From assembly GCF_000234095.1 (NCBI RefSeq), contig NZ_JH376798.1:153424-217423 (forward strand): a stretch of 64,000 nt of DNA, given 5' to 3'. The notes under the pieces are model-generated. The model searched no databases and was not told the DNA's origin. It saw only the letters and a program-made list of their open reading frames with translations. This DNA is from Centipeda infelix ATCC 43532. Lineage in GTDB: Bacteria > Bacillota > Negativicutes > Selenomonadales > Selenomonadaceae. Position numbers and translations under genes: made by a program. Below, in pieces: positions 1-64,000 of the stretch; position 1 is the stretch's first letter; each line of letters opens with the position of its first letter.

Positions 1-439
1 ACAGACGGATGCGCACCGTCCGGTCGTCAACCTCCGTGATCTCGCGTACCTCCTCGAAATTCGATGCGTGGAGGGAGCGGATGAGCGGATTCTTGATCGC
101 CTCGATGGTGAACTTCACATCCGCCGCCCGCAGCGGCTTCCCATCGTGCCAGCGCACGTCCTCGCGCAGATGAAACACATAGGTATAGGTCTCAGGGTCA
201 TACTCCACCGACGCAGCGAGCGCTGGGACGATGGCATCGTTCTCGTCACGGCGCATCAGCCCGTCAAACAGCAGCTGCCCAACCTCGGAGTACTCATCCA
301 CAAGCACGTTGAGCTGATCGTAGTCCTTTGTGGCATAGACAAGCTGCGAACCGTGCACCTCGTCCGCGCAGTCTCTCCCGCAGCCACCTGCGAATGCGAG
401 AAGCACAAATGCCATGCACAAAAGCAGCAGTTTCTTCAC
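1..439 (-). CDS. Extracellular solute-binding lipoprotein, family 5 (partial, 3' end outside window)
   Basis: This is the N-terminal 146 residues of a periplasmic or lipid-anchored peptide/nickel-type ABC transporter binding protein. A GTG start at 439 follows a GGAGG-type ribosome site. The first 20 residues are a lipoprotein signal (KKLLLL, then a lipobox AGGC with Cys20). The mature part carries the SBP_bac_5 signature seen near the N-terminus of OppA/DppA proteins: LVYATKDYDQLN, then LFDGLMRRDEND and FHLREDVRWHDGKP followed by ADVKFT. The ligand cannot be deduced from this fragment. No permease or ATPase gene is visible because the gene runs off the window. Confidence 0.85.
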   Translation of the reverse strand, partial: MKKLLLLCMAFVLLAFAGGCGRDCADEVHGSQLVYATKDYDQLNVLVDEYSEVGQLLFDGLMRRDENDAIVPALAASVEYDPETYTYVFHLREDVRWHDGKPLRAADVKFTIEAIKNPLIRSLHASNFEEVREITEVDDRTVRIRL

Positions 440-594
440 CGCACATTCCTCCCTTTTTGGTTGCATCGGTCTTTTTCCCATTTCCGCATGTATTTACTGG
501 ACTATGTTTTCATGTCTATCGTTCGATAAACCATTCGGTATTTATGATTCATTTTCCTTCTCTCCATCCGTGAATTTTTCAATTTTGTTCGAAA

Positions 595-641
595 ACCTGT
601 CATATATGACAGGTCACAAGGGAGATCTTTTATGCTAAAAT
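595..641 (+). promoter_or_regulatory. Palindromic operator plus extended -10 promoter, copy 1
   Basis: A perfect 20-bp palindrome spans 595-614 with core CTGTCAT-AT-ATGACAG (597-612). It is followed after 23 bp by an extended -10 box, TG-C-TAAAAT (TAAAAT at 636-641). The same core and spacing recur at other promoters in the window. It drives the zinc-ribbon gene starting at 702. The palindrome lies upstream of the -35 position, which fits activator binding, but this is inference. Confidence 0.65.
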
Positions 642-644
642 TAT

Positions 645-660
645 AGGAATCGCTGATAAA
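645..660. repeat. Solo terminus of the MITE-like repeat
   Basis: AGGAATCGCTGATAAA matches one terminus of the roughly 170-bp repeat family described at 22615-22784. No second end is visible. It sits at the expected transcription start region of the gene at 702. Confidence 0.4.
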
Positions 661-701
661 TCTCATGCTTCCACAAAATAATCGAAAGGCAGGTGATCTT
701 C

Positions 702-1997
702 ATGCCCGAGGAGGTTCGCGCAATCCAGTGCCGCAGCTGCGGCGGAGCGATGTACTCGGATCAGAAGGCGGCGGCATATGTCTGTGCGTTCTGCGGCACG
801 TCGGTTCCGTGGACGAACGAGCAGGTCTTTTGGTCGTCGCCGATCACGTTCCGTCACAAGCCCGTACAGATCGTGGACGGGGCGATGAAGCTCGGCCATG
901 TGGAGGTGATGACGGAGGTCGACCCACACGATGCGCGGGTTCTCAGTCAAAAATACCGCCAAAACAGTGTCGCGGGCAAGCTCGCGCTCTGGGACGAGAC
1001 GACGACGGCAGCGTTCGCAGGGGTCTGCCGCCTAACGTTCATATGCCCGTTCTGCGGCGGCGAGTTCACGGGCGAGTCAACGCAGCATTTCTTTACGTGC
1101 GGCTACTGCAGCAATACATTCGAGGACGAGCAGCTCGTACGCCCCGGCGGCTATCGGCGGGAATTCATCATGGGGGTTGGCGCGGAGAATATCCCCGAAA
1201 AGGCGATTCCGTTCTCTGTCACGATGACGCAGGCGCAGAATGCCGCACGGGTGCTCGCGCAGCAGTTTCCGCAGGAGTTCGCGGGGCAGGACATCGAGCG
1301 GCGCATCCGCGCGGAGATGGCGGCGGTCTACATCCCGTTCTCACTTGCCGATCTCAGTGTCAAGATGTCCACGCACAGCAATCGCGGTGATTTCGAGGCG
1401 TACGAAGAGATCGTCAACTGGGCGTGCCCCGATACGACACTCTATGACATCCACCTGCTCGATCGGCTCGACCCGTGGGATTTCGGCGCGGTGATTCCAT
1501 TCGATCCCGCCTTTGCCGAGGGGATCTTCCGCGTTGCGGCGACGGCAAACAACGCCTCACGCGCGGATGTGATCGACAATCTCCTCGCGGAGCGGCTCGT
1601 CACCGACCTAAAGGATGCATTCGGGCTGACGAAAGCGGAGATCATGCTCTGGGGGCAGGATTTCCGCAAGCACAAGAGCGCAACCTTCCTCCTGCCCGTC
1701 TACTATCTGGATCGGCGCGCAGAGGACGGTGAAAACGCACGGCAGGTACGCATCGCGGTGAACGGACAGACGGGCAAGGCAGCCGCACTGTTCTATCAAT
1801 ACGGGCGGGAGGAACGGTACGTCTCGCGTGCACCGTCTCACCCGAAGGCGATGTCGACGGAGCACACGGTGCGCACGCCGCCCGTTGCGGTCAAACGCGT
1901 CGGCTCGCCGTTCCTGCACCGCGTCCTTCCGCTCGATCAGGTGCTGCAGAAATCGTTCGGACAGCGTCTGCGCGGGCTGTTCGGATTCGGTTCCTGA
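702..1997 (+). CDS. Zinc-ribbon protein related to the YdjG-like family
   Basis: The protein has 431 residues. Four CxxC pairs form two zinc ribbons at the N-terminus (Cys10/13 with Cys28/31, and Cys115/118 with Cys133/136). The C-terminal third holds a PVYYLDRR segment and VNGQTGKAAAL, the same motif (MNGQTGK) seen in the three YdjG-like proteins at 11812, 13895 and 16339. It lacks their clear C-terminal membrane helix. Start ATG 702 was chosen over GTG 693 because AGGTG lies 6 bases before it. Databases often name this group TFIIB-type zinc ribbon or PriA-like, but no helicase motifs are present. The role is unknown. It has its own operator-type promoter. Confidence 0.75.
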   Translation: MPEEVRAIQCRSCGGAMYSDQKAAAYVCAFCGTSVPWTNEQVFWSSPITFRHKPVQIVDGAMKLGHVEVMTEVDPHDARVLSQKYRQNSVAGKLALWDETTTAAFAGVCRLTFICPFCGGEFTGESTQHFFTCGYCSNTFEDEQLVRPGGYRREFIMGVGAENIPEKAIPFSVTMTQAQNAARVLAQQFPQEFAGQDIERRIRAEMAAVYIPFSLADLSVKMSTHSNRGDFEAYEEIVNWACPDTTLYDIHLLDRLDPWDFGAVIPFDPAFAEGIFRVAATANNASRADVIDNLLAERLVTDLKDAFGLTKAEIMLWGQDFRKHKSATFLLPVYYLDRRAEDGENARQVRIAVNGQTGKAAALFYQYGREERYVSRAPSHPKAMSTEHTVRTPPVAVKRVGSPFLHRVLPLDQVLQKSFGQRLRGLFGFGS

Positions 1998-2007
1998 TAT
2001 ACACACA

Positions 2008-2060
2008 GAAGCGCTGATAAAATAGGCTCTCAGATTGGCGTAGATTTTTTGTCCGATTGA
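2008..2060. repeat. Partial MITE-like repeat (one terminus and arm)
   Basis: GAAGCGCTGATAAAATAG, then CTCAGATTGGCGTAGATTTTTT, written here in two parts, match the right arm of the repeat family (compare the minus strand of 22615-22784). The central hairpin and other end are missing. Confidence 0.5.
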
Positions 2061-2135
2061 GGAGGTCATCGGTGCTTCCCACAGGAGAAATCTTTTATGC
2101 TAAACGATAGGCATCACCGAACGAAGGAGGACATC

Positions 2136-2678
2136 ATGAAAAAACTTCTATACGCCCTGCTCCTGTGCATCCTGCTCGCCTCCGCACAGCCGTGTGCGGC
2201 AGCCAATCTACCGGAGGAGGAGTTCGCCCTCGGCGGCATCCGCATCGGCGATACGCGTGCCGAGGTCGAGGAGCTCTACGGCAATGGCAATCACTACGCA
2301 GATGGTGTGGAGGTGTGGAACGGCGAGGATGTCGGCATACACGCCATTGACTACGGCGCGTCGCTCCATGTGACGTACCGCAGCTCGGACAGGGGCTGGC
2401 ACGTCATCAGCGTGCATCTCGGCGTGGACGACGTGAACGAGTACCTTTCAAAGCCGTCCGAGGAGTCGCAGAGCCTTGAGACACCGCGCGGCATCCATCT
2501 GGACAGCACGAAGGAGGATCTTGAGGAGGCGTACAGCTACCTGCCGAAGCCCAAATGCAGCAACAACGCACCGCCCGTCTGCGGCTACTTCTACGACGGC
2601 GACACAGCGCAGATCGCATTCTACATCTGCGCCGAGCACAGCCCCGGCATCCGTGCGATCTGGCTGCACGAGAAGTAA
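2136..2678 (+). CDS. Small exported protein, unknown function
   Basis: The protein has 180 residues with a clear signal peptide (MKKLLYALLLCILLASAQ, probable cleavage near CAA-ANL). ATG 2136 follows AAGGAGGA at a good distance and was preferred to the in-frame ATG at 2097, which would add 13 hydrophilic residues before the signal. The mature part contains GGIRIGDTRAEVEELYG. This resembles GGLRVGKSYEDIEEMYG in the exported protein at 18311, so both seem to share a small repeat-like fold. No function is recognised. A collapsed repeat follows the stop directly. Confidence 0.75.
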   Translation: MKKLLYALLLCILLASAQPCAAANLPEEEFALGGIRIGDTRAEVEELYGNGNHYADGVEVWNGEDVGIHAIDYGASLHVTYRSSDRGWHVISVHLGVDDVNEYLSKPSEESQSLETPRGIHLDSTKEDLEEAYSYLPKPKCSNNAPPVCGYFYDGDTAQIAFYICAEHSPGIRAIWLHEK

Positions 2679-2709
2679 AGGAAGCACTGATAAATTCAGC
2701 GATTCCTAA
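2676..2709. repeat. Collapsed MITE-like repeat (both ends, centre deleted)
   Basis: TAAAGGAAGCACTGATAAA followed by TTCAGCGATTCCTAA joins the two termini of the repeat family with almost nothing between. The stop codon TAA of the upstream gene overlaps its first bases. Confidence 0.5.
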
Positions 2710-2728
2710 AGCACCCAAAAACATAAGA

Positions 2729-2776
2729 AAACGGCTGCTGTCATGAAGGTTATCCCTTCGTACAGCAGCCGCTTTT
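2729..2776. terminator. Bidirectional Rho-independent terminator
   Basis: AAAACGGCTGCTGT and ACAGCAGCCGCTTTT form a stem around a loop of about 20 bases between two convergent genes. Confidence 0.75.
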
Positions 2777-2816
2777 GTGTCCCTAGCAGCAGTTCATAGT
2801 GCTTTCAGCGCTATGC

Positions 2817-3182
2817 TCACATCCTCTGCCACTCGGTAAAGCGGAAGGCTCGCGCACCACCACCGACATCCACGCCGCTGTAGTAGTCATCGTAGTAGCC
2901 ATACTCCTCAAGGTAGTCCCGCACGGCGATGTTGCCCGTGTAGACATCGATCCGCCCGCTCGGCAGTGCGCTGCGGAACTCGCTGACCGCCGACGACGGT
3001 GAGCTCGGCTCGTACATCGTGATCGTGCTGCCGCTCTTGACGAAGATTGCAAACTTGCCCGCCTTCACATGGTTCTGGAAGTCGCTCTGACTGATTGTCC
3101 CGTGCCACATCGCCAGTGTCACGGAGGACATCGCCAGCATCAGCGTGAAGACCAGTGCCATCACTTTAGCTGCCCGTTTCAT
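2817..3182 (-). CDS. Small exported protein, unknown function
   Basis: The protein has 121 residues starting at ATG 3182 after AAAGGAGATGATGT. The signal peptide is MKRAAKVMALVFTLMLAMSS with cleavage near TLA-MWH. The mature part is about 97 residues, rich in Gly, Ser and Tyr (EEYGYYDDYYSGVDVGGG), and has no cysteine. No family is recognised. It is transcribed divergently from the DUF3298-like gene at 3412. Each promoter has its own copy of the CTGTCAT-N2-ATGACAG operator. Confidence 0.7.
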   Translation of the reverse strand: MKRAAKVMALVFTLMLAMSSVTLAMWHGTISQSDFQNHVKAGKFAIFVKSGSTITMYEPSSPSSAVSEFRSALPSGRIDVYTGNIAVRDYLEEYGYYDDYYSGVDVGGGARAFRFTEWQRM

Positions 3183-3246
3183 GGTACATCATCTCCTTTT
3201 CAACACAGACTGCTCGGAAAATGAAGCTGCGCAGCTCATTTGTCTT

Positions 3247-3291
3247 ATTATAGTCGAAATGATTCGGAGAGTGTACTGTCATAAATGACAG
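3247..3291 (-). promoter_or_regulatory. Palindromic operator plus -10 promoter, copy 2 (leftward)
   Basis: The core CTGTCAT-AA-ATGACAG lies at 3276-3291. Reading leftward, exactly 23 bp separate it from a consensus TATAAT (minus strand of 3247-3252). This drives the exported protein at 2817-3182. Confidence 0.65.
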
Positions 3292-3314
3292 GTTTATCAA
3301 AAATTTTCTCAAAA

Positions 3315-3361
3315 ACCTGTCATTTGTGACAGGTCACAGCGCACTATTTTCATGTTAAGAT
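3315..3361 (+). promoter_or_regulatory. Palindromic operator plus extended -10 promoter, copy 3 (rightward)
   Basis: The 20-mer at 3315-3334 has core CTGTCAT-TT-GTGACAG (3317-3332). After 23 bp comes TG-T-TAAGAT (TAAGAT at 3356-3361). It drives the gene at 3412 and lies back to back with copy 2. Confidence 0.65.
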
Positions 3362-3411
3362 AAACACGACGAATCACTCATTCCCCGACATTTACGCAAG
3401 GAGGAACAACC

Positions 3412-4269
3412 ATGCATACCAAAACGTTTCTATCCGCCCTCCTGTCCGCGCTCCTCCTCTGTGCGCCTCTCTCGGCAGCAGAAGGTGTCCTGAATGACCG
3501 AACGGAGGAGCACACACGGCCGCCACAGTCTCTGGAGAACGTGCAGGACATGGCGGCGCGGGACTGGTCACGCTCCGTAGAACCCCCTGTCTCGTGGCTC
3601 ACGGTCGAGGATCATGTCCTGACGGTCTACGACACAAACGAGGTCAAGGCTTACCGCGCCGTCTATCCCGAGATTGCGCTCGTGGATGATGACATCTCAC
3701 CGCTGGCAAAGGCATTTAGAGAGTGGTCTTCGGAACAGAGCATGGGCGCATGGCACAGCTCGATCCGTACCGCCAGCGAGGAAGTGCGCAGGGACGGGTA
3801 CGAGCTCCCCTTCTATTACAGCGATATCACGCCCATCTCGCGGTGGGGACGGGTGGATGAGCAGCTCGTCTCGTTCTTTATGGAGGGGTCATCGTATGCG
3901 GGCGGCGCGCATCCCATCGCCCATGTCGATGCGTATACCTTTGATCGGAAAACGGGGCGGCAAATCGCGCTCGATGAGATTGTCACGAACCGAACGCTCC
4001 TGATCGCCGCCATCGAGGCGGCATTCCAAACGCAGTATCCCGCAGCAGTGGAGCGGGATTTCCCGCACGGTATCATGGAGGCACTGCTCATGCAGCATCC
4101 GGCAGAGAAGGGGCTTTCGTCGTTCTGCTGGTACATGGCAGCCGACGGGAGTCTCGTGATCTACTACCCGGACTCCGTGCTCGCCTCCTACGCAGCGGGT
4201 GCATTCACCCTCACGATTACACGGCAGGATGCACCGCGCCTCTTTACGGCGGCGTATCCGATGGAATAG
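3412..4269 (+). CDS. Exported DUF3298 (RsiV-like) domain protein
   Basis: The protein has 285 residues with a signal peptide (MHTKTFLSALLSALLLCAPLSAA). The C-terminal half carries the DUF3298 signature: SSYAGGAHPIAHVDAYTFD, followed by a TGRQIALDEI segment. The N-terminal half probably corresponds to DUF4163. These domains occur in RsiV-type lysozyme-sensing anti-sigma factors and in PdaC-like envelope proteins. Here there is a cleavable signal and no membrane anchor, so it is probably a soluble periplasmic protein. AAGGAGGAA precedes ATG 3412. The specific role is unknown. Confidence 0.8.
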   Translation: MHTKTFLSALLSALLLCAPLSAAEGVLNDRTEEHTRPPQSLENVQDMAARDWSRSVEPPVSWLTVEDHVLTVYDTNEVKAYRAVYPEIALVDDDISPLAKAFREWSSEQSMGAWHSSIRTASEEVRRDGYELPFYYSDITPISRWGRVDEQLVSFFMEGSSYAGGAHPIAHVDAYTFDRKTGRQIALDEIVTNRTLLIAAIEAAFQTQYPAAVERDFPHGIMEALLMQHPAEKGLSSFCWYMAADGSLVIYYPDSVLASYAAGAFTLTITRQDAPRLFTAAYPME

Positions 4270-4282
4270 TTGGTGAACGCAA

Positions 4283-4330
4283 GAACAGGTGTGCAATGCA
4301 AATACTGCATTGCACACCTGTTCTTTGTTT
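4283..4330. terminator. Strong bidirectional terminator
   Basis: A perfect 18-bp stem (GAACAGGTGTGCAATGCA and its complement) with a 5-base loop is followed by a T-rich run, between convergent genes. Confidence 0.9.
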
Positions 4331-4331
4331 T

Positions 4332-5489
4332 TCAAAAATACGCCGTCAAACTCATTCCGAGCACTTTCTGCCGTGCGCCGTCAAAGGTACGCCCCATAAA
4401 GAGCGACGTGCCGGAGCGGGCGGGGCGCAGGTCGAAGCCCTCGACGGCGAGTGCAACGCCGCGCGCAAGGACGATGTCGGCACGCGCCCCCCAACCGCGG
4501 AATCCCGCACGTCCGAAGAAGGTCGGATCGCCGTCCATCGCGTGATGGAGATACGTCGCACGCGGCTGATGATAGTAGGCGATCCACGCGCCGTAGTCGC
4601 CCGCCTTCTCCACATCGGGCGAGGGGCGCAGACGCAGCGTCGCCACATACCCGTGTCCCTCGTCGTCATAGCGGTCGAGATCGGTCTCTGCGCACCCGTG
4701 CAGGTACTCGACCTCGATGCTGCGATATCGATCAAACCGATAACCTGCGAAGAGTTCGAGGATGCGCTGATGGTCGATGCCGTTGTGGAGGGCAAGCGGG
4801 TCTTTCATCGCCCGCTCCCGTGTGACGGCGGGCAGCTCCGTCTCCATATCGTAGTAGAACGCGCCGCCCATCCACTTCGCCCGGTTCCGCTCATAGCCGA
4901 GGATGACGCCGCGTTTCCGTTTGTCTCCCGTCGGCGCGACGGTGCGCCCGTAGAAGATGGAGGTCATCCCAACACTCTTGTCGCCGTACCGCCAGCGTAC
5001 ACCCTCGACGCGCTTGTCGAAGACGTTGCCCTCGATCGGGGTGAAGATGAATCTGCCCGCGCGGATCTTCGCGCCATGTCCGTTCTCGTGTTCGGTGTAG
5101 AGGCGCGAGAGGTAGAGATGGTGGTCATTCCGATGTGCGCCCGCGATCGTGTCCTTGTCATAGCGGATGTCCTCAAGCATCCCACTGACGCTCCACCCGC
5201 CGCCCAGGTGAGCGGTCGGCGCAATGCGGAAGCGACGTGTGGAGAGGAATACGTCCCGCTGCTGATGCACGGAGGGAAGCTCCATGCGTGCCTTGCCGTA
5301 GAGCCAGCGGTAGTCGCCCCAGAACTCGAAGCGCGGTGTTTTCTCGACGTTCGCTGTGTCCATGCGCTGCTCTTCCGGTGTGCTCTGCTCCGCCGCGTCA
5401 GGCGGCAGTGCGGCAGCTGCGGCGGGCACGGCACAGGAAAGGGATGCGCCCATGAGCGCGAGGGGAACAAGGTGTTGGATGTGTCGCAC
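4332..5489 (-). CDS. Outer-membrane beta-barrel (porin-like) protein
   Basis: The protein has 385 residues from a GTG start at 5489, which lies 5 bases after GGAGGA. The upstream in-frame ATG at 5516 has no such site. The signal peptide runs to about AAAALP. The mature protein shows alternating aromatic strands typical of a barrel (FEFWGDYRWLYGKARM, GGAFYYDMETEL, ILELFAGYRFDRYRSIEVEYLHG). It ends in LTAYF, the C-terminal Phe recognised by the BAM machinery. No SLH domain is present, unlike OmpM at 56979. The substrate is unknown. An outer membrane in this organism is implied. Confidence 0.8.
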   Translation of the reverse strand: MRHIQHLVPLALMGASLSCAVPAAAAALPPDAAEQSTPEEQRMDTANVEKTPRFEFWGDYRWLYGKARMELPSVHQQRDVFLSTRRFRIAPTAHLGGGWSVSGMLEDIRYDKDTIAGAHRNDHHLYLSRLYTEHENGHGAKIRAGRFIFTPIEGNVFDKRVEGVRWRYGDKSVGMTSIFYGRTVAPTGDKRKRGVILGYERNRAKWMGGAFYYDMETELPAVTRERAMKDPLALHNGIDHQRILELFAGYRFDRYRSIEVEYLHGCAETDLDRYDDEGHGYVATLRLRPSPDVEKAGDYGAWIAYYHQPRATYLHHAMDGDPTFFGRAGFRGWGARADIVLARGVALAVEGFDLRPARSGTSLFMGRTFDGARQKVLGMSLTAYF

Positions 5490-5694
5490 GGTGTCCTCCG
5501 TTCTGATCGTGCCCAATCGGGCAGAAATTGTTTTGTCGCAAAACTGGGTTCATTCTACCATGAAACAAGTTAATTCACAAGAAATCACAGAAAACACCCC
5601 GTAAATTGTTCTAACTTCTTAGCTAATAGGACTTTTCGCGCAAGGAATTTTATACGTTTCAAACGAAATAATATAAATAGAGGGAGGTGCGGCG

Positions 5695-8163
5695 ATGGAA
5701 CGACTGCGATCATTGTCCCTGTTTTCGCTCTGTCTGCTCGTCATGGTCTGCCTCCTTCTCCCTGCCGCGCGTGCGGATGCGCTCACACTCGGCTATGACC
5801 GCAACTATGGCACGGCGTATGTCAACATCCTGCGCCGCGCGAGCATGGAACCGATGGAGATATTGGGATGTACGCACAAGCGTCTCGAACTGTTCCAGGA
5901 TCGCCGCGTGGATGCAATCGAAGTCTACGATTTCGAGGCGGAGCGGTTTCAGCGCGGAACATCGGAGCCGCTGTACTGGTATCCACATTTCACGGCGACT
6001 GTCGTGTTCGCCGTGCCCGAGGGTACTCCCGTGCCTGTGACACACTGGGCGGATCTTCGGCAGAATGTCACGGTCGTCCTGCCCGACAAATCACCTGAGC
6101 GTGAGATCTTTTTCCTCGCGCTCGCACAGCGCATCGCTCCCGATCTCGATGCTTCGTTTGCACAACTCGCGCGTATGCAGGAGATGGGAACGCTCCGTTT
6201 GTATCCCTTGCACCGAGGCGTTCGCGGACTTTTTGCCGAGAGGGGGGAGCACGATGTCTATGTGCTCTTTGCCCACGAGGCAGACCGTCTCATTCGGCGC
6301 GGCGCACGCCTCACGATTGTCACCCCTGTGGATGGGACCCTCTCGTTCACAAAGGGGCTGCTCTCGCGCACGCCGCTCACATTTTCCGATGCGCTGTTCG
6401 AGGAGCTGGCGGCGGCAGGCTACCCCCCACCCGCAGATATCCTCCCCGCGCGCGCGGTGCCGCCCGATTTTCTCCTCTCCCTGCGTGTAGCAAACACACG
6501 CTACCACACGGAGATCCGACAGCGCCCCCTCCTCGCGCCGTCGGAGCCGCATGAGCGGTTCATCATCCTCGTCCTCACCCTCATTGTGACGGTTGTCTGG
6601 GGAATGACGTTCCGGCAGCGCGTGCTCCACCACGGAGCGCGGCGGGCCGTTCTCCTTCTCATCGCCATGCTCCTGCTCTGGGAACTCGACCGCATGGCAA
6701 AGATTCTCACGTTCACGCACGACGAGGCATTCGAACGCCTCCTCTGGTATCTCTACTATGTGTTTCGCGGCGGGCTCTCGGTGGCACTGCTCTGGATCGC
6801 ATGGGCATCGGATGAGGACGTGCTGGAACGCACAATGCCGCCGTGGCTCAAGGCAGTCTTCGGCGTCAATCTCTTTCTCGCTGTGCTCATTCTCTGCAAC
6901 GATCTGCATCATCAATTTTTCTACTTCACATGGAGTACGGAGACGATGGAGTGGTCGGAGCACATGGCGTGGGGCACGTATGCCTACTGGACGCTCTGGT
7001 TCTCCGAGATCTTCGCCGCGCTCCTGCTCCTCCTCGAAAAGGCGAAGGCGCAGCAGGTTCTGCGAAATACGATGATACTCCCGTTTGCGCTGTTTTTCGC
7101 CTTCATCGTGTACTCGATCGCCTATCAGTTGATTGCGTGGGTGCAATGGGCGGAGCTGACATCGGTGACGGCACTGTTCTTCCTGCTGCTCATCGAGCTC
7201 TGTATGCGCACGGGGCTGATGCCGTCGAACCGTCTGCATCAAAAGTTCTTCACGCACTCGCGGCTCGCGATGCAGCTCACGGATGCGGCAGGCACGCCCG
7301 TCTTCGTCTCAGCGGCGCGGACGCGTGCACCGCAGCGTGACATCCGCACCTCGCGCATGGAGGTGGACGGCGGCGCGCTCCTCTGGCAGGAGGATCTCTC
7401 TCTCCTGCACGAGCAGAAACGGCGGCTCACACTGACCCGTGACGCACTCCTGCGTGCACAGAGTGTCCTGCGGGAGGAGCACACGATCCGAAAGCGGCTT
7501 CTCAGGCTCACGCTTCGCCGTCAGCTCTCGGAGGAACTGGAGGCGATCCTCGCGGCAAAACGTCCGCTCCTGCGTGCCTTCCGCGAGCAGCTGATGGCGA
7601 CGGACGACGAGGCGGCGGTCACGCTGCTGATCCGTCGGCTCAACCTGCTCTCCTCCTATCTCAAAAAGCGCTGCGTACTCTTCCTCAAGGGACAGGAGGA
7701 CGGCTACATCCGTGCCGACGAGCTCTCGATGGCGGTCTCGGAGACGTGCACCTACCTGCGTCCGCTCGGACTGCATGTAGGCGTGGAATGGGCACAGCAA
7801 AAACCGCTTCCGGAGGCGGATGCGCTTGCCCTGTTTGACTTCTTCGCGGAGTTTCTGGCACGCGCCGCGCGGGAGAAAACAACGGATGTATTTTGCCGTT
7901 TCGCGGACGGTACGCTCACGTTCCTGCTCGAACCGGCGGACTGGATCGCACCGTGGACGGCAGACTGGCAGGCGCGGCACGCGGTACGGATCGCCCTCGC
8001 CGACCGTGGCTATGCGCTCTCTCTGCGTGTCCGCCCCGCAGAGACGGAGAAAACCGCTGCTGCAGATAATGCGGCGACGTGCGCGGCAGCGGGCGGCGAT
8101 GCCCGTGCACAGGCATGCGAACCGCGCGCGGGGGAGACGGAGGGTTCTTCATGGAACGACTGA
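5695..8163 (+). CDS. Membrane sensor: periplasmic binding-protein-like domain, 7TM region, degenerate kinase-like tail
   Basis: The protein has 822 residues. A signal/anchor helix (1-28) is followed by a periplasmic domain of about 250 residues resembling PhnD/NMT1-type binding proteins (LTLGYDRNYGTAYVNILRRA, RVDAIEVYDFEAERFQ). Seven hydrophobic helices then run from about 287 to 510 and contain LCNDLHHQFF, typical of the HisKA_7TM region. A coiled coil (about 555-620) leads into a cytosolic tail that lacks a recognisable phospho-acceptor His and the N/G1 boxes of an ATPase. It is probably a receptor that cannot phosphorylate by itself. Its stop overlaps the start of the histidine kinase gene by 13 bases, so the two are translationally coupled. 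Confidence 0.8.
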   Translation: MERLRSLSLFSLCLLVMVCLLLPAARADALTLGYDRNYGTAYVNILRRASMEPMEILGCTHKRLELFQDRRVDAIEVYDFEAERFQRGTSEPLYWYPHFTATVVFAVPEGTPVPVTHWADLRQNVTVVLPDKSPEREIFFLALAQRIAPDLDASFAQLARMQEMGTLRLYPLHRGVRGLFAERGEHDVYVLFAHEADRLIRRGARLTIVTPVDGTLSFTKGLLSRTPLTFSDALFEELAAAGYPPPADILPARAVPPDFLLSLRVANTRYHTEIRQRPLLAPSEPHERFIILVLTLIVTVVWGMTFRQRVLHHGARRAVLLLIAMLLLWELDRMAKILTFTHDEAFERLLWYLYYVFRGGLSVALLWIAWASDEDVLERTMPPWLKAVFGVNLFLAVLILCNDLHHQFFYFTWSTETMEWSEHMAWGTYAYWTLWFSEIFAALLLLLEKAKAQQVLRNTMILPFALFFAFIVYSIAYQLIAWVQWAELTSVTALFFLLLIELCMRTGLMPSNRLHQKFFTHSRLAMQLTDAAGTPVFVSAARTRAPQRDIRTSRMEVDGGALLWQEDLSLLHEQKRRLTLTRDALLRAQSVLREEHTIRKRLLRLTLRRQLSEELEAILAAKRPLLRAFREQLMATDDEAAVTLLIRRLNLLSSYLKKRCVLFLKGQEDGYIRADELSMAVSETCTYLRPLGLHVGVEWAQQKPLPEADALALFDFFAEFLARAAREKTTDVFCRFADGTLTFLLEPADWIAPWTADWQARHAVRIALADRGYALSLRVRPAETEKTAAADNAATCAAAGGDARAQACEPRAGETEGSSWND

Positions 8164-9542
8164 GTGCATACGGCTATGAGACGATCCTCGCCCTCGTTCT
8201 CTTCGCAAATCTCGTCCTCATCGCACAGACGGCGATTCTCTGCCGCAGCATCGCAAACCTCCCGCAGCGCCGCATCCATCATGCCCTGCCGGATACGGCG
8301 GCACTGCTCCTCGCGCTCTATATGACGCTTCTCCTCGGCGGCAGCTGGAGTCTCATCCGCATGGAGCTGCCGCCCGATGAGTGGCTCCTGCCACAGCGTT
8401 GGGCAGTGGGCATCGCAGCGATCGTGATCGGATGCACCGCCTGTGAGCGCAGACTCGTCCCCTCGCTGCTGCTCATCGGGGGGGGCGTGCTCTCCCTGCC
8501 TCCGCTGGACAGGCTGCTCCCGATGAGTGCACTGCTCGTCCTCGGGATGCTGACGGCGCGGCTCCTATTCCTCGCCGCGCGTACACAGCGGCAGCGCAGC
8601 CGTGCCGTAACCGCCGCCTCCATCCGCGCGGGGCTGGATCTCATGCCCGACGGGCTGCTCTTTGCCCGTGCGGACCACAGTGCCGTGCTCGTCAACATCG
8701 CCATGCTGCATTTCATGGAACGGCTCTGTGGACGGCAGTATCGGAATGCGGCGGTGTTCTGGCGGGATCTGTTGGCGTTTGATGCGCCCGCTGTGGCAGA
8801 AAAGGAACTGCGCGAGGATGCCGTCCTGTTCCGCTTTGCCGCCGGCGACGTGTGGCTCGTGCAGCGCGTACAGCTCGCGGGTGATCTGGACGGCTGGCAG
8901 CTGACCGCCTCCTGTGTGACGGAGCTGGATGCCGTCACGCGCGAGCTCGCGGCGAAAAACGAAGCCCTCACGAACATGATCGGCGCGCAGAAGGATCTGC
9001 TCGCGCGATTCGAAAAGGCGGAGCGTCACCGCGCCCTCCACGAGATTACCTCGCGCGTGCACGACATCCTCGGCCAGCGCATCAGTATGCTCCAGCAGCT
9101 GCTCGCGAGTGCCGCGCCGAAGGACGCACTGGATACGATCGTACGGATCGACAGCCTCCTCGAGTCGGTACCGCTCGCACAGGAGGCACATCCCGCAACA
9201 CTGCTCGCCGATATGACGGACACCTATCGGCGGCTCGGCATCCGCATTGCGCTCACAGGCGAGCTGCCGCGCAACCTGCGGCGTGCACGCGCCTTTGCCG
9301 CCATCATCCGCGAGGCACTCAGCAACGCTGTCTGTCACGGGCGCGCGAACGAGATCCGCATCACACTCACGGAGCGACGGCTGCGTGTCTCGGACAACGG
9401 CATCGGCTGCACGACGCTCCGTCCCGGCGGCGGGCTCACAGGAATGATCCGCCGCATGAACGAACTCGGCGGGCGGCTCATCATCACCCACACACCGCAT
9501 TTTGAACTCGATGCACAGATAGGGGAAAAACAGGATGATTAA
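8151..9542 (+). CDS. Membrane histidine kinase, HisKA_3 (NarX/LiaS/DesK) type
   Basis: The protein has 463 residues. ATG 8151 follows GGAGGG and overlaps the receptor gene. About five membrane helices fill residues 8-143. A PAS-like linker and coiled coil lead to the HisKA_3 box RVHDILGQ with the phospho-acceptor His304. The HATPase domain shows an N box (REALSNAVCHG), a G1 box (VSDNGIG) and a GGLTGMIRRM box. Kinases of this class pair with NarL/LuxR-type regulators, and one starts 8 bases before this gene's stop. The stimulus is unknown and presumably comes through the preceding receptor. Confidence 0.9.
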   Translation: MERLSAYGYETILALVLFANLVLIAQTAILCRSIANLPQRRIHHALPDTAALLLALYMTLLLGGSWSLIRMELPPDEWLLPQRWAVGIAAIVIGCTACERRLVPSLLLIGGGVLSLPPLDRLLPMSALLVLGMLTARLLFLAARTQRQRSRAVTAASIRAGLDLMPDGLLFARADHSAVLVNIAMLHFMERLCGRQYRNAAVFWRDLLAFDAPAVAEKELREDAVLFRFAAGDVWLVQRVQLAGDLDGWQLTASCVTELDAVTRELAAKNEALTNMIGAQKDLLARFEKAERHRALHEITSRVHDILGQRISMLQQLLASAAPKDALDTIVRIDSLLESVPLAQEAHPATLLADMTDTYRRLGIRIALTGELPRNLRRARAFAAIIREALSNAVCHGRANEIRITLTERRLRVSDNGIGCTTLRPGGGLTGMIRRMNELGGRLIITHTPHFELDAQIGEKQDD

Positions 9543-10155
9543 AATTCTTCTCGTGGACGATCAGAAAATACTGCTCGAAGGCCTCGTCAAGATCCTCGCC
9601 CCCCTCGATGACATCAAGGTTGTCGGCACCTGCACTCTCTCGGAGCTGGCAGAGGAGGCGTGCATACGCCTTGCCCCCGACCTCGTTCTCATGGACATCT
9701 GCATGGAGGGACGCACGAGCGGCATTCAGATCTGTACGCGGCTCAAGAAGCAGTTTCCAAACCTGCGCATCGTCCTCATGACGGGCATGCAGGAGGTCGC
9801 CTTTCTTGAGTGGGCAAAGGACGCGGGCGCGGACAGCTTCATCTACAAGGAGTCCTCGAGCGAGGCATTCGCCGACTGCATCCGCGCCACCATGGAGGGT
9901 AGACGGATCTACCCGAGCGCAGCCGCCGGATGTGCACTCGGCGGCACGGACAACCCACTCACGGAGCGCGAACTCGCCATCCTGCAGCGCATCTGCCGCA
10001 ACATGAACTATGACGAAATCGCCGCCGAGCTCGGCATCACGAAGCGCACCGTCAACTTCCACATTGGCAATATGCTCGCCAAGACGGGCTACAAGAGCAT
10101 CGTCGGTCTCGCCGTCGAGGCGACCGAGCGCGGCTACGCAGGCAGCGCCCCCTAA
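9535..10155 (+). CDS. NarL/FixJ-family response regulator
   Basis: The protein has 206 residues. The receiver domain has the acidic pair Asp9/Asp10, the phosphorylation site Asp54 (LVLMDICM), Thr84 of the MTG segment and the FIYKES lysine. The C-terminal LuxR-type HTH reads LTERELAIL, then YDEIAAELGITKRTVNFHI. It overlaps the kinase gene by 8 bases. DNA sites of this family are often short palindromes. The CTGTCAT-N2-ATGACAG element 70 bp downstream, which recurs at other promoters, is a natural candidate target. That link is inference. Confidence 0.92.
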   Translation: MIKILLVDDQKILLEGLVKILAPLDDIKVVGTCTLSELAEEACIRLAPDLVLMDICMEGRTSGIQICTRLKKQFPNLRIVLMTGMQEVAFLEWAKDAGADSFIYKESSSEAFADCIRATMEGRRIYPSAAAGCALGGTDNPLTERELAILQRICRNMNYDEIAAELGITKRTVNFHIGNMLAKTGYKSIVGLAVEATERGYAGSAP

Positions 10156-10166
10156 TGTGTCGTTTT

Positions 10167-10195
10167 CCCGCGCATAGTGGAGGCGGGGTTATTTT
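10167..10195 (+). terminator. Possible weak terminator after the response regulator
   Basis: CCCGC and GCGGG can pair around a loop of 11 bases, followed by TTATTTTT. The stem is short. Confidence 0.35.
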
Positions 10196-10221
10196 TCCTG
10201 CTTTTTCAATTTTTTCGTCCA

Positions 10222-10267
10222 ACCTGTCATTTATGACAGTGCACTTTTCCATGCAATATGATAAAAT
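10222..10267 (+). promoter_or_regulatory. Palindromic operator plus extended -10 promoter, copy 4
   Basis: The core CTGTCAT-TT-ATGACAG lies at 10224-10239, followed after 22 bp by TG-A-TAAAAT (TAAAAT at 10262-10267). It is the only clear promoter before the SPFH/zinc-ribbon/TPM operon. Confidence 0.65.
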
Positions 10268-10317
10268 GGAAAAAACTGTCAGAACACTCTTGTTTGTCAT
10301 ACAAAGGAGGAAAACTC

Positions 10318-11745
10318 ATGGGACTCATCCAAGCAGCAGTCGGCTCTGTGGGCGGGGTTCTTGCCGATCAGTGGAAAGAATACTTCTACTGCGACAGCCT
10401 CGACAAGGACTCCCTCGTCGCAAAGGGACAGAAGCGCGTCAGCGGCCGCAGCTCGAACACGAGCGCAACGGACAACATCATCTCGAACGGCTCCGTCATC
10501 GCCGTCAACGAAGGACAGTGCATGATCATCGTCGAGCAGGGCAAGGTCGTCGAGATCTGTGCCGAGCCTGGCGCATTCACGTACGACAGCTCCACCGAGC
10601 CGACGGTCTTCGGCGGTGATCTCGCGAACGACCTCGTGTCCGTGTTCAAGAATATCGGAAAGCGTTTCACGTTCGGCGGCGACGCACCGAAGGATCAGCG
10701 CATCTACTATTTCAATACGAAAGAAATCATGGGCAACAAGTACGGGACGGCGCAGTCCATCCAGTTTGAGACCATGATCGGCCAGTACATGCTGAACGTC
10801 AACATCCGCTGCTTCGGCGAGTACAGCTACCGCATCACGAATCCGATCCTCTTCTACACAAACGTCTGCGGCAACGTCGAGGGCGTGTATGAGCGCAGCG
10901 AGATCGACTCGCAGCTCAAGAGCGAACTGCTGACCGCGCTGCAGCCGACGTTCGGGCGGATCGCAGCGAAGGGCATCCGCTATACGCAGCTCATCAACTA
11001 CACGAAGGACATCCGGAACGAGCTGTCCGAGGAACTCTCCGACGAGTGGGGCAAGCGGCGCGGCATCGAGATCGTCTCCTTCGGTGTGTCGAGCGTCAAG
11101 GCAGACGAGGAGGACGAGAAGCGCATCAAGGAGATCCAGGACAGCGCCATCATGAGCGATCCGAACCTGCGTGCAGGTCGTCTCGCAGGCGCCACGGCAG
11201 ATGCCATGCGCACCGCCGCCGGCAACGAGGCGGGCATGGGCGGCGCGTTCGGCTTCATGGGTATGGGTATGGCAGGAAACGCCGGCATGAGTGCCATGGG
11301 CGCGTTTGGTCCGCAGGGCGGTGCTGCCCCGCAGGGCAATCCGCTCGCAGGAGGTGCAGCAGGCGGCGGCATGGCAGCAGGCGGTGCGGCGGCAGGATGG
11401 ACGTGCGGCTGCGGACAGAGCGGCAACACGGGCAAATTCTGCGCCGGCTGCGGCAAGCCAAAGCCGGCACCTGCGGCAGGATGGACCTGCCCCTGCGGGC
11501 ACACGGGCAATACGGGCAAGTTCTGCGCCGAGTGCGGCAAACCACAGCCGTCCGCCGAGGGATGGAGCTGCTCCTGCGGCACGATGAATCAGGGCAAGTT
11601 CTGCGCGAACTGCGGCAAGCCGAAACCGGCGGACGCACCGCTCTACGCGTGCGACAAGTGCGGCTGGAAACCCGACGATCCCACCCACCCGCCGAAGTTC
11701 TGCCCGCAGTGCGGCGATGTCTTTGACGAGAACGATAAGCAGTAA
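10318..11745 (+). CDS. SPFH-domain protein with C-terminal zinc ribbons (YdjI-like)
   Basis: The protein has 475 residues. Residues 1-290 match the SPFH/band-7 type of the B. subtilis YdjI group (GLIQAAVGSVGGVLADQWKE, PGAFTYDSSTEP, FETMIGQYMLNVNIRCFGEYSYRI). A Gly/Ala/Met-rich linker follows. The tail carries four zinc ribbons: three near-repeats of W-x-C-x-CG, then GKFCxxCGKP, and one YACDKCGW with FCPQCGD. There is no N-terminal membrane helix, so membrane contact is probably peripheral or through partners. AAAGGAGGAAAA precedes ATG 10318. It heads an operon with YdjG- and YdjH-like partners, the arrangement known from the B. subtilis ydjFGHI membrane-stress operon, but the PspA gene (ydjF) is absent here. 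Confidence 0.88.
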   Translation: MGLIQAAVGSVGGVLADQWKEYFYCDSLDKDSLVAKGQKRVSGRSSNTSATDNIISNGSVIAVNEGQCMIIVEQGKVVEICAEPGAFTYDSSTEPTVFGGDLANDLVSVFKNIGKRFTFGGDAPKDQRIYYFNTKEIMGNKYGTAQSIQFETMIGQYMLNVNIRCFGEYSYRITNPILFYTNVCGNVEGVYERSEIDSQLKSELLTALQPTFGRIAAKGIRYTQLINYTKDIRNELSEELSDEWGKRRGIEIVSFGVSSVKADEEDEKRIKEIQDSAIMSDPNLRAGRLAGATADAMRTAAGNEAGMGGAFGFMGMGMAGNAGMSAMGAFGPQGGAAPQGNPLAGGAAGGGMAAGGAAAGWTCGCGQSGNTGKFCAGCGKPKPAPAAGWTCPCGHTGNTGKFCAECGKPQPSAEGWSCSCGTMNQGKFCANCGKPKPADAPLYACDKCGWKPDDPTHPPKFCPQCGDVFDENDKQ

Positions 11746-11811
11746 TTACGCAGCCAAGCGTTCACGCAGGACGCACACCACACTGTTATCATCGTAAAAG
11801 AGGTGACTGAT

Positions 11812-12930
11812 ATGGCAGACACGAGCGTCAGCTACAAATGCCCCAACTGCGGCGCGCCCCTCTCCTTCCTCCCGGGGCACGACCACGTAACCTGCGAGTA
11901 CTGCAACACAGAGCTCGACGTTGCAACCGTCGAAAAGCTCTTTCAAAAAGCGCAGGAAAAGGCAGCGCTTGCCGCCGAGGCGAAGGAATCGAAGTGGAAC
12001 ACCGATAGCGCGGGCAGCGAATGGGACAGTGCCGAGGCGGAGACAATGAAGGTGCAGACCTGCTCCTCCTGCGGCGCGGAGCTCGTCTCCGACGGCAACA
12101 CGATGGCGACCGAGTGCGCCTACTGTGGCAGTCCGAACATGATCCCGAGCCAGTTCGGCGGAATGCTGCGCCCCGACTACGTCATCCCGTTCCAAAAGAC
12201 GAAGCAGGATGCCATCGCCGCCCTCAAGGAGTTTTACAGCGAGGGCCTCAGGAAATACATCCTCCCGACCGCGTTTACCTCCGAGAACCGCATCAAGGAA
12301 ATCCAGTCCATGTACGTCCCCTTCTGGCTGTTCGACTCAAAGGTACGCGCAAGCGCGACCTTCCACGCCGAGAACGACAGCGTGCACGAGACTTCGGACG
12401 AGATCATCACCGAGACCAGCCACTACAGCTGCGACCGCAGCGGCTCCATGGCATTCGAGCGCATCCCCGTCGACGGCAGCGAGCGCATGGACGACAAGTA
12501 CATGGAGAGCATCGAGCCGTTCGACTACAGCGAACTCGTCCCCTTCTCCGCCGCCTACTTCACAGGCCACATCGCGGACAAATACGACGTGGATGCCGAG
12601 GCGAGCGTCCCCCGCGCGGATAAACGCGTACACGAGAGCGCCGTCGGCGTACTCGAAGGCACGGTCACAGGCTATGACCGCTGCTCCCTCGACGGCGAGG
12701 CGAGCGTCATCAAGGAGGACGGCACCGTCAGCTACGCGATGGCACCCGTCTGGATCCTCACGACGAAATATCACGAGAAGCCCTACACCTTTATGATGAA
12801 CGGACAGACCGGCAAGGTTGTCGGCTCCGTCCCCATCGACCGTGCAAAGGTACTTCTCTACTCCATCATCCCCGCCATCGTCAGCATCCCCATTTTCTAC
12901 TACCTCGCGAAATTCGTCTTGTCGGACTAG
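11812..12930 (+). CDS. Zinc-ribbon membrane protein, YdjG-like, copy 1
   Basis: The protein has 372 residues. Zinc ribbon 1 uses Cys10/13 and Cys28/31, and zinc ribbon 2 uses Cys84/87 and Cys102/105. A helical, charged segment lies between them. The core contains IKEIQSMYVPFWLFD and KPYTFMMNGQTGKVVG. One membrane helix (about 348-368) ends the protein with a short tail, which suggests a tail-anchored protein with its ribbons in the cytosol. ATG 11812 after AGAGGTGA was preferred to GTG 11803. It is about 60-70% similar by eye to the copies at 13895 and 16339. In B. subtilis the equivalent pair YdjG/YdjH sits beside the SPFH protein YdjI. The molecular function is unknown. Confidence 0.85.
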   Translation: MADTSVSYKCPNCGAPLSFLPGHDHVTCEYCNTELDVATVEKLFQKAQEKAALAAEAKESKWNTDSAGSEWDSAEAETMKVQTCSSCGAELVSDGNTMATECAYCGSPNMIPSQFGGMLRPDYVIPFQKTKQDAIAALKEFYSEGLRKYILPTAFTSENRIKEIQSMYVPFWLFDSKVRASATFHAENDSVHETSDEIITETSHYSCDRSGSMAFERIPVDGSERMDDKYMESIEPFDYSELVPFSAAYFTGHIADKYDVDAEASVPRADKRVHESAVGVLEGTVTGYDRCSLDGEASVIKEDGTVSYAMAPVWILTTKYHEKPYTFMMNGQTGKVVGSVPIDRAKVLLYSIIPAIVSIPIFYYLAKFVLSD

Positions 12931-12946
12931 GGTAGGAGGTGCAGCT

Positions 12947-13786
12947 ATGTTTACCAAAAATAAAAAGAGCCTCAGCGCACTCTTCGCCATCCTGCTCCTC
13001 TGCCTGACCTCCATCGCCCTCGCCGTGCCGCGTCAGGCAGCCCCGCCGCCGAAGGCACAGACACAGGAACAGATCATCGGGGCAGACCGCGTCGTCGACG
13101 AGGCAGATATTCTCACGGACAGCGAGGAAGCCGCACTTGACACCAAGCTCGCCGCCATCGAGCAGTCACACAAGGTACGCATCCTGATCGGCACGATGAA
13201 GAGCACAGACGGCATCGTGCTCGGAAAGATCGCGAACAACATCGTCGACGAAATCAGCGGCGATGCCGACAGTGGCACCATCGTCCTCCTCCTCTCGATG
13301 AAGGAGCGTGACTGGTACATCTCCACCGATAACAAGATGCGCGTACGCATCACAGATACCAAGGGCGTGGAATACCTCTCGGGCGAATTTCTCCCCGAGC
13401 TCAAGGAGAACAAGTACGCCGCCGCATTCACGACATTTGCGGCGACCACGGACGAGATGCTGACCTATTACGAGAAGGAAGGCGAGCCATACGATCCCGC
13501 GAACGCCTTTAACCTCATGGCACTCGGCATCGCCCTCGCGTGTGCGCTCATTCTCGGCGGCACCATCTACTATATGCTGTACGAGTATGAGAGCAACGTC
13601 ACCTTTGCAGCGGAGGCGGATGCCTACCTGAACCGCGACAGCTTCCGGCTCACGCAGAACGAGGACAACTTCCTCTACACCACCGTCACGCGCCAGACCA
13701 AGGAAAAGAAGGAATCCTCCTCCGGCTCCAATGTCAGCACCTCTAGCAGCAACAGCAGCCACGGCGGCGGCGGCGGGAAGTTCTGA
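12947..13786 (+). CDS. TPM-domain membrane protein, YdjH-like, copy 1
   Basis: The protein has 279 residues. A signal peptide (to about LALAVP) is followed by one TPM domain (VVDEADILTDSEEAALDTKL, VRILIGTMKS, DSGTIVLLLSMKERDWYISTD in parts). A membrane helix (about 186-208) comes next, then a cytosolic tail ending in a Ser-rich stretch and HGGGGGKF. The Ser-rich, poly-Gly end is common in TPM/YgcG proteins. The TPM domain would lie outside the cytoplasmic membrane. It follows the YdjG-like gene by 16 bases after TAGGAGGT, so they are probably co-translated partners. Confidence 0.85.
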   Translation: MFTKNKKSLSALFAILLLCLTSIALAVPRQAAPPPKAQTQEQIIGADRVVDEADILTDSEEAALDTKLAAIEQSHKVRILIGTMKSTDGIVLGKIANNIVDEISGDADSGTIVLLLSMKERDWYISTDNKMRVRITDTKGVEYLSGEFLPELKENKYAAAFTTFAATTDEMLTYYEKEGEPYDPANAFNLMALGIALACALILGGTIYYMLYEYESNVTFAAEADAYLNRDSFRLTQNEDNFLYTTVTRQTKEKKESSSGSNVSTSSSNSSHGGGGGKF

Positions 13787-13797
13787 TGTACGCCCCA

Positions 13798-13850
13798 GTC
13801 TCCCCTGCCGCAGCGGGGGAGGGGGACCGCTTGCGGTGGTGGGAGCGCCT
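13798..13850. repeat. Double-hairpin dispersed repeat, copy 1
   Basis: CTCCCCTGCCGCAGCGGGGGAG forms the first hairpin in two half-arms, and ACCGCTTGCGGT the second, followed by GGTGGGAGCGCCT. Two other copies lie at 36130-36180 and 41321-41370. It sits inside the operon between two YdjG/YdjH units, where it could affect RNA stability. Confidence 0.6.
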
Positions 13851-13894
13851 TGAACGAATGGGCAAACATGACATAAGCAAAGCGAGGTAACACC

Positions 13895-15007
13895 ATGCCC
13901 GACACAAGCGTCAGCTACAAATGTCCCAAATGCGGTGCCCCGCTCACCTTCCTCCCGGGGCACAATCATGTGACCTGCGCGTTCTGCGATGCCAAGATCA
14001 GCATTGCCGAGATGGATGCCCTCTATGCACAGAAAGAGGAGCAGGCGGCACAGGCGGCAGAAAAAGAAGAAGCGCAGTGGAACACCGAGAATGCAGGCAG
14101 CGCATGGGACGGAGCCGAAACGGCGAACATGATGATCCAGACCTGCTCCTCCTGCGGCGCGGAACTCGTCTCCGACGGCAACACGATGGCGACCGAGTGC
14201 GCCTACTGCGGCAGCCCGAACATGATCCCGCGCCGCTTCGACGGCATGCTGCGCCCCGACTATGTCATTCCATTCAAGAAGACAAAGGAGGACGCCATCG
14301 CCGCACTCAAGGAGTTCTACAAAGGGAAAAAACTGCTCCCGAAGGCGTTCCGCGACGAGAACCGCATCAAGGAGATCCAGTCCATGTACGTCCCCTTCTG
14401 GCTCTTCGACGCGCAGGTAAGCGCCAGCATGGACTTCAGCGCGGAAACGAGGAGTCGGCGCGATACGGCAGACGAGATCATCATCGAGACCAGCCACTAC
14501 CGCTGCGAGCGCAGCGGCGAGATGACGTTCCGCGGCATCCCCGTCGACGCGAGCAAACGCCTGGACGACAAGTACATGGACAGCATCGAGCCGTTCGACT
14601 ATAGCGAGCTCCGCCCCTTCTCCGCTGCGTATTTCACGGGACACCTCGCCGACAAATTCGATGTCGATGTCAAGGAATCCCTGCCGCGCGCCGACACGCG
14701 CCTCACGGCGAGCGTCATCCACGCGCTGAGCAAAACCGTCAGCGGCTATACCAGCACCGCTCCGAGCGGCAGCTCGAAGATCCATAAGGAGGCAGGCGAC
14801 GTCCGCTACGCCATGATGCCCGTCTGGATCCTCACCACGAACTACAAGGGCAAGCCCTACACCTTCATGATGAACGGACAGACCGGAAAATTCGTCGGCT
14901 CGGATCTGCCCAAGGACACATTCAAGGAGTACGTCTACCCGCTCATCCCGTCCGCGCTCGTCTTCGCCGTCCTCTTCTGGCTCGGTCGGCTCATGTTTAA
15001 CTTGTAG
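13895..15007 (+). CDS. Zinc-ribbon membrane protein, YdjG-like, copy 2
   Basis: The protein has 370 residues and the same plan as the copy at 11812: two zinc ribbons (YKCPKCG with CAFC, and CSSCG with CAYCG), the motifs YVPFWLFD and MMNGQTGK, and a C-terminal membrane helix (about 345-365). GAGGTAA precedes ATG 13895. It is closer to copy 3 (16339) than to copy 1, for example in CDAKISIAEMDAL. This suggests that the second and third units arose by a later duplication. Its stop is 12 bases before the tandem-TPM gene. Confidence 0.85.
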   Translation: MPDTSVSYKCPKCGAPLTFLPGHNHVTCAFCDAKISIAEMDALYAQKEEQAAQAAEKEEAQWNTENAGSAWDGAETANMMIQTCSSCGAELVSDGNTMATECAYCGSPNMIPRRFDGMLRPDYVIPFKKTKEDAIAALKEFYKGKKLLPKAFRDENRIKEIQSMYVPFWLFDAQVSASMDFSAETRSRRDTADEIIIETSHYRCERSGEMTFRGIPVDASKRLDDKYMDSIEPFDYSELRPFSAAYFTGHLADKFDVDVKESLPRADTRLTASVIHALSKTVSGYTSTAPSGSSKIHKEAGDVRYAMMPVWILTTNYKGKPYTFMMNGQTGKFVGSDLPKDTFKEYVYPLIPSALVFAVLFWLGRLMFNL

Positions 15008-15019
15008 GAGGTGCGGCAC

Positions 15020-16330
15020 ATGATGAACGAAATGAAATATGGACGCAGCACACTCCTCGCCCTGCTCCTCCTCTGCCTCAGCATTTTCATCCTCGCCGTA
15101 CCAAAGGCGGCGGATGCCTCAGGCATCGGAAACGCACGCGTCATCGACGAGATGAACCTCCTCTCCGATGCCGAGGTACAAAGGCTCGATGCGCAGCTCG
15201 CGGCAGTGGAACGGACACACCGCATCCGCATCCTCGCGGCAATCGTCGGTGATTGGAAGGACAAGCCGCTGAAGCCGCTCGCGGAGAACATCATCAAGAC
15301 CATCGCCCCCGGTGGTGAACATGGCGCAGTCCTGCTCCTCCTTTCGCCCGAAAACAACACCTACTACGTCGCCACCGATGCAAAGCTCAGGACACGCATT
15401 ACCGACGAGGGCATTGAGCACCTCACGGAGAAATTCCTGCCCGCCTTCGAGAGCAAGAAATATGCCGATATGTTCACGGCATTTGGTCAAGTCGCGGGCG
15501 AAATGCTCACCTACTACGAGAAGGAAGGCAAGCCCTTCACCACGGGCGGCGCACTCAGTGCCGTTGCGCGTGCAGTCGCGGCCGGGGGGACACAGACAGG
15601 GGATGCAGGACTGGGTGCTGTGCGCGTGATCGACGAGTCCGACCTCATCACCGATGCCGAGGAGCAGGCACTCGACGCGAAGCTCGCCGCATATGAACAG
15701 GCGCACGGCATCCGCATCCTCGTCGGCACGGTCAAAAACACGCACAAACAGGTGCTCGGCAAAGTTGCCAATGCTGTCGTCGACCGCATTGTGGACGGCG
15801 GCGCAAACGGCACCATCGTCCTCCTCCTCGCACCGAAGGAGCGCGACTTCTACATCTCCACTGACAACAAGATGCGCGTGCGCATCACCGACGACAGAGG
15901 CATCGAACACCTCGCCGACAAGTTCGTCCCCTCCCTGAAGGAGAACAAATACGCCGAGGGATTCACCGCATTTGCCGCCGCCGTGGATGAGATGGTGACC
16001 TACTACGAGAAGGAAGGAAAGCCCTTCAACCCCGATGCCTTCCTGCTCACCATCGTCACCCTCGTCGGTGCGCTGATCCCTGCTGCCATCGTTTACTGGT
16101 TCATCCTTGCCAATCTCTCGGACAGCATGTTCAGTGTCCGAAGTGCCCACGAGGCAGACGACTACGTCGAGCGCGGCAGCTTCCGCCTCACACACAAAGA
16201 GGACGTCTTCCTCCGCACCACAGAGTCCCGTGAGACGAAGCACAAGGAGACATCATCATCCTCCTCGGGTTCCTACATCTCCACCTCCAGCCGCGACGAA
16301 AGCCACGGCGGCGGCGGCGGGAAATACTAG
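15020..16330 (+). CDS. Tandem-TPM membrane protein, YdjH-like, copy 2 (duplicated domain)
   Basis: The protein has 436 residues, about 160 more than its paralogues, because it has two TPM domains. A signal peptide is followed by domain 1 (ARVIDEMNLLSDAE through YADMFTAFG, about 30-165) and domain 2 (VRVIDESDLITDAEEQALD through YAEGFTAFAA, about 195-330). A membrane helix (about 343-365) and the Ser-rich HGGGGGKY tail follow. Domain 2 resembles the single TPM domain of the gene at 17464 more than domain 1 does. The 5' end (AGGAGGTGCGGCACATG) is almost identical to that of 17464. A short linker joins the domains with no leftover signal peptide. ATG 15020 was chosen by spacing. Confidence 0.85.
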   Translation: MMNEMKYGRSTLLALLLLCLSIFILAVPKAADASGIGNARVIDEMNLLSDAEVQRLDAQLAAVERTHRIRILAAIVGDWKDKPLKPLAENIIKTIAPGGEHGAVLLLLSPENNTYYVATDAKLRTRITDEGIEHLTEKFLPAFESKKYADMFTAFGQVAGEMLTYYEKEGKPFTTGGALSAVARAVAAGGTQTGDAGLGAVRVIDESDLITDAEEQALDAKLAAYEQAHGIRILVGTVKNTHKQVLGKVANAVVDRIVDGGANGTIVLLLAPKERDFYISTDNKMRVRITDDRGIEHLADKFVPSLKENKYAEGFTAFAAAVDEMVTYYEKEGKPFNPDAFLLTIVTLVGALIPAAIVYWFILANLSDSMFSVRSAHEADDYVERGSFRLTHKEDVFLRTTESRETKHKETSSSSSGSYISTSSRDESHGGGGGKY

Positions 16331-16338
16331 AGGTGCCC

Positions 16339-17451
16339 ATGCCCGATACAAGTGTCAGCTACAAATGCCCCAAATGCGGTGCGCCGCTCACCTTCCTCCC
16401 CGGACGGAGCCATGTGACCTGCGAATTCTGCGATGCCAAGATCAGCATCGCAGAGATGGATGCCCTCTTTGCACAGAAGCAGGAAAAGGCCGTGCAAGCT
16501 GCGGAGAAAAAAGAGGCGCAGTGGAACATCGAGAATGTCTCCGGCACATGGGATGATGCCGAAACGGTGCACATGATGATCCAGACGTGTTCCTCCTGCG
16601 GTGCAGAGCTCGTCTCCGACGGCAACACCATGGCGACCGAGTGCGCCTACTGCAGCAGCCCGAACATGATCCCGCGCCGCTTCGACGGCATGCTGCGCCC
16701 CGATGTCATCATCCCGTTCAAGAAGACAAAGGATGAGGCAGTCGCCGCGCTCACGGAGTTCTACAAAGGAAAGCGCCTGCTCCCGAAGGAGTTCACCTCC
16801 GAGAACCGCATCAAAGAGATCCAGTCCATGTACGTCCCCTTCTGGCTGTTCGACGCACATGTGAACGTCGATGCAAATTTCAATGCGGAGCGCAGGAACA
16901 CCCGCGAAACAACGAATGAGACCGTCACCGAAACATCCCACTACCGCTGCGAGCGCAGCGGCGAGATGACATTCCACGGGATCCCCGTCGATGCCAGCAA
17001 GCGCATGGACGACTCCTTCATGGACAGCATCGAGCCGTTCGACTACAAGGATCTCGTTCCCTTCTCCGCCGCATATTTCACAGGGCACCTCGCGGACAAG
17101 TACGATGTCGACGTGAAGGAATCCCTGCCGCGTGCCGACAGCCGTCTCGCAGAGAGCGCCTCCTGGGTGCTCTCCACCAGCGTCAAGAACTACAGCAACG
17201 TCACCCCCGAGGGCGCGCCGCTGATCCATAAGGAAGAGGGGAATGTCCGCTATGCGATGCTGCCCGTCTGGATCCTTACCACGAATTACAAGGGAAAGCC
17301 GTACACCTTCATGATGAACGGACAGACCGGCAAAGTCGTCAGCTCCTCACTGCCGCGGGACGAGTTCAAGGAACGCTATTACCCCCTCATGCCCGCCGTC
17401 CTCGTCTTTCTCATCACCTGCTACATCGGCTGGCTGATCTTGGACTGGTAG
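16339..17451 (+). CDS. Zinc-ribbon membrane protein, YdjG-like, copy 3
   Basis: The protein has 370 residues with the family plan: ribbons YKCPKCG/CEFC and CSSCG/CAYCSS, then YVPFWLFD, MMNGQTGK and a C-terminal helix with a TrpLeuIle-rich end. The second ribbon reads CAYCSS instead of CAYCGS, which keeps the metal ligands. Start ATG 16339 lies only 3 bases after AGAGGTG. An in-frame GTG at 16333 would overlap that site. It begins 8 bases after the tandem-TPM stop, showing tight coupling. Confidence 0.85.
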   Translation: MPDTSVSYKCPKCGAPLTFLPGRSHVTCEFCDAKISIAEMDALFAQKQEKAVQAAEKKEAQWNIENVSGTWDDAETVHMMIQTCSSCGAELVSDGNTMATECAYCSSPNMIPRRFDGMLRPDVIIPFKKTKDEAVAALTEFYKGKRLLPKEFTSENRIKEIQSMYVPFWLFDAHVNVDANFNAERRNTRETTNETVTETSHYRCERSGEMTFHGIPVDASKRMDDSFMDSIEPFDYKDLVPFSAAYFTGHLADKYDVDVKESLPRADSRLAESASWVLSTSVKNYSNVTPEGAPLIHKEEGNVRYAMLPVWILTTNYKGKPYTFMMNGQTGKVVSSSLPRDEFKERYYPLMPAVLVFLITCYIGWLILDW

Positions 17452-17463
17452 GAGGTGCGGCAC

Positions 17464-18297
17464 ATGATGAACGAAATGAAACACGGACGTAGTGCACTTC
17501 TCGCACTGCTCCTCCTCTGCCTCAGTCTCCTCACCCTCACACTGCCGCAAAAAGCGACGGCGACGGCGGATGCCTCTGGCATCGGAAACGCACGCGTGAT
17601 CGACGAGGCGGATCTCCTCACCGATGCCGAGGAGCAGGAACTCGATGCCAGCATCGCCGCGTTTGAAAAAGCACACGGCGTGCGCATTCTCGTCGGCAAC
17701 ATCAAGGACACGCACGGACAGGTGCTCGGCGCGGTCGCCAATGCCGTTGTCGACCGCATCGCGGACGGCGGCGCAAACGGCACGATCGTCTTCCTCCTCG
17801 CGCCGAAAGACCGTGATTTCTACATCTCCACCGACAACAAGATGCGCCAGCGCATCACCGATGAGTACGGCATCGAGCACCTCGCAGACAACTTCGTCCC
17901 CGATCTCAAGGACAATGAATACGGCAAGGCATACACCGCATTTGCCGCCACCGTGGACGAGATGCTGACCTACTACGAGAAGGAGGGCAAACCGTACGTC
18001 CCCCTCGATCCGTGGGCGATCGTCGGGATTCTCGGTACGGCTCTTCTCCTCGCAGCGGTCGTCCACCACGCCATCTCCTCCCACCTCGAGGAGGGAATAG
18101 AGACCACCGCACACGCCGCCGAGGCGGATGACTACCTCTCATACAGCAGCGTCCGCATCACACACAGCAAGGACACCCATATCCGCACCTCAGAATCCCG
18201 GCGGGCGAAATACGAGTCAAAAACCTCGTCCTCCGGCTCTCACATCACCACCTCCAGCAGTGACAGCGATTACGGCGGCGGCGGTGGAAAATATTAA
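17464..18297 (+). CDS. TPM-domain membrane protein, YdjH-like, copy 3
   Basis: The protein has 277 residues: a signal peptide, one TPM domain (ARVIDEADLLTDAEEQELD, ANGTIVFLLAPKDRDFYIST), a membrane helix (about 182-203) and a Ser-rich cytosolic tail ending in DYGGGGGKY. The ribosome site and first codons are nearly identical to those at 15020. It pairs with the YdjG-like gene 12 bases upstream. As in the other copies, the extracytoplasmic domain and poly-Gly tail are seen; an enzyme activity is not established for this group. Confidence 0.85.
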   Translation: MMNEMKHGRSALLALLLLCLSLLTLTLPQKATATADASGIGNARVIDEADLLTDAEEQELDASIAAFEKAHGVRILVGNIKDTHGQVLGAVANAVVDRIADGGANGTIVFLLAPKDRDFYISTDNKMRQRITDEYGIEHLADNFVPDLKDNEYGKAYTAFAATVDEMLTYYEKEGKPYVPLDPWAIVGILGTALLLAAVVHHAISSHLEEGIETTAHAAEADDYLSYSSVRITHSKDTHIRTSESRRAKYESKTSSSGSHITTSSSDSDYGGGGGKY

Positions 18298-18310
18298 AGG
18301 AGCGATCATC

Positions 18311-18883
18311 ATGAAAACACGATTCCTCAGCCTTCTCTGCACCGCCCTGTTTGCCGCAGGCATCCTCCTCGGTGCGGCGACAGCATCTGCCCACGGCATG
18401 ACCTATTGGGAAGCGACACTTGTGCTGGATGATACGGCTACGGGCGGGCAGAACCAACTGGAACCGCGCAAAGCCACACTCTCTGATGCCCGCAGGGCTA
18501 TCGTCCGCGCAGGGCTTGCGGACGACTACCAGGGCAAGGACTTCACGGGCGACGGCATGCGCTTCGTCACCTTCGACTTTAACTACGCCGAACACTTCAT
18601 TTTCCGTGCCGTGACAGGCGCGAAGGATACGCGCGACGCCGGTGCGCTGACCGTGACGAGCTACGATATCATGGGCAAGAGCGTCCGCACCCTCGGCGGA
18701 CTCCGTGTTGGAAAGAGTTACGAGGACATCGAGGAAATGTACGGCGAACCCTCCTTCTCCGAGACAAACGAGGACGGACTCACCTCCTGCACATACGCAT
18801 TTGATGACAAGGCCGCTACGCTCACCTTCGACATCGACGATGCGGGCATCATCCAGGCGATCAAGTTCCGCACCGAAATCTGA
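18311..18883 (+). CDS. Small exported protein, unknown function (last gene of the operon)
   Basis: The protein has 190 residues with a signal peptide (to about ATASA-HG). The C-terminal part GGLRVGKSYEDIEEMYGEPS resembles a segment of the exported protein at 2136 and recalls small periplasmic repeats that bracket a Gly-Glu-Pro turn. AAGGAGCGATCATC precedes ATG 18311, 13 bases after the TPM gene. A strong terminator follows, so this appears to end the transcript begun at about 10270. Confidence 0.75.
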   Translation: MKTRFLSLLCTALFAAGILLGAATASAHGMTYWEATLVLDDTATGGQNQLEPRKATLSDARRAIVRAGLADDYQGKDFTGDGMRFVTFDFNYAEHFIFRAVTGAKDTRDAGALTVTSYDIMGKSVRTLGGLRVGKSYEDIEEMYGEPSFSETNEDGLTSCTYAFDDKAATLTFDIDDAGIIQAIKFRTEI

Positions 18884-18892
18884 GTATTTGTG

Positions 18893-18928
18893 CACACAAA
18901 AAACCACCCGCATGTGGGTGGTTTTTTC
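18893..18928. terminator. Rho-independent terminator
   Basis: AAAAAACCACCC-GCAT-GTGGGTGGTTTTTT closes the operon. By symmetry it may also act on the leftward small gene at 18984. Confidence 0.9.
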
Positions 18929-18983
18929 ATGCCCAGTCTGATGGCTATATATGTCGCTCGATATGAATCAGCAGAAATTCCCT

Positions 18984-19190
18984 TCATCCATAGACAACAT
19001 CATCCTCCGCATCATCGAATCCCTCTTCGTCCGCGCCTTCCTCCGCCTCCTCCATCTCAACCCAATCCGCCGAATCATCCGAGGAGCATCCCTGCTCGTC
19101 CTCATCCTGCATCGCCTTATAGATGCCATAGCCAAGGAGACCTGTTACAAGAAGTGCCGTCGTGATTCCAACCGTTTTCAATGTGCTCAT
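18984..19190 (-). CDS. Small acidic membrane protein
   Basis: The protein has 68 residues: one membrane helix (VGITTALLVTGLLGYGIYKAM in parts) followed by a strongly acidic tail (DEDEQ, EMEEAEEGADEEG). CAGGAGGGAAGACGAA precedes ATG 19190. It lies just downstream of the vWA gene and overlaps the presumed original end of that gene by only about 20 bases, so they form one operon. No family is recognised. Confidence 0.65.
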   Translation of the reverse strand: MSTLKTVGITTALLVTGLLGYGIYKAMQDEDEQGCSSDDSADWVEMEEAEEGADEEGFDDAEDDVVYG

Positions 19191-19284
19191 TTCGTCTTCC
19201 CTCCTGTTCTTAGCGTTTACGGATATCCGCCGTAAGCGCCGACATGGCGTTATACGCCACGGCCGTACCTGCGGCATTCGCCAT

Positions 19285-19797
19285 TCAACTTCGCGCGAAC
19301 TCCGCACCAATACCGATCTTCGCCGCTTCCATGACCGCATCCATATTTGCACCGAAGAAGACGAACTCCCAGCCGTATTTCTCCTTCTGGTGCTCGATCC
19401 GCTCCTTGATCTGTGCCGCCGAATACTTGCGGCTGGAGTTCTCCTCCCCGTCCGTGATGATGACAAAGAGCACCTTCTCCGCACGGTAGTCCTCCGCCGT
19501 CTGCTTCTGCACCGCACGGATCTTCTCCATCGTGCGCCCGATCGCATCGAGGAGAGCCGTGCCGCCGCCCACACGATAGTCCGCCTCCGAGAGAGGCGCA
19601 ACCGCACGGATGTCGATGCGGTCATGCAGCAGCCGATACTGATTGTCGAACAGCACCGTCGTCACACGCGCCTCGCCCTCAAACTCCGCCTGCTCCTTCA
19701 GCATGGAGTTGAACCCGCCGATTGTATCCTTCTCAAGCCCCGCCATCGACCCACTCCGATCGACGATAAACACCAGCTCCGTCAATCCCTTCTTCAT
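19285..19797 (-). CDS. von Willebrand factor A domain protein, C-terminus cut by in-frame TGA
   Basis: The protein has 170 residues from ATG 19797 after AAGGAGGA. The MIDAS metal site is intact (DRSGSM: Asp13, Ser15, Ser17), with the later GGGTALLDAIG and IITDGEENSS motifs. Translation stops at TGA 19287-19285. The same frame continues for 24 more sense codons to TAA at 19210, reading MANAAGTAVAYNAMSALTA and so on, which looks like the normal end of this family. The paralogues at 36243 and 37372 continue past the equivalent point. So it is a nonsense mutation or, less likely, a readthrough site. Confidence 0.75.
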   Translation of the reverse strand: MKKGLTELVFIVDRSGSMAGLEKDTIGGFNSMLKEQAEFEGEARVTTVLFDNQYRLLHDRIDIRAVAPLSEADYRVGGGTALLDAIGRTMEKIRAVQKQTAEDYRAEKVLFVIITDGEENSSRKYSAAQIKERIEHQKEKYGWEFVFFGANMDAVMEAAKIGIGAEFARS

Positions 19798-19925
19798 GAC
19801 AAATCCTCCTTCGTCTCTATACCATCTCCGTGGGCGTTCGCCCCTTATGATTACAGTATAGGGAGGAAGGAGGACATATATTGTCTGTTTGGAATTTTTT
19901 TGATACACGCAAAAACTTTTAGTGT

Positions 19926-20333
19926 TCAGTCATCGAGATTTTCGAGTACATCCTCACCCAAGAGATCCGCAATTTTCGCCTTTGCCTGCGCTTTAATCTC
20001 ATCCGTGATGTAGATCTGAGCGAGCGCGACCGCCGTTGCAATCGCAATGGCATCATCCGCAAAGCCAATCCCCGGCATGATATCCGGAATCAGATCAAAC
20101 GGCGAGATCAGGTAGCCGAGCGCACCGATGATGCCCGCCTTGATCTTTGGCGGGCAGTTCGGCGACTGCGCCACATAGTAAAGGAGCAGTGCCTGATAGA
20201 TCACCTTCACACCGATCTTTGCGATGTTCTTGCGAATCTTGTCCCATAGCCCCGCCTCAGAGTATTTGTCCTCATACTTCTCAAAGTCCAGATTCTCAAT
20301 CTCCTCGACTTTGATGTCGTCATGTGTGCTCAT
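19926..20333 (-). CDS. DUF1232 (YkvA-like) membrane protein
   Basis: The protein has 135 residues. The DUF1232 signature YLISPFDLIPDIMPGIGFADD is plain, flanked by two hydrophobic segments. ATG 20333 follows GGAGGTTATCGT. The N-terminal 40 residues are charged, and the last 25 may form an amphipathic helix. The function of the family is unknown. It stands alone between the vWA gene and the WYL regulator, all on the minus strand. Confidence 0.85.
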   Translation of the reverse strand: MSTHDDIKVEEIENLDFEKYEDKYSEAGLWDKIRKNIAKIGVKVIYQALLLYYVAQSPNCPPKIKAGIIGALGYLISPFDLIPDIMPGIGFADDAIAIATAVALAQIYITDEIKAQAKAKIADLLGEDVLENLDD

Positions 20334-20411
20334 ACGATAACCTCCATCACTGAAACGCAAACTCTTTCAACGATTCTCGACCTGCATACCATCAACAACG
20401 GTTTTTCAAAA

Positions 20412-21341
20412 TCACTTCTTTTGATCCACCACCTTTACCACGCTCCCCTGACTTCTGAGCCACATATCAATGCCGCTCCCGTACACCTCGGCGGCAATGC
20501 GATACACACCGTTCTCCTCCGAAATAATCTTCGCTGTGGGGAGGCGGTCGAGGACGGCCTCGACCGAGGTGCCGCTGTAGTCGAAGGTGACGCGGCGAAG
20601 TTCACCCGCATACATGAACTGGATGCGCTGACGAAACTCGCCGTCGCTGAATTTCCCGCTATGCGTCACACGGAAGGTCGCGCCCGTCGGCTCGAAACGT
20701 ACAATGCGGTCGATGCGGAAGATGGTCGGGAACTCCCTGCGCCCGTCCGCCAGATAGGCGATGAGGTAGAAATAATACTCGGAGAACATGATGGCGACGG
20801 GGTTCACCTCATGTGTGCGTTCCGTGCCGTCCTGACGGCAGTAGGAAATGCGTATTGTATGCTGTGCCGTCATGTGCTGCGAAAGTTCCCAGATCGCGGA
20901 GAGCAGTTTTTTCCCGTGGCGCAGTGGGACATAGTAATGCTGCTCACTGAGGATCAGCTTCCTGACCTGTGCGCGATCCTGCGGCGCGGTCTGCCGCAGC
21001 AGCTTCTTTAGGAGGGCGTCGAGCTCCTCCCTGCAGAAGGCGCGGCTCTCAAGGAGGATCTTGCAGACGGCGAGCACATCCTCGTTCGTCAGCCACTCGC
21101 TCGCCGCGTGCGAGAGCAGATAGCCGCCGCGATTTCGCTCATAGACGATGGATGCCTCGCCCGCATCGGTACGCGTCTCCGCGAGATAGGCACGCAGCTC
21201 CTCAATGTCGCGCTGGATGGTCTTGTCCGTCACGGCAAATTTCTGCGCCAGCTCTGCCTTGCAGACAACCTCGCCCCGACTCAGCCGCTCGTACAGCTGG
21301 AGCAAACGAAAGCCCTTGTTCTCCTTGTAGTCAAGTTCCAC
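20412..21341 (-). CDS. WYL-domain transcriptional regulator with HTH
   Basis: The protein has 309 residues. An N-terminal winged HTH of the HTH_11 type (KAELAQKFAVTDKTIQRDIEELR) is followed by a WYL domain (ISYCRQDGTERTHEVNPVAIMFSEYYFYLIAYL) and a C-terminal extension. WYL regulators sense ligands, often nucleic acid or nucleotide, and control DNA-repair, phage-defence or stress genes. The start at 21341 overlaps the small membrane-protein gene upstream by 11 bases, so both may be one transcript. Its targets are not visible. Confidence 0.9.
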   Translation of the reverse strand: MELDYKENKGFRLLQLYERLSRGEVVCKAELAQKFAVTDKTIQRDIEELRAYLAETRTDAGEASIVYERNRGGYLLSHAASEWLTNEDVLAVCKILLESRAFCREELDALLKKLLRQTAPQDRAQVRKLILSEQHYYVPLRHGKKLLSAIWELSQHMTAQHTIRISYCRQDGTERTHEVNPVAIMFSEYYFYLIAYLADGRREFPTIFRIDRIVRFEPTGATFRVTHSGKFSDGEFRQRIQFMYAGELRRVTFDYSGTSVEAVLDRLPTAKIISEENGVYRIAAEVYGSGIDMWLRSQGSVVKVVDQKK

Positions 21342-21537
21342 GGTGGTCCCTCATTTCACAGTTTTTCTTATATTGCTCCGCCGCCTCATCGCTCTTCATC
21401 TCCAGAAAGGCAATGAGCCAAAGGAGAAGGACAATCATCGCAAGGGATATCAACACACCGAGGAAGCCAAACGAGTGATAAACTTCGCCGAGCAAGCAAA
21501 GAAGTGGAGGAACTACAAAAACAAATACGAAGGGCAT
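21331..21537 (-). CDS. Small membrane protein, paralogue of 22945-23157
   Basis: The protein has 68 residues: two hydrophobic segments around FGFLGVLISLAMIVLLLWLIAFLEM and a short charged tail. ATG 21537 has GGAG 8 bases upstream; ATG 21543 is too close to it. It is clearly similar to the protein at 22945 (YGFIGVLIFFAVIVLVLGIIGFLAM). Both lie near ADP-ribosylglycohydrolase sequence, which suggests duplication of a two-gene unit. The function is unknown. Confidence 0.6.
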   Translation of the reverse strand: MPFVFVFVVPPLLCLLGEVYHSFGFLGVLISLAMIVLLLWLIAFLEMKSDEAAEQYKKNCEMRDHRGT

Positions 21538-21566
21538 CACCATCGCTCCATTCCATCAAACAAGCA

Positions 21567-21673
21567 AAGGAATCACTGATAAAGTAGACGCTCAGATTGG
21601 CGTAGTTTTTTCTGCCGAAATGTGGGTAAAAAGATGCACTAAGATGGTAATGTTGAACGTATCACTTTCTTAA
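21567..21673. repeat. Degenerate MITE-like repeat, centre missing
   Basis: GGAATCACTGATAAAGTAG and CTCAGATTGGCGTAG at the left, and AAAAGATGCACTAAGATGG then TATCACTTTCTTAA at the right, match both arms of the 170-bp repeat. The central hairpin has been lost. Confidence 0.55.
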
Positions 21674-21691
21674 TATATTACTAATTCTGCA

Positions 21692-22591
21692 TCATTTCTC
21701 CTTTTTCCTGCTGCGGAGCGAATTTCTCCGTATCCCCCCATAGAAACTGTTCAACGGACGTTCCTCACACCAGCAAAGGTCTCCGCCCCTGCGTTCCTCC
21801 CGCATCATATCGAACGCAAACAGGACTTCGCGCATATCCGCAGGAATCCGCTTCACGCACTCCTCATGCAGATCATCAGGACAGCCGTAGAATGCCTCGG
21901 CGATGCTGCCCGCAATGCAGGCAATGGTATCGGTATCGCCGCCGAGGGAGACGGCGCCCCGGATGGCATCAACCATGCTCGTGCTCTCGAAAAAGGCGGT
22001 GATTGCCTCAGGGACGCTGCCGGGGCAGGTGGCATCCATGGAGTAGGTCGGGCGAATCTCACCCAAGGTACGCGTGAGGTCATAGCCGAACTCCTGCGTG
22101 ATATAGTCCTTGATTTCTTCCTTGGAGTGTCCCATGCGCCCGAGATGGATGGCACTCGCAACCGACTCCGCCCCCTTCACCCCTTCGGGGTGATTGTGCG
22201 TGACCTCTGCCATCCACCGTGCGACCTCACGCGTGCGCGTGAGACTGTCATAGAGCCAGCCAACGGAGGAGACGCGCATGGCAGAGCCGTTGCCGTAGCT
22301 GCCGTAGGGTTGCGGATTCTCCATCAGCAACCACTGACGGAACAAGTTGCCGTAGCCGATGCGCGGATAACGCCGTCCCCAGTGCCGCATAAAGCACACA
22401 ACATCGGCTTTCACATGTTCTTCGTTCACATCCGCCCCCAATCCGATCAATGCCTCGGCGACGGCGATGGTCATGACGGTATCATCCGTGAAGCGTGCGT
22501 GTGCGGGGAAAAGCTCGAACTCTTTCGTCTTTTCCCCATGGTCGAACTCATAGGGCGAGCCGATGATGTCCCCCAAGATTGCGCCGTACAT
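21692..22591 (-). CDS. ADP-ribosylglycohydrolase family protein
   Basis: The protein has 299 residues. The family hallmarks are present in order: MYGAILGDIIGSPYE, FTDDTVMT (metal ligands), GNGSAMRV and SLGGDTDTIACIAGSIAEAFYG. Enzymes of this family remove ADP-ribose from protein or small-molecule substrates in the cytosol using divalent metal. ATG 22591 follows AGGGAACATCC. Further in-frame codons upstream run into a repeat element and were rejected. The last 35 residues (EERRGGDLCWCEERPLNSFY) may be a lineage-specific tail. It is followed by a degenerate repeat and the small membrane protein. Confidence 0.9.
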   Translation of the reverse strand: MYGAILGDIIGSPYEFDHGEKTKEFELFPAHARFTDDTVMTIAVAEALIGLGADVNEEHVKADVVCFMRHWGRRYPRIGYGNLFRQWLLMENPQPYGSYGNGSAMRVSSVGWLYDSLTRTREVARWMAEVTHNHPEGVKGAESVASAIHLGRMGHSKEEIKDYITQEFGYDLTRTLGEIRPTYSMDATCPGSVPEAITAFFESTSMVDAIRGAVSLGGDTDTIACIAGSIAEAFYGCPDDLHEECVKRIPADMREVLFAFDMMREERRGGDLCWCEERPLNSFYGGIRRNSLRSRKKEK

Positions 22592-22614
22592 GGATGTTCC
22601 CTCATTTCGTTTCC

Positions 22615-22784
22615 TTAAGGAAGCACTGATAAATTCAGCACCATCATCTTGACGCATCTTTTTTGCCCGCACGGTGTCGGCAAATCCTCCACATAGCTTT
22701 GGCTATGCGTCCGGTTTGCCTCCTTGTTCGGACGAAAAAATCTACGCCAATCTGACGGACTTCATTTTATCAGCGATTCCTTAA
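22615..22784. repeat. MITE-like repeat, near-complete copy A (170 bp)
   Basis: The ends are TTAAGGAAGCACTGATAAA and, inverted, TTTATCAGCGATTCCTTAA. Inside lie a conserved CATCTTGACGCATCTTTT block, a hairpin built from CACATAGC and GCTATGCG, and an arm ACGAAAAAATCTACGCCAAT. It ends 24 bp upstream of the ADP-ribosylglycohydrolase start. No coding capacity for a transposase is present. Confidence 0.75.
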
Positions 22785-22929
22785 ACATAGACCGTGCCCT
22801 CTCTATCATCTTCACGGTTATCCGAAAACAATTCTTCACCTTCCGATGAAAGGGCTGCGGTGTTATGAGAGGATCACATAGTATCATCGGTTTGGAGTCT
22901 GTACTACGCCCTTTTTCATCTGCTTGCAT
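22762..22929 (-). CDS. Possible small protein (55 residues)
   Basis: An open frame of 55 residues starts at ATG 22927-22929 after GGAGGTGTAAAGA and ends inside the repeat copy A (FKESLIK, then TGA). The sequence is basic (RKVKNCFRITVKMIERARS). The good ribosome site and its position just after the small membrane-protein gene support it. The end borrowed from a repeat and the lack of a recognisable family argue against it. Confidence 0.3.
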   Translation of the reverse strand: MQADEKGRSTDSKPMILCDPLITPQPFHRKVKNCFRITVKMIERARSMFKESLIK

Positions 22930-22944
22930 TCTTTACACCTCCGA

Positions 22945-23157
22945 TCACTCTTTCAATCGACGATAAACATCAACGCCGTCCCCCATGTCGCACTTGTGCT
23001 TATCGTTCTCCTCCACTTCATCGCTCTCCATTGCCAGAAAGCCTATTATCCCAAGGACGAGGACAATCACAGCAAAAAATATTAATACACCGATGAAACC
23101 ATACTTTTCACAAATGCTAGAGAGCAGAGCAAGTAGAGCAAGAACAAGTCTCCACAT
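22945..23157 (-). CDS. Small membrane protein, paralogue of 21331-21537
   Basis: The protein has 70 residues: two hydrophobic segments (LVLALLALLSSI and YGFIGVLIFFAVIVLVLGIIG) and a charged tail (ESDEVEENDKHKCDMGD). It aligns with the protein at 21331 along the second helix and the SDE motif. A remnant of an ADP-ribosylglycohydrolase start lies just upstream, mirroring the intact pair at 21331-22591. No ribosome site better than weak is visible. The function is unknown. Confidence 0.55.
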   Translation of the reverse strand: MWRLVLALLALLSSICEKYGFIGVLIFFAVIVLVLGIIGFLAMESDEVEENDKHKCDMGDGVDVYRRLKE

Positions 23158-23220
23158 GAAAGCCCACCTATCACTTCACTTGACCAAACAAGTACAGATC
23201 TACCGCTAAGCTATTTCTTT

Positions 23221-23271
23221 TTATTCTGCGGCTCGGCAAACTTCTGATGTCATCAATATCGCGCCGTACAT
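23221..23271 (-). pseudogene. Relic of an ADP-ribosylglycohydrolase gene (5' end)
   Basis: ATG 23271 opens MYGAIL, followed by a shifted GACATCA and GCCGAG. This parallels the first 16 codons of the intact gene at 22591 (MYGAILGDIIGSPYE), and the nucleotide match includes TGTACGGCGC. The frame closes after 16 codons. I read it as the decayed end of a duplicated gene. Confidence 0.4.
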
Positions 23272-23276
23272 AAGCA

Positions 23277-24488
23277 TCACCCCGCCTTGAAGTTGTAGAT
23301 TGGCTTCAGCACCTCGATCACGTCCACGCTGTCCTCGATCACATCAATGATGTCCGTAAGGGACTTGTACGCCATCGGTGCCTCGTCGATCGTATTCTCA
23401 TTGACCGCCGTTGTATAGACATCTGCCATTGTTTCGCGGAATTCCTCCATGGAGAGGTTTTCCTTTGCCGCCGTGCGCGACATGAGCCGCCCCGCCCCGT
23501 GCGGAGCCGACCAGTTCCAGTCCGGATCGCCGCGCCCGACGGCGAGGATGCTCCCGTCGCGCATATTGATCGGGATGAGGACGCGCTCGCCCACGCGCGC
23601 CGCGATTGCACCCTTGCGGAGAATCCGCTCCTCCACGTCGATGTAGTTGTGTACCGTGTGGAACGCTGCCCCTGCGGTCAGCCCCGTCCGTTCGAGGAGA
23701 ACACGTGCGATGACCTCGCGATTTCGCCGTGCGAAGTTCTGGCAGATCTCGATGTCATGCAGATAGTCCTCCAGATAGCTGCCGTAGAGGAATGCAAGGT
23801 CGGCGGGGATCTCCGCCTCCTTTGCTTGGAATCCACGGTTCAGCTCCTTGAGTGCCTCCTGCAGTTCGCTGCGCCGCCCCTCCGCCTTGTAGCGGCGGAT
23901 GAGTTCGTCACGCGCACGGAACAGTTCGTCCTTGCCGTGCGAGAGGTCAATGGCGATGTTCTGGTAGTATTCGGCGACCTGCTTGCCGAGGTTGCGGCTG
24001 CCCGTGTGGATGACAAGGTAGTTCGTGCCGTCCGCGCTGCGGTCGATCTCGATGAAGTGATTGCCGCCGCCGAGCGTGCCAAGGCTGCGTGCGATGCGCT
24101 TCGTGTCCTTGAGGGCACGGTAGCAGCGCAGCCCGAGGAGGTCAAACTTCTCCTGCCGCCCATCCCAGAGATTGCGCCCCGACGGGACGAAGTGTGCCGC
24201 CTCATCGAAGCGTTCGAGGTCGATCTCCCCCTTGCCGAGGTCGACCGTATACATCCCGCAGCCGATGTCGACACCGACGAGATTCGGGACGACCTTGTCC
24301 CGCACAGTCATTGTCGTGCCGATCGTGCAGCCCTTGCCCCAGTGCACATCGGGCATGATGCGGATGCTCGCCCCCTCCGTGAACTCGTAGTCACACATGC
24401 GGCGGATCTGCGCGACCGCCTCCTCCTCGATCACCTTTGCGTATGCAATCGCTGTGCCGCAGCGTCCCCGTATCTCCATGCGTTCCAT
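23277..24488 (-). CDS. rtcB: RtcB-family RNA-splicing ligase
   Basis: The protein has 403 residues. RtcB joins RNA ends carrying 2',3'-cyclic phosphate or 3'-phosphate to 5'-OH ends using GTP and Mn. The signature motifs are DVHWGKGCTIGTTM, GVDIGCGMY (metal Cys), GTLGGGNHFIE and SAPHGAGRLMSR, which holds the guanylylated His. AAGGAGGCTAGTCGA precedes ATG 24488. The archease partner and RtcA cyclase are not in the window. It is preceded by a small Cys-rich gene 13 bases upstream and belongs to the shorter bacterial RtcB type of about 400 residues. Confidence 0.93.
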   Translation of the reverse strand: MERMEIRGRCGTAIAYAKVIEEEAVAQIRRMCDYEFTEGASIRIMPDVHWGKGCTIGTTMTVRDKVVPNLVGVDIGCGMYTVDLGKGEIDLERFDEAAHFVPSGRNLWDGRQEKFDLLGLRCYRALKDTKRIARSLGTLGGGNHFIEIDRSADGTNYLVIHTGSRNLGKQVAEYYQNIAIDLSHGKDELFRARDELIRRYKAEGRRSELQEALKELNRGFQAKEAEIPADLAFLYGSYLEDYLHDIEICQNFARRNREVIARVLLERTGLTAGAAFHTVHNYIDVEERILRKGAIAARVGERVLIPINMRDGSILAVGRGDPDWNWSAPHGAGRLMSRTAAKENLSMEEFRETMADVYTTAVNENTIDEAPMAYKSLTDIIDVIEDSVDVIEVLKPIYNFKAG

Positions 24489-24501
24489 TCGACTAGCCTC
24501 C

Positions 24502-24729
24502 TTACATCATTCGTCCATCGTCCGCCCCGTCGCGAAATATGCCGCCGCGCCAAATCTCGGGAAAGCCACGCTGCCTGTGTGTCAACACATCATACGTGCG
24601 GTAGCCGTCCATCCGGCACGCAGGGCACGGGCTCTGCACGAACACTACCAGCCCGAGCCGATAGGGACAGCTCGCACACGGCGGCCGTACCGTGCGAAAC
24701 ACGTTCTGCAAATTCTTCAAAATCCCCAT
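24502..24729 (-). CDS. Small Cys-rich protein upstream of rtcB
   Basis: The protein has 75 residues from ATG 24729 after GGAGGTGTGCGTC. It holds CASC and CPAC motifs (PPCASCPYRLG, SPCPACRMDGY), which suggests a metal-binding fold. Its stop is 13 bases before rtcB, so the two are probably co-transcribed. I do not recognise the family. Confidence 0.6.
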   Translation of the reverse strand: MGILKNLQNVFRTVRPPCASCPYRLGLVVFVQSPCPACRMDGYRTYDVLTHRQRGFPEIWRGGIFRDGADDGRMM

Positions 24730-24839
24730 GACGCACACCTCCAAATAACTGCTCTTTGATCTGTCCCTATCTTAGCAAATCTCCCGCCGTCCCAGGTCGC
24801 CGCACAGGCGACATTTTCATTATGTGCTCCAAGTATAGC

Positions 24840-24872
24840 AAAAGGCATGGACAAATTACGTCCATGCCTCCA
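24840..24872 (-). terminator. Rho-independent terminator
   Basis: On the minus strand GGCATGGAC-GTAATTT-GTCCATGCC is followed by TTTTGC, just after the EcsC-family gene. Confidence 0.75.
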
Positions 24873-24881
24873 AGAAAATTC

Positions 24882-25667
24882 TCAGCCAACGTCACTCCAT
24901 TTGTCGTTATCCGTCAGCCAGCGTTCCTGATAGGAGCGAATTGCAGCATAGCCAAGGTCGCGAATAAAGCTTCCATTAACTGCAATAGCAACAACAGTAC
25001 CCACGCCGGGAATCAGCTGTGCCGCCTTGCGCTTTGCGAGGTTCGTTCCGAGCTGTCTGCACAGCTGGTGAATCAAAAGCGATCGACGATCCTGTGCATC
25101 CTTTTCAATCAGAGCATTTTGCGGACTTCTGAGCGCAGCCTTCAGGAGAGTCAGCTCATCGATTGCCGCACGCTTCTCCTCTGTCGCGTTCGCTGCCACA
25201 ATCGATAGAATTTGCAGGGCGTAAAGCTGCTCCTGTGCAGTATTCGTCTCGTATCCATAACACAAGCCGATCTTGTGAATCGTCCGCATAGACAGCACGA
25301 GCAGAGCAGGAATATCCGCCACGATCGGAGTGATAAGACCGCCCGCTCCTGCCGCCATGAGGATTGCCATGTTGTGAACCTCATTTGCGAGATGGTCAGA
25401 GACCGCCAGATCCTTGGTGCGTAGTTCGTGGATCGCGCTTACATCGGCCCCCTTGAGGATGTCTTTCTCATCTGTTAGGAAGTTCCCTGCCGAACCAATT
25501 CCATCCAACGCGTGCTCAAGTGCCGACTGCGGGATGACTGCATCTATCAGATTTCCAACTGGACGGAAAAGGGCTCCGAGTTTCCGTGAAAAGCCTCCGA
25601 TCTCCTCACCCTTCCACTCCTCAATCTTTCGCACCTGCATCTCTTCGTAAGCGGTTTGTTCCTTCAT
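24882..25667 (-). CDS. EcsC-family protein
   Basis: The protein has 261 residues. It matches the EcsC family by its amphipathic N-terminal region, a hydrophobic ILMAAGAGGLITPIVADIPALLVLSMRTIHKIGLCYGY stretch in two parts, and RKAAQLIPGVGTVVAIAVNGSFI near the end. EcsC-like proteins are membrane-associated with unknown biochemistry, and EcsC itself accompanies an ABC exporter. ATG 25667 follows GGGAGTACAGAC. It is 42 bases after the last gene of the dynamin operon and could be its final member. Confidence 0.85.
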   Translation of the reverse strand: MKEQTAYEEMQVRKIEEWKGEEIGGFSRKLGALFRPVGNLIDAVIPQSALEHALDGIGSAGNFLTDEKDILKGADVSAIHELRTKDLAVSDHLANEVHNMAILMAAGAGGLITPIVADIPALLVLSMRTIHKIGLCYGYETNTAQEQLYALQILSIVAANATEEKRAAIDELTLLKAALRSPQNALIEKDAQDRRSLLIHQLCRQLGTNLAKRKAAQLIPGVGTVVAIAVNGSFIRDLGYAAIRSYQERWLTDNDKWSDVG

Positions 25668-25709
25668 GTCTGTACTCCCTTCTATCAAAACAGATCAGCA
25701 AAGCTGCTG

Positions 25710-25958
25710 TCATTGCTCCTGCGCTCTGCACAGCTTTTCGAATACGATCAGATACCTTGCGGCACGGTGATAGTCCCGAAAACGCAGCGACGTCAAAATA
25801 GCATGTCCGACGGCTTCCATACATTCAAAATGATGGAGTTTACAGTGGTCGCCCGTGAGGATAGCACAGCAAACGAGGTCTTTGGTCAGGTATTGACTCT
25901 CCAGCTTCTGCAAAAGACCGTAGAGGAGTGCTTCCTGCATAATTTGCTCTGTTTTCAT
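25710..25958 (-). CDS. Small protein at the end of the dynamin operon
   Basis: The protein has 82 residues, is helical and soluble, with no signal peptide. Its ATG overlaps the stop of the coiled-coil gene (ATGA), a sign of translational coupling, and no strong ribosome site of its own is seen. The sequence has Cys-Cys (LVCCAIL) and several His. No family is recognised. Confidence 0.6.
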   Translation of the reverse strand: MKTEQIMQEALLYGLLQKLESQYLTKDLVCCAILTGDHCKLHHFECMEAVGHAILTSLRFRDYHRAARYLIVFEKLCRAQEQ

Positions 25959-27115
25959 TTCATTGCCTTTACTAGTCGTTCGAGCATCTGCATATCCTTT
26001 GCCGTCATGGATTTGTACTGCTCCATCGCCGTCTGTTGAGCCGCATTCTGACGCTCAATCTCCTGCACTACACTCTGCAAGGAGTTCGACAAATGCTCTC
26101 CCAAGTCCGTCACTGGTTGGCATACATCGTCCATGGCATCTTCTATGCTCTTCGCATAGGTCTTCAGTTGTTTGCGGAAATCGTCCATTGCACACACAAA
26201 ATCAACAGTCTTCACCTGTGCACCTACTATATTTTCAAGATGTAGATTTCCCGTCTCTACAGCCTTACTCTGGAGATCACAGGTATCCCATATCCCCTCA
26301 GCACTCTCTGACAGTTCCCCCAGCTGCTCAGAGACTTTCTGCTGGCTCGCCGCCAATGCCTCAAGCAGCTCAACGGAACTCTTTTGGAGTGCTGCCAAAG
26401 TCCTCAATGGTACAATGGCATCACGCTGATTCTCCTCCAGTTTACCAAGTGCTAGAGAAACAAGCTGCTGCACCTCCGACATGCGTTCCTCAAGTGCCGA
26501 GCTCAGATTGGGCAGGACATCGGCAAGAAGCGCCGCCATCTGTTGATTACCGGCTCGCAGTTCCGACCGGATTGCCTCAGCCTGTACCTGTATCGGTTTT
26601 AGTGAGGCGAGCTCCTGACCGATCTGTGCAAGCTGCTGTTCGTTTTGCGTGATTCCCGTGATGACCTTCTCATAAACAGCAGAAAGCCCATCCACTTTGT
26701 CTGTGATACCTCGGATTTCTGTCAGCAGCGCATTCCGCTCCGTCGATCCCTCCCGCAAAGCAGAAAGGCTCTCCCGAAAACATTGCGTGAGGACATCGAG
26801 CCCATCACGCACGTCATGAAGCTCGGCCGCTACATGACGATTTCCATCTTCTTGCACCCCTTGACTCTGTTGCATCCGTTCGCAAAGTTCCTGCAGTATC
26901 CGGCATGATTGTTCATCACGCTCCCGCATAGACGCCTTATGTGCGGAAAAATACTCCTGCATTGCACGATGAAACAGTGCCGCCGTGCAGATTCCGATGC
27001 CGAACATAGCAAACAGTACACCCAATTGTCCCGTATGCAGATAGTATGCTCCTGCGCATAAAAATGCCACGACGGCAAAGACAACCAAGGAAAACAGTGC
27101 TTCCTTCTCTTTCAC
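25955..27115 (-). CDS. Membrane-anchored coiled-coil protein of the dynamin operon
   Basis: The protein has 386 residues. Two adjacent membrane helices at the N-terminus (ALFSLVVFAVVAFLCAGAYYL and GVLFAMFGIGICTAALF) are followed by about 320 residues of predicted coiled coil rich in Glu, Gln and Leu. This arrangement resembles methyl-accepting-like or RmuC-like scaffolds, but no specific domain is seen. GTG 27115 follows AAGGAG and overlaps the preceding gene by 4 bases. It may tether the dynamin-like proteins to the membrane; that is inference from the operon. Confidence 0.7.
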   Translation of the reverse strand: MKEKEALFSLVVFAVVAFLCAGAYYLHTGQLGVLFAMFGIGICTAALFHRAMQEYFSAHKASMRERDEQSCRILQELCERMQQSQGVQEDGNRHVAAELHDVRDGLDVLTQCFRESLSALREGSTERNALLTEIRGITDKVDGLSAVYEKVITGITQNEQQLAQIGQELASLKPIQVQAEAIRSELRAGNQQMAALLADVLPNLSSALEERMSEVQQLVSLALGKLEENQRDAIVPLRTLAALQKSSVELLEALAASQQKVSEQLGELSESAEGIWDTCDLQSKAVETGNLHLENIVGAQVKTVDFVCAMDDFRKQLKTYAKSIEDAMDDVCQPVTDLGEHLSNSLQSVVQEIERQNAAQQTAMEQYKSMTAKDMQMLERLVKAMK

Positions 27116-28230
27116 GAAATCAGCTCCTTCCACACCATATAATATTGCGTCAATTGTTCTTTGACCACCATAGGGACGCGCTCTCTGACGAACTCCTGAT
27201 ATTTTTTCCAGTAGATGACGGGCATCCCCGCACTCTTATACAGGAGTTTCTCGTAGGCAGTTTGGTTCTCGATCGTATGCCAGGAGACGGGTGTCGCATA
27301 TTGGGCAGGAACTTGCATATATTCTTTAAACTCTCTTTTGAGTGTGCTGCCAAGCTGCTCACACATTTTGCGCACGTCCCAGTCAGCAATACGGGGAATC
27401 TCAACATCGCTGAGGATAGTTTCATAGAGTTCCGGCACACTGTGCAGATATCCCGTTCCCTTTGCAAAGAGCAGGGCGAGTGCTATCTGGTTCCAGGTCA
27501 TCCAAAGGCAGTCCTCAGGGTTTTTACGCGCAGAAGCATAGGTGTGGCAGATTCTTTTTTGCACATCCAGACTAAGGCTGTCTTTGAGCTTCCCATGGGT
27601 AAGCAGGAGTTCCTCATAGTCATGCGAAAAATCCTCGATCCGATACTCCAGAAGTGACAGTTTCTCACGCAGACGCTCCCGCTGTGTGTCGATCAGAGAG
27701 GCATGCAGGGAGAACACCTCCGTAAAATCCGATGCCTGCGGGAGATACACCGATAGCCCCTGTTCCTCATAATAGGAGCGCGCCTCGCGCATCACATCTT
27801 CAATCCTGTCCAGATCCGTAGCCCCCGCCCTGTGCTCCTCCTTCATGAGTACGAGAGCAAGCACGGAATGCGTCGACATTCGCTGCCACTTCTCCTTCAA
27901 CCAATCGTCGGTCGCCTCCTTTTTCCATGGAAACCCCTCGAACAGTAGAACAAAGGGGAACTTTGCGAGGTATTCTGCGTCCTGCTCCTCACCATCTGGC
28001 AGGATACAGATGCACATTCCTGGCGGCACACAAGGGCTATACAGATGGATTTCATCCACATGTTGCGGCGCTACATCTGCCTCAGATGATTTCGGCCGCT
28101 GCGAGATCCATATTCGTTTCCCCGTGTATGCCTCCTTACAAGGATGCCCCAAAAGCCACGCCGCAAAGCGATAGCGCGAACGGTCTCCGATGAGTGCCCA
28201 TTGAGAGTCCAGTACAAAGGCCGTCTCCAT
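27112..28230 (-). CDS. Uncharacterised protein of the dynamin operon
   Basis: The protein has 372 residues, is soluble, with no signal peptide or membrane helix. It begins ETAFVLDSQWALIGDRSRYRFAAW in parts, has a predicted helical middle part (SLIDTQRERLREKLSLLEYRIEDF) and ends in YYMVWKELIS. I recognise no family. ATG 28230 overlaps the stop of the third dynamin gene (TGATG), and its own stop overlaps the next start, so it is an integral member of the operon. It may be an adaptor or effector specific to this system. Confidence 0.65.
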   Translation of the reverse strand: METAFVLDSQWALIGDRSRYRFAAWLLGHPCKEAYTGKRIWISQRPKSSEADVAPQHVDEIHLYSPCVPPGMCICILPDGEEQDAEYLAKFPFVLLFEGFPWKKEATDDWLKEKWQRMSTHSVLALVLMKEEHRAGATDLDRIEDVMREARSYYEEQGLSVYLPQASDFTEVFSLHASLIDTQRERLREKLSLLEYRIEDFSHDYEELLLTHGKLKDSLSLDVQKRICHTYASARKNPEDCLWMTWNQIALALLFAKGTGYLHSVPELYETILSDVEIPRIADWDVRKMCEQLGSTLKREFKEYMQVPAQYATPVSWHTIENQTAYEKLLYKSAGMPVIYWKKYQEFVRERVPMVVKEQLTQYYMVWKELIS

Positions 28231-30617
28231 CACGCACCGACGGTCTGCTGCAGGTCAGCAAGGATGCGGCTGATACGCCCACGTTTTTCATCCGCCTCTC
28301 CCTGCGAGAGTGCTCCGAGGCGGTCATACTCCTGTTGTTTTTCCTTAACCTTCTCCTCAAGAGGAAGGAAGCGCTGCACCTGATAGGTCTCAAGGCGCAT
28401 CGACACCTCCCCCATATAGTCATCGGTCACTTGTGCCAGATAACTTTTCAAGTGATCACGGTAGCTGTCGGCGCAGGTACGCTTCCATTCCTGCAGGGAC
28501 TTTTTCCTAGCATCTTCCCGCCACTGCTGCTCCTGCGCAGCGATCTGACGCGCAAGTTCCTGTTCGTCAACCACCAGGCTGTCGCGGAGCGCCGCCTTCT
28601 GTTCCTGCTCATTCTTGAATGCACCGAGCTTGCGTTTTCGCTGATATAACTCCTCCTGCATACGGCGGATCCCCTGCTCGAGGCGACGCTTATTCTCCTC
28701 ATACTCTGCACGAAACACAAGATCCTCTTCATAGCGCGGCGGATGGTCGAACTGTTTGCCGATCTGCTCCCCCCAATACTCAAGCGTCAGGCGTTCCAAG
28801 AAAGATGCCGGCATTGCGTCCTTCGCAACATTGATTACTTTGATTGCCTGATCGATCTGGTTCTTTGCCTTGGCGACGCGTTTTGCAGTAGCGTACGTCC
28901 GACTCACATTTTGAATATTGGATACCGCCTTGGCAATTGACTGCCCTTCCTTGAGCCCCTTTGCAATTGCATTTCCATACTTGCCAAAGGCCGTCGGCAC
29001 TTTGGCAATAAATTTCACGATGCGTGGATTTGCAGCAATCTTTGCCATTGCACTGCTGGGGATCAGGAGTGTTGCCCAGTCCAAAACATTTCCGATCATC
29101 TTCCCCATCGCCGCGCCGCTTGCATTGCCCGGATCCGCTTCAATCATCTGAGGAATATAGGGTCCAAGCTCACGATATTCCTCTCCTGCTGCCGCAATTT
29201 CTTGCTGCAAAAGAGCGATTGCCTGCGCCATTTCTGCGCGTTCACCATCATCTACCCGCATCAACTGCTCCTCAATCTCCGCACGGTTCTCCTGCAGATG
29301 CGCATATTGCCTCCGGAGATTGTCAAGCGTACTATCCTGCTCCTCGACAATGGCGGCATAATGCTCTGCCTCAGGCAGAGCGATCACAGGCAGCACCGTC
29401 CCGACAGGAAGAGCAACACTGTTGATGTCTTTGAGGACGGGATCAACATGTTCATTGATACGATCGTATGTACGCCGCAGGATATGCTGTGTTTCGCGCT
29501 GCAGCAACGACTTCATCTGCTCGTTCGTCTGCACCTCTTTTCCTGCTCCTGCAATACGCACTGCCGCCTCGTCTGCCGCAGTGCCGATGAATGTATGGAC
29601 ATCCGACTCCATGCGTTTTTGACAGGCGGCAATCTCCTTCTGCAAACGGATTCGTCGCTCGTCCAATGAGGCAGTGAGAGCAGCGACCTCGCGATCAAGC
29701 TGTTCACGCTGCTTCCGGATTGCAGCAGCACGCTCTTCCTGTCCTGCAGCAAGCATCTTCTCCTGTGCCTCGAGTGCCGCCATGACCTCATTCGCCGCGA
29801 CACGAAGCCCGAGTGTCGTGTCCTCCGCAAGAGAACGGCGCACATCCGCCCCCTTCGCCGCGAGCAGATCGCGAATCCGAGCAATCCCGCCAAAGTGTGG
29901 CGAATCCGCCAGATTCGAGATATAAAAACTCTCCTCCAAGTGCTCGCGAATGCCAAGGTCTGTGAGGATACGTTCCTCATAGGCGACGACCTCTGCATAG
30001 CTCTCCTCAGCTTCGTTGATCTGATCGCAGTGCGTCCGTACGAGCGTCAGCGGTCTCCCGCCATGCACCAACAGTTCCAGCTTGTCCATGTCCACGGCAG
30101 AAGGAGTGCCGCGTGTCACATAGATGATGCTCGAGGCAAGTGCCAACGACTGCATGAGCAGATGCTCGTGGTGCTCGATCAAGGTATTGACGCCCGGTGT
30201 ATCGAGCAGGATCAGCCCCTGCTGCAGGATCTCCGCTGCCAGAAACACTTCCATATGCTCCACAGCAGCAAGATTCCTGCCACAGTCCGAGCCACTCTGT
30301 ATGATCTGACACACCTCGGCAAGCGAAACCTCTTCCACGCACCCATCAAGATAGTACAGACGCGCCATCTCCTCTGCACCGTAGCGGATATAGGTCAGAA
30401 GCGGCGTCGTTTCCACCGTCCCCTGCGGCAAAAGCTCACGACCCAAAAGATTGTTAATGAGATAGGATTTGCCTGCAGAGTACTGTCCGATGAACGCGAC
30501 GAAATACATACCCGCCTTGTAGCGTTCCATGCACACGCGGAGATCCTCGCGCTCCGCCTCCCACGCCAGCTCGTTCATGCCCTCGTCAAGCAGTGTGAAA
30601 ATTCGCTCATCCACCAT
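28230..30617 (-). CDS. Dynamin-like GTPase C
   Basis: The protein has 795 residues. The GTPase domain shows G1 GQYSAGKS (44-51), a G2 Thr in VETTPLLTYI, G3 DTPGVN and an altered G4 RTHCD. The remaining 500 residues are long helices with a hydrophobic patch near the middle (about 425-470, TLLIPSSAMAKIA, VPTAFGKYGNAIAKG) that could insert into a membrane. Bacterial dynamin-like proteins reshape or tether membranes and often work in pairs. It starts 2 bases after the next gene upstream stops. G1 has Gln-Tyr where the other two copies have Glu-Phe. Confidence 0.85.
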   Translation of the reverse strand: MVDERIFTLLDEGMNELAWEAEREDLRVCMERYKAGMYFVAFIGQYSAGKSYLINNLLGRELLPQGTVETTPLLTYIRYGAEEMARLYYLDGCVEEVSLAEVCQIIQSGSDCGRNLAAVEHMEVFLAAEILQQGLILLDTPGVNTLIEHHEHLLMQSLALASSIIYVTRGTPSAVDMDKLELLVHGGRPLTLVRTHCDQINEAEESYAEVVAYEERILTDLGIREHLEESFYISNLADSPHFGGIARIRDLLAAKGADVRRSLAEDTTLGLRVAANEVMAALEAQEKMLAAGQEERAAAIRKQREQLDREVAALTASLDERRIRLQKEIAACQKRMESDVHTFIGTAADEAAVRIAGAGKEVQTNEQMKSLLQRETQHILRRTYDRINEHVDPVLKDINSVALPVGTVLPVIALPEAEHYAAIVEEQDSTLDNLRRQYAHLQENRAEIEEQLMRVDDGERAEMAQAIALLQQEIAAAGEEYRELGPYIPQMIEADPGNASGAAMGKMIGNVLDWATLLIPSSAMAKIAANPRIVKFIAKVPTAFGKYGNAIAKGLKEGQSIAKAVSNIQNVSRTYATAKRVAKAKNQIDQAIKVINVAKDAMPASFLERLTLEYWGEQIGKQFDHPPRYEEDLVFRAEYEENKRRLEQGIRRMQEELYQRKRKLGAFKNEQEQKAALRDSLVVDEQELARQIAAQEQQWREDARKKSLQEWKRTCADSYRDHLKSYLAQVTDDYMGEVSMRLETYQVQRFLPLEEKVKEKQQEYDRLGALSQGEADEKRGRISRILADLQQTVGA

Positions 30618-30618
30618 A

Positions 30619-32955
30619 TTACTCAGCCTCCCCTATTGTATCCTGCATCTGCTGCAACTCCTGCTCAAGTTCGGCGCAGCGGCTCAGGAGTTCAATTGCA
30701 GACTCACGTGCCGCCTGTGCCTGTGCCAGTTTCGCATCGCGCTCCGCATCGGATGCCTTGCAGTCCTCGATGAGACGATTCAACCGCTCCTCATAGCGAC
30801 GAATTTCATCCGTGACACGCGCTGTTACCATCCCGCGCACCGCCTCGTAGGACTGCTGCTCCATCTCCTTCAGACCTGAGGCTACCGCCCGCTCGAACTC
30901 CTCACCGCGCTCCTCAGCATAGCGCGTGATCTCGCGCATGATCCGCTTTCGCGCACGGGCAGCATCCTTTTCGAGCCGCTCCGTATATTTCTGCATAGAG
31001 TCGAGATAGTCCTTGTGCAGTTCTTCCAGTCTACGATTGCACCGCTGGACTTCGATGTCGAACTCCTCGCTGCACACATCCGGTTCGCGGTACTGTTCCA
31101 TCACCGAGAGCAGCTCCGCACGTTCTGCGGAGATACTGTTCAGCCGTGCCTGACGCTCCGCCAAAGCTGCAACTTGCGCCGTATCATCCACATATTCCAC
31201 AGTCTCTACGTCTTTCTTTCGCCCCATAAAGACCTGTGCGATTTTACCAAACACGCCCTCACGGTCTCTCTTGATAATAGTCTCCTGCCTGTATTTATGA
31301 ACAGCAGGAATCTCAAACATCGTCTCGATATGATGGCGACGTTCGGAAAGCTCCCGCAGATCCTGCTCCAACGCCGCCCGTTTCTGCTCGATGCGCCGTG
31401 CCGCAAGCTTCCCCTTTTCCTGCCGATGCAACTCCTCCTCGATGCGTTCCATTTCTTTGCGTTTCTCGGCGAACTCACGTTCAGCCGCCTCCATGCGGCT
31501 GCCGACCTCCACCTCGGTCATCTGAAACGCCGTGGCGGAGATATTCAGATCGATCCCCGGGATCGCAGACAGTATCTCCTGCACGCCCTCCAACACCTGT
31601 CCGCTGATCTCATCCGTCACCAGTACGAGTTCCTCACGCAGATCATCGTCCATACGCTGCAGACGCCGACGGTATTCTCCATCAAGCTTCCTTTGCAAGT
31701 CGGCAGCATAGGCGCGCAGTTCATCTGCATCCTCAATATCGCCCGCTTCCTCTGCAACGCGCGCCACGACCCGTGCACAATAGTCACTCGCCCGTTCCCG
31801 CACATCACGCATGACCTCTTGGAATTTCTTCCGCAAGGGGCTGCGCTGTGCCTGTTCTTCCCGACGAAGTTCCTCGATCTTGTCCTTCATCTCATCCTGC
31901 TGCTTGATGAGTTCATCGGGGCTGTGCTGCGCACTCAGGACTTCAATACTCGTATCCAGAGCACTGCGTTCATCGCGAAGCATATGCAGCAGGGTATGAA
32001 CGGGTGCCATAAGCTCCTCACGCGTTTTCTCCCCGTTCGTGATATAACGCCAGAGACGATCCTCGAAGACATGCAGACGAGAGATCTCCTCCATGCGCGC
32101 ACAGTAAGCAGTGTCCTTGTTCGGTTGCCTCGGATCCTCATAGTCCGCATCCCGTGCAACGAGTGCCTGATGTGCAGAGATGGGATAGATCTCGGGGAGT
32201 GTCGCCTCATCGAACTGCTCGGCATAGCTGTTCTTCAGATGCTGAACGACGCTCTCCACCGACTCGCCCTCATTCGCCTTGATCGCGTCAATCTTGTTCA
32301 GCACGATGAAGATGCGGCTGCACTGCGCGCGCAGGTCGCGCAGCGTATCGAAATCCGTCTTCGAACCGGGACGGTCTGCACTAAACATGAAGATGGAGGC
32401 GTGGGACTCCTTGATCTGCCGCCGCGTAATGTCCTCAAGATTCTCTGTAATGCCGTTCAGTCCCGGACTGTCGACGAGCATGACACCATCCTCGAGAAAT
32501 CTGCTCGCGAGAAAGAGATCCACACGCTCCGTCGACTCCGAAACAGCATTTCTGTCCTCTCCCTCACCGACTGTGACGTACTTCGTCAGGGTATCAACGG
32601 AGAGGTCTGGCAGCACCTCTGTACGACCATCGCGGTAATAGACGATGCCCGGCTCTCCGTTCGGAGCCTTGGATGCGTGCTGCAAAAAGTTGACGGTAGC
32701 AGTTGTCTCACGCGTATACGAGGGGAGAATGCGCTTCTGCATGAGCGCATTGAGAAAGGTCGATTTCCCCGCACTGAACTCGCCGATCAGAACGATACTG
32801 AACAACCCCTGCTCAATATTGTTCTGCAGTTTTTCCAATGCCTGTGCATCCCCCTCCTTTCCCTGTGCGGTCATAAACGTCTGCGTGTCATGAAGTAGTG
32901 TCAGAAGTTTTTCCTTGCGCTCGCCATGCTGCGCCAAATACTGCTCTTTGCTCAT
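30619..32955 (-). CDS. Dynamin-like GTPase B
   Basis: The protein has 778 residues and the most canonical GTPase domain of the three: G1 GEFSAGKS (58-65), G2 TRETTATVNFL, G3 DSPGLNG and G4 LNKID. A long coiled-coil region follows (about 330-760), with a break near 465-490 (ILSAIPGIDLNISATAF), a candidate membrane-binding tip. Its start overlaps the stop of dynamin A by 4 bases. The family is the DUF/Dynamin_N group seen in tandem in many bacteria. It may hetero-oligomerise with A and C. Confidence 0.88.
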   Translation of the reverse strand: MSKEQYLAQHGERKEKLLTLLHDTQTFMTAQGKEGDAQALEKLQNNIEQGLFSIVLIGEFSAGKSTFLNALMQKRILPSYTRETTATVNFLQHASKAPNGEPGIVYYRDGRTEVLPDLSVDTLTKYVTVGEGEDRNAVSESTERVDLFLASRFLEDGVMLVDSPGLNGITENLEDITRRQIKESHASIFMFSADRPGSKTDFDTLRDLRAQCSRIFIVLNKIDAIKANEGESVESVVQHLKNSYAEQFDEATLPEIYPISAHQALVARDADYEDPRQPNKDTAYCARMEEISRLHVFEDRLWRYITNGEKTREELMAPVHTLLHMLRDERSALDTSIEVLSAQHSPDELIKQQDEMKDKIEELRREEQAQRSPLRKKFQEVMRDVRERASDYCARVVARVAEEAGDIEDADELRAYAADLQRKLDGEYRRRLQRMDDDLREELVLVTDEISGQVLEGVQEILSAIPGIDLNISATAFQMTEVEVGSRMEAAEREFAEKRKEMERIEEELHRQEKGKLAARRIEQKRAALEQDLRELSERRHHIETMFEIPAVHKYRQETIIKRDREGVFGKIAQVFMGRKKDVETVEYVDDTAQVAALAERQARLNSISAERAELLSVMEQYREPDVCSEEFDIEVQRCNRRLEELHKDYLDSMQKYTERLEKDAARARKRIMREITRYAEERGEEFERAVASGLKEMEQQSYEAVRGMVTARVTDEIRRYEERLNRLIEDCKASDAERDAKLAQAQAARESAIELLSRCAELEQELQQMQDTIGEAE

Positions 32956-35267
32956 AATGCCAAGCCCTCCTCCATCTGTGTAATGCTCCGCTCCAAGAGT
33001 TCCTTTGCCCGTGTCAGATCCTGCACCTCACGCATGAGTTCGGGCGCCTGTTCCTGCTTTGCAGCCTCAAGCTGTGCAATCCGCTGCGTCTCTGCCTCCT
33101 CATACATCTGGCGAGCCTCGCGCTGCATGTCCTTCCGCACCTCCTCGAGGCGTTCCTTCCATGCGTCAAGAAGGTGCTCGATCTCGCCCTCATCGTCATT
33201 CGCGCCGCAGAGATACCGATGCACCCAGTCGCAAAGGTGTCTGCGGCATTGCTCAAGGTATGCCTGCAGTGCGTGCTTGCGTTCGGTCTCAGCCCTCTGC
33301 TTTTCCGCCTTGAACTGTTCTTCATAGCGGCGCAACTGCTCTTTCAGGCGACGGATCCGCGCCTCACTTTCATCGGCTCGCTGCTGATAGTATCGGAGGT
33401 GCTTCTCCTTGTCCATCTTTTCACGGCGAAGCCTCTCATACTCCACCGACTGCCGATTCTGCTGCTCTTGCAGTGCCCGGCGTCGATCATCCCAGTCTCT
33501 GCCGGCACTGTCATCGCGCATGGTGCGGACTTCAGTTTTGGTCGAAAAGAGATCCCAAAAACGCGCTAGACCGGTTCGTTTAACGACCACTTCCTCCTGC
33601 CAAACGCGCTCGGCGGGACGGCTGCCCATGCGGTGCAGATCATATTGTACCGCCTCCTGCTCTCGCCGTGCCCGGTCGGCGATAGCCTCCTGATGCTGCA
33701 CCTCCCTGTGCGCTTCGGCAACGGCATGACGTTCCTGTGCAAGTTGACGGTCCAGTGCCTCCTCCTGTGCTCGCAGCTCGGCAATCTCCTCCTGACGCTG
33801 CTCAACGATTCCGTGCCCCGACGACATCTCCTTCATCGTGGGCAGCTCCCCTACCCCGACACGCTGAATCTCCGCAGCTATTTTCCCGATACCGCTGTAC
33901 TCCTCGACGCGCTCCACGATCATCTGATACAGCAGGTGAATGGAAATATCAGTTTCCTCCAAAAGATTCTGCTGTGCCAGTCGGAACTGCCCTTCGACCG
34001 TATGCGGAATTTCCTCTTTCTTGCGCTGAATCTCATCCAGTGTATGGCAGTCGGCAACCTGCACACGAATCTCACGCTCGATTTGCTCTCCCGCATCGGC
34101 AAGAGCGGTCTGAACTGCCTTTCGCTTCTCATTGACCCAGCCTGCGATAAATCCATCGATTGCCGCCAGGTTCTTCTCACGGCTCGCCCTCAGCAATTTC
34201 TGCAGATGCGTCAGGTGCTCAATCGCTCGATGTCCCTTGCTCACTTCAAATACCTTGCGTGCATCCTCGGCGCGGAAAGCAATGCGGTCAAGGAGCGCTC
34301 TCACCCACCAGAGGATGGCATTTGCTGTCCCTCGGTACTGGATCTCCGCAAGCCGCCGTTCGTCAAATTTCTCCTCCATGAGTTTGCGAAATGCTGCAAA
34401 ATTTGACTCTTTCAACAGCTGCTTCCGTGCCGCATCATCCAGAGCCTCTGCACTGTCCTCATAGAGCCGCGTGATCGCACGATCCCGTCCCGCAAGTTCC
34501 TTCAGTGCTGAGACACCGCAGATATGGAATGTATAGCCATCGCGCCCCGTAAAGATCTTCTCCCGCAGCATTTTCTCCAACTGCGGAATGCGCTGATCCA
34601 CACACTCTCCCTCCATCGGATTGAATGCATCGATGAAGTTCTGGACAAAGATGAAGTTCTGCTGATTCGGCATGAGATAGTTACGCAGAAAGGCAAGATC
34701 CTCCTTTGTCAGCCCGCGCTGCTGCAGGAGGTAGATGCACGCATGCGCCTCCTGAACCACACGTATGGTTTGATCCAGATGTCCGGAGGCAACTCCGTTC
34801 AGCCCCGGTGTATCAATCAGCATAAGAGGACGCTCTGCGTGGAGCAATGGCGTATATATATCGACAGATGCAATCTCCTGAGCTACCGCGTGTCGCTCAC
34901 TCACGGTCGTAGTATACTCCCGCAGCTCATCCATGCGGATTTCCTGCTCTGTGCCATCCTTGTGGCGAACAAGTCCCGTGCCAACGCGTGGATCATTCGG
35001 CGGCACGTTGACAACCTGCGTGAGTACCGCTGTCGTTTCCTTCGAGGCATGGCTCAAAACATCCCTGCCGAGCAGAGCGTTGATAAAGGTGGACTTGCCA
35101 GAGCTGAACTCACCGACCACGGCAATGCGGAACACGTCGTCCTGCATTCGTTCTTTCAGCCGTTCCAATTCTGCAGCAAATCCTCGCACCGATTGGAGCG
35201 ACTCCTCTTTTTCAAGGTCTTCCAATAAGGAGAGAATTTTTGTCTGTATCGGTGTACACGCATCCAT
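32952..35267 (-). CDS. Dynamin-like GTPase A
   Basis: The protein has 771 residues from ATG 35267, about 10 bases after GAGGAGG. The earlier in-frame ATG at 35285 lies in that site. The GTPase domain shows G1 GEFSSGKS (52-59), G2 SKETTAVLTQV and G3 DTPGLNG. The G4 position reads FVQNFID instead of NKxD, so guanine specificity may differ. About 440 residues of coiled coil follow, with basic repeats (RRALQEQQNRQSVEYERLRRE in parts). It is the first dynamin of the operon and follows the HTH gene by 14 bases. Confidence 0.87.
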   Translation of the reverse strand: MDACTPIQTKILSLLEDLEKEESLQSVRGFAAELERLKERMQDDVFRIAVVGEFSSGKSTFINALLGRDVLSHASKETTAVLTQVVNVPPNDPRVGTGLVRHKDGTEQEIRMDELREYTTTVSERHAVAQEIASVDIYTPLLHAERPLMLIDTPGLNGVASGHLDQTIRVVQEAHACIYLLQQRGLTKEDLAFLRNYLMPNQQNFIFVQNFIDAFNPMEGECVDQRIPQLEKMLREKIFTGRDGYTFHICGVSALKELAGRDRAITRLYEDSAEALDDAARKQLLKESNFAAFRKLMEEKFDERRLAEIQYRGTANAILWWVRALLDRIAFRAEDARKVFEVSKGHRAIEHLTHLQKLLRASREKNLAAIDGFIAGWVNEKRKAVQTALADAGEQIEREIRVQVADCHTLDEIQRKKEEIPHTVEGQFRLAQQNLLEETDISIHLLYQMIVERVEEYSGIGKIAAEIQRVGVGELPTMKEMSSGHGIVEQRQEEIAELRAQEEALDRQLAQERHAVAEAHREVQHQEAIADRARREQEAVQYDLHRMGSRPAERVWQEEVVVKRTGLARFWDLFSTKTEVRTMRDDSAGRDWDDRRRALQEQQNRQSVEYERLRREKMDKEKHLRYYQQRADESEARIRRLKEQLRRYEEQFKAEKQRAETERKHALQAYLEQCRRHLCDWVHRYLCGANDDEGEIEHLLDAWKERLEEVRKDMQREARQMYEEAETQRIAQLEAAKQEQAPELMREVQDLTRAKELLERSITQMEEGLAL

Positions 35268-35281
35268 AAAATAAAACCTCC

Positions 35282-35896
35282 TCACAGCACATCCATCCCG
35301 AGCGCATACAGGATCTCGTTCACGGTGTCGATGTCAAAGCCCTCCTCGATGCAGTACTGCATGGCAAGGTCGTATTCGTACGCAGGCGAGATGCTGTAGC
35401 CCGCGCTCGCGAGGAGGTCTCTCGCGTCGTCGAGGTTCAGCCGCAGGACGAAGATGAATGCGTAGACGACGCGAATCTTCGGATGATAGTTCTTGTCAGT
35501 ACGGATCTTGGAGAACAGTTTGCGGTCAATCCCCGCACGCTTGTACACCTCTACATCGGTCATGCCGCTCTCATCGATGAGGCGCAGGAGCCGCTCGGAG
35601 AAGGTTTCTTTCGGCTTGTCGAGTTTGCTCTTGAGACGCGAGAGGATCCCGTCCAGACCAACGCGCGGACGTGGAAGAGTGACGCCGCATACGAGTGGTT
35701 CTTCATGGACACCGGGATCGCGCGCAAGGCCGTGACGTTCGCGCTCGCCCTCGAAGGGACGCGGTACGGGACGCGGCAGCTTACGCTTTGCTTCCTCGAT
35801 GATGTCGGAGGAACCCTGCAAATGCGCGGCAATATAGCGGCGAATCCGTTCAAGGAGGTCGGCCGATGGAGTTTGGTGCGGCGGTAACATAGGCAT
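35282..35896 (-). CDS. HTH-like regulator heading the dynamin operon
   Basis: The protein has 204 residues. The N-terminal 90 residues are basic and Pro-rich. The C-terminal 110 match a domain common in Firmicutes that looks like a variant Cro/C1 HTH: FSERLLRLIDESGMTDVEVYKRAGIDRKLFSKIRTDKNYHP in parts, then LNLDDARDLLASAGYSIS. This domain is often fused to, or adjacent to, other activities, so it may be a regulator or an interaction module. ATG 35896 follows GAGAGGGGA. It lies 14 bases before dynamin A, with a promoter just upstream. Confidence 0.75.
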   Translation of the reverse strand: MPMLPPHQTPSADLLERIRRYIAAHLQGSSDIIEEAKRKLPRPVPRPFEGERERHGLARDPGVHEEPLVCGVTLPRPRVGLDGILSRLKSKLDKPKETFSERLLRLIDESGMTDVEVYKRAGIDRKLFSKIRTDKNYHPKIRVVYAFIFVLRLNLDDARDLLASAGYSISPAYEYDLAMQYCIEEGFDIDTVNEILYALGMDVL

Positions 35897-35920
35897 TCCC
35901 CTCTCAGTTTCTTTTCATAA

Positions 35921-35950
35921 AATTTTAACAGATATGAATCATACACGCAA
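35921..35950 (-). promoter_or_regulatory. Sigma-70 type promoter for the dynamin operon
   Basis: On the minus strand TTGCGT is separated by 17 bp from TAAAAT, with TG one base before the -10. It lies about 25 bp before the start codon at 35896. Confidence 0.6.
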
Positions 35951-35984
35951 GAGATTTGTTTTCATTTATTTGCCACAGATACAA

Positions 35985-36120
35985 CCGTCCCGGTCATGTT
36001 TGCTCTATCGCAGCAAACGCCCCCACCGGCTCATATCGTTCGCTGGGGTTGTTGCATGTCTCCCCCTATCGGCTCACTACGCTCGCCACTTCCCCCGTAA
36101 ACAGGGGAAGCTGATATGCC
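35985..36120. other. Non-coding stretch with inverted repeat-like blocks
   Basis: No gene is seen in 35951-36242. This part holds CACCGGCTCATATCG and CTATCGGCTCACTACGCTCG, then CCACTTCCCCCGTAAACAGGGGAAG. The last block resembles the double-hairpin repeat in reverse order, next to the complete copy at 36130. Confidence 0.4.
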
Positions 36121-36129
36121 ATTATCCTA

Positions 36130-36180
36130 AGCCTTCCCCGTTTGACGGGGAAGGGGGACCGCGCAAGCGGTGGAAGGGGC
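36130..36180. repeat. Double-hairpin dispersed repeat, copy 2
   Basis: CCTTCCCCGTTTGACGGGG, then AAGGGGGACCGCGCAAGCGG and TGGAAGGGGC, give two successive hairpins with the same linker as the copies at 13798 and 41321. Confidence 0.65.
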
Positions 36181-36188
36181 ACAAAGAC

Positions 36189-36228
36189 GGGGCGTTGTAC
36201 GAAGTTTTTAGCTTCGTGCAACAGCCCC
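36189..36228. terminator. Hairpin, probable terminator of the vWA gene
   Basis: GGGGCGTTGTACGAAG and CTTCGTGCAACAGCCCC pair with few mismatches around TTTTTAG. A T run follows on the plus strand only, so its direction is uncertain. Confidence 0.5.
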
Positions 36229-36242
36229 CTTTTCGTTCCCGC

Positions 36243-37034
36243 TCAGCTGCGCCCGCTCTGTGTCTTTGCGAGATGCTCGCTGATCTTCTGCGACCATGTC
36301 GGTGGAACAACGCCTGTCGCGGAAAACTCCATAATCAGCGCTCCGAGTGCTGCGAAGTTCTCGCGCACGCCCGCCGCATCACAGGCGAAGGTGTCGGCAT
36401 TCTTGGCAGGAATGCCGACATCTTCAGCGACCTGCTTCGCGTTGATGTTCGTACCGAGGAAAACGAATTCCCAGCCCGCCTCCTTTTCCTGCTGCTCTAC
36501 CAGCTCCCTCAGTCTGTCAGGTGTCCAGTAGTCCCCGCTCTCGGACTCGATCTTCGTGTTGTCCGTGACGATGATGACCATCGTACGCATGGGGCGATCC
36601 TCATGGAGAGCCTTTTGGTACACCTGCTGAGCCATGTGAATGCACCCGCCTACACCGAACAGACACCCGCTGCCGCGCACGTTGTCCTGATGTATGAACT
36701 CCTCGGGATGTGCGCGTCGATACTCTTCAACAAGTGTACGGAGGTGCGTAAAGCAGCCCTGTTCGATGAGCGCGGAATCCTCGGTGATCGGCACGCGGGT
36801 ATTCATATCCACACACTGACCGCCTTGTTTCTGGAGCCAAACAAGGAGATCCGTCCGCTCCTCCCTGAGCCGCACGATCATATCGTTGAATCCGTCGATC
36901 AGATCGGACTCAAGATCCTCCATCGGTCCGCTCAGCTCCAACAGGAATACGAGTTCCGTCATCGCTCCGCTGCCGTCCACGTCGAAATACCCCCTCCGTG
37001 TGTCCGTCTGTCCGTTTGTCTTTGCCTCTGCCAT
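36243..37034 (-). CDS. vWA-domain protein with degenerate MIDAS
   Basis: The protein has 263 residues from ATG 37034 after GGAGGAAAACATC. It is a paralogue of the gene at 37372: the starts (MAEAKTNGQT and MAEEKTNGQT) and ends (SQKISEHLAKTQSGRS and SRKISEHLAKQKSGRS) are nearly the same. The metal site DxSxS has become ELSGP (Glu33, Ser35, Pro37), and 15 extra residues sit before it. So metal-dependent ligand binding is probably lost or changed. The middle has diverged, with Cys-containing inserts (QGGQCVD, GSGCLFGVGGCIH). Confidence 0.8.
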   Translation of the reverse strand: MAEAKTNGQTDTRRGYFDVDGSGAMTELVFLLELSGPMEDLESDLIDGFNDMIVRLREERTDLLVWLQKQGGQCVDMNTRVPITEDSALIEQGCFTHLRTLVEEYRRAHPEEFIHQDNVRGSGCLFGVGGCIHMAQQVYQKALHEDRPMRTMVIIVTDNTKIESESGDYWTPDRLRELVEQQEKEAGWEFVFLGTNINAKQVAEDVGIPAKNADTFACDAAGVRENFAALGALIMEFSATGVVPPTWSQKISEHLAKTQSGRS

Positions 37035-37066
37035 GATGTTTTCCTCCATATCTCTTGACCGCAGCT

Positions 37067-37135
37067 AGGGAAGCACTGATAAAATGAACTCCACCCGATT
37101 GGATGACGGTGTCGATTTTATCAGTGGTTCCGTAA
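37067..37135. repeat. Short MITE-like repeat with two like termini
   Basis: AGGGAAGCACTGATAAAATG and, inverted, GATTTTATCAGTGGTTCCGTAA flank only about 30 bp. Both ends resemble the right terminus of the family. It lies just upstream of the vWA gene at 36243. Confidence 0.55.
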
Positions 37136-37138
37136 GTA

Positions 37139-37175
37139 TAGCGAACGGCATGGACGAAAAAAGTCCATGCCAAAC
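37139..37175. terminator. Hairpin between the vWA paralogues
   Basis: GGCATGGAC-GAAAAAA-GTCCATGCC can form a stable stem, similar to the one at 24840. No clear T run follows. Confidence 0.4.
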
Positions 37176-37206
37176 GCTATTTCAAAAAACTTTCGACGCT
37201 CTCCGC

Positions 37207-37375
37207 TTAAGGAATCGCTGATAAAATGAAGTCTGTCAGATTGGTACAGATTTTTCGCCCTGTCAAGGAGACAAACCGGACGCATAGCAAGGGCTATGTG
37301 GAGGATTTGTCGACACAGAGAGGGCGGAAAAGATGTGCCAAGATGGCAGTGCTGAATTTATCAGTGCTTCCTTAA
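37207..37375. repeat. MITE-like repeat, near-complete copy B (169 bp, inverted)
   Basis: The ends are TTAAGGAATCGCTGATAAA and, inverted, TTTATCAGTGCTTCCTTAA. The interior is the reverse of copy A, with GGACGCATAGCAAGGGCTATG as the central hairpin. Its last bases supply the TAA stop of the vWA gene at 37372. Confidence 0.75.
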
Positions 37376-38037
37376 CTGCGCCCGCTCTTCTGCTTTGCGA
37401 GATGCTCGCTGATCTTCCGCGACCATGTCGGCACAACGGTACCTGTTGCGGCAAAGGCACAGGTCATGTGCGACAGCGACGCGAAGTTCTCGCGCACGCC
37501 CGCCGCATCACAGGCGAACTCGACGGCGTTCTCGGCGCGGATGCCAAGACCGCCCGCGACCTGCACCGCGTCGATGTTCGCGCCGAGAAAGACAAACTCC
37601 CAGCCCGCTTCCTCCTGCTGCTTCACCATCGCCCGCACCTGATCTGCCGTGTAGCGCGTGCTCGAGTTCTCCATCCCGTCGGTCGTGATGATGAACATGG
37701 TGCGTGCGGGGCGATCCTCGGGACGCGCATACTTGTGCACGTTCTTGATGTGACGGATGCCATCGCCCATCGCATCGAGCAGAGCCGTGCAGCCGCGTGT
37801 GTAGTACTCCTTCGATGTGAGTGTGGGGACATCCGCAATCCGCACGCGGTCATGAATGACCTCATTCTCGTGATCAAAGAGCACCGTCGAGACGAGCACG
37901 TCCCCGCCCTCGCTGCGATGCTGCGTGAGCATGCCGTTGAACCCGCCGATGGTATCGCTCTCCAGCCCCGACATCGACCCGCTCCGATCCAGAATGAATA
38001 CGAGTTCCGTCTGTCCGTTTGTCTTTTCCTCAGCCAT
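37372..38037 (-). CDS. vWA-domain protein with intact MIDAS
   Basis: The protein has 221 residues from ATG 38037 after GAGGAGGAAAACATT. The MIDAS site DRSGSM (Asp17, Ser19, Ser21), CTALLDAMGDGI and FIITTDGMENSS are intact. There is no signal peptide, so it is cytosolic. Similar stand-alone vWA proteins occur near tellurite-type stress and MoxR-like systems, but no such partner is seen here. It has paralogues at 36243 (degenerate site) and 19285 (cut by a stop). The stop codon falls inside a repeat element. Confidence 0.85.
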   Translation of the reverse strand: MAEEKTNGQTELVFILDRSGSMSGLESDTIGGFNGMLTQHRSEGGDVLVSTVLFDHENEVIHDRVRIADVPTLTSKEYYTRGCTALLDAMGDGIRHIKNVHKYARPEDRPARTMFIITTDGMENSSTRYTADQVRAMVKQQEEAGWEFVFLGANIDAVQVAGGLGIRAENAVEFACDAAGVRENFASLSHMTCAFAATGTVVPTWSRKISEHLAKQKSGRS

Positions 38038-38128
38038 AATGTTTTCCTCCTCTATGCTGTATGACCTTTTCGATGGTTCAGAGTATAGCAGGAGGAGAGA
38101 GACGCGTGGTCGCACGGAAAGCGACATT

Positions 38129-38156
38129 TTGAGAAAAGGACATTTTGCTCTATAAT
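38129..38156 (+). promoter_or_regulatory. Promoter of the ogt-like gene
   Basis: TTGAGA and TATAAT are separated by 16 bp, about 30 bp before the start codon at 38187. Confidence 0.65.
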
Positions 38157-38186
38157 AGAACTACATCAACCGACAGGAGAATGCCC

Positions 38187-38672
38187 ATGATCTACACAGC
38201 ACACTACACCTCCCCGCTCGGCGGGATCACACTCGCGAGTGACGGCATGGCCCTCACGGGGCTGTACTTCGACGGGGAGAGGGATTTCCCCGATCTTTCG
38301 GCGGCGCACAAAAAAGACCTCCCCGTGTTCGGAGAGGCCATGCGTTGGCTCGATCTGTATTTCGCCGGCAAAGAGCCTGACTTTATGCCCGCACTCAATC
38401 CCACGGGCACGGCGTTTCAGATGTCGGTATGGGCAATCCTGCGAACGATCCCATACGGGGGAACGACGACCTATGGAGCGATTGCGAAACGTCTTGAGAA
38501 AGTCACAGGAAAGCGTATGTCTGCACAGGCGGTCGGCGGCGCGGTCGGGCGCAATCCGATCTCCATCCTCATCCCGTGCCACCGCGTCATCGGTGCAGAC
38601 GGCAGCCTCACGGGCTATGCGGGCGGGCTCGACAAAAAGGAGTATCTGCTCGGGCTTGAGGGGACAACATGA
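38187..38672 (+). CDS. ogt: Methylated-DNA--protein-cysteine methyltransferase
   Basis: The protein has 161 residues. It transfers O6-alkyl groups from guanine in DNA to its own cysteine. The active site is IPCHRVIG with Cys131. The helix-turn-helix region PYGGTTTYGAIAKRLEK and the GRNP segment are typical. The length fits the Ogt/MGMT group without an Ada domain. ATG 38187 was chosen because AGGAG lies 8 bases upstream; ATG 38181 is too close to it. Confidence 0.92.
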   Translation: MIYTAHYTSPLGGITLASDGMALTGLYFDGERDFPDLSAAHKKDLPVFGEAMRWLDLYFAGKEPDFMPALNPTGTAFQMSVWAILRTIPYGGTTTYGAIAKRLEKVTGKRMSAQAVGGAVGRNPISILIPCHRVIGADGSLTGYAGGLDKKEYLLGLEGTT

Positions 38673-38745
38673 CGCTTGATCTCTGATCGTCGTTCTGCCA
38701 AAGCACTTTTGTCAGGCACAGCAACAATTCTCCCTCACACAAGGA

Positions 38746-38776
38746 AACGCAGCCCCGCGCGGAGCTGCGTTTTTTC
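38746..38776. terminator. Bidirectional terminator
   Basis: AACGCAGCCCCGCGCGGAGC followed by TGCGTT and a T run lies between the convergent ogt-like and thioesterase genes. Confidence 0.85.
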
Positions 38777-38802
38777 TTTCACAATGTGCGGTATATGTAC
38801 TT

Positions 38803-39366
38803 TTACTTCTTCACTTCTTTTGCCGTATGTGCAGTGTGCGCCGCCTTTGTCTGCTGCGCAATGGCATCACAGACGCAACCGCCCGTGGGCGTAACGGTAC
38901 CGCGCTTGCGTGCCTTGTGCGCCTCGTAGCGGCGTTTGCCCTCCTCGAACGCGGCGCGTGCCTCCTCGGTGTCAAGTGTGAGCGGCGGCACGACCTTCGG
39001 TCGTGCGTTGCGGTCGAGCGCAACCATGGTGAAGTACGCCGAGAGGCCGAGCTGCGGATCGCCGCCATCGTCCAAGTCCTCGACGATAACGTTGACGGCG
39101 ACCTCCATCGAGCTGTGCCCGACGTAGACAATATCCGCCGTCACAACGACGAGATCGCCGATGCGGATAGGCAGATGGAACTCAAGCTCATCCACGCGTG
39201 CGGTGACGACGTTCGACCGCGCATACCGCCGCGCCGCTGCGTACGCCGCAGAGTCCATCAGCTTCATGATCTCGCCGCCGTGCACATTCCCGTTCGGGTT
39301 CGCCTGGCTGGGCATCATGACCTCGCTGATAACGATACGGCTGTCCTTCATTTTGCATTCTTTCAT
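38803..39366 (-). CDS. Acyl-CoA thioesterase, hotdog fold (YciA/BFIT type)
   Basis: The protein has 187 residues. A single hotdog domain contains PSQANPNGNVHGGEIMKLMDSAA in two parts, the region around the catalytic Asn/Asp and GGEIMKLMD, and RVDELEFHLPIRIGDLV. This class hydrolyses acyl-CoA thioesters in the cytosol. The C-terminal 40 residues are charged (EEGKRRYEAHKARKRG) with a CVC motif and seem to be an extension. ATG 39366 follows GGGGGATATATA. ATG 39351 is an alternative. Confidence 0.85.
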   Translation of the reverse strand: MKECKMKDSRIVISEVMMPSQANPNGNVHGGEIMKLMDSAAYAAARRYARSNVVTARVDELEFHLPIRIGDLVVVTADIVYVGHSSMEVAVNVIVEDLDDGGDPQLGLSAYFTMVALDRNARPKVVPPLTLDTEEARAAFEEGKRRYEAHKARKRGTVTPTGGCVCDAIAQQTKAAHTAHTAKEVKK

Positions 39367-39454
39367 TATATATCCCCCATCAAAATATCTTTTCATCGGA
39401 GTACCCACTCTACCACGCTTTGCTGAAAATAATCCGTTACATTTGCTACGCGCC

Positions 39455-39485
39455 TTGACATCCACGTACATTTCGGTGATATAAT
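39455..39485 (+). promoter_or_regulatory. Probable promoter of the first DXS-like gene
   Basis: TTGACA and TATAAT are both perfect but separated by 19 bp, longer than the usual 17. Such spacing is typical of promoters that need a distorting activator. It lies about 40 bp before the start at 39527. Confidence 0.45.
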
Positions 39486-39526
39486 TCGCTCAGGAAATGG
39501 AATGCATATGGCAAAGGGGAATCTCT

Positions 39527-41284
39527 ATGTATTTGGAAACAATCAAATCGCCCGCCGACATCAAGGGCTATACAGCAGAGCAGCGCAGGGTGCTCGCACA
39601 GGAGATGCGCGACGCGCTCCTCAAACGTGCGAGCGTGCACGGCGGTCACTTCGGCCCGGACTTCGGCATCATCGAGGCGATCATCGCCCTGCACACGGTC
39701 TTTGATTCGCCGACGGACAAGATCGTCTACGACGTGTCGCACCAGTGCTACCCGCACAAGATGCTGACGGGGCGCGTGGAGGCATACATCGACGAGGACA
39801 AATACGGCGAGGTGTCGGGCTACACGAATCCTGAGGAAAGTCCGCACGACTTCTTCAACGTGGGGCACACGTCCACCTCGATCAGTCTCGCCTCGGGACT
39901 CGCAAAGGCGCGTGACCTCGCGGGACGCAGGGAAAATGTCATCGCCCTCATCGGCGACGGCTCGATGTCGGGCGGCGAGGCACTGGAGGGGCTGAACGTC
40001 GTCGGCGAGATGGGGACGAACTTCATCATCGTGTTCAACGACAACGATCGGTCGATTGCGGAGAACCACGGCGGTATGTATCGCGAATTTCGCCGTCTCC
40101 GTGAGACAAACGGAACCGCGCCGAACAACCTCTTTCGTGCGATGGGGCTGGACTACCGCTATGTCGCGGACGGCAACGACTGCGAGGCACTGATCGCCGC
40201 ATTCTCGGCGGTGAGGGACAGCGAGAAGCCCGTCGTCGTTCACATCGCAACGCAAAAGGGCAAGGGCTATAAGTTCGCCGAGGAAGATCCCGAGACGTGG
40301 CACTATTGTTCGGTATTCGACATTGAGACGGGTGCGCTGAAACATCCGTACACCGACCCGTATCAGGAGGCGACGAAGGCCTTCCTCAAGGAACAGGCAG
40401 AGACAAATCCGAACTTCGTCTTTCTCGCGGCGGGCACGATGGGCGGCATTGTCCTCAGTCCAGCAGACCGCGCGGAGCTTGGCAGTCACTATGTCGACGT
40501 GGGCATCGCCGAGGAGCACGCGGTTGCAATGGCATCGGGGCTCGCACGCGGCGGCGCACGTCCGATCTTCGGCACCTACAGCACCTTCTTTCAGCGCGTT
40601 TACGATCAGATGGCGCAGGATGTCGCGATCAACAACAGCCCCGCTGTCTTCCTCTCCGTCGGCGCGTCGCTCTACTATATGAACGATGTGACGCACCTCG
40701 GCTTCTTCGACATCCCCATCTTTGCGAACATCCCGAACCTCGTCTTCCTCGCACCCGCGAGCCTCGACGAGTACAAGGCGGTGCTGCGCTGGTCGATTGC
40801 GCAGACGAGCCATCCCGTTATGATTCGCATGCCGGTGGGCGGGTATGAGGAGAACCCCTACGACGTGCGCACGGACTACAGCGACCTGAACACGTATCAG
40901 GTCGTGCAGGAGGGCGCGGAGGTCGCTATCATCGGGGTCGGCAACTTCGCCGCTCTGGCAAGCGAGGCTGCCGCGCTGCTTGAAAAAGAGGGAATCCAAG
41001 CGACCGTCGTCAATCCGATCTTCCTCTCAGGACTGGACACGGCACTGCTCAAACGTCTCAAGGAAAAACACCGCCTCATCCTCACACTCGAGGACGGCAT
41101 CCTCGACGGCGGCTTCGGGCAGAAGATCGCCGCGTACTACGGCATGGACACGCAGATCAGCGTCCGTAACTATGGGCTCTCGAAGGAGTTCCACGACCGC
41201 TACAGAGCATCCGAACTTGCGCGTGCGCACCACCTCACTGCCGAGCAGATCGCGGCGGATACGCTGAGCGCATGGAAGGGCTGA
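39527..41284 (+). CDS. 1-deoxy-D-xylulose-5-phosphate synthase-like enzyme, copy 1
   Basis: The protein has 585 residues, shorter than typical DXS (about 620-640). It is a thiamine-diphosphate enzyme of the transketolase superfamily: VSHQCYPHKMLTGR, GHTSTSIS, GDGSMSGGEALEGLN (metal and ThDP site), NDNDRSIAENHGGMY, and DVGIAEEHAVAMASGLA with the catalytic Glu. DXS condenses pyruvate and glyceraldehyde 3-phosphate for isoprenoid, thiamine and pyridoxal synthesis. A twin lies at 42114. The short type could be a true DXS or a related synthase; sequence alone does not decide. AAAGGGGAATCTCT precedes ATG 39527. Confidence 0.82.
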   Translation: MYLETIKSPADIKGYTAEQRRVLAQEMRDALLKRASVHGGHFGPDFGIIEAIIALHTVFDSPTDKIVYDVSHQCYPHKMLTGRVEAYIDEDKYGEVSGYTNPEESPHDFFNVGHTSTSISLASGLAKARDLAGRRENVIALIGDGSMSGGEALEGLNVVGEMGTNFIIVFNDNDRSIAENHGGMYREFRRLRETNGTAPNNLFRAMGLDYRYVADGNDCEALIAAFSAVRDSEKPVVVHIATQKGKGYKFAEEDPETWHYCSVFDIETGALKHPYTDPYQEATKAFLKEQAETNPNFVFLAAGTMGGIVLSPADRAELGSHYVDVGIAEEHAVAMASGLARGGARPIFGTYSTFFQRVYDQMAQDVAINNSPAVFLSVGASLYYMNDVTHLGFFDIPIFANIPNLVFLAPASLDEYKAVLRWSIAQTSHPVMIRMPVGGYEENPYDVRTDYSDLNTYQVVQEGAEVAIIGVGNFAALASEAAALLEKEGIQATVVNPIFLSGLDTALLKRLKEKHRLILTLEDGILDGGFGQKIAAYYGMDTQISVRNYGLSKEFHDRYRASELARAHHLTAEQIAADTLSAWKG

Positions 41285-41320
41285 CGTACAGCGTCGCTCA
41301 CCGTACGCGCCGCGTCCCCG

Positions 41321-41370
41321 AGCCTCCCCCGCATGCGGGGGAGGGGGACCGCGTGAGCGGTGGAAGGGGC
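41321..41370. repeat. Double-hairpin dispersed repeat, copy 3
   Basis: GCCTCCCCCGCATGCGGGGG, then AGGGGGACCGCGTGAGCGG and TGGAAGGGGC, make the two hairpins of this family. It lies between copy 1 of the DXS-like gene and the broken oxidoreductase. Confidence 0.7.
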
Positions 41371-41419
41371 GAACCACATATCTCATTGCCGCAAACAGAC
41401 GAACACAAGGGGAGATTTT

Positions 41420-41971
41420 ATGAAGAACATACTCATCATTTCAGGACATCCCGCGCTGCGGGACAACTCATTTGCGAACAAGCTCATCATGGAGGATCTG
41501 GAGAAGCTGCTGCCCAAGGCGACATTTGACTGCCTCAGCGACCTCTATCCCGACTATCGGATCGACGTGGAGGCAGAGCAGAAGAAACTCGTCGATGCGG
41601 ACATCATCGTGCTGCAGTTCCCGATCTTCTAGTACAGCATGCCCGCCCTCCTCGCAAAATGGATGGAAGATGTCTTTGTCCACGGCTTCTCGCACGGCAC
41701 GACAGGCAAGGCACTCGTCCACAAAAAACTCCTCCTCTCCTTCACCACAGGTGCACCCGAGAGCGCATACGATGCGTCCTTCCCCGTGGAGGCGATGGCG
41801 GAACGCTTTGTCCGCACAGCGGGGCTCACAGGCATGGACTACGTCGGGTTTATCTACACCGGCGGGGTATCGTACAGTCTGCGTGCGGACGCAGAAAAGC
41901 GTGCAGAGATGGCTGCAGCATCCCACGCCCATGCACAGCGTCTCGTTGAAAAGATCCAATCACTCGCCTGA
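41420..41971 (+). pseudogene. NAD(P)H oxidoreductase (flavodoxin-like fold) with in-frame amber codon
   Basis: The frame would encode about 183 residues of a KefF/MdaB-type quinone reductase: MKNILIISGHPALRDNSFAN, then the FMN loop DIIVLQFPIF. TAG at 41630-41632 then stops it. The same frame continues at once with YSMPALLAKWMEDVFVHGF and FTTGAPESAYD to a natural stop at 41971. Family members have Trp at this place (PxFWYSxPA), so TGG has become TAG. GGGGAGATTTT precedes ATG 41420. An inactive gene is most likely, unless the base is a sequencing error. Confidence 0.8.
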
Positions 41972-41988
41972 ATACGCAACTTCATCGC

Positions 41989-42018
41989 GGACTGCCGTCA
42001 CGAACGGCAGTCCTTTTT
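41989..42018 (+). terminator. Rho-independent terminator
   Basis: GGACTGCCGT and ACGGCAGTCC pair around five bases and are followed by TTTTT. Confidence 0.88.
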
Positions 42019-42065
42019 CGTATCTCCCGTTATTTTTTATCCAATGATGATATTTTCTTAGAATT

Positions 42066-42076
42066 TATGCTATAAT
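42066..42076 (+). promoter_or_regulatory. Extended -10 promoter of the second DXS-like gene
   Basis: TTATGCTATAAT gives TG one base before a consensus TATAAT (42071-42076). No good -35 is seen. Confidence 0.55.
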
Positions 42077-42113
42077 AATGTCAACTACCACACAATAATG
42101 GAGGGCTTTACCC

Positions 42114-43871
42114 TTGTATCTTGAGAAGATCAACGAACCCGCAGATATACGGGGCTATACGGCGGAGCAGCGCCGCATTCTCGCGCAGGAGATGAGAGAT
42201 GCGCTCATCACACGCACGAGCCTCATCGGCGGGCATATCGGTCCGAACCTCGGGATCATCGAAGCAACCATCGCACTCCACACGGTGTTTGACGCGCCGC
42301 GCGACAAGATCGTCTTCGATGTCTCCCACCAGTGCTACCCCCACAAAATGCTGACGGGACGCGTCGGCGCGTACATCAATGAGGCAGAGTATCACGAAGT
42401 CTCCGGCTTTACCAACACTGACGAGAGCGCACACGACCTGTTCAACATCGGGCACACCTCAACGGGCATCAGTCTCGCGGCGGGGCTTGCCAAGGCACGC
42501 AACCTCACGGGCGGCACGGAGAATGTCGTCGTTGTCATCGGCGACGGCGCGATGTCGGGCGGCGAGGCGCTCGAAGGGCTGAACTTCATCGGCGAGATGG
42601 GCTCGAACTTCATCATCGTACTTAACGACAACGACCAGTCCATCTCCGAAAACCACGGCGGCATGTACCGCAAGTTCAAAGAACTGCGCGAGACAAACGG
42701 CACGGCGGAGGACAACCTGTTCCGCTCGCTGGGGCTTTCCTACCGCTACGTCGCAGACGGCAACGACACGGAGGAACTCATCCGCGTATTCTCCGAGGAA
42801 AAGGACTCGAATCGCCCCATCGTCATCCACATCCATACCGTCAAGGGCAAAGGGCTGTCCTTCGCCGAAAACGATCCCGAGGGCTGGCATCGCCACGCCC
42901 CCTTTCACATCGAAAGCGGCATTGCGAAAAAGAAGTCCACCCCCGACCCGTACGCCGTCGCGACCGTGGACTTTGTCCTCAAAACGGCGAAGCGGAATCC
43001 AAACTTTGTCTATCTCTCGGCGGGCATCGTCGGCGGCATCAACCTCAGTCCCGCCGATCGCGCTGCGCTCGGCAGTCAGTACGTCGATGTCGGCATCGCC
43101 GAGGAGCACGCCGTTGCCATGGCATCGGGGCTGGCACGCGGCGGTGCGCGTCCGATCTTCGGGACGTACAGCACCTTCTTCCAGCGCGTCTACGATCAGA
43201 TGGCGCAGGATGTCGCCATCAATCATAACCCTGCCGTCTTTCTGGCGACGGGCACATCCCTCTATCGTTCGACGGACGTGACACACCTCGGCTTCTATGA
43301 CATCTCCATCTTCTCCAACATCCCGAACCTCGTCTATCTCGCACCGACGAGCGTCGCCGAGCACATTGCCGTCCTGCGCTGGGCGGTAGAGCAAACCGAG
43401 CATCCCGTCATGATCCGTATGCCCTACACGGGCTACGAGGAGAGCCCCTATCCCGTGCGCGCGGACTACAGCGAGCTGAACCGCTCCATCGTCGTGCGCA
43501 AGGGCAGAGATGTCGCACTCATCGGCATCGGCAACTTCGCCGCGCTCGCCTCGGAGGCGGCAGATGAGCTCGCACGCGAGGGACTGAACCCAACCGTTGT
43601 CAACCCGCTCTACCTCTCGGGACTGGATGCGGAGCTCCTCGCCTCCCTCGCCGAGACCCACAGCCTCATCCTCACCATCGAGGACGGCATCCTCGCGGGC
43701 GGCTTCGGGCAGAAAGTCGCGGCATTCTATGGAGACAAAAAGGGCGTACGCGTACGGAACTACGGTCTGCCGAAGAAGTTCTTCAACCGCTACGACCCCA
43801 ACGCACTCGCGCGTCAGTACCACCTCACCGCCCCCCAGATCGCGGCGGACGTGCTGCGGGAGATGTGGTAA
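42114..43871 (+). CDS. 1-deoxy-D-xylulose-5-phosphate synthase-like enzyme, copy 2
   Basis: The protein has 585 residues and a TTG start at 42114 after GGAGGGC. It is collinear with the copy at 39527 and highly similar by eye, with the same motifs (GHTSTGIS, GDGAMSGGEALEGLN, NDNDQSISENHGGMY, DVGIAEEHAVAMASGLA). Differences cluster after residue 270, where substrate loops lie. Two equal-length paralogues side by side suggest tandem duplication and possible specialisation. No other isoprenoid-pathway gene is in the window. Confidence 0.82.
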   Translation: MYLEKINEPADIRGYTAEQRRILAQEMRDALITRTSLIGGHIGPNLGIIEATIALHTVFDAPRDKIVFDVSHQCYPHKMLTGRVGAYINEAEYHEVSGFTNTDESAHDLFNIGHTSTGISLAAGLAKARNLTGGTENVVVVIGDGAMSGGEALEGLNFIGEMGSNFIIVLNDNDQSISENHGGMYRKFKELRETNGTAEDNLFRSLGLSYRYVADGNDTEELIRVFSEEKDSNRPIVIHIHTVKGKGLSFAENDPEGWHRHAPFHIESGIAKKKSTPDPYAVATVDFVLKTAKRNPNFVYLSAGIVGGINLSPADRAALGSQYVDVGIAEEHAVAMASGLARGGARPIFGTYSTFFQRVYDQMAQDVAINHNPAVFLATGTSLYRSTDVTHLGFYDISIFSNIPNLVYLAPTSVAEHIAVLRWAVEQTEHPVMIRMPYTGYEESPYPVRADYSELNRSIVVRKGRDVALIGIGNFAALASEAADELAREGLNPTVVNPLYLSGLDAELLASLAETHSLILTIEDGILAGGFGQKVAAFYGDKKGVRVRNYGLPKKFFNRYDPNALARQYHLTAPQIAADVLREMW

Positions 43872-43879
43872 AAAACTGC

Positions 43880-43908
43880 TTGCATTTTTCCCGGCAGCGC
43901 GGTATAAT
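43880..43908 (+). promoter_or_regulatory. Promoter of tRNA-Ala
   Basis: TTGCAT and TATAAT are separated by 17 bp and lie 16 bp before the tRNA. Confidence 0.75.
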
Positions 43909-43924
43909 ATCCCCTGTCAGTCAC

Positions 43925-44000
43925 GGGGACGTAGCTCAGCTGGGAGAGCACCAGGTTCGCAATCTGGGGGTCGAGAGTTCAATCCTCTTCGTCTCCACCA
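43925..44000 (+). tRNA. tRNA-Ala (anticodon CGC)
   Basis: The 76-base cloverleaf includes an encoded CCA end. The acceptor GGGGACG pairs with CGTCTCC, the D arm is GCTCAGCTGGGAGAGC, the anticodon stem CCAGG/TCTGG holds loop TTCGCAA (anticodon CGC, codon GCG), and the T arm loop is TTCAATC. Confidence 0.93.
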
Positions 44001-44013
44001 TTATTGACTATGT

Positions 44014-44046
44014 ACGGAGGAATCCATCTGGATCCCTCCGTTTTTT
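44014..44046 (+). terminator. Terminator after tRNA-Ala
   Basis: ACGGAGGAATCC and GGATCCCTCCGT form a stem and are followed by six T. Confidence 0.8.
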
Positions 44047-44063
44047 GGTAGGGAGGTACTGCC

Positions 44064-44552
44064 ATGTTTCACAAAATGCGACGCACCGTTCAACAGCTGT
44101 CCTACGAGGAGGCGGAGGCAGTGCTCCTGCGTGGATCGGCGGGCGTGCTCGCCCTCACGGGCGACAAGGCATTCCCCTACGCCGTTCCCCTCAGCTACGT
44201 CTACGACGGCGAGCACATCTATTTTCACAGTGCGACCGAGGGACACAAGATCGACGCGATCCAGCGGAATCCGAATGCCTCCTTCGCCGTCATCGACCAA
44301 GACGAGGTTCTGCCCGAAAAGTACACGACAGCGTACCGCAGCGTCGTCGTCTTCGGCAGCGTCCGCATCATCGAGGGCGAATTGGAAAAGCGTGCCGCCG
44401 CCCGCAAGCTCGCCGTCAAATACGCGCCGGACAATACCGAGCAGCAGCACGCGGCGGAGATCGACGGTGCATGGAGCCGCTTCTGTATGCTCGAGATGAG
44501 CATCGCGCACATGACAGGCAAGGTCGGGAGCGCGCTGGTTGCGAAGAAGTAG
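44064..44552 (+). CDS. Pyridoxamine 5'-phosphate oxidase-like flavoprotein (NimA type)
   Basis: The protein has 162 residues. It has the FMN-binding split barrel of the Nim/PNPOx-like group: LRGSAGVLALTGDKAFPYAVPLSYVYDGEHIYFHSATEGHKIDAI in parts. Members include nitroimidazole-resistance reductases and many stand-alone flavoproteins of unknown substrate. The His of the FHSA segment and the HKIDAI motif fit that group. GGGAGGTACTGCC precedes ATG 44064. A strong terminator follows. Confidence 0.85.
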   Translation: MFHKMRRTVQQLSYEEAEAVLLRGSAGVLALTGDKAFPYAVPLSYVYDGEHIYFHSATEGHKIDAIQRNPNASFAVIDQDEVLPEKYTTAYRSVVVFGSVRIIEGELEKRAAARKLAVKYAPDNTEQQHAAEIDGAWSRFCMLEMSIAHMTGKVGSALVAKK

Positions 44553-44564
44553 GTACTCACATAA

Positions 44565-44594
44565 AACGAGGTTCTGTCTTGGTGACAGAACCTC
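44565..44594 (+). terminator. Rho-independent terminator
   Basis: AAACGAGGTTCTGTC and GACAGAACCTCGTTTTT form a long perfect stem. Confidence 0.9.
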
Positions 44595-44758
44595 GTTTTT
44601 GTTAAGGGAGTACTGATAAATTCAGCCTGTCTGTGTCAACAAATCCTCCACATAGCTCTTGCTATGCGTCCGGTTTGTCTCCTTGTTCGGACGAAAAAAT
44701 CTACGCCAATCGGAAGGACTTCATTTTATCAGCGATTCCTTTATCAGCAATTCCATAA
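44594..44758. repeat. MITE-like repeat, copy C, with extra terminus
   Basis: The left end is TTAAGGGAGTACTGATAAA. The interior hairpin CACATAGCTCTTGCTATGCG and the right end TTTATCAGCGATTCC (to 44739) match copy A; the CATCTTGACGC block is deleted. A second right end, TTTATCAGCAATTCCATAA, follows directly to 44758. Confidence 0.72.
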
Positions 44759-44759
44759 A

Positions 44760-44790
44760 TCGGTCACGCATTGCGCGTGACCGATTTTTG
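44760..44790 (+). terminator. Hairpin with T run
   Basis: CGGTCACGC-ATTGC-GCGTGACCG is followed by ATTTTT. No gene ends just before it, so it may be left over from a lost gene. Confidence 0.6.
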
Positions 44791-44864
44791 ATAGGAGCAA
44801 CAATCCCATGTCGTCCTCAATAATGTCGTATCGGCGGATACCTTTACCTCCTTATAGATTTTCA

Positions 44865-44894
44865 TTGACAGGCAGTATGAAATCCCGTATTCTA
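44865..44894 (+). promoter_or_regulatory. Promoter-like sequence before the TonB-receptor relic
   Basis: TTGACA and TATTCT are separated by 18 bp, followed by TATGAATATCATT, which is AT-rich and loosely Fur-box-like. It may be the original control region of the receptor gene, now joined to the gene's end. Confidence 0.35.
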
Positions 44895-45147
44895 TGAGTA
44901 TGAATATCATTACCTCAACTATGTGACGGGGCTCAGCACGGCGCGCTTCACGGATGCACGCTACCTGACGCTCGATCTCGGCGTGAACTATCATGTCTCG
45001 AAGGAGTTCAAGGTCTATCTCAAGGGCATCAACCTCACCGACGAGAGCTACGAATCCATCGGTGTCACACCATCCGCCTGGGTAACCATGGGTACGTATG
45101 CCATGCCGAGCCGCCACTTTATCCTCGGCGGAACGTACAACTTCTGA
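44881..45147 (+). pseudogene. C-terminal remnant of a TonB-dependent receptor
   Basis: The frame has no start codon with a ribosome site. It reads EYEYHYLNYVTGLSTARF, DARYLTLDLGVNYHVSKEF, VYLKGINLTDESYE and ends PSRHFILGGTYNF. Those are the last strands of an outer-membrane TonB receptor with its terminal Phe. About 600 upstream residues are missing. A deletion apparently fused the promoter area to the last 85 codons. Confidence 0.75.
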
Positions 45148-45162
45148 TTTCGTCCATCGCAC

Positions 45163-45198
45163 ACAAAACGGAGCAGATCATCATCTGCTCCGTTTTCA
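45163..45198. terminator. Terminator after the TonB-receptor relic
   Basis: AAAACGGAGCAGAT-CATC-ATCTGCTCCGTTTT is a perfect stem with T run. Confidence 0.9.
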
Positions 45199-45222
45199 CT
45201 TCCCCATAACGAATCTATGTGC

Positions 45223-45228
45223 TATAAT
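45223..45228 (+). promoter_or_regulatory. Extended -10 promoter of the small peptide gene
   Basis: ATGTGCTATAAT provides a consensus -10 with TG one base upstream, about 55 bp before the peptide start. Confidence 0.45.
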
Positions 45229-45280
45229 GAATCCAGCGACTGGTGAATGTCGGTTTCCTCCCTTTGTGGGGGTGATGTGC

Positions 45281-45376
45281 GTGACGCTTTTTGAAAAGCT
45301 ATCGCTTCTGATTGCGGCGGCAACGCTCGCGGTCAACATTACGGAATCACTGATAAATTCAGCACTGCCATCTTGA
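45281..45376 (+). CDS. Possible holin-like/type I toxin peptide, end replaced by a repeat
   Basis: The peptide has 31 residues and starts at GTG 45281 after GGGGGTGAT. The sequence TLFEKLSLLIAAATLAVNI looks like the start of putative holin-like toxin peptides (short, one membrane helix, FExLSLLI motif). From codon 20 the frame runs into repeat copy D (ESLINSALPS, then TGA). So the original C-terminus seems to have been displaced by the insertion. It is too short for firm assignment, and no antisense antitoxin RNA could be identified. Confidence 0.4.
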   Translation: MTLFEKLSLLIAAATLAVNITESLINSALPS

Positions 45377-45506
45377 CGCATCTTTTCCGCCCTGTCTGTG
45401 TCGACAAATCCTCCACATAGCCTTTGCTATGCGTCCGGTTTGTCTTCTTGACAGGACAAAAAATCTGCACCAATCTGACAGACTTCATTTTATCAGTGAT
45501 TCCTTA
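45339..45506. repeat. MITE-like repeat, near-complete copy D (168 bp)
   Basis: The ends are TTACGGAATCACTGATAAA and, inverted, TTTATCAGTGATTCCTTA. The CATCTTGACGCATCTTTTC block, central hairpin (CACATAGCCTTTGCTATGCG) and arm CAAAAAATCTGCACCAAT follow the family order. It interrupts a small peptide frame. Confidence 0.75.
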
Positions 45507-45675
45507 TATTTCTGATCACGAAGTAGACAGAAAAAAGAACCGTACGCGCGGTTCACGTCGGCTCCTCTTTCAAGAACATAAAATTCTGCGGAGAGACCGG
45601 CGGTTCCAATCACCAGTCGTCCTTTTGTATTCTCATTATATCGATTCACGAAAAAATTGTCAAGGGAGGTACACG

Positions 45676-46446
45676 ATGGACACGATTGCAAGACTCAGAG
45701 AAATCCTAGCAAGCAGCAACCGTGCGGTATTCTTCGGCGGGGCGGGGATGTCCACGGAGTCGGGGATTCCCGACTTTCGCAGTGCGGGCGGCATCTACAG
45801 CGAGACGCTGCACAGGGAGTTCGCGCCCGAGCAGATGGCATCACACTCATTCCTCATGGCGCATCCCGCCGAGTTCTTCGACTTCTATCGGCGGCGGTTC
45901 GTCTATCTCTCCGCCGCGCCGAACGCGGGACACTATGCACTCGCGGAGCTGGAGCGGCAGGGACACCTCGCGGCGGTTGTAACACAGAACATCGACGGCC
46001 TCCACCAGGCAGCGGGCTCGCAGACAGTCTACGAACTGCACGGCTCGATCTGCCGCGCACACTGCACGGACTGCGGCGCACATTACGCACTCGACTACAT
46101 CATGGAGCATACGCCCATCCCCTACTGCGACTGCGGCGGGATGGTTCGTCCCGACGTGGTACTGTATGAGGAGAGCCTCGACAATGACACCATCGCGGGC
46201 GCAGTCGCCGCCATCCGCGCGGCGGACACGCTCATCATCGGCGGCACCTCGCTCATCGTCTACCCTGCGGCGGGGCTCATCGACTACTTCCGCGGCAAAC
46301 ATCTCGTCCTCATCAACAAGAGTGAGACGAGTGCCGACCGCCATGCCGAACTCGTCATCCGCGAGCCCATCGGTGCGACGCTGCACGCAGCCCTGCCGGA
46401 TGTGGGCGACATGTGCGATACGCCAAAGAGAACCCTAGTGGAGTAA
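45676..46446 (+). CDS. cobB: NAD-dependent protein deacylase (sirtuin, SIR2 family)
   Basis: The protein has 256 residues. It removes acyl groups from lysines with NAD. The motifs are GAGMSTESGIPDFRS (NAD binding), TQNIDGLHQAAG, the catalytic His in YELHGSI, and a zinc site from C-x3-C-TDC and YCDCGG cysteines, then GGTSLIVYPAA. GGGAGGTACACG precedes ATG 45676. The long in-frame extension upstream crosses the repeat copy and was rejected. The 170 bp between the repeat and the gene hold no other gene. Confidence 0.93.
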   Translation: MDTIARLREILASSNRAVFFGGAGMSTESGIPDFRSAGGIYSETLHREFAPEQMASHSFLMAHPAEFFDFYRRRFVYLSAAPNAGHYALAELERQGHLAAVVTQNIDGLHQAAGSQTVYELHGSICRAHCTDCGAHYALDYIMEHTPIPYCDCGGMVRPDVVLYEESLDNDTIAGAVAAIRAADTLIIGGTSLIVYPAAGLIDYFRGKHLVLINKSETSADRHAELVIREPIGATLHAALPDVGDMCDTPKRTLVE

Positions 46447-46469
46447 TCGAGGAAAGTGTACGGTATGCC

Positions 46470-46518
46470 CCGGCGGATTTCTTTCGTTCAAGCGTAGCGC
46501 GTTTAAGAAGTCCGCCGG
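46470..46518. other. Large imperfect inverted repeat between convergent genes
   Basis: CCGGCGGATTTCTT and AAGAAGTCCGCCGG can pair around 21 bases between the sirtuin and the EamA transporter genes. No T run follows. A terminator-like role is possible. Confidence 0.4.
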
Positions 46519-46584
46519 TATTTGAGCATACAAGCGCGCGATCGATTACGCAACGAGGCGTTCGCGTGGCGTGCGCACAGCCGC

Positions 46585-47472
46585 CTATCCCGATTTCCTG
46601 CCCCGCCGTACGTTCTGCAGCAGGATTCCGCCCATGATGAGGACGAGCGCGAGGAGCGCGGCACGCGACATCTCCTCCCCGAGCGTAACGGCAGAGACGA
46701 CGAGCGAGAGGAGCGGCACGAAATAGGCGAGGTTCGCGACCATCGCCGCATTCTGCGCCTGCTGCAGTGCCATCGTCCACCAGAGATAGCCGACCGCATT
46801 GATGAAGATGCCGAACCAGAGCATCCCCGCCCACTGCGTCCACGAGAGTGCGACCCACGTCTCCGCCATGAGCATCACGGACAGTGCACAGAGCGCAGTC
46901 ACGCCCCACGCGACCGTCATGAGCACCGTCGCATCCACATTCCGCTTCCTATTCAGCACGCAGAACAGGCCGTAGCAGAGTGCCGCAAGCACGCACGCGA
47001 GCGCACCGAGAACGGCATTTCCATCCGCACGCCCCTCCCCGCCGAGCGTCAGCACCAGCACGCCTGAGAATGACAGGAGCAGCGCAGCGGCAGTCCGTAA
47101 TGTGATCCGCTCCCCGAGGAGGAGTGCCGCAAAGAGGACGATCATCATCGGCCAGAGATAGTTGAGAATGCACGCCTCCTGCGAGGTCAGCTGCGTCAGT
47201 CCGTAGAAATAGAGCCCCGAGTAGACAAAGAGTCCGATAAAACCGAGTGCCGCCATCGCGAGGTAGCCGCGCCAATCATACGCGCGGAATACCCGCAACC
47301 CTCTGCGTACGCCCTGCTGGACGAGCAGGAAGACCGATGCGATGAGGCTGCTTAGAAAGAGTGCCTCAAACGTCGGAATCACGGTGAGGAGACTCTTTGC
47401 CATCGCCGCGAGCGTCGACCAAATCAGAACCGCACTGACGGCATAAAAATAGACACGTACCTGCCCCTGCAT
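46585..47472 (-). CDS. EamA/DMT-family transporter
   Basis: The protein has 295 residues with about ten membrane helices in two EamA repeats. Typical segments are SAVLIWSTLAAMAKSLL, GFIGLFVYSGLYFYGLTQLTSQEACILNYLWPMMIVLFAALLLGE in parts, and NLAYFVPLLSLVVSAVTLGE. Members export metabolites such as amino acids or sugars, and the substrate is not predictable. ATG 47472 follows GGAGGTTGTGCG. The basic end (NVRRGRKSG) fits a cytosolic tail. Confidence 0.88.
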   Translation of the reverse strand: MQGQVRVYFYAVSAVLIWSTLAAMAKSLLTVIPTFEALFLSSLIASVFLLVQQGVRRGLRVFRAYDWRGYLAMAALGFIGLFVYSGLYFYGLTQLTSQEACILNYLWPMMIVLFAALLLGERITLRTAAALLLSFSGVLVLTLGGEGRADGNAVLGALACVLAALCYGLFCVLNRKRNVDATVLMTVAWGVTALCALSVMLMAETWVALSWTQWAGMLWFGIFINAVGYLWWTMALQQAQNAAMVANLAYFVPLLSLVVSAVTLGEEMSRAALLALVLIMGGILLQNVRRGRKSG

Positions 47473-47585
47473 CGCACAACCTCCATCGACATCTGACCAA
47501 TGTTCCCTACTTCTCCATATCGTGCTATTTTCCTTCACGCGCAAAAATAAAGGCTTCCGATCCCTCGGAAGCCCTTCGTTTCAAA

Positions 47586-47661
47586 TGGAGCTGATTATAG
47601 GACTTGAACCTACGACCTGCTCATTACGAATGAGCTGCTCTACCAACTGAGCTAAATCAGC
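47586..47661 (-). tRNA. tRNA-Thr (anticodon CGT)
   Basis: On the minus strand the 76-base cloverleaf has acceptor GCTGATT/AATCAGC, D arm GCTCAGTTGGTAGAGC, anticodon stem GCTCA/TGAGC with loop TTCGTAA (anticodon CGT, codon ACG), T loop TTCAAGT and an encoded TCCA end. Confidence 0.93.
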
Positions 47662-47763
47662 ATACCGCCTCTACAGGCGATAGTGGAATTATACCCGAGC
47701 GGGGTGCTTCTGTCAACCCTGAAAATAAAATTTTTCTCTCATATGCGGAGCTGCCGGCACGAA

Positions 47764-48288
47764 TCACGGAATCCGTGCATAGAATGCGTCTTCATAAATA
47801 GCGACACTACGATCCAGATACGCATAGTACTGCGATCTGCGCCCGTAGAACTTCATACGGTAGGCGAGGTAAAACGCGATCTCGCCCGCCGGCATCGTGA
47901 TTCCCGTCTCCGCCCACGAGCCGCCCGGCGGCAGATAGTACCAGTCCATCTCCGCATCGTTCCACGCATACATCGCGCACGCATCCCAGTCATAGAGGAA
48001 GCGCATCGTGCGGACATCGGTCACCGACCCACTGCCGCCGCTGTAGAAATCATCTTCGTTCCCGATGGCACTGCGCGCAGTGACAACATTGACGGCGATG
48101 ACGTACTCCGGCGGCTCGTAGCGCAGGACATTCAGCGACGAGGCATCAACGTACCATGCCGTCCCCATATGCCCATCGCAGAGGATGAAATTCCGGTCGC
48201 CGTTCAGATACGTTGGATAGTTCGCGCTCACAGTCGCAGGCAGCACGAGCATAGAGAGGCCCACGAGCAGCATGATGATTCGTTTCAT
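47764..48288 (-). CDS. Small exported protein, unknown function
   Basis: The protein has 174 residues from ATG 48288 after AAGGAGGGATTTGCG. The signal peptide is MKRIIMLLVGLSMLVLP, cleaved near VSA-NYP. The mature part is rich in Tyr and Trp (MRFLYDWDACAMYAWNDAEMDWYYLPPGG in parts). Its pattern of a surface-assay-like FILCDGHMGTAWYVDASSL and YAVNVV is typical of small Negativicutes envelope proteins that I cannot name. It is divergent from the LPP20/FlgT-like gene at 48427. Confidence 0.7.
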   Translation of the reverse strand: MKRIIMLLVGLSMLVLPATVSANYPTYLNGDRNFILCDGHMGTAWYVDASSLNVLRYEPPEYVIAVNVVTARSAIGNEDDFYSGGSGSVTDVRTMRFLYDWDACAMYAWNDAEMDWYYLPPGGSWAETGITMPAGEIAFYLAYRMKFYGRRSQYYAYLDRSVAIYEDAFYARIP

Positions 48289-48426
48289 CGCAAATCCCTC
48301 CTTATTATATAGAGATTCTACCGCCAAAAGAAAACTCCTTTTTGCGCGAAAAATCAATCTCCTTCTCATCCCTTCTTCACCATGCTCTAATCGCCTTTTG
48401 GAACAATACAAACAGGAGGGAATGTC

Positions 48427-49383
48427 ATGCTGAAAAAGACTCTGCGTGCCGGATTGTGTGCGCTGATCCTTGCCATCGCCCCCAATGTCTCTGCCGCGCC
48501 CGAGATCATCGATGTGGACGGTGTCTACATGATGGGCGACAACGACGCGCCGAAGTTCGCACGCGATGCGGCGCGGGCGGAGGCGATGCGTGCCGCGACG
48601 GAGCGGGCGGGCATCTACATCGAGAGTACGAGCGAGGTGCAGGGCTATACACTGACGCGCGACGAAATCCGCACGGTTGCTGCCGCCGTCCTGCGCGTCC
48701 TGCGCGAGGAGGCGACCCCCGAGCTCGTCGGCGACGCGTGGCGTTACCGCGTTCATCTCGTCTGTTCCGTGGATACGGAGGGAATTGACCTCAAGGAACT
48801 CGCAGGCAGCAAGGCGGAGCTGGCACGTCTGACGCGGGAGCGCGACGAGCTGAAACGCGCGAACGACGCTCTCCGCGCACGCGATGCACAGCCGGATCCG
48901 ACAAATGCACAAGGTTCATCGGACGGCGCCAAGTGGAACGCCATCTTTGCCGATGTGGAAGGAATGATCCTGCGCGGTGAGAACGAACACGCAGTCGCCG
49001 ATCTCTCGCTGCTCCTCCAAGACCCCTCCGTGACAGATGATGTGCGTGCCTATGCCTACGTCCTGCGCGGACGCGCTTACTATGATCGTCACGCGAACGC
49101 ACTCGCACGCGCCGACTTTACGGCAGCAGAGCATACGCCCCACACAAACAGTGCCTATCCCATCTGGCGGCTCTACCAGTACCGCGGACTGATCGCCTAC
49201 AACGAGGGGCACTATGAGGACGCGACGAACGACCTCATGAGCGCGTGGGATGCCTCGGACAAGACGGACGACGAGCTCTGGATGAGCCTACGCCGCGCCG
49301 AGCGTCGGGCAGAGCAGGACCGCCGCCACGCCGTACGCAGGGACGGCGGCGCACGCAGTTGGAACGTCGTCATCGTCCCGTAA
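48427..49383 (+). CDS. Exported LPP20/FlgT-like protein with C-terminal TPR-like repeats
   Basis: The protein has 318 residues with a signal peptide (to about VSAAP). The N-terminal domain has the pattern of LPP20/FlgT domains: FARDAARAEAMRAATERAGIYIESTSEVQGYTLTRDEIRTVAAAVLR in parts. A coiled coil follows (about 120-150), then TPR-like helices (AYAYVLRGRAYYDRHANALARADF, YQYRGLIAYNEGHYEDATNDL in parts). GGAGGGAATGTC precedes ATG 48427. It is the first of four rightward exported proteins ending at 53673. Location is probably the periplasm. Confidence 0.78.
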   Translation: MLKKTLRAGLCALILAIAPNVSAAPEIIDVDGVYMMGDNDAPKFARDAARAEAMRAATERAGIYIESTSEVQGYTLTRDEIRTVAAAVLRVLREEATPELVGDAWRYRVHLVCSVDTEGIDLKELAGSKAELARLTRERDELKRANDALRARDAQPDPTNAQGSSDGAKWNAIFADVEGMILRGENEHAVADLSLLLQDPSVTDDVRAYAYVLRGRAYYDRHANALARADFTAAEHTPHTNSAYPIWRLYQYRGLIAYNEGHYEDATNDLMSAWDASDKTDDELWMSLRRAERRAEQDRRHAVRRDGGARSWNVVIVP

Positions 49384-49412
49384 ATACTGCGTGCTGAAAA
49401 TGCACATCACAC

Positions 49413-49434
49413 AAAACGAGCTCCTCTCGTTTTT
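49413..49434 (+). terminator. Short terminator
   Basis: AAAACGAG and CTCGTTTTT pair around five bases. Confidence 0.6.
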
Positions 49435-49522
49435 ACACAAGCGTTTTATGTGGATGTCCGCTCCGCGGCATCCATTTGTTTCACGGACGCCTATGCGCGC
49501 CCTGCATCAAAAGGAGGATTTT

Positions 49523-50446
49523 ATGTTTTATTCCATGCGCCGCACCCTCTCTGTCCTCGCTGTCGGCGGACTGCTCTGTGCGCCCGCCGCGCTCATGACA
49601 GGCTGTTTTGGCAGCAGCAGCAAGGCAGACGATGCTGCTGCCGCCGTCTCATCCCTACTCTCGGACAACAGCGTCGAAAGCAAGGGGGAGGCACTCTCGC
49701 CCTATCTCGACGCAACGAACAACTACAACCACAACATTGTCACGTTCGACTACGCGATCTCGCCGTCCCTCAACAACCTGCGAAACGGGGGGCATGACAC
49801 CTACATCTCCCTCCCGAACCTCTCACAGCTGAAAAAGGATCTTGAGGAAGCACGCGCGAATCCGAAAACCGCAGGTGTCTTCAAGGACATTGACGCGGAT
49901 GCGGACGAAGTGCTCGCTCTGCTGAAGGATCTCGCACCGCTCGCGGACAAGATGGAAGCGTACTACTCCTCCAAGAGCTACATGGCGGATGGCTACGCCG
50001 AAAGCGACCGCATGGCGGCACAGTTCCTCCCGCTCTACGACAAGTTCGATGCGGCGTATGACAAGTTTGACGCGACGGTCACGGAGCATTTCAAAGAGCT
50101 GCGTGTCGCCCAGCTGGAGGAAATGCGCAAGGACGGCCGAGTGAACGCCGCCAACTACCTTGAGCTGACGATCAAGACGCGCGAACTGGTCGATATGCTC
50201 GACAAAGAAAACATTGACAAGACCGCTGCCGAGGCAAAGATCGCCGAGATGAACGACCTGTCTGCGAAGCTGACCGACGTACCCGCTCTCGGCTCCTACA
50301 AGTCGAACCTCAACCGCTTTATCGGCACGGTGCGCAGCTATCTCGCAGGACAGGCGGACGGCAACGATGTCATCGACGACTTCAACGATACCGTGAGCTC
50401 GACGGGACACCTCGATCTCGCCGATCTCGACCCCAAGAAGAAATAG
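49523..50446 (+). CDS. DUF3829-like lipoprotein (YiiG type)
   Basis: The protein has 307 residues. The lipobox LMTGC places the lipidated Cys at 28. The rest is helical and resembles DUF3829/YiiG proteins: LDATNNYNHNIVTFDYAIS near the start and repeated long helices (YDKFDAAYDKFDATVTEHFKEL in parts). AAAAGGAGGATTTT precedes ATG 49523. Upstream in-frame codons were rejected because they would precede the signal. The function is unknown and the location is presumably an envelope membrane. Confidence 0.78.
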   Translation: MFYSMRRTLSVLAVGGLLCAPAALMTGCFGSSSKADDAAAAVSSLLSDNSVESKGEALSPYLDATNNYNHNIVTFDYAISPSLNNLRNGGHDTYISLPNLSQLKKDLEEARANPKTAGVFKDIDADADEVLALLKDLAPLADKMEAYYSSKSYMADGYAESDRMAAQFLPLYDKFDAAYDKFDATVTEHFKELRVAQLEEMRKDGRVNAANYLELTIKTRELVDMLDKENIDKTAAEAKIAEMNDLSAKLTDVPALGSYKSNLNRFIGTVRSYLAGQADGNDVIDDFNDTVSSTGHLDLADLDPKKK

Positions 50447-50547
50447 TGCGGCTTCTTTCCTCTGTACGTGTGGTCATTTTTGTGGTATGATAAATATGCA
50501 GAAAACACGTGCATTCCTTTGATCAACGAAAGGAGCATCCACACGTT

Positions 50548-51672
50548 ATGAAGAAAATTCTCATCATGCTTTTCCTATGCATGGCGTTCGCACAGACCGC
50601 CCTCGCACAGACCGTCACCGTGGACGGCGTGGGCGTTGACCGCGACTCCGCCATGCGCGACGCGGCCCGTATGGCAGTCGAACAGGTCGCAGGCATGTAC
50701 ATCAACTCGAATACAGTCGTGTCGAATACCTCCGTGGAGATGGACGAGATCCTCTCGCACGCGCAGGGCTACGTCCAGAACATCACCGTCATCAGCGAGT
50801 CCATGAATGGCGGTGAGTACCGCGTCCGCGCAAGCGTTGACGTGAACACCGATCCGAACTCGGCGTTCATGAAGCGTATGGATGCCGTCATGCGCCTCAG
50901 CGACCCGCGCATCGGCGTCGTCATTCTCTCGGACGATGCGGATCTCGACCACAGCTTCGACGGCCTCCCCGGCCACGACACCATCCTCGAGACAGCACTC
51001 AACGAGCGGCTTCTCACCGTCGGCTTCAAACACGTCGTCGATGTGAACCTCCTCTCGCAGTTGCAGGATTCGTCGGTACTGAACGCCGTCTATCGCGGCG
51101 ACAGCCGTCTCCCATACGACGGTGATGCCTCTGCGCGCCCGATCGACTATCTCGTCATCGGACGCAGCCACGCAGAGGGCTACAAGGTGAAGCTGCCGGA
51201 CAATCACGGCGGGTACGTCGAGACACAGATGTCCTCGGCACGCACACACCTCGACCTCAAGATCATCTCCTTCGGCACGAGCACGATCATCGGCACCTAC
51301 TCCGTCGATGGACAGGGCGTCGAAAACAGCCCTGCGCTCGCGGCGCGCAAGTCGCGTCAAGCAGCAGCAGGCAAGGCGGCGGAGAAGCTCGAGCAGCAGT
51401 TCCTCAAAGCTGCGGCAAGCGGATTCTCGGGCATCCAGCTCACCGTCCGCGCGAATGACTTCTCCCTCGTCGAGAAGCTCGTACGCGAGCTCAAGGAACT
51501 GCGCGGCGTACAGGATGTCTACGTGCGCGGCACGAGCGCGGGCAAGACGACCATCGACATCGCCTCGGCACAAAAGCCGTTCACCATTCTCCAGATGCTC
51601 CAGCGCGAGACGGATCTCTCCATCTTCGTGGAGAGCACAAGCGACAGCGAGCTCAAGATCGCACTGCGCTGA
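50548..51672 (+). CDS. Exported LPP20/FlgT-like protein
   Basis: The protein has 374 residues with a signal peptide (KKILIMLFLCMAFAQTALAQ). The first domain again follows the FlgT/LPP20 N-terminal pattern: VDGVGVDRDSAMRDAARMAVEQVAGMYINSNTVV in parts, then ILSHAQGYVQNITVI. A middle domain recalls FlgT-M or CsgG-like folds (RIGVVILSDDADLD, ALNERLLTVGFKHVVDVNLL, DYLVIGRSHA). A C-terminal domain (VRELKELRGVQDVYVRG) follows. The organism may use such proteins around the flagellar or envelope base; that is inference. AAAGGAG lies 12 bases before ATG 50548. Confidence 0.75.
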   Translation: MKKILIMLFLCMAFAQTALAQTVTVDGVGVDRDSAMRDAARMAVEQVAGMYINSNTVVSNTSVEMDEILSHAQGYVQNITVISESMNGGEYRVRASVDVNTDPNSAFMKRMDAVMRLSDPRIGVVILSDDADLDHSFDGLPGHDTILETALNERLLTVGFKHVVDVNLLSQLQDSSVLNAVYRGDSRLPYDGDASARPIDYLVIGRSHAEGYKVKLPDNHGGYVETQMSSARTHLDLKIISFGTSTIIGTYSVDGQGVENSPALAARKSRQAAAGKAAEKLEQQFLKAAASGFSGIQLTVRANDFSLVEKLVRELKELRGVQDVYVRGTSAGKTTIDIASAQKPFTILQMLQRETDLSIFVESTSDSELKIALR

Positions 51673-51721
51673 TACCGTTCCCGCATTGCAGGGGAAAGGT
51701 ACACAAACAGCAAAACAAGAA

Positions 51722-51760
51722 TCTGCCGTACGAAATCCATCGTGCGGCAGACTTTTTTTG
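51722..51760 (+). terminator. Rho-independent terminator
   Basis: TCTGCCGTACG and CGTGCGGCAGA pair around eight bases and are followed by seven T. Confidence 0.85.
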
Positions 51761-51857
51761 TAAAAATTTTTCTAATCTCTGCCGCCCGTCCACTGCTTCA
51801 AAAATCGCGAAAGATCCCGCCATTACAGGCCTTACGAGAAACACGGGACTTTTTCAC

Positions 51858-51902
51858 CTGTCATATTCTACAGTTTCAATTCGTTTTAATTTGTGTTAAA
51901 AT
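51858..51902 (+). promoter_or_regulatory. Palindromic operator plus extended -10 promoter, copy 5 (weaker)
   Basis: CTGTCAT-AT-TCTACAG (51858-51873) keeps the left half-site and five of seven bases of the right half. Exactly 23 bp later comes TG-T-TAAAAT (51897-51902). It drives the CsgG-like gene at 52038 with a leader of about 130 bases. Confidence 0.45.
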
Positions 51903-52037
51903 AACAGGCGACATCCTGTATGTCGACATCCATGTACCCACGGCGGGCAGTCCGCGTGTTTTCTGCCAATCGCCATCATTCGCCCGACCGCGCGGTGCAC
52001 GCAGGGAGCCATTGGATCATCGTTAAGGAGGAATTCT

Positions 52038-52712
52038 ATGCTTAAGAAAATGATGGGCACCCTCGTCCTGCTCCTGGGGCTGACGATGGGTTCTGTCTGT
52101 CAGGCAGGACTGTACGACAATCCCACCGTCGCCATCATGCCCTTCCAGAACAAGGTGCCGGATCGGTGGGGAGGCTTCGGCGACCATGCAGGCATCGCAA
52201 CCGAGGAGTTGATCACCCTCATCAGCGACCGTCCCGACGTGTTCCAAGTCTATGAACGTATCGAACTCCAAGATCTCGTGGATGAGCAGAGTCTCGGTAT
52301 GACCGGACTCATCGCAGAGGACACCGCTGCCGAGGTCGGCAACCTGAGCGGTGTCGAGTACAAGATCTTCGGCGCACTCACAAACCTCTCGGCGAAAGAG
52401 GATTCCTTCGGGCTTGCTGATCTCACGGGCGGTCTGATCGGCAGTCAGGCGAGCGTCGTGGCAAATGTCTCTATTCGCGTCGTCGAGGTCTCGACGGGGC
52501 GCGTCGTCCTCGTCGGGCAGGGCAAGGGCAGCTCGAAACGAGTATCGGGCGGCATAGCCTCAGAGGGCGGCGCGTTCATGCTCGGCTCCGCGAGCGTCAC
52601 CGATGAAATGGCATTCAACGCCGTCTCCAAGGCGATCAAGGATGCCGTCAACGGCAAAGAAGGACTCTTTACGAAGATGGGCGTCAACGACAAAAAGGGA
52701 AAGAAACGTTAA
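52038..52712 (+). CDS. Exported CsgG-like protein
   Basis: The protein has 224 residues with a signal peptide (MLKKMMGTLVLLLGLTMGSVCQA). The Cys at the end of the signal lacks a good lipobox. The mature part has the CsgG/HfaB pattern: TVAIMPFQNKVPDRWGG, then GIATEELITLISDRPDVFQVYERIELQDLVDEQSLG in parts and IRVVEVSTGRVVLVGQGKG. CsgG forms the outer-membrane curli channel, but no curli subunit is near and this copy is shorter. AAGGAGGAATTCT precedes ATG 52038. It is followed after 73 bases by another LPP20-type protein. Confidence 0.78.
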   Translation: MLKKMMGTLVLLLGLTMGSVCQAGLYDNPTVAIMPFQNKVPDRWGGFGDHAGIATEELITLISDRPDVFQVYERIELQDLVDEQSLGMTGLIAEDTAAEVGNLSGVEYKIFGALTNLSAKEDSFGLADLTGGLIGSQASVVANVSIRVVEVSTGRVVLVGQGKGSSKRVSGGIASEGGAFMLGSASVTDEMAFNAVSKAIKDAVNGKEGLFTKMGVNDKKGKKR

Positions 52713-52785
52713 GGAATCCGGCAGGTGGCTCATCCAGCAGCCATCCGTTAGAACAGTTTCGTTTTCATGAAAAGGAGCGACAACA

Positions 52786-53673
52786 ATGAAGAACCTGAAG
52801 AAAAAAGCTCTCGTCAGCGCCATTGCAGGCGTATTTGCATTTGGGGCGGGCTTCTATGCCGCACCGAACACCTCCCTCCCCTCCCTTACCATCATGCAGG
52901 CGGCTGAGGCAGCTCCGCAGTGGGAGCAGGGCACGATCACGGCGGAGGGCTTCGGCACGCCGCCGATGGGTGCATACGGATCGAAGGCAAGCATCATGGC
53001 GCGCCGTGCCGCCATCGTAGACGCACAGCGCAACCTCGCCGAGCAGGTAAGCGGCGTGCAGGTCGATGCCGAGACGACGGTCGAGAACTTCGTCATCAGC
53101 AGCGACCTCGTCAAGACCAAGGTCAGTGCCCTCATCAAGGGTGCTGTCGTCGTCGAGGAGCAGATGATGCCCGACGGCGCATACCGCGTCGTCATGTCCA
53201 TGCCGATGTACGGCTCGCAGGGTCTCGCCTCGGCGATCATGCCCGCGATTCGCGACAACACGCCGCCCACCCCGCCCCCGCCGGTCATCTCTGCCACCAT
53301 CACCACGCAGATCCAGATGGGCGGCACCTACACGGGGGTCATCATTGATGCGGGCGGCATGGGACTCAAGCCCAGCTTCTCCCCCGTCATCTATGACACG
53401 AACGGCCGCGCCATCTACGGTGTCAGCAACATCAACTACGATCAGGCAATCTCGCAGGGCATGGTCGGTTACTCCTCCAGCGTCTCCTCCGCACAGACCC
53501 TCCCGCGCGTCGGCGCAACCCCGCTCGTCATCAAGGCAGTGCAGGTGCGCGGCGGCAACAACTCCACCAACCCCGTCAACGTCGTCGTCAGCGTCGACGA
53601 TGGCGACCGCATCCTCGCAGCAAACCAGCAGAGCCAGATGCTTATGAACGGCTCCGTCGTGTTCGTACGCTAA
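52786..53673 (+). CDS. Exported LPP20-family protein
   Basis: The protein has 295 residues with a signal peptide. The LPP20 domain is clear: MARRAAIVDAQRNLAEQVSGVQVDAETTVENFVISSDLVKTKVSALIKGAVVVEEQMMPDGAYRVVMSMP in parts. A Pro-rich linker (NTPPTPPPPV) and a C-terminal beta-rich domain (TGVIIDAGGMGLKPSFSPVIYDTNG in parts) follow. The order CsgG-like then LPP20-like suggests an operon. AAAAGGAGCGACAAC precedes ATG 52786. A strong terminator ends the unit. Confidence 0.82.
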   Translation: MKNLKKKALVSAIAGVFAFGAGFYAAPNTSLPSLTIMQAAEAAPQWEQGTITAEGFGTPPMGAYGSKASIMARRAAIVDAQRNLAEQVSGVQVDAETTVENFVISSDLVKTKVSALIKGAVVVEEQMMPDGAYRVVMSMPMYGSQGLASAIMPAIRDNTPPTPPPPVISATITTQIQMGGTYTGVIIDAGGMGLKPSFSPVIYDTNGRAIYGVSNINYDQAISQGMVGYSSSVSSAQTLPRVGATPLVIKAVQVRGGNNSTNPVNVVVSVDDGDRILAANQQSQMLMNGSVVFVR

Positions 53674-53690
53674 CGGTGGTAAACGATAGG

Positions 53691-53729
53691 TATAAAACTC
53701 CCGAGGTCAATGACCTCGGGAGTTTTATA
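53691..53729. terminator. Bidirectional terminator
   Basis: ATAAAACTCCCGAGGTCA and TGACCTCGGGAGTTTTAT form a near-perfect stem with A and T runs on both sides. Confidence 0.92.
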
Positions 53730-53732
53730 CTC

Positions 53733-54620
53733 TTAAATATGACGGGTCTTGCTATTTTCCACTACTGATAAAATAAAATCCGCCATCATCATAGAAGCAT
53801 TTACAAAAAGTCTGGTATGATGCTCGGCAATACGTCGTCTGCCCGAGCCAACTCCATGCGCATCACCTTCCTTATTTCTCATTTCAGTGATAGCAACTAC
53901 AATGGTTCCAAGCCCAGATAACAATTTCTTAATGCGCTGATCAGTTTCATTATCGCTGTGCATATTATACAGATCCCGAACTTGCTTATATAATTTTGCA
54001 ATTTCGCCTGAGCATACCGGCTTTTCTTTTTTTGCTTCAATTGCGTAAATAAACACCTCTTCCAGCATTGTGCGCGCTTTGGTAAGTGCACTGTCATAAT
54101 GACTATGATCAATATCCTCCATTGCTCGAGATAGCATTCCCCTAATATATTCATGATCTATTTTTTTGATTTTAGGAGTGCTTATTTCAATTTTTCTATC
54201 GCCCCTCTTGAGAAAAATTGGGATTTTATAGTAGAGTTCCACTTCTTCCATATAAGGAGGAATCTCACTCCCCCCACTATCACAAAGAAATTCTTTCGAT
54301 TTCAAAATAATTTTTTGATAGTACTCATCTACGATAAAAGCATAGGCTGTGTTTTCTAGGGCTCGCTGCAATGACTGAACCACGCGAATGGCGAGAAGCA
54401 GTTCCCTGCTATGTTCCGCCCAAAAATGTTGCCCACAATCATTCGTAGGCAGACGGCTATTCATTGCTTCATAATTTCTTGTCATCAATTCGTGCACAGT
54501 AGAAAGCACTTCCCGTAATTTACGGTGCGGAAATATTTGATACAAATCAATATATTCTAATGTTCGATATCGCTCCAGTTTCTTATATTGTACTTCAATC
54601 GTATTATCTAACGTAGACAA
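53733..54620 (-). CDS. Abortive-infection family protein with Abi_C domain
   Basis: The protein has 295 residues with a TTG start at 54620 after GAGGAG. The C-terminal 110 residues match the Abi_C domain: LTKARTMLEEVFIYAIE, LSGLGTIVVAITEMRNKEGDAHGVG and EHHTRLFVNASMMMADFI. The N-terminal part is helical and not recognised. The gene is visibly richer in A and T than its neighbours, which points to recent transfer. Abi_C proteins are linked to abortive phage resistance, where the basic RNxxGxxHG motif could belong to a nuclease-like or nucleotide-binding site. No second defence gene lies beside it. Confidence 0.82.
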   Translation of the reverse strand: MSTLDNTIEVQYKKLERYRTLEYIDLYQIFPHRKLREVLSTVHELMTRNYEAMNSRLPTNDCGQHFWAEHSRELLLAIRVVQSLQRALENTAYAFIVDEYYQKIILKSKEFLCDSGGSEIPPYMEEVELYYKIPIFLKRGDRKIEISTPKIKKIDHEYIRGMLSRAMEDIDHSHYDSALTKARTMLEEVFIYAIEAKKEKPVCSGEIAKLYKQVRDLYNMHSDNETDQRIKKLLSGLGTIVVAITEMRNKEGDAHGVGSGRRRIAEHHTRLFVNASMMMADFILSVVENSKTRHI

Positions 54621-54836
54621 TGCACTCTGCTCCTCTCACAAATCTTTTCGTAATATCCCAAATACTCTACATACAAATTACTCCGTGTTTTCCCGAGCTG
54701 TTCCCGCTACTCCAATATGCCCTTCTAGATCAGAAGTGTAGCAACACATGAGATGATCGATAATATTTACCCTACTCCCGATTCCATATCCATCCTCATC
54801 ACACATGAAATAGAAATATAGCCTTCATTATGAAAT
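54621..54836. other. AT-rich intergenic stretch upstream of the Abi_C gene
   Basis: No gene, tRNA or repeat is seen. The low-GC composition continues from the Abi_C gene, so the transferred segment probably spans at least 53733-54840. Confidence 0.4.
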
Positions 54837-54872
54837 AACGCCTCTGCACGTTTATCGTACAGAGGTGTTTTC
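54837..54872. terminator. Hairpin after the small acidic-protein gene
   Basis: CGCCTCTGCACG and CGTACAGAGGTG pair around TTTAT. It lies 35 bp past the stop of the minus-strand gene at 54907. Confidence 0.6.
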
Positions 54873-54906
54873 ACGTTTTATAATTCATCATCTCACTGTC
54901 CGAGGC

Positions 54907-55446
54907 TCATTGTGTGCGTTCAGCCTCGCACAAAGCAAGCGTCTGAGCAGAGTAATAGTAAAAGCTATAGAAAAGTTCTGCAGGAAAAACCTCATCATCC
55001 TCGTAGCGCAGTTCGTCCTCCTCCTCGTCGTAGACCTCCGACCAGAGATATTCCTCCCGAAGCAGATCGGAGAATTGCGGCAGCGGATCGGCGTGTTCCA
55101 TCTCCTCACCCATATGGACACATTCCACGATCAACCGGAAATGTTCGAGCAGCCGCTCTGCAATCATCCGAGCAATTTCGTTCTCGTGCTGCGCTGCACA
55201 GGCACGCCGAAAGATCCGTACGAGAAAGATCATGGCAAACGGTGTTGCGTGCCAGAATGTCCCCTGGTGCTCCGTATTGATCGTCAGCTCGTAGAGCGCA
55301 TCCTCCACTGCCACAGCGTCGTCCATCGACTCCAGCGCCGAAAAATACTGTGGAAACTTTGTCGCGCGTCCATAGGGCGTTGTCAGTCGGTGCCAGGGTA
55401 CTTCATCCACGGCTACACTTTCGATATAGCGTTCGTTCTCATTCAT
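54907..55446 (-). CDS. Acidic protein, unknown function, downstream of dpaL
   Basis: The protein has 179 residues from ATG 55446 after GGAGGTGTCAGG. It is soluble and strongly acidic near its end (EVYDEEEDELRYEDDEVFP). Helices in the middle contain His and Cys (FRRACAAQHENEIARM, FRLIVECVHMGEEMEHADP). Longer in-frame codons upstream lie in the dpaL gene and were rejected. It follows dpaL by 46 bases and may share its transcript. No family is recognised. Confidence 0.65.
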   Translation of the reverse strand: MNENERYIESVAVDEVPWHRLTTPYGRATKFPQYFSALESMDDAVAVEDALYELTINTEHQGTFWHATPFAMIFLVRIFRRACAAQHENEIARMIAERLLEHFRLIVECVHMGEEMEHADPLPQFSDLLREEYLWSEVYDEEEDELRYEDDEVFPAELFYSFYYYSAQTLALCEAERTQ

Positions 55447-55492
55447 CCTGACACCTCCAACGAAAGGCGCATCCTTGCTCCGAACATGCCCC

Positions 55493-56692
55493 TCAATAGC
55501 TCGGGTACAGCCCGTCCCAGACGACGCGGCGGTAGTTCGTGCGGTCGGTGTCGCCCTCGGTGGAGATGCAGAGAATGCGGGAGTCCTTGCCGAGACCGAT
55601 GCGATCGCGCAGGTAGTCGAGGCTGCGGTTCTGCATGAGCTCTGCGACGAGCCCCGTGGTGACGGCGCCGCTCTCGCCCGAGACGACGCGCGGATCGTCG
55701 TCCAGCGGGTTGCCGAGGATGCGCATCCCCTTCGCCGCGACCCACTCGGGCACGGAGACGAAGTGATCGGCATAATCGCGCAGGATCTCCCATGCGATCG
55801 GGTTCGGCTCTCCGCAGGAGAGCCCCGCCATGATGGAACTGATCTCGCCCGTCACGATATGCCGCTCGCCGTCGCTGGCAGCAGCCGTGCGATAGATGCA
55901 GTCTGCGCGGTTCGGCTCAACGATGGTGATGACGGGACGCTGCGCTCCATGATGCGCGGCAAGATAGCCCGTGACTGCCCCCGGCAGCGAGCCGACCCCC
56001 GCCTGCAGAAAGATGTGTGTTGGCATGTCGTCGTATTGCTTCATCGCCTCATGTGCGAGCGTGGTGTAGCCCTGCATGATCCAACGCGGGATCTCTGTAT
56101 AGCCGTCAAACGCCGTGTCCTGCACGAGCACCCAGCCGCGCTCCTTCGCGAGATTCGCTGCATGGCGCACGGTGTCATCGTAGTTGTACGTTGTAAACGA
56201 TGCCTCCGCACCGAGCCCACGGATGTTTGCCAGACGCTCGGTCGAGCTGCCCTTGGGCATAAAGACATGAGCAAACAGCCCGAAGATCTTCGCCGCCCAT
56301 GCGATGCCGCGTCCGTGGTTGCCATCCGTCGCCGTCACAAGCGTGACCTTGCGCAGCTGTTCGCGGTACTCCGGCTTCGTGAGGTTCTCGTAGGTCATCT
56401 CGCTCTCGGAGAGTCCGAGACGCTGCGCGAGATAGCGTGCGACCGCGTAGCTCGCCCCGAGCCCCTTGAACAAGTTCAGCCCAAACCGCCCGCTCTCATC
56501 CTTGACTGCGATCCGTCCAAGTCCGAGCCCCGCCGCAAGACATTTGAGATCGGCAAGTGGTGTCGGTACGTAGTCCGGCAGCTCCTGATGGAACGCAACC
56601 GCACGCGCCGTCACACCGGAGTCGAACGCGGTGACATCCGATCGCGTACCGTCAGTATGCGCGAGATGTACCGCCTTAATGGATTCGTTCAT
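55493..56692 (-). CDS. dpaL: Diaminopropionate ammonia-lyase
   Basis: The protein has 399 residues. This PLP enzyme converts 2,3-diaminopropionate to pyruvate and two ammonia. The PLP lysine is Lys76 in NLFKGLGASYA. ATDGNHGRGIAWAAK is the substrate and phosphate loop, and AGVGSLPGAV and EPNRADC complete the fold-type II signature as in YgeX. Length fits the family. GGGAGGAATCTACG precedes ATG 56692. The promoter has TGC-TATAAT at 56736-56741 (minus strand). Confidence 0.9.
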   Translation of the reverse strand: MNESIKAVHLAHTDGTRSDVTAFDSGVTARAVAFHQELPDYVPTPLADLKCLAAGLGLGRIAVKDESGRFGLNLFKGLGASYAVARYLAQRLGLSESEMTYENLTKPEYREQLRKVTLVTATDGNHGRGIAWAAKIFGLFAHVFMPKGSSTERLANIRGLGAEASFTTYNYDDTVRHAANLAKERGWVLVQDTAFDGYTEIPRWIMQGYTTLAHEAMKQYDDMPTHIFLQAGVGSLPGAVTGYLAAHHGAQRPVITIVEPNRADCIYRTAAASDGERHIVTGEISSIMAGLSCGEPNPIAWEILRDYADHFVSVPEWVAAKGMRILGNPLDDDPRVVSGESGAVTTGLVAELMQNRSLDYLRDRIGLGKDSRILCISTEGDTDRTNYRRVVWDGLYPSY

Positions 56693-56735
56693 CGTAGATT
56701 CCTCCCTACAATCATTGTTTCATAATTTACTTTCA

Positions 56736-56743
56736 TTATAGCA
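56736..56743 (-). promoter_or_regulatory. Extended -10 promoter of dpaL
   Basis: The minus strand reads GTGCTATAAT, a consensus -10 with TG one base upstream, about 45 bp before the start codon. Confidence 0.5.
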
Positions 56744-56814
56744 CACACACAAATCATTGGTAAGAATCACAAAATATATTTTTTCAGATATTTATTCGCT
56801 TTTCTGACTCTTTG

Positions 56815-56843
56815 TTGACAATTACTTTCGCACCTCGTATAAT
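56815..56843 (+). promoter_or_regulatory. Consensus sigma-70 promoter of the OmpM-type gene
   Basis: TTGACA and TATAAT are both perfect and separated by 17 bp. The leader of about 130 bases before ATG 56979 is long, as expected for an abundant outer-membrane protein. Confidence 0.85.
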
Positions 56844-56978
56844 AAGATTTGATTTCAATATTAGCGGACAGGAGACAACACCGCAGACACAGTGCATTGC
56901 ATTGGAAACATAGGTATGTCTCCTCCCGCAGATGTAAGGCACGGATTCATTTCGTGCCTTCAGAAGGAGGAATTCCCC

Positions 56979-58304
56979 ATGAAGAAAACTCTGGTATCCG
57001 CACTCAGTGCGGCACTCGTCATCGGCGCAGCGTCGACGACGTTCGCGGCGGCAAATCCGTTCAGCGATGTACCGCGCGACCACTGGGCGTATGACGCTGT
57101 GACGCAGCTCGCCGCCGACGGTGTGGTCGAAGGCTACGGCGACGGCACGTATCGCGGCGACCGCAACATCACGCGCTATGAGATGGCGCAGATGACGGCA
57201 AAGGCGATGGCAAAAGACGATATGTCCGCATCGGACAAGGCACTCGTCGACCGTCTCGCTGCGGAGTTCGCGGATGAGCTGAACAACCTCGGCGTACGCG
57301 TGTCGAACCTCGAGAAGCACGCCGATATGGTGAAGTGGGAGGGCGTGCTCGAATACACCTACACGAGCTCCCGCTTTGAGAACTCTGCACGGGACATGAA
57401 AAGTGGAAAAAACCGCAAGAAGGTCAACTCAGACAACCTGCTCTTCCGGCTTGAGCCGACGGCAGAGGTCAACGACCACTGGTCGGTACACGCGCGTCTT
57501 GAGGCCGAGACCAAGATGAACAAGGATGCCGCATGGGATGTCACTGAGGACAAAGCCTCCTCGGACGACAGGGTGTCGCTCAAACGCGCATGGGCAGAGG
57601 GCGACTACACAAACTTCAACGTGAAGCTCGGTAAGATGGAAATGCTCTCGGCAGAGGCGTATGCAAAGCCGGGTGCGATTATCTTCGACCGTGAATTCTC
57701 GGGTGCGGAGGTCACCTTCGGCAAGGACGTCCAGTTCAAGCTGCAGGCAGGCCGCATGAGCAGCGATGAGATTCAGAGGGATAAGGCAGCAAACTATCAG
57801 GGTGCAGAACTCCAGTACAACGGACGCTTTACGGCAGGGGTCGGTTACTATCGCCTCAAGGCGGAGGACTTCGACGCGATGCTTAAGAACAAGAAGCAGA
57901 CCATGCAGATCTGGGGTGTAAATGCCGCCTATCGCTTCGACAAGAACAGCTTCCTCTCGGCAGCGTATGCACACAGCAAGGACTTCCATATGGTCTTGGC
58001 AGATTCCATGCCCAACAAGTCCTATCAGATCACCTACGAGTACAAGGGAGCAGAGCCGGAGGACAAGGGCTCGTGGGGCGCATACGTCTCCTATCGTCAG
58101 CTTGCCGGGGCCTCCGTTGAGCCGACTGGAGACGGCGCCATGGAGGGAACGCGCGGCATCGAGCTCGGCACGGAGTACACGCTCTTCCCGAACGTCGTCC
58201 TCTCAGCGAAGTACTTCCGCGGCAAAGACCTGTACGCAAAATACCTCGGGATAAATCAGGACAAGGCTTCGAAACTCTTCGGCCGCGTCGAGTTCTTCTT
58301 CTGA
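56979..58304 (+). CDS. SLH-domain outer-membrane porin (OmpM type)
   Basis: The protein has 441 residues. The signal peptide (MKKTLVSALSAALVIGAAS to TFAA) is followed by one SLH domain (NPFSDVPRDHWAYDAVTQLAADGVVEGYGDGTYRGDRNITRYEMAQMTAKAM in parts). A coiled linker and a 16- to 18-stranded barrel pattern end in RVEFFF. OmpM proteins of Negativicutes hold the outer membrane to polyamine-modified peptidoglycan through SLH and also form pores. Promoter and ribosome site (AAGGAGG) are consensus-like, consistent with high expression. Confidence 0.92.
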   Translation: MKKTLVSALSAALVIGAASTTFAAANPFSDVPRDHWAYDAVTQLAADGVVEGYGDGTYRGDRNITRYEMAQMTAKAMAKDDMSASDKALVDRLAAEFADELNNLGVRVSNLEKHADMVKWEGVLEYTYTSSRFENSARDMKSGKNRKKVNSDNLLFRLEPTAEVNDHWSVHARLEAETKMNKDAAWDVTEDKASSDDRVSLKRAWAEGDYTNFNVKLGKMEMLSAEAYAKPGAIIFDREFSGAEVTFGKDVQFKLQAGRMSSDEIQRDKAANYQGAELQYNGRFTAGVGYYRLKAEDFDAMLKNKKQTMQIWGVNAAYRFDKNSFLSAAYAHSKDFHMVLADSMPNKSYQITYEYKGAEPEDKGSWGAYVSYRQLAGASVEPTGDGAMEGTRGIELGTEYTLFPNVVLSAKYFRGKDLYAKYLGINQDKASKLFGRVEFFF

Positions 58305-58325
58305 TCTTTACGGCATCGGAACGGC

Positions 58326-58365
58326 AAAATCCCCCTGCATCCATATTTGGGATGCAGGGGGATTT
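58326..58365. terminator. Bidirectional terminator
   Basis: AAATCCCCCTGCATCC-ATATTT-GGGATGCAGGGGGATTT lies between convergent genes. Confidence 0.92.
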
Positions 58366-58374
58366 CTCAATGCG

Positions 58375-60003
58375 TCAGTATTCCGCCTTCCAGACCATTT
58401 CCTCGACAGCGGCCTTTACATCCGCGACCGCGCGTCGGTTCAGTCCCTGCTTCACGGCACACTCCGCAACGGCAACAGCGACGGCGGCAGAGAACTCAAT
58501 GAGGCGCGTAACGGGCGGAATGACGGCAGCGCCCTTTGCCTCGGGCGTAAGGAATGCGCCGAGTGAATGCGCCGCGGCCGAGATCATCTCATCGGTCACG
58601 AGCTTCGCATCGACGGCCATGCTGCCGAGGCCGAGTCCCGGATAGATAAGTGCGTTGTTCGCTTGTCCGATCTCGTAGGTCGTTCCTCGGTAGGAGACCG
58701 GATCACGCGGAACACCGGTCGCAACCAACGCACGCCCGTCCGACCAGCGAATGAGGTCCTCCGCTGTTGCCTCGGCAAGCTCCGTCGGATTGCTCAGCGG
58801 AAAAACGATCGGACGATCACACCACGATGCCATCGCTCGCACGATCGTCTCCGTGAACGCGCCCGGCATTGTCGACGTGCCGACAAGGATGGTCGGCTTT
58901 ACCGCCATCACGGCGGCCGTGAGCGTCGTGAGCGAATCCGCATGGTCGAACTCGCTGCGTTTTCGCGCGAATGGCTTTTGCTCCGGCGTCAGGTCGCCCA
59001 TGTCGTCAAAGAGGAGGCCCTGCTTGTCCACGAGGTAGAAATGCCCGCGCGCCTCCTCCTCGCTGAGCCCCTGCTCGACCATCTCGCGGCAAATACGGCT
59101 CGTGATGCCCGCGCCCGCCGTCCCCGCGCCGAAGCACATGTATCTCTGCTCCGTGAGCTTCTGCCCCGTGATCTTCATCGCGCCAAGGAGTCCTGCGAGC
59201 GTGATGATGCCCGTCCCCTGACAGTCGTCGTTGAAGACTGGATAGGTCTTCTGGTACCGGCGCAGAATCGGCGCGGCGTTCGGCCGTCCAAAGTCCTCAA
59301 AGTGGAGATAGAGGCGTGGGAAAAGCCGCTCCGCCGTCTGCACAAAGGCATCGATGAAGTCGTCGTATGCCTTGCCCCGCACGCGTTCGTGACGATTGCC
59401 GAGGTAGAGCGGATCCTGCAGGAGGCTCTCGCGGTTCGTCCCGCAGTCGAGCATGACCGGCAGCACCGACGCGGGGTTAATTCCCGCTGCTGCGGTATAG
59501 ACCATCAGCTTCCCGACGGCGATATCGGCACCGTTCGTCCCCCAGTCGCCGATGCCGAGAATGCCCTCTGCGTCCGTTGCAACGATGAGACGGATCTCCC
59601 GGTCGCCCGCCGCCTGCCGCAGCGTCGTCTCGACCTCCTCCGGATGATCGATCGAGAGATACGCTGTCTCCTGCGGATTGATAAACTGCTCGCTGTACTG
59701 CTCGATGCTCTCAGCGATCACGGGATCGTAGACGATCGGCATGAACTCTGCGATATGCTGACGGAACACATAGTAGAACAGACGGCGGTTGCGGTTGAAC
59801 ACATCCATCAGGAAGCGGCGCTTCTCGATCCCCGAGCTCTTGCGTTCCATCTGCTGATAGATGCGCTGCGCCTGCTCCGCAATCGTGTCAACATGCGGCG
59901 GCAGGAGGCCCGTAAGTCCAAACTGTGCGCGCTCGTCGGCACGGAACGCCGTCCCCTTGTTTTGGAACGGATCGCTCAACAGAGCATACCCTTTCTTGTC
60001 CAT
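58375..60003 (-). CDS. Malic enzyme / malolactic enzyme (NAD-dependent)
   Basis: The protein has 542 residues from ATG 60003 after AAAGGAGAAAAT. The malic-enzyme domains are clear: FVYDPVI-like [55 protein letters not shown] in parts, [18 protein letters not shown] and the NAD loop [10 protein letters not shown]. The length and DCGTNRExLLxDPxYLG pattern suit the large NAD type, which includes malolactic enzyme (malate to lactate) and NAD-malic enzyme (malate to pyruvate). Sequence alone does not separate these. Confidence 0.88.
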
Positions 60004-60152
60004 ATTTTCTCCTTTCGCTGACAAAATTTACCTGCATTCGGTATTCGAGAAAAGCCCTCCGATTTCCTGCTGTGCACAATTTATAATCTGCTGCCGCATA
60101 CTGGACAGGCACATTCCTCATGCGTTACAATACGGGCAAAGGAGGCATCGCC

Positions 60153-60428
60153 ATGCAGATCGTATTTGAAGCGGAACAGCCCCGCAGTGCGGCCTATGAC
60201 AAAAAAAAGCTCGTCGGCGTCGCTGAGATCGAGGACACGCACGGATGCTGGGTCATCACACATACCGAGGTTGACCCCGCCTACGGAGGGCAGGGCATTG
60301 CCCGCCGCCTCATCGAGGAGATCGTCGCCGAGGCGCGCCGTGCGGGGAAGAAGATCGTCCCGCTCTGCTCCTATGCAGAGAAGATGATGCGCGGCAGGGA
60401 GGAATATACCGACGTGCTTGCAGACTGA
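60153..60428 (+). CDS. Small GNAT N-acetyltransferase (YjdJ/GtfA type)
   Basis: The protein has 91 residues. It holds a minimal GNAT fold: VITHTEVDPAYGGQGIARRLIEEIVAEARRAGKKIVPLCSYAEKMM in parts, where GGQGIARRL is the acetyl-CoA loop. Such short GNAT proteins (YjdJ group) have no known substrate. AAAGGAGGCATCGCC precedes ATG 60153. It lies alone between two minus-strand genes and has its own terminator. Confidence 0.88.
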   Translation: MQIVFEAEQPRSAAYDKKKLVGVAEIEDTHGCWVITHTEVDPAYGGQGIARRLIEEIVAEARRAGKKIVPLCSYAEKMMRGREEYTDVLAD

Positions 60429-60445
60429 GTACAATCCATTCGACA

Positions 60446-60487
60446 AAAACGAGACTGCTGCATCAACGTGCAGCAGTCTCGTTTTTT
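60446..60487. terminator. Bidirectional terminator
   Basis: AAAACGAGACTGCTGCA and TGCAGCAGTCTCGTTTT make a perfect stem between convergent genes. Confidence 0.92.
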
Positions 60488-60502
60488 ATCGATATATTTT
60501 TC

Positions 60503-60937
60503 TCAGCCGACCGCCTTTGCCATCGCCTCACCGAGTGCCGTGCACGCAGCGAGCGCATCATCGTCGGGCTCGTTCTCACAGGTCACGCCGTCCGCGACCA
60601 TCGTCGCCCCTGCATCCTTCGTGCGCTGTGTCCACGTCTCCATGAACGCGCCGCCGCCCCAGCCATACGAGCCGAACAGACCGACCTTCACGTCCTTTAG
60701 CTGACTCTCCGCCTCAGCGAAGAACGGCTCGAACTCGCCCTCGTCGAGCTCCTCTGTACCGCAGGCGGGACAGCCCATAAGGATCCCATCGTAGTCCGCG
60801 ATGCGGTCAGCGGAGAAATCGCCGACGCGGATGAGCTCGCCCTCCGCGCCGCCCTTCGCAACCCCTTCCATGACCGCGTTCGCCATCGTCTCGGTATTTC
60901 CCGAGCCGCTCCAAAATACAACTGCAACCTTTGCCAT
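60503..60937 (-). CDS. Flavodoxin
   Basis: The protein has 144 residues. It is a short-chain flavodoxin with the FMN phosphate loop WSGSGNTETMA, the DYDGILMGCPACGTEEL loop around the isoalloxazine ring and GLFGSYGWGGG. It carries electrons at low potential in place of ferredoxin. AAAGGAGGATTTTAC precedes ATG 60937. Upstream in-frame codons were rejected. Confidence 0.93.
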   Translation of the reverse strand: MAKVAVVFWSGSGNTETMANAVMEGVAKGGAEGELIRVGDFSADRIADYDGILMGCPACGTEELDEGEFEPFFAEAESQLKDVKVGLFGSYGWGGGAFMETWTQRTKDAGATMVADGVTCENEPDDDALAACTALGEAMAKAVG

Positions 60938-60976
60938 GTAAAATCCTCCTTTGGATGATTTGCTTTTGCTTCTTCG

Positions 60977-61005
60977 ATGATAACACTTCTCATATTTCAA
61001 CGCAA
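60977..61005 (-). promoter_or_regulatory. Promoter of the flavodoxin gene
   Basis: On the minus strand TTGCGT and TATCAT are separated by 17 bp, about 40 bp before the start codon. Confidence 0.6.
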
Positions 61006-61048
61006 TATTTTTTGAAATTTTTTCTCATTACTATTTGTGCTTGACAGG

Positions 61049-61073
61049 AATGTTATACTGTAACAAAAAACAT
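61049..61073 (+). promoter_or_regulatory. Possible regulated promoter of the copper ATPase gene
   Basis: CTTGACAGGAATGTTATACTG holds TTGACA and TATACT too close (7 bp) to serve together. ACAG and CTGT make a small dyad. It may be an operator overlapping a -10 element for a copper sensor. The exact -35 is unclear. Confidence 0.35.
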
Positions 61074-61089
61074 TCAACAAAGGCAGTCT

Positions 61090-63726
61090 ATGAAAAAAGA
61101 AACATTCAACGTAATGGGCATGACCTGCTCGGCGTGTTCGGCGCGCGTGGAACGCGCCGTAAAGAAGATGGAAGGGACGGCGGAGGTCTCCGTCAATCTC
61201 CTGACGAATACGATGACGCTTGCCTATGACGCAGCAGTCACAAGCCCCGCCGCGATCATCGCCGTGGTCGAGGACGCGGGCTACGGCGCGAGCATCAAGG
61301 GCGCGGGGGGCGCACAGGCAGCCCCGCAGAGTGGCAGCGCAGCGGATGCGGGGGCGGATGCCGCAGAGAGGGCGACGCGTGCCATGCGGTCGCGGCTTCT
61401 CACGTCCATCCTCTTCCTCCTGCCGACGATGTATCTTGCGATGAGCCCGATGCTCGCGATGTGGGGCGTGCCCTACGCGGCGGGATTCAAAGCTGTGTTC
61501 TGGGGGGCGGAGAACGCGCTGACGTTCGCACTCGCGCAGTTCGTGCTCATTCTTCCGATCATGTATGTGAATCGTCCATACTATGTCAATGGATTCCGCA
61601 ACCTCCTGCACGGTGCACCGAATATGGATACGCTCGTCGGGATTGGCTCGATGGCATCTGCGCTGTTTGGTGTGTTCGCGATGTTCCGCATGAGCTGGGG
61701 GCTGGGGCACGGCGATCTCGCACTCGCGGCGGAGTACAGCACGAACCTCTATTTCGAGTCGGCGGGTATGATCGTAACGCTTATTACGGTCGGTAAATAC
61801 CTCGAAGCGCGGGCGAAGGGGCAGACGACGGGCGCACTCCGCGCCCTCATGCAGCTCGCACCCGCCGAGGCGACGGTCGTGCGCGGCGGTGTGGAGCAGG
61901 TCGTACCTGTGGCGACGCTCGTCCTCGGCGATATGGTCATCGTGCGTCCCGGCGCACGCATCCCCGTGGACGGGACGGTGACGGACGGTGCGACGAGCAT
62001 CGACGAATCCGCCGTGACGGGCGAATCCATGCCCGTTCCGAAAACGGAGGGCGACTCCGTGACCTCGGGGACGCTGAACGTCGAGGGGACGATTCGCTTC
62101 ACCGCAACGCGCGTCGGTGAGGACACGACGATCCGTCAACTCATCCGTCTGGTGGATGATGCGAGCGGGTCAAAGGCACCCATCGCACGCCTTGCCGACC
62201 GCGTCTCGGCGGTCTTTGTCCCCGTCGTGATTGCGATTGCCCTCACGGCGGGCGCGATCTGGCTCATGATGGGGGCGACGGTGGAGTTCGCGTTTTCCAT
62301 CACGATCTCGATTCTCGTCATCTCCTGCCCCTGTGCACTGGGGCTTGCAACCCCCGTTGCGATCATGGTCGGCACGGGGCGCGGCGCGGCGCACGGCATC
62401 CTCATCAAGTCGGGCGAGGCATTGGAGACGGCGGGGAACATCAGCGCGGTGCTGATGGACAAGACGGGCACGCTCACCGAGGGTCGCCCGCAGCTCGTCG
62501 GCATCCGTCCCGTCGGGATGGATGCCGATGCGCTTGCCGCACTGGCGGCCGCGCTTGAGCAGGGCAGCGAGCACCCGATTGCGGCAGCGATTACGGGCTA
62601 TGCTGCGGAAAAGGGACTGACCGTTCCCGCCGCTGCGGATTTCGCGGCGGTGTTCGGCAAGGGTGTGCGTGCGCGTGTGGCGGGCGTGGACTGTGCGGCG
62701 GGCAATGCGGCTCTCCTCGCAGAGCTCGGCATCCCGCTCGCGGACGCGGTTGAGACGGCGCGGGCGGAGATGGCAGAGCGCGGCGAGACGGCACTCATCG
62801 TCGTACGCGCGGGGCGCGTTGTCGGCCTCCTCGGCGTGCGCGATGCGGAGAAGCCGACGAGTGCGGCGGCGGTCGCGCAGATGAAGGCGATGAACCTCAT
62901 GCCCGTCATGCTGACGGGTGACGACGAGCGCACGGCACGGGCGATTGCCGCACGACTCGGCATCACGGAGGTGATTGCGGGTGTTCTCCCTGCGGACAAA
63001 CGCGCCCATGTAGAGCGTCTGCAGCGCGAGGGACACCGCGTCGCCATGATCGGTGACGGCGTGAACGACGCGCCCGCACTTGTGCAGGCGGATCTCGGCA
63101 TCGCCATCGGCGCGGGCACGGATGTCGCCATCGACAGCGCAGATGCGGTGCTCGTGCGGAGCGACCTCCTCGATGCTGTGAGCGCGATCCGTCTGTCGCG
63201 CAGTGTCATGCGGAACATCAAGGAGAACCTCTTTTGGGCGTTCTTCTACAACGTCATCGGCATTCCGCTCGCGGCGGGCGTTCTCTATCCCGCCTTTGGC
63301 ATCAAGCTCTCGCCCATGATTGGCGCGGCGGCGATGAGCCTGTCAAGCGTCTGCGTTGTGCTGAACGCGCTGCGCCTGCGCCTGTTCGCCATCGAGCACG
63401 CGCCCGCGGCGGAGACGGCGCACACGCGCCATGAGGTCACGGTAAGCCCCATCGCCTCTGCGGTGGATGAGATACATGAAGAAACGGCGGATACTGCCGC
63501 CGCACAGGGAAAGGAAGATTTTACCATGGAAAAGACCATCAATGTCAAGGGCATGACCTGCCCGCACTGCGTCAAGCACGTCACGAAAGCACTCAGCGGT
63601 ATGGATGGTGTCAGTGATGTGAACGTTAACCTCGAAGCAGGTACGGCGACCTTCACCGCCGCCCGCGACATCCCCGACACGGAGCTTGCCGCCGTCCTCG
63701 ACGATGCGGGCTACGAGCTGGGTTAA
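61090..63726 (+). CDS. copA: Copper-translocating P-type ATPase with C-terminal CopZ-like domain
   Basis: The protein has 878 residues. It exports Cu(I) from the cytosol. HMA domain 1 (GMTCSACSARVER) is followed by eight membrane helices, the CPC site (Cys413/Cys415), DKTGTLT with phosphorylated Asp457, the MLTGDDERTARAIA nucleotide site and GDGVNDAPAL. After the last helix come a linker of about 50 residues and a second HMA domain (about 813-878) with GMTCPHCVKHV. Most CopA proteins have only N-terminal HMA domains, and CopZ is usually separate. AAAGG-containing sequence precedes ATG 61090. Confidence 0.93.
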   Translation: MKKETFNVMGMTCSACSARVERAVKKMEGTAEVSVNLLTNTMTLAYDAAVTSPAAIIAVVEDAGYGASIKGAGGAQAAPQSGSAADAGADAAERATRAMRSRLLTSILFLLPTMYLAMSPMLAMWGVPYAAGFKAVFWGAENALTFALAQFVLILPIMYVNRPYYVNGFRNLLHGAPNMDTLVGIGSMASALFGVFAMFRMSWGLGHGDLALAAEYSTNLYFESAGMIVTLITVGKYLEARAKGQTTGALRALMQLAPAEATVVRGGVEQVVPVATLVLGDMVIVRPGARIPVDGTVTDGATSIDESAVTGESMPVPKTEGDSVTSGTLNVEGTIRFTATRVGEDTTIRQLIRLVDDASGSKAPIARLADRVSAVFVPVVIAIALTAGAIWLMMGATVEFAFSITISILVISCPCALGLATPVAIMVGTGRGAAHGILIKSGEALETAGNISAVLMDKTGTLTEGRPQLVGIRPVGMDADALAALAAALEQGSEHPIAAAITGYAAEKGLTVPAAADFAAVFGKGVRARVAGVDCAAGNAALLAELGIPLADAVETARAEMAERGETALIVVRAGRVVGLLGVRDAEKPTSAAAVAQMKAMNLMPVMLTGDDERTARAIAARLGITEVIAGVLPADKRAHVERLQREGHRVAMIGDGVNDAPALVQADLGIAIGAGTDVAIDSADAVLVRSDLLDAVSAIRLSRSVMRNIKENLFWAFFYNVIGIPLAAGVLYPAFGIKLSPMIGAAAMSLSSVCVVLNALRLRLFAIEHAPAAETAHTRHEVTVSPIASAVDEIHEETADTAAAQGKEDFTMEKTINVKGMTCPHCVKHVTKALSGMDGVSDVNVNLEAGTATFTAARDIPDTELAAVLDDAGYELG
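63526..63726 (+). CDS. Possible separate CopZ-like chaperone from an internal start
   Basis: Within copA, AAAGGAAGATTTTACC lies just before ATG 63526, which opens a 66-residue HMA domain (MEKTINVKGMTCPHCVKHV). The spacing and sequence are those of a normal gene start. So the same frame may give both a fused domain and free CopZ. Equally, this may show that copA and copZ fused by loss of a stop. Confidence 0.4.
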   Translation: MEKTINVKGMTCPHCVKHVTKALSGMDGVSDVNVNLEAGTATFTAARDIPDTELAAVLDDAGYELG

Positions 63727-63741
63727 GCTACATTTGCAATC

Positions 63742-63786
63742 AAAAACGCTCATGCGAGAGAAGTTCTGCATGAGCGTTTATTTTAT
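63742..63786. terminator. Bidirectional terminator
   Basis: AAAACGCTCATGC and GCATGAGCGTTTA pair around 12 bases, between convergent copA and the ParE-type toxin gene. Confidence 0.85.
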
Positions 63787-64000
63787 ATGATGTTTTCGAT
63801 GTCTCTGCCTGCGTAAAAAATACGGAGAACCGTGACCGTCGCCCGATCCTCATTCACGCGATAGAACACATAGTAATTGTCCACAGGCACTTTATGAACC
63901 CCCATTGACATCCACGGCTCCCAATCGACCGTTGGATGTCTGTGGGGAAATCTGTCCAGTGTGCGGACAGCACGACGAATCCGCGTTGTCTGATGCTGCG
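63783..64000 (-). CDS. ParE/RelE-type toxin (partial, 5' end outside window)
   Basis: The last 72 residues of a plasmid-stabilisation type protein are visible: TRIRRAVRTLDRFPHRHP, then MGVHKVPVDNYYVFYRVNE and VTVLRIFYAGRDIENII with TAA at 63783. The PVDNYYVFYRV and RIFYAGRD segments are typical of ParE-type toxins, which poison gyrase or cleave mRNA. The antitoxin gene would lie upstream, beyond 64000. Confidence 0.85.
   Translation of the reverse strand, partial: QHQTTRIRRAVRTLDRFPHRHPTVDWEPWMSMGVHKVPVDNYYVFYRVNEDRATVTVLRIFYAGRDIENII

Follow-up and report, generated by a model that had tools for sequence, protein, structure and literature searches.

Within the window, the whole 64,000-nucleotide stretch of Centipeda infelix DNA analysed here, three overlapping genes probably encode a pseudokinase-gated, three-component envelope-stress system that acts through a palindrome on an SPFH operon. 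The proposal builds on computed observations, namely the anatomy of the locus, the catalytic loss of the receptor, the conservation of the kinase, co-inheritance, the palindrome regulon and its promoter geometry. From these we infer contact between receptor and kinase, activation rather than repression by the regulator, envelope stress as the signal and the transcription start positions at the palindrome promoters.

A receptor, a kinase and a regulator precede an SPFH operon

The receptor gene (5695..8163, plus strand, 822 aa) encodes a signal or TM segment, a binding-protein-like domain, a 7TM region, a small beta domain and a pseudokinase tail with DHp-like and ATPase-like parts. It is followed on the same strand by a sensor histidine kinase (8151..9542, 463 aa from the ATG at 8151) and a NarL/LuxR-type response regulator (9535..10155, 206 aa). 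The preliminary description had claimed a coupled receptor-kinase-regulator run and indeed, the reading frames overlap by 13 nt (receptor/kinase) and 8 nt (kinase/regulator). The 13-nt overlap recurs in 8/9 pairs of the genus, the window's own pair included. On the opposite strand lies a neighbour (4332..5516, minus strand) with no Pfam family over cut-off, which may be an outer-membrane barrel judging from its C-terminal Phe. This neighbour gene adjoins the receptor or the regulator gene in many loci.

Downstream, also on the plus strand, an operon begins with an SPFH/band-7 protein with C-terminal zinc ribbons (YdjI-like; 10318..11745), matched by PF13421 Band_7_1 over cut-off (6.1e-17) and by DZR under cut-off (0.004). 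Next comes a YdjG-like zinc-ribbon protein (11812..12930 by gene call; DZR 2.9e-5, under cut-off), followed by a YdjH-like TPM-domain protein (12947..13786), whose start is taken from the gene call and whose TPM_phosphatase match (8e-20) was obtained on the longer ORF 12818-13783. A second zinc-ribbon copy (13895..15007, 63% identity to copy 1) precedes a TPM-domain protein with two matched stretches (15020..16330; TPM_phosphatase 1.7e-37 on 15011-16327). The third copies are a zinc-ribbon protein (16339..17451) and a TPM-domain protein (17464..18297), with 61% and 49% identity to their respective first copies. PF13421 and TPM over cut-off, together with the DZR matches under cut-off, identify a YdjGHI-type module; PF13421 also matches in the B. 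subtilis control. PspA/IM30 was not found in the same genome at E<=0.001, in a search whose control was positive in 9/14. Judged from sequence, the main target of the system is presumably this YdjGHI-like SPFH/zinc-ribbon/TPM operon, in a genome without detected PspA.

The receptor tail has a predicted kinase fold without catalytic residues

AlphaFold places two long helices at residues 569-669 of the receptor (569-635 and 639-669), followed by an alpha/beta domain at 674-781, with a mean pLDDT of 81-91 per 10-residue block from about 631 to 780. This corresponds to a DHp-CA fold, as a prediction only. LOV-histidine kinases are the top Foldseek matches of the receptor model (best E 9.4e-5, with only 2 matches at E<=0.001); the model is multidomain, and the TM-scores range from 0.12 to 0.24.

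According to the preliminary description, the receptor carries no recognisable kinase residues, a view that a profile match to a His or ATP site in the tail was said to overturn. The search found none. In the 16 receptor family members scanned (the receptor and 15 homologues), neither Pfam nor NCBIfam yielded a profile of a catalytic kinase or of a histidine-kinase-type ATPase at E<=0.1; the matches were to 8 Pfam families, HisKA_7TM among them, and 5 NCBIfam families. Isolated NCBIfam matches, shikimate kinase AroL (E 0.0049) being one, were taken for chance.

Across 40 aligned receptor ORFs, neither the His, nor the N-box Asn, nor the D/G-box motifs of the ATP lid are conserved. Position 612, aligned by eye with the acceptor His of the kinase, is Tyr in 16 ORFs, Ser in 9, Phe in 7, Arg in 4, His in 1 and another residue in 3; the sole His belongs to a g7 receptor (L066). 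Isolated catalytic-like patterns do occur in the tails (DxGxG in 3/40, GxG[LMI] in 5/40, an N-box-like pattern in 1/40 and H[DE] in 2/40). Could the receptor still be an ordinary, diverged sensor kinase that has kept some catalytic or phosphate-removing activity? The model shows its DHp-like and ATPase-like domains at good confidence, and in the second long helix the basic segment YLKKRC displays strong conservation (K657 and K658 unchanged in 11 rows, K657 in 16), which indicates that the tail is under selection. However, the lack of a conserved His, Asn box or glycine boxes beyond scattered patterns, the absence of catalytic kinase profiles in all 16 members scanned and the presence next door of a kinase with these residues make this a very improbable reading. 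A plain duplicate of the kinase was rejected as well, since no catalytic position is conserved.

The seven-helix region forms the shared core of the receptor

Both the binding-protein-like domain and the seven helices attributed to the receptor earlier are present in the predicted structure. A lobe at about residues 94-222 resembles 6ddn_A (VIA; Z 11.3, rmsd 3.2, 122 aligned), and the seven main helices lie between residues 284 and 506 of the AlphaFold model. SBP_bac_11 matches the receptor under its cut-off (E 0.0089) and SBP_bac_6 matches 3/16 family members. As matches to sulfate-type and other binding proteins are only weak to moderate, we refrain from naming a ligand. PF16927 HisKA_7TM, a profile of a non-catalytic N-terminal region, is found in 4/16 family members (best 3.1e-12), the window protein giving no match at E<=1. 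Kinship of the 7TM region to GPCRs or adiponectin receptors (VIA Z 11-13) is not claimed, such scores being common for helical bundles.

The binding domain is kept in 9/9 receptor copies of the genus. Whole receptors without it occur in g7 (2/3; 512 and 514 aa) and g31 (4/6; 529-542 aa). The link to kinase and SPFH holds for these short receptors too, and most of their loci have a palindrome of this type. Relatives thus carry this locus without the binding domain, which leaves the seven-helix part as the core common to the receptors. It is quite conceivable that the signal is a membrane state read by the seven helices, with the binding domain as an optional part of a protein that is not chiefly a ligand receptor. 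The short receptors are consistent with this, as are the many predicted targets that resemble envelope proteins, whereas the retention of the domain throughout the genus and the SBP_bac_6 matches argue for some role of its own. In the model that we favour, the receptor would be a seven-helix membrane pseudokinase, which here carries a binding-protein-like domain outside.

The adjoining kinase and regulator retain their catalytic and receiver residues

The kinase model comprises about five N-terminal TM helices, in line with the membrane domain previously ascribed to it, and a PAS-like alpha/beta block ahead of the core. H304-D305 lies in the DHp domain; N392, D415/G417/G419 and G426/G428 lie in the ATPase domain. 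Among ORFs that have a letter in the respective column (X included), conservation reaches 36/36 for H304, 32/33 for N392, 27/32 for D415, 31/32 for G417, 26/33 for G419 and 32/33 for G428. Pfam HATPase_c is found in 14/15 kinases, with an E of 6e-5 and under its cut-off in the window kinase. The assignment to HisKA_3 made beforehand stands only in part. DesK and VraS are among the structural matches, and this fold together with the H-box RVHDILGQRI presumably fits the HisKA_3/HPK7 class; the Pfam HisKA_3 profile itself was called neither in the window kinase nor, at E<=0.01, in any of 15 kinases. The best NCBIfam match is UhpB-type (E 1.7e-7, far under cut-off).

The regulator matches Response_reg (3.7e-19) and GerE (1.8e-13), both over cut-off, as anticipated for a NarL-type protein. 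Its receiver residues D9, D54 and K105 are invariant in 19 sequences. A receiver with a phospho-Asp and a LuxR-type HTH place it in the NarL/FixJ group.

A palindrome and an extended -10 element mark the predicted targets

Ahead of the SPFH operon lies the palindrome CTGTCATTTATGACAG (10224..10239), a predicted operator. The palindrome had been described as 70 bp from the regulator; it is present, and the gap measures 68 bp (10156-10223). It spans 16 bp and reads CTGTCAT-N2-ATGACAG here and CTGT-N8-ACAG across families. A -10 element, TAAAAT (10262..10267, plus strand), with a TG at 10259-10260, follows 22 nt past the palindrome.

When up to 3 mismatches are allowed, CTGTCATTTATGACAG occurs at 5 places in the window; this amounts to 9 matches counted strand by strand, where 0.18 would be expected. 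The predicted operator CTGTCATATATGACAG (597..612), with a -10 on the plus side, lies 80 bp upstream of the gene for a 434-aa zinc-ribbon protein (693..1997, plus strand). Another (3276..3291), with TATAAT on the minus side, lies 93 bp from the gene for a 121-aa protein (2817..3182, minus strand). A third, with one mismatch (3317..3332) and a -10 on the plus side, lies 79 bp upstream of the gene for a DUF3298-like protein (3412..4269, plus strand; DUF3298 1.1e-4, under cut-off). At these sites the -10 spacing is 23 nt by hand count, and by our reading the 121-aa and DUF3298-like proteins are exported. Comparison across genomes suggests that a palindrome-linked set of cell-envelope genes is under the control of the three-gene system. 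The predicted envelope target genes may help to maintain membranes.

Between positions 3332 and 10224 no palindrome was found, and autoregulation of the window's system is thus not apparent. Elsewhere, the second receptor copy of genome G326 (L164) is preceded by a palindrome at 4908, with TATACT 22 nt on; the receptor frame starts a short way further, at 4966. Some palindromes lie beside a macro-domain-like gene, which we do not count among the targets because the -10 points away from it at both sites.

An extended -10 stands exactly 22/23 nt past 41/46 intergenic palindromes and past 0/7 genic ones; 1000 shuffles gave a mean of 0.34 and at most 4 of 92 flanks. A looser -10 pattern, set like the CTGT-N8-ACAG rule after inspection of receptor-positive sequences, starts 22/23 nt past 45/46 intergenic palindromes. 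Chance occurrence was rejected, because the reversed pattern gave 0 matches in every genome listed and the genic matches lack the -10 spacing.

The -35 region matches at most 4/6 consensus letters in 45 promoters, with a mean of 3.11 versus 2.59 for shuffles (range 2.18-3.02). This slight excess means that dependence on an activator is not compelled. The regulator might repress by covering the -35 region, with the signal lifting repression, and a palindrome just upstream of the -35 position and touching it also occupies a common repressor position. We regard repression as rather unlikely, as a poor -35 combined with an extended -10 is typical of activator-aided promoters, and NarL/LuxR-type regulators bound at about -42 are usually activators. 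Activation remains our working model.

The palindrome and the SPFH operon track the three-gene system

The kinase lies directly downstream in 37/37 receptor loci with room for it, inside and outside the class, and 2 further loci stop at a contig edge. Of the 30 receptor loci for which 1.9 kb or more is available downstream, 29 contain a regulator profile match (hand count; L155 is the miss). Within the genus, receptor and regulator occur in the same 8/14 genomes. SPFH is whole in all 8, in pieces in 1 of the other 6 and not found in 5; one-mismatch palindromes number 4-8 per genome in the 8 and 0-3 in the 6. At the family level, the exact palindrome is present in 9/11 receptor-positive versus 3/178 other genomes (Fisher 2e-11, shared ancestry ignored), with five genomes that have weak binding-domain-only matches counted as receptor-negative. 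Throughout the class, SPFH is found in 28/29 receptor-positive versus 154/351 receptor-negative genomes (Fisher 8e-9, shared ancestry ignored). With 182/380 class genomes, SPFH is far commoner than the system, so other SPFH regulators must exist.

By the CTGT-N8-ACAG rule, with clade-specific palindromes, the palindrome/-10 geometry lies upstream of SPFH in 19/26 receptor-positive and 0/23 receptor-negative loci. The former are drawn from 25/28 class genomes (all but G238, G242 and G343) and G596 from outside the class, and of the receptor copies in G324 the second one, on contig C136, is not covered; the latter represent 20 genomes of 19 genera picked by us among the 154, together with G026, G140 and G141. 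The 7/26 receptor-positive loci that lack the palindrome by this rule include the sole tested locus outside the class.

The palindromes might serve another regulator, with the three-gene system a mere neighbour. G031 keeps two palindromes before plausible targets, while receptor, regulator and SPFH were not found in its 150-contig assembly, and in G025 the SPFH operon and its palindrome lie about 190 kb from the system. Against this, presence of the palindrome follows that of the system in the 14 genomes of the genus and the 189 of the family, its form varies by clade while CTGT-N8-ACAG and the spacing are retained, and the regulator match accompanies nearly every receptor locus. We thus consider another regulator unlikely. 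Palindrome, -10 spacing and SPFH operon follow the three-gene system across genera and families, a comparison that supports well the preliminary description's choice of the operon as a target.

A broader and more tentative reading is that of a widespread, so far undescribed three-component class in Bacillota. Here a 7TM pseudokinase with exchangeable outside sensor domains would be the half of a hetero-kinase that is always needed for sensing, and a palindrome that evolves by lineage would dedicate the system to a PspA-free SPFH/TPM module for membrane maintenance.

Proposed mechanism

The receptor would pair with the adjacent true kinase through its DHp-like tail, and perhaps also through the membrane helices, and thereby alter kinase activity. 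The kinase would phosphorylate the NarL-type regulator, whose phosphorylated dimer may bind the 16-bp palindrome, the centre of which lies about 42 bp ahead of the start. There it could aid RNA polymerase, the promoters having an extended -10 and a -35 that is weak at most, and turn on the YdjGHI-like SPFH/zinc-ribbon/TPM operon along with exported proteins and lipoproteins. The portion of the openly licensed literature that was searched held no account of such a system. The operator and promoter rule yields gene-by-gene predictions.

Comparison with known systems

The division of sensing and kinase activity over two membrane proteins had been called unusual; RocA/CovS, DivL, RetS and UhpC/UhpB are precedents. 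The UhpC-UhpB-UhpA system of E. coli likewise combines a separate membrane sensor, a UhpB-type kinase and a NarL-type regulator. UhpC, however, is a transporter-like sensor and the output is sugar-phosphate uptake, whereas the receptor described here is a pseudokinase without an MFS transporter match at E<=1 in Pfam or NCBIfam. As for the systems compared below, CovR is an OmpR-type regulator, and LiaF is not known to be a pseudokinase.

In group A Streptococcus, RocA, a pseudokinase with several TM segments as well as DHp and CA-like domains, modulates the separate membrane kinase CovS; contact between the two was seen by co-immunoprecipitation, while a bacterial two-hybrid test failed (PMC7028121). 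A figure legend of that paper gives RocA six putative TM domains, and the acceptor His predicted for it is there yet dispensable (PMC7028121). Compared by architecture with the published description, RocA-CovS-CovR shares the multi-TM pseudokinase beside a separate kinase. It differs in its output of virulence genes; here, seven helices, three overlapping genes and an SPFH operon as output are found. DivL and RetS are kinase-like proteins that act through control of another kinase, in other domain contexts and with other outputs, and the consulted part of the source mentions no link to an SPFH operon (PMC9491836). The loci described here offer a natural family, with adjoining receptor and kinase genes, for studying the control of an active kinase by an inactive one.

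On the output side, LiaFSR of B. subtilis is likewise an envelope-stress system of three parts, in which an accessory membrane protein joins a kinase and its response regulator; its targets include a PspA homologue (PMC11237479), whereas PspA was not found here. The pspA-ydjGHI operon of B. subtilis is, in the excerpts available, driven by sigma-W and works with PspA (PMC8581546, PMC11237479), and stimulus perception by YdjG/H is called unclear (PMC8581546). Both operons encode a band-7 protein with a zinc ribbon, a double-zinc-ribbon protein, presumably TM in the window's case as well, and a TPM protein. In the window, by contrast, the module has a palindrome/-10 promoter linked with the three-gene system and three zinc-ribbon/TPM pairs. 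In a bacterium in which PspA was not detected, our analysis thereby identifies a probable regulator, and with it a probable regulon, of a YdjGHI-like SPFH/TPM module.

Locus organisation and predicted function

Three overlapping genes on the forward strand (ORF calls; window positions 5695-10155) encode the receptor (822 aa), the kinase (463 aa, start at 8151) and the regulator (206 aa). A palindrome, CTGTCATTTATGACAG, starts at 10224, 68 bp past the regulator stop, and ends 78 bp before the SPFH gene, which opens a run continued by three zinc-ribbon/TPM pairs and ending at 18297. The pairs lie in tandem (11803-18297), with copies 49-63% identical to the first, and the equivalent stretches of other genomes of the genus range from a lone zinc-ribbon gene (G034) to three zinc-ribbon/TPM pairs.

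The target operon resembles the band-7/zinc-ribbon/TPM part of B. subtilis pspA-ydjGHI, as presented in the relevant sections of PMC11237479 and PMC8581546. According to the same sections, the products of that part of the B. subtilis operon anchor PspA at the membrane. No PspA match at E≤0.001 was found in the C. infelix genome itself, while the same search was positive in 9 of 14 control genomes. Because the operon is YdjGHI-like and PspA was not found, we read the locus as a system for envelope stress with a PspA-independent output, and judging from sequence it is probably gated by a pseudokinase receptor. This receptor would contact the kinase and thereby gate the system. We infer envelope stress as the stimulus, and likewise the sign of control.

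Elsewhere in the window, three consecutive large proteins of ~770-795 aa (28230-35285, reverse strand), the first of which contains GQYSAGK, a P-loop-like segment, are perhaps dynamin-like. Two closely spaced 585-aa paralogues with alike N-termini (39527-41284 and 42114-43871) may be DXP synthases, and a 74-aa open frame resembling the end of a TonB-dependent receptor (44923-45147) is perhaps a gene remnant.

The receptor, a pseudokinase by sequence

The preliminary description of a receptor without recognisable kinase residues was borne out: Pfam (E≤0.1) called a catalytic kinase/ATPase domain in 0 of 16 diverse family members, and reported HisKA_7TM in four, SBP_bac_6 in three and, weakly, CHASE9 in two. 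We aligned 40 ORFs (39 over 350 aa and one fused ORF), some of them truncated; the split G040 receptor is represented by its two pieces, one being out of frame in the tail. At the column of the phospho-histidine, the residue is Tyr in 16, Ser in 9, Phe in 7, Arg in 4, His in 1 and other residues in 3, and neither an Asn box nor a glycine box is conserved in the 40 tails. Isolated pattern matches do occur there (DxGxG in 3, GxG[LMI] in 5, an N-box-like motif in 1 and H[DE] in 2, one of the latter in the out-of-frame piece). By its residues, the receptor is a pseudokinase.

The only profile matches of the window receptor are weak solute-binding ones (best E 0.0089 in Pfam and 0.0066 in NCBIfam). 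Its AlphaFold model, from an 11-sequence alignment (mean pLDDT 64.8; good from ~631 to 780), comprises a binding-protein lobe, seven main helices within 284-506, two long helices and an alpha/beta domain. LOV-histidine kinases lead its Foldseek list (4gcz, E 9.4e-5), with low TM-scores and just two matches at E≤0.001. Sulfate-binding SubI is fourth, with a VIA Z of 11.3 over 122 residues. Since the first 100 residues are poorly modelled, the binding domain is structurally well supported for one lobe only. In genus g7, two receptors have no binding domain (512 and 514 aa) and the third is split over two frames, and four whole receptors of genus g31 are likewise short (529-542 aa). These short forms mark the binding domain as modular, with the 7TM pseudokinase and the kinase as the core. 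In genome G217 (L165:3275-7186), one open frame of 1304 aa links the receptor to a zinc-ribbon protein resembling that at window 693-1997, in what may be a natural fusion between the sensor and a target-type protein.

Kinase and regulator

The kinase retains catalytic residues. H304 is His in all 36 kinase ORFs with a letter at that position, N392 is Asn in 32 of 33 (37 aligned), and the glycine boxes are mostly retained across the 37. Pfam does not confirm its earlier HisKA_3 label, calling HisKA_3 in 0 of 15 kinases and HATPase_c in 14. In the model (mean pLDDT 74.7), some five helices at the N-terminus are joined by a PAS-like block, a DHp and an ATPase domain; the fold matches include DesK and VraS. 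In the regulator, receiver and LuxR-type HTH domains both score over cut-off, and D9, D54 and K105 are invariant in 19 sequences.

Conservation of the three-gene unit

A receptor profile without the binding domain matched in 29 of 380 Negativicutes genomes and 11 of 398 Bacillota genomes, three of the 11 being already in the former set. The kinase lies directly downstream on the same strand in 37 of 39 receptor loci, and the other two reach a contig end. Among the 30 loci that extend 1.9 kb or more downstream, 29 by hand count contain a regulator profile match, the miss being L155; in g7 the regulator sits on the far side of a barrel-like gene. One genome, G035, carries the system twice, ~8 kb apart (L062 and L063), with receptors 64% and 60% identical to that of the window; operators and a lipoprotein gene, instead of SPFH, follow the second copy.

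Of the 29 class genomes with the receptor, 28 have SPFH, compared with 154 of the 351 others, and by hand count it shares a contig with the receptor, ~11 kb or less away, in 25 of the 29 (exceptions G025, G028, G195 and G219). The evidence is all comparative, and shared ancestry inflates the Fisher values for the association of the receptor with SPFH and with the palindrome. Among the genus genomes lacking the system, just one has an SPFH homologue (G026:C16:585864-586940), which aligns as three fragments, as though the gene were broken.

Palindromes and the sign of control

Palindromes with at most one mismatch number 4-8 per genome in the eight genus genomes with the system and 0-3 in the six without; the reversed pattern gave none in all 14. 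By the gene caller's placement, 46 of the 53 palindromes in the system-bearing genomes are intergenic and seven genic, four of the latter being the same site in one conserved gene, purine-biosynthesis-like by sequence reading. The genes 3' of palindromes encode SPFH, zinc-ribbon, TPM, DUF3298-like, lipoprotein, autotransporter-like and other proteins, several of these labels resting on reading of the sequence. Six sites in the C. infelix genome give six predicted units. G031 weakens the case: putative operators persist there before TPM-like and lipoprotein genes (L098, L099), although receptor, regulator and SPFH were not found in its assembly.

At 41 of the 46 intergenic sites, one flank carries an extended -10 (TGnTAnnnT) whose hexamer begins precisely 22 or 23 nt past the palindrome, whereas 1000 mononucleotide shuffles of the 92 flanks gave a mean of 0.34 and a maximum of 4. 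None of the seven genic palindromes has this arrangement. A plainer -10 pattern, loosened after the rows had been viewed, occurs at 45 of 46; the shuffle figures refer to the stricter pattern. In g7, the 16-mer of the window (G039) or decayed forms of it (G040, G041) stand 23 nt before TATACT. In other families the palindrome takes other forms, CTGTACTTTAGTACAG in g31 and CTGTAnTAAAnTACAG in g94 and g91, and the -10 lies 22-24 nt away. For the SPFH gene, the palindrome/-10 rule was applied to at most 2.2 kb of upstream sequence, shorter where a contig or stretch ends; 19 of 26 receptor-positive loci obey it, versus 0 of 23 receptor-negative ones. The misses are G040, where a decayed copy is present by eye, G196, G345, G223, G217, G240 and G596, the last being the sole locus outside the class. 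At the second copy in G326, a perfect palindrome, CTGTACTAAAGTACAG (L164:4908-4923), with TATACT 22 nt on, shortly precedes the receptor frame from 4966, an arrangement that suggests autoregulation.

With the 22/23-nt spacing, the centre of the palindrome falls near -42, the usual position of class II activators. In the 45 promoters with the plainer -10, no -35 match at spacers of 16-18 has more than 4 of 6 letters; the mean of the best matches, 3.11, is slightly above every one of 500 shuffles (2.59 on average, 3.02 at most), so that a weak -35 remains. This residual element speaks for the alternative that the regulator represses the palindrome promoters. It led us to give repression more weight, though we still think it unlikely, and to hold the reading of a pseudokinase-gated envelope-stress system less firmly, as a probable one.

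Relation to known systems

Our search of openly licensed papers found no description of the system. By likeness, with no claim of membership, its nearest working analogues are three. One of these is UhpC-UhpB-UhpA. The others are RocA-CovS, as portrayed in the relevant part of PMC7028121, and LiaFSR, as portrayed in that of PMC11237479.
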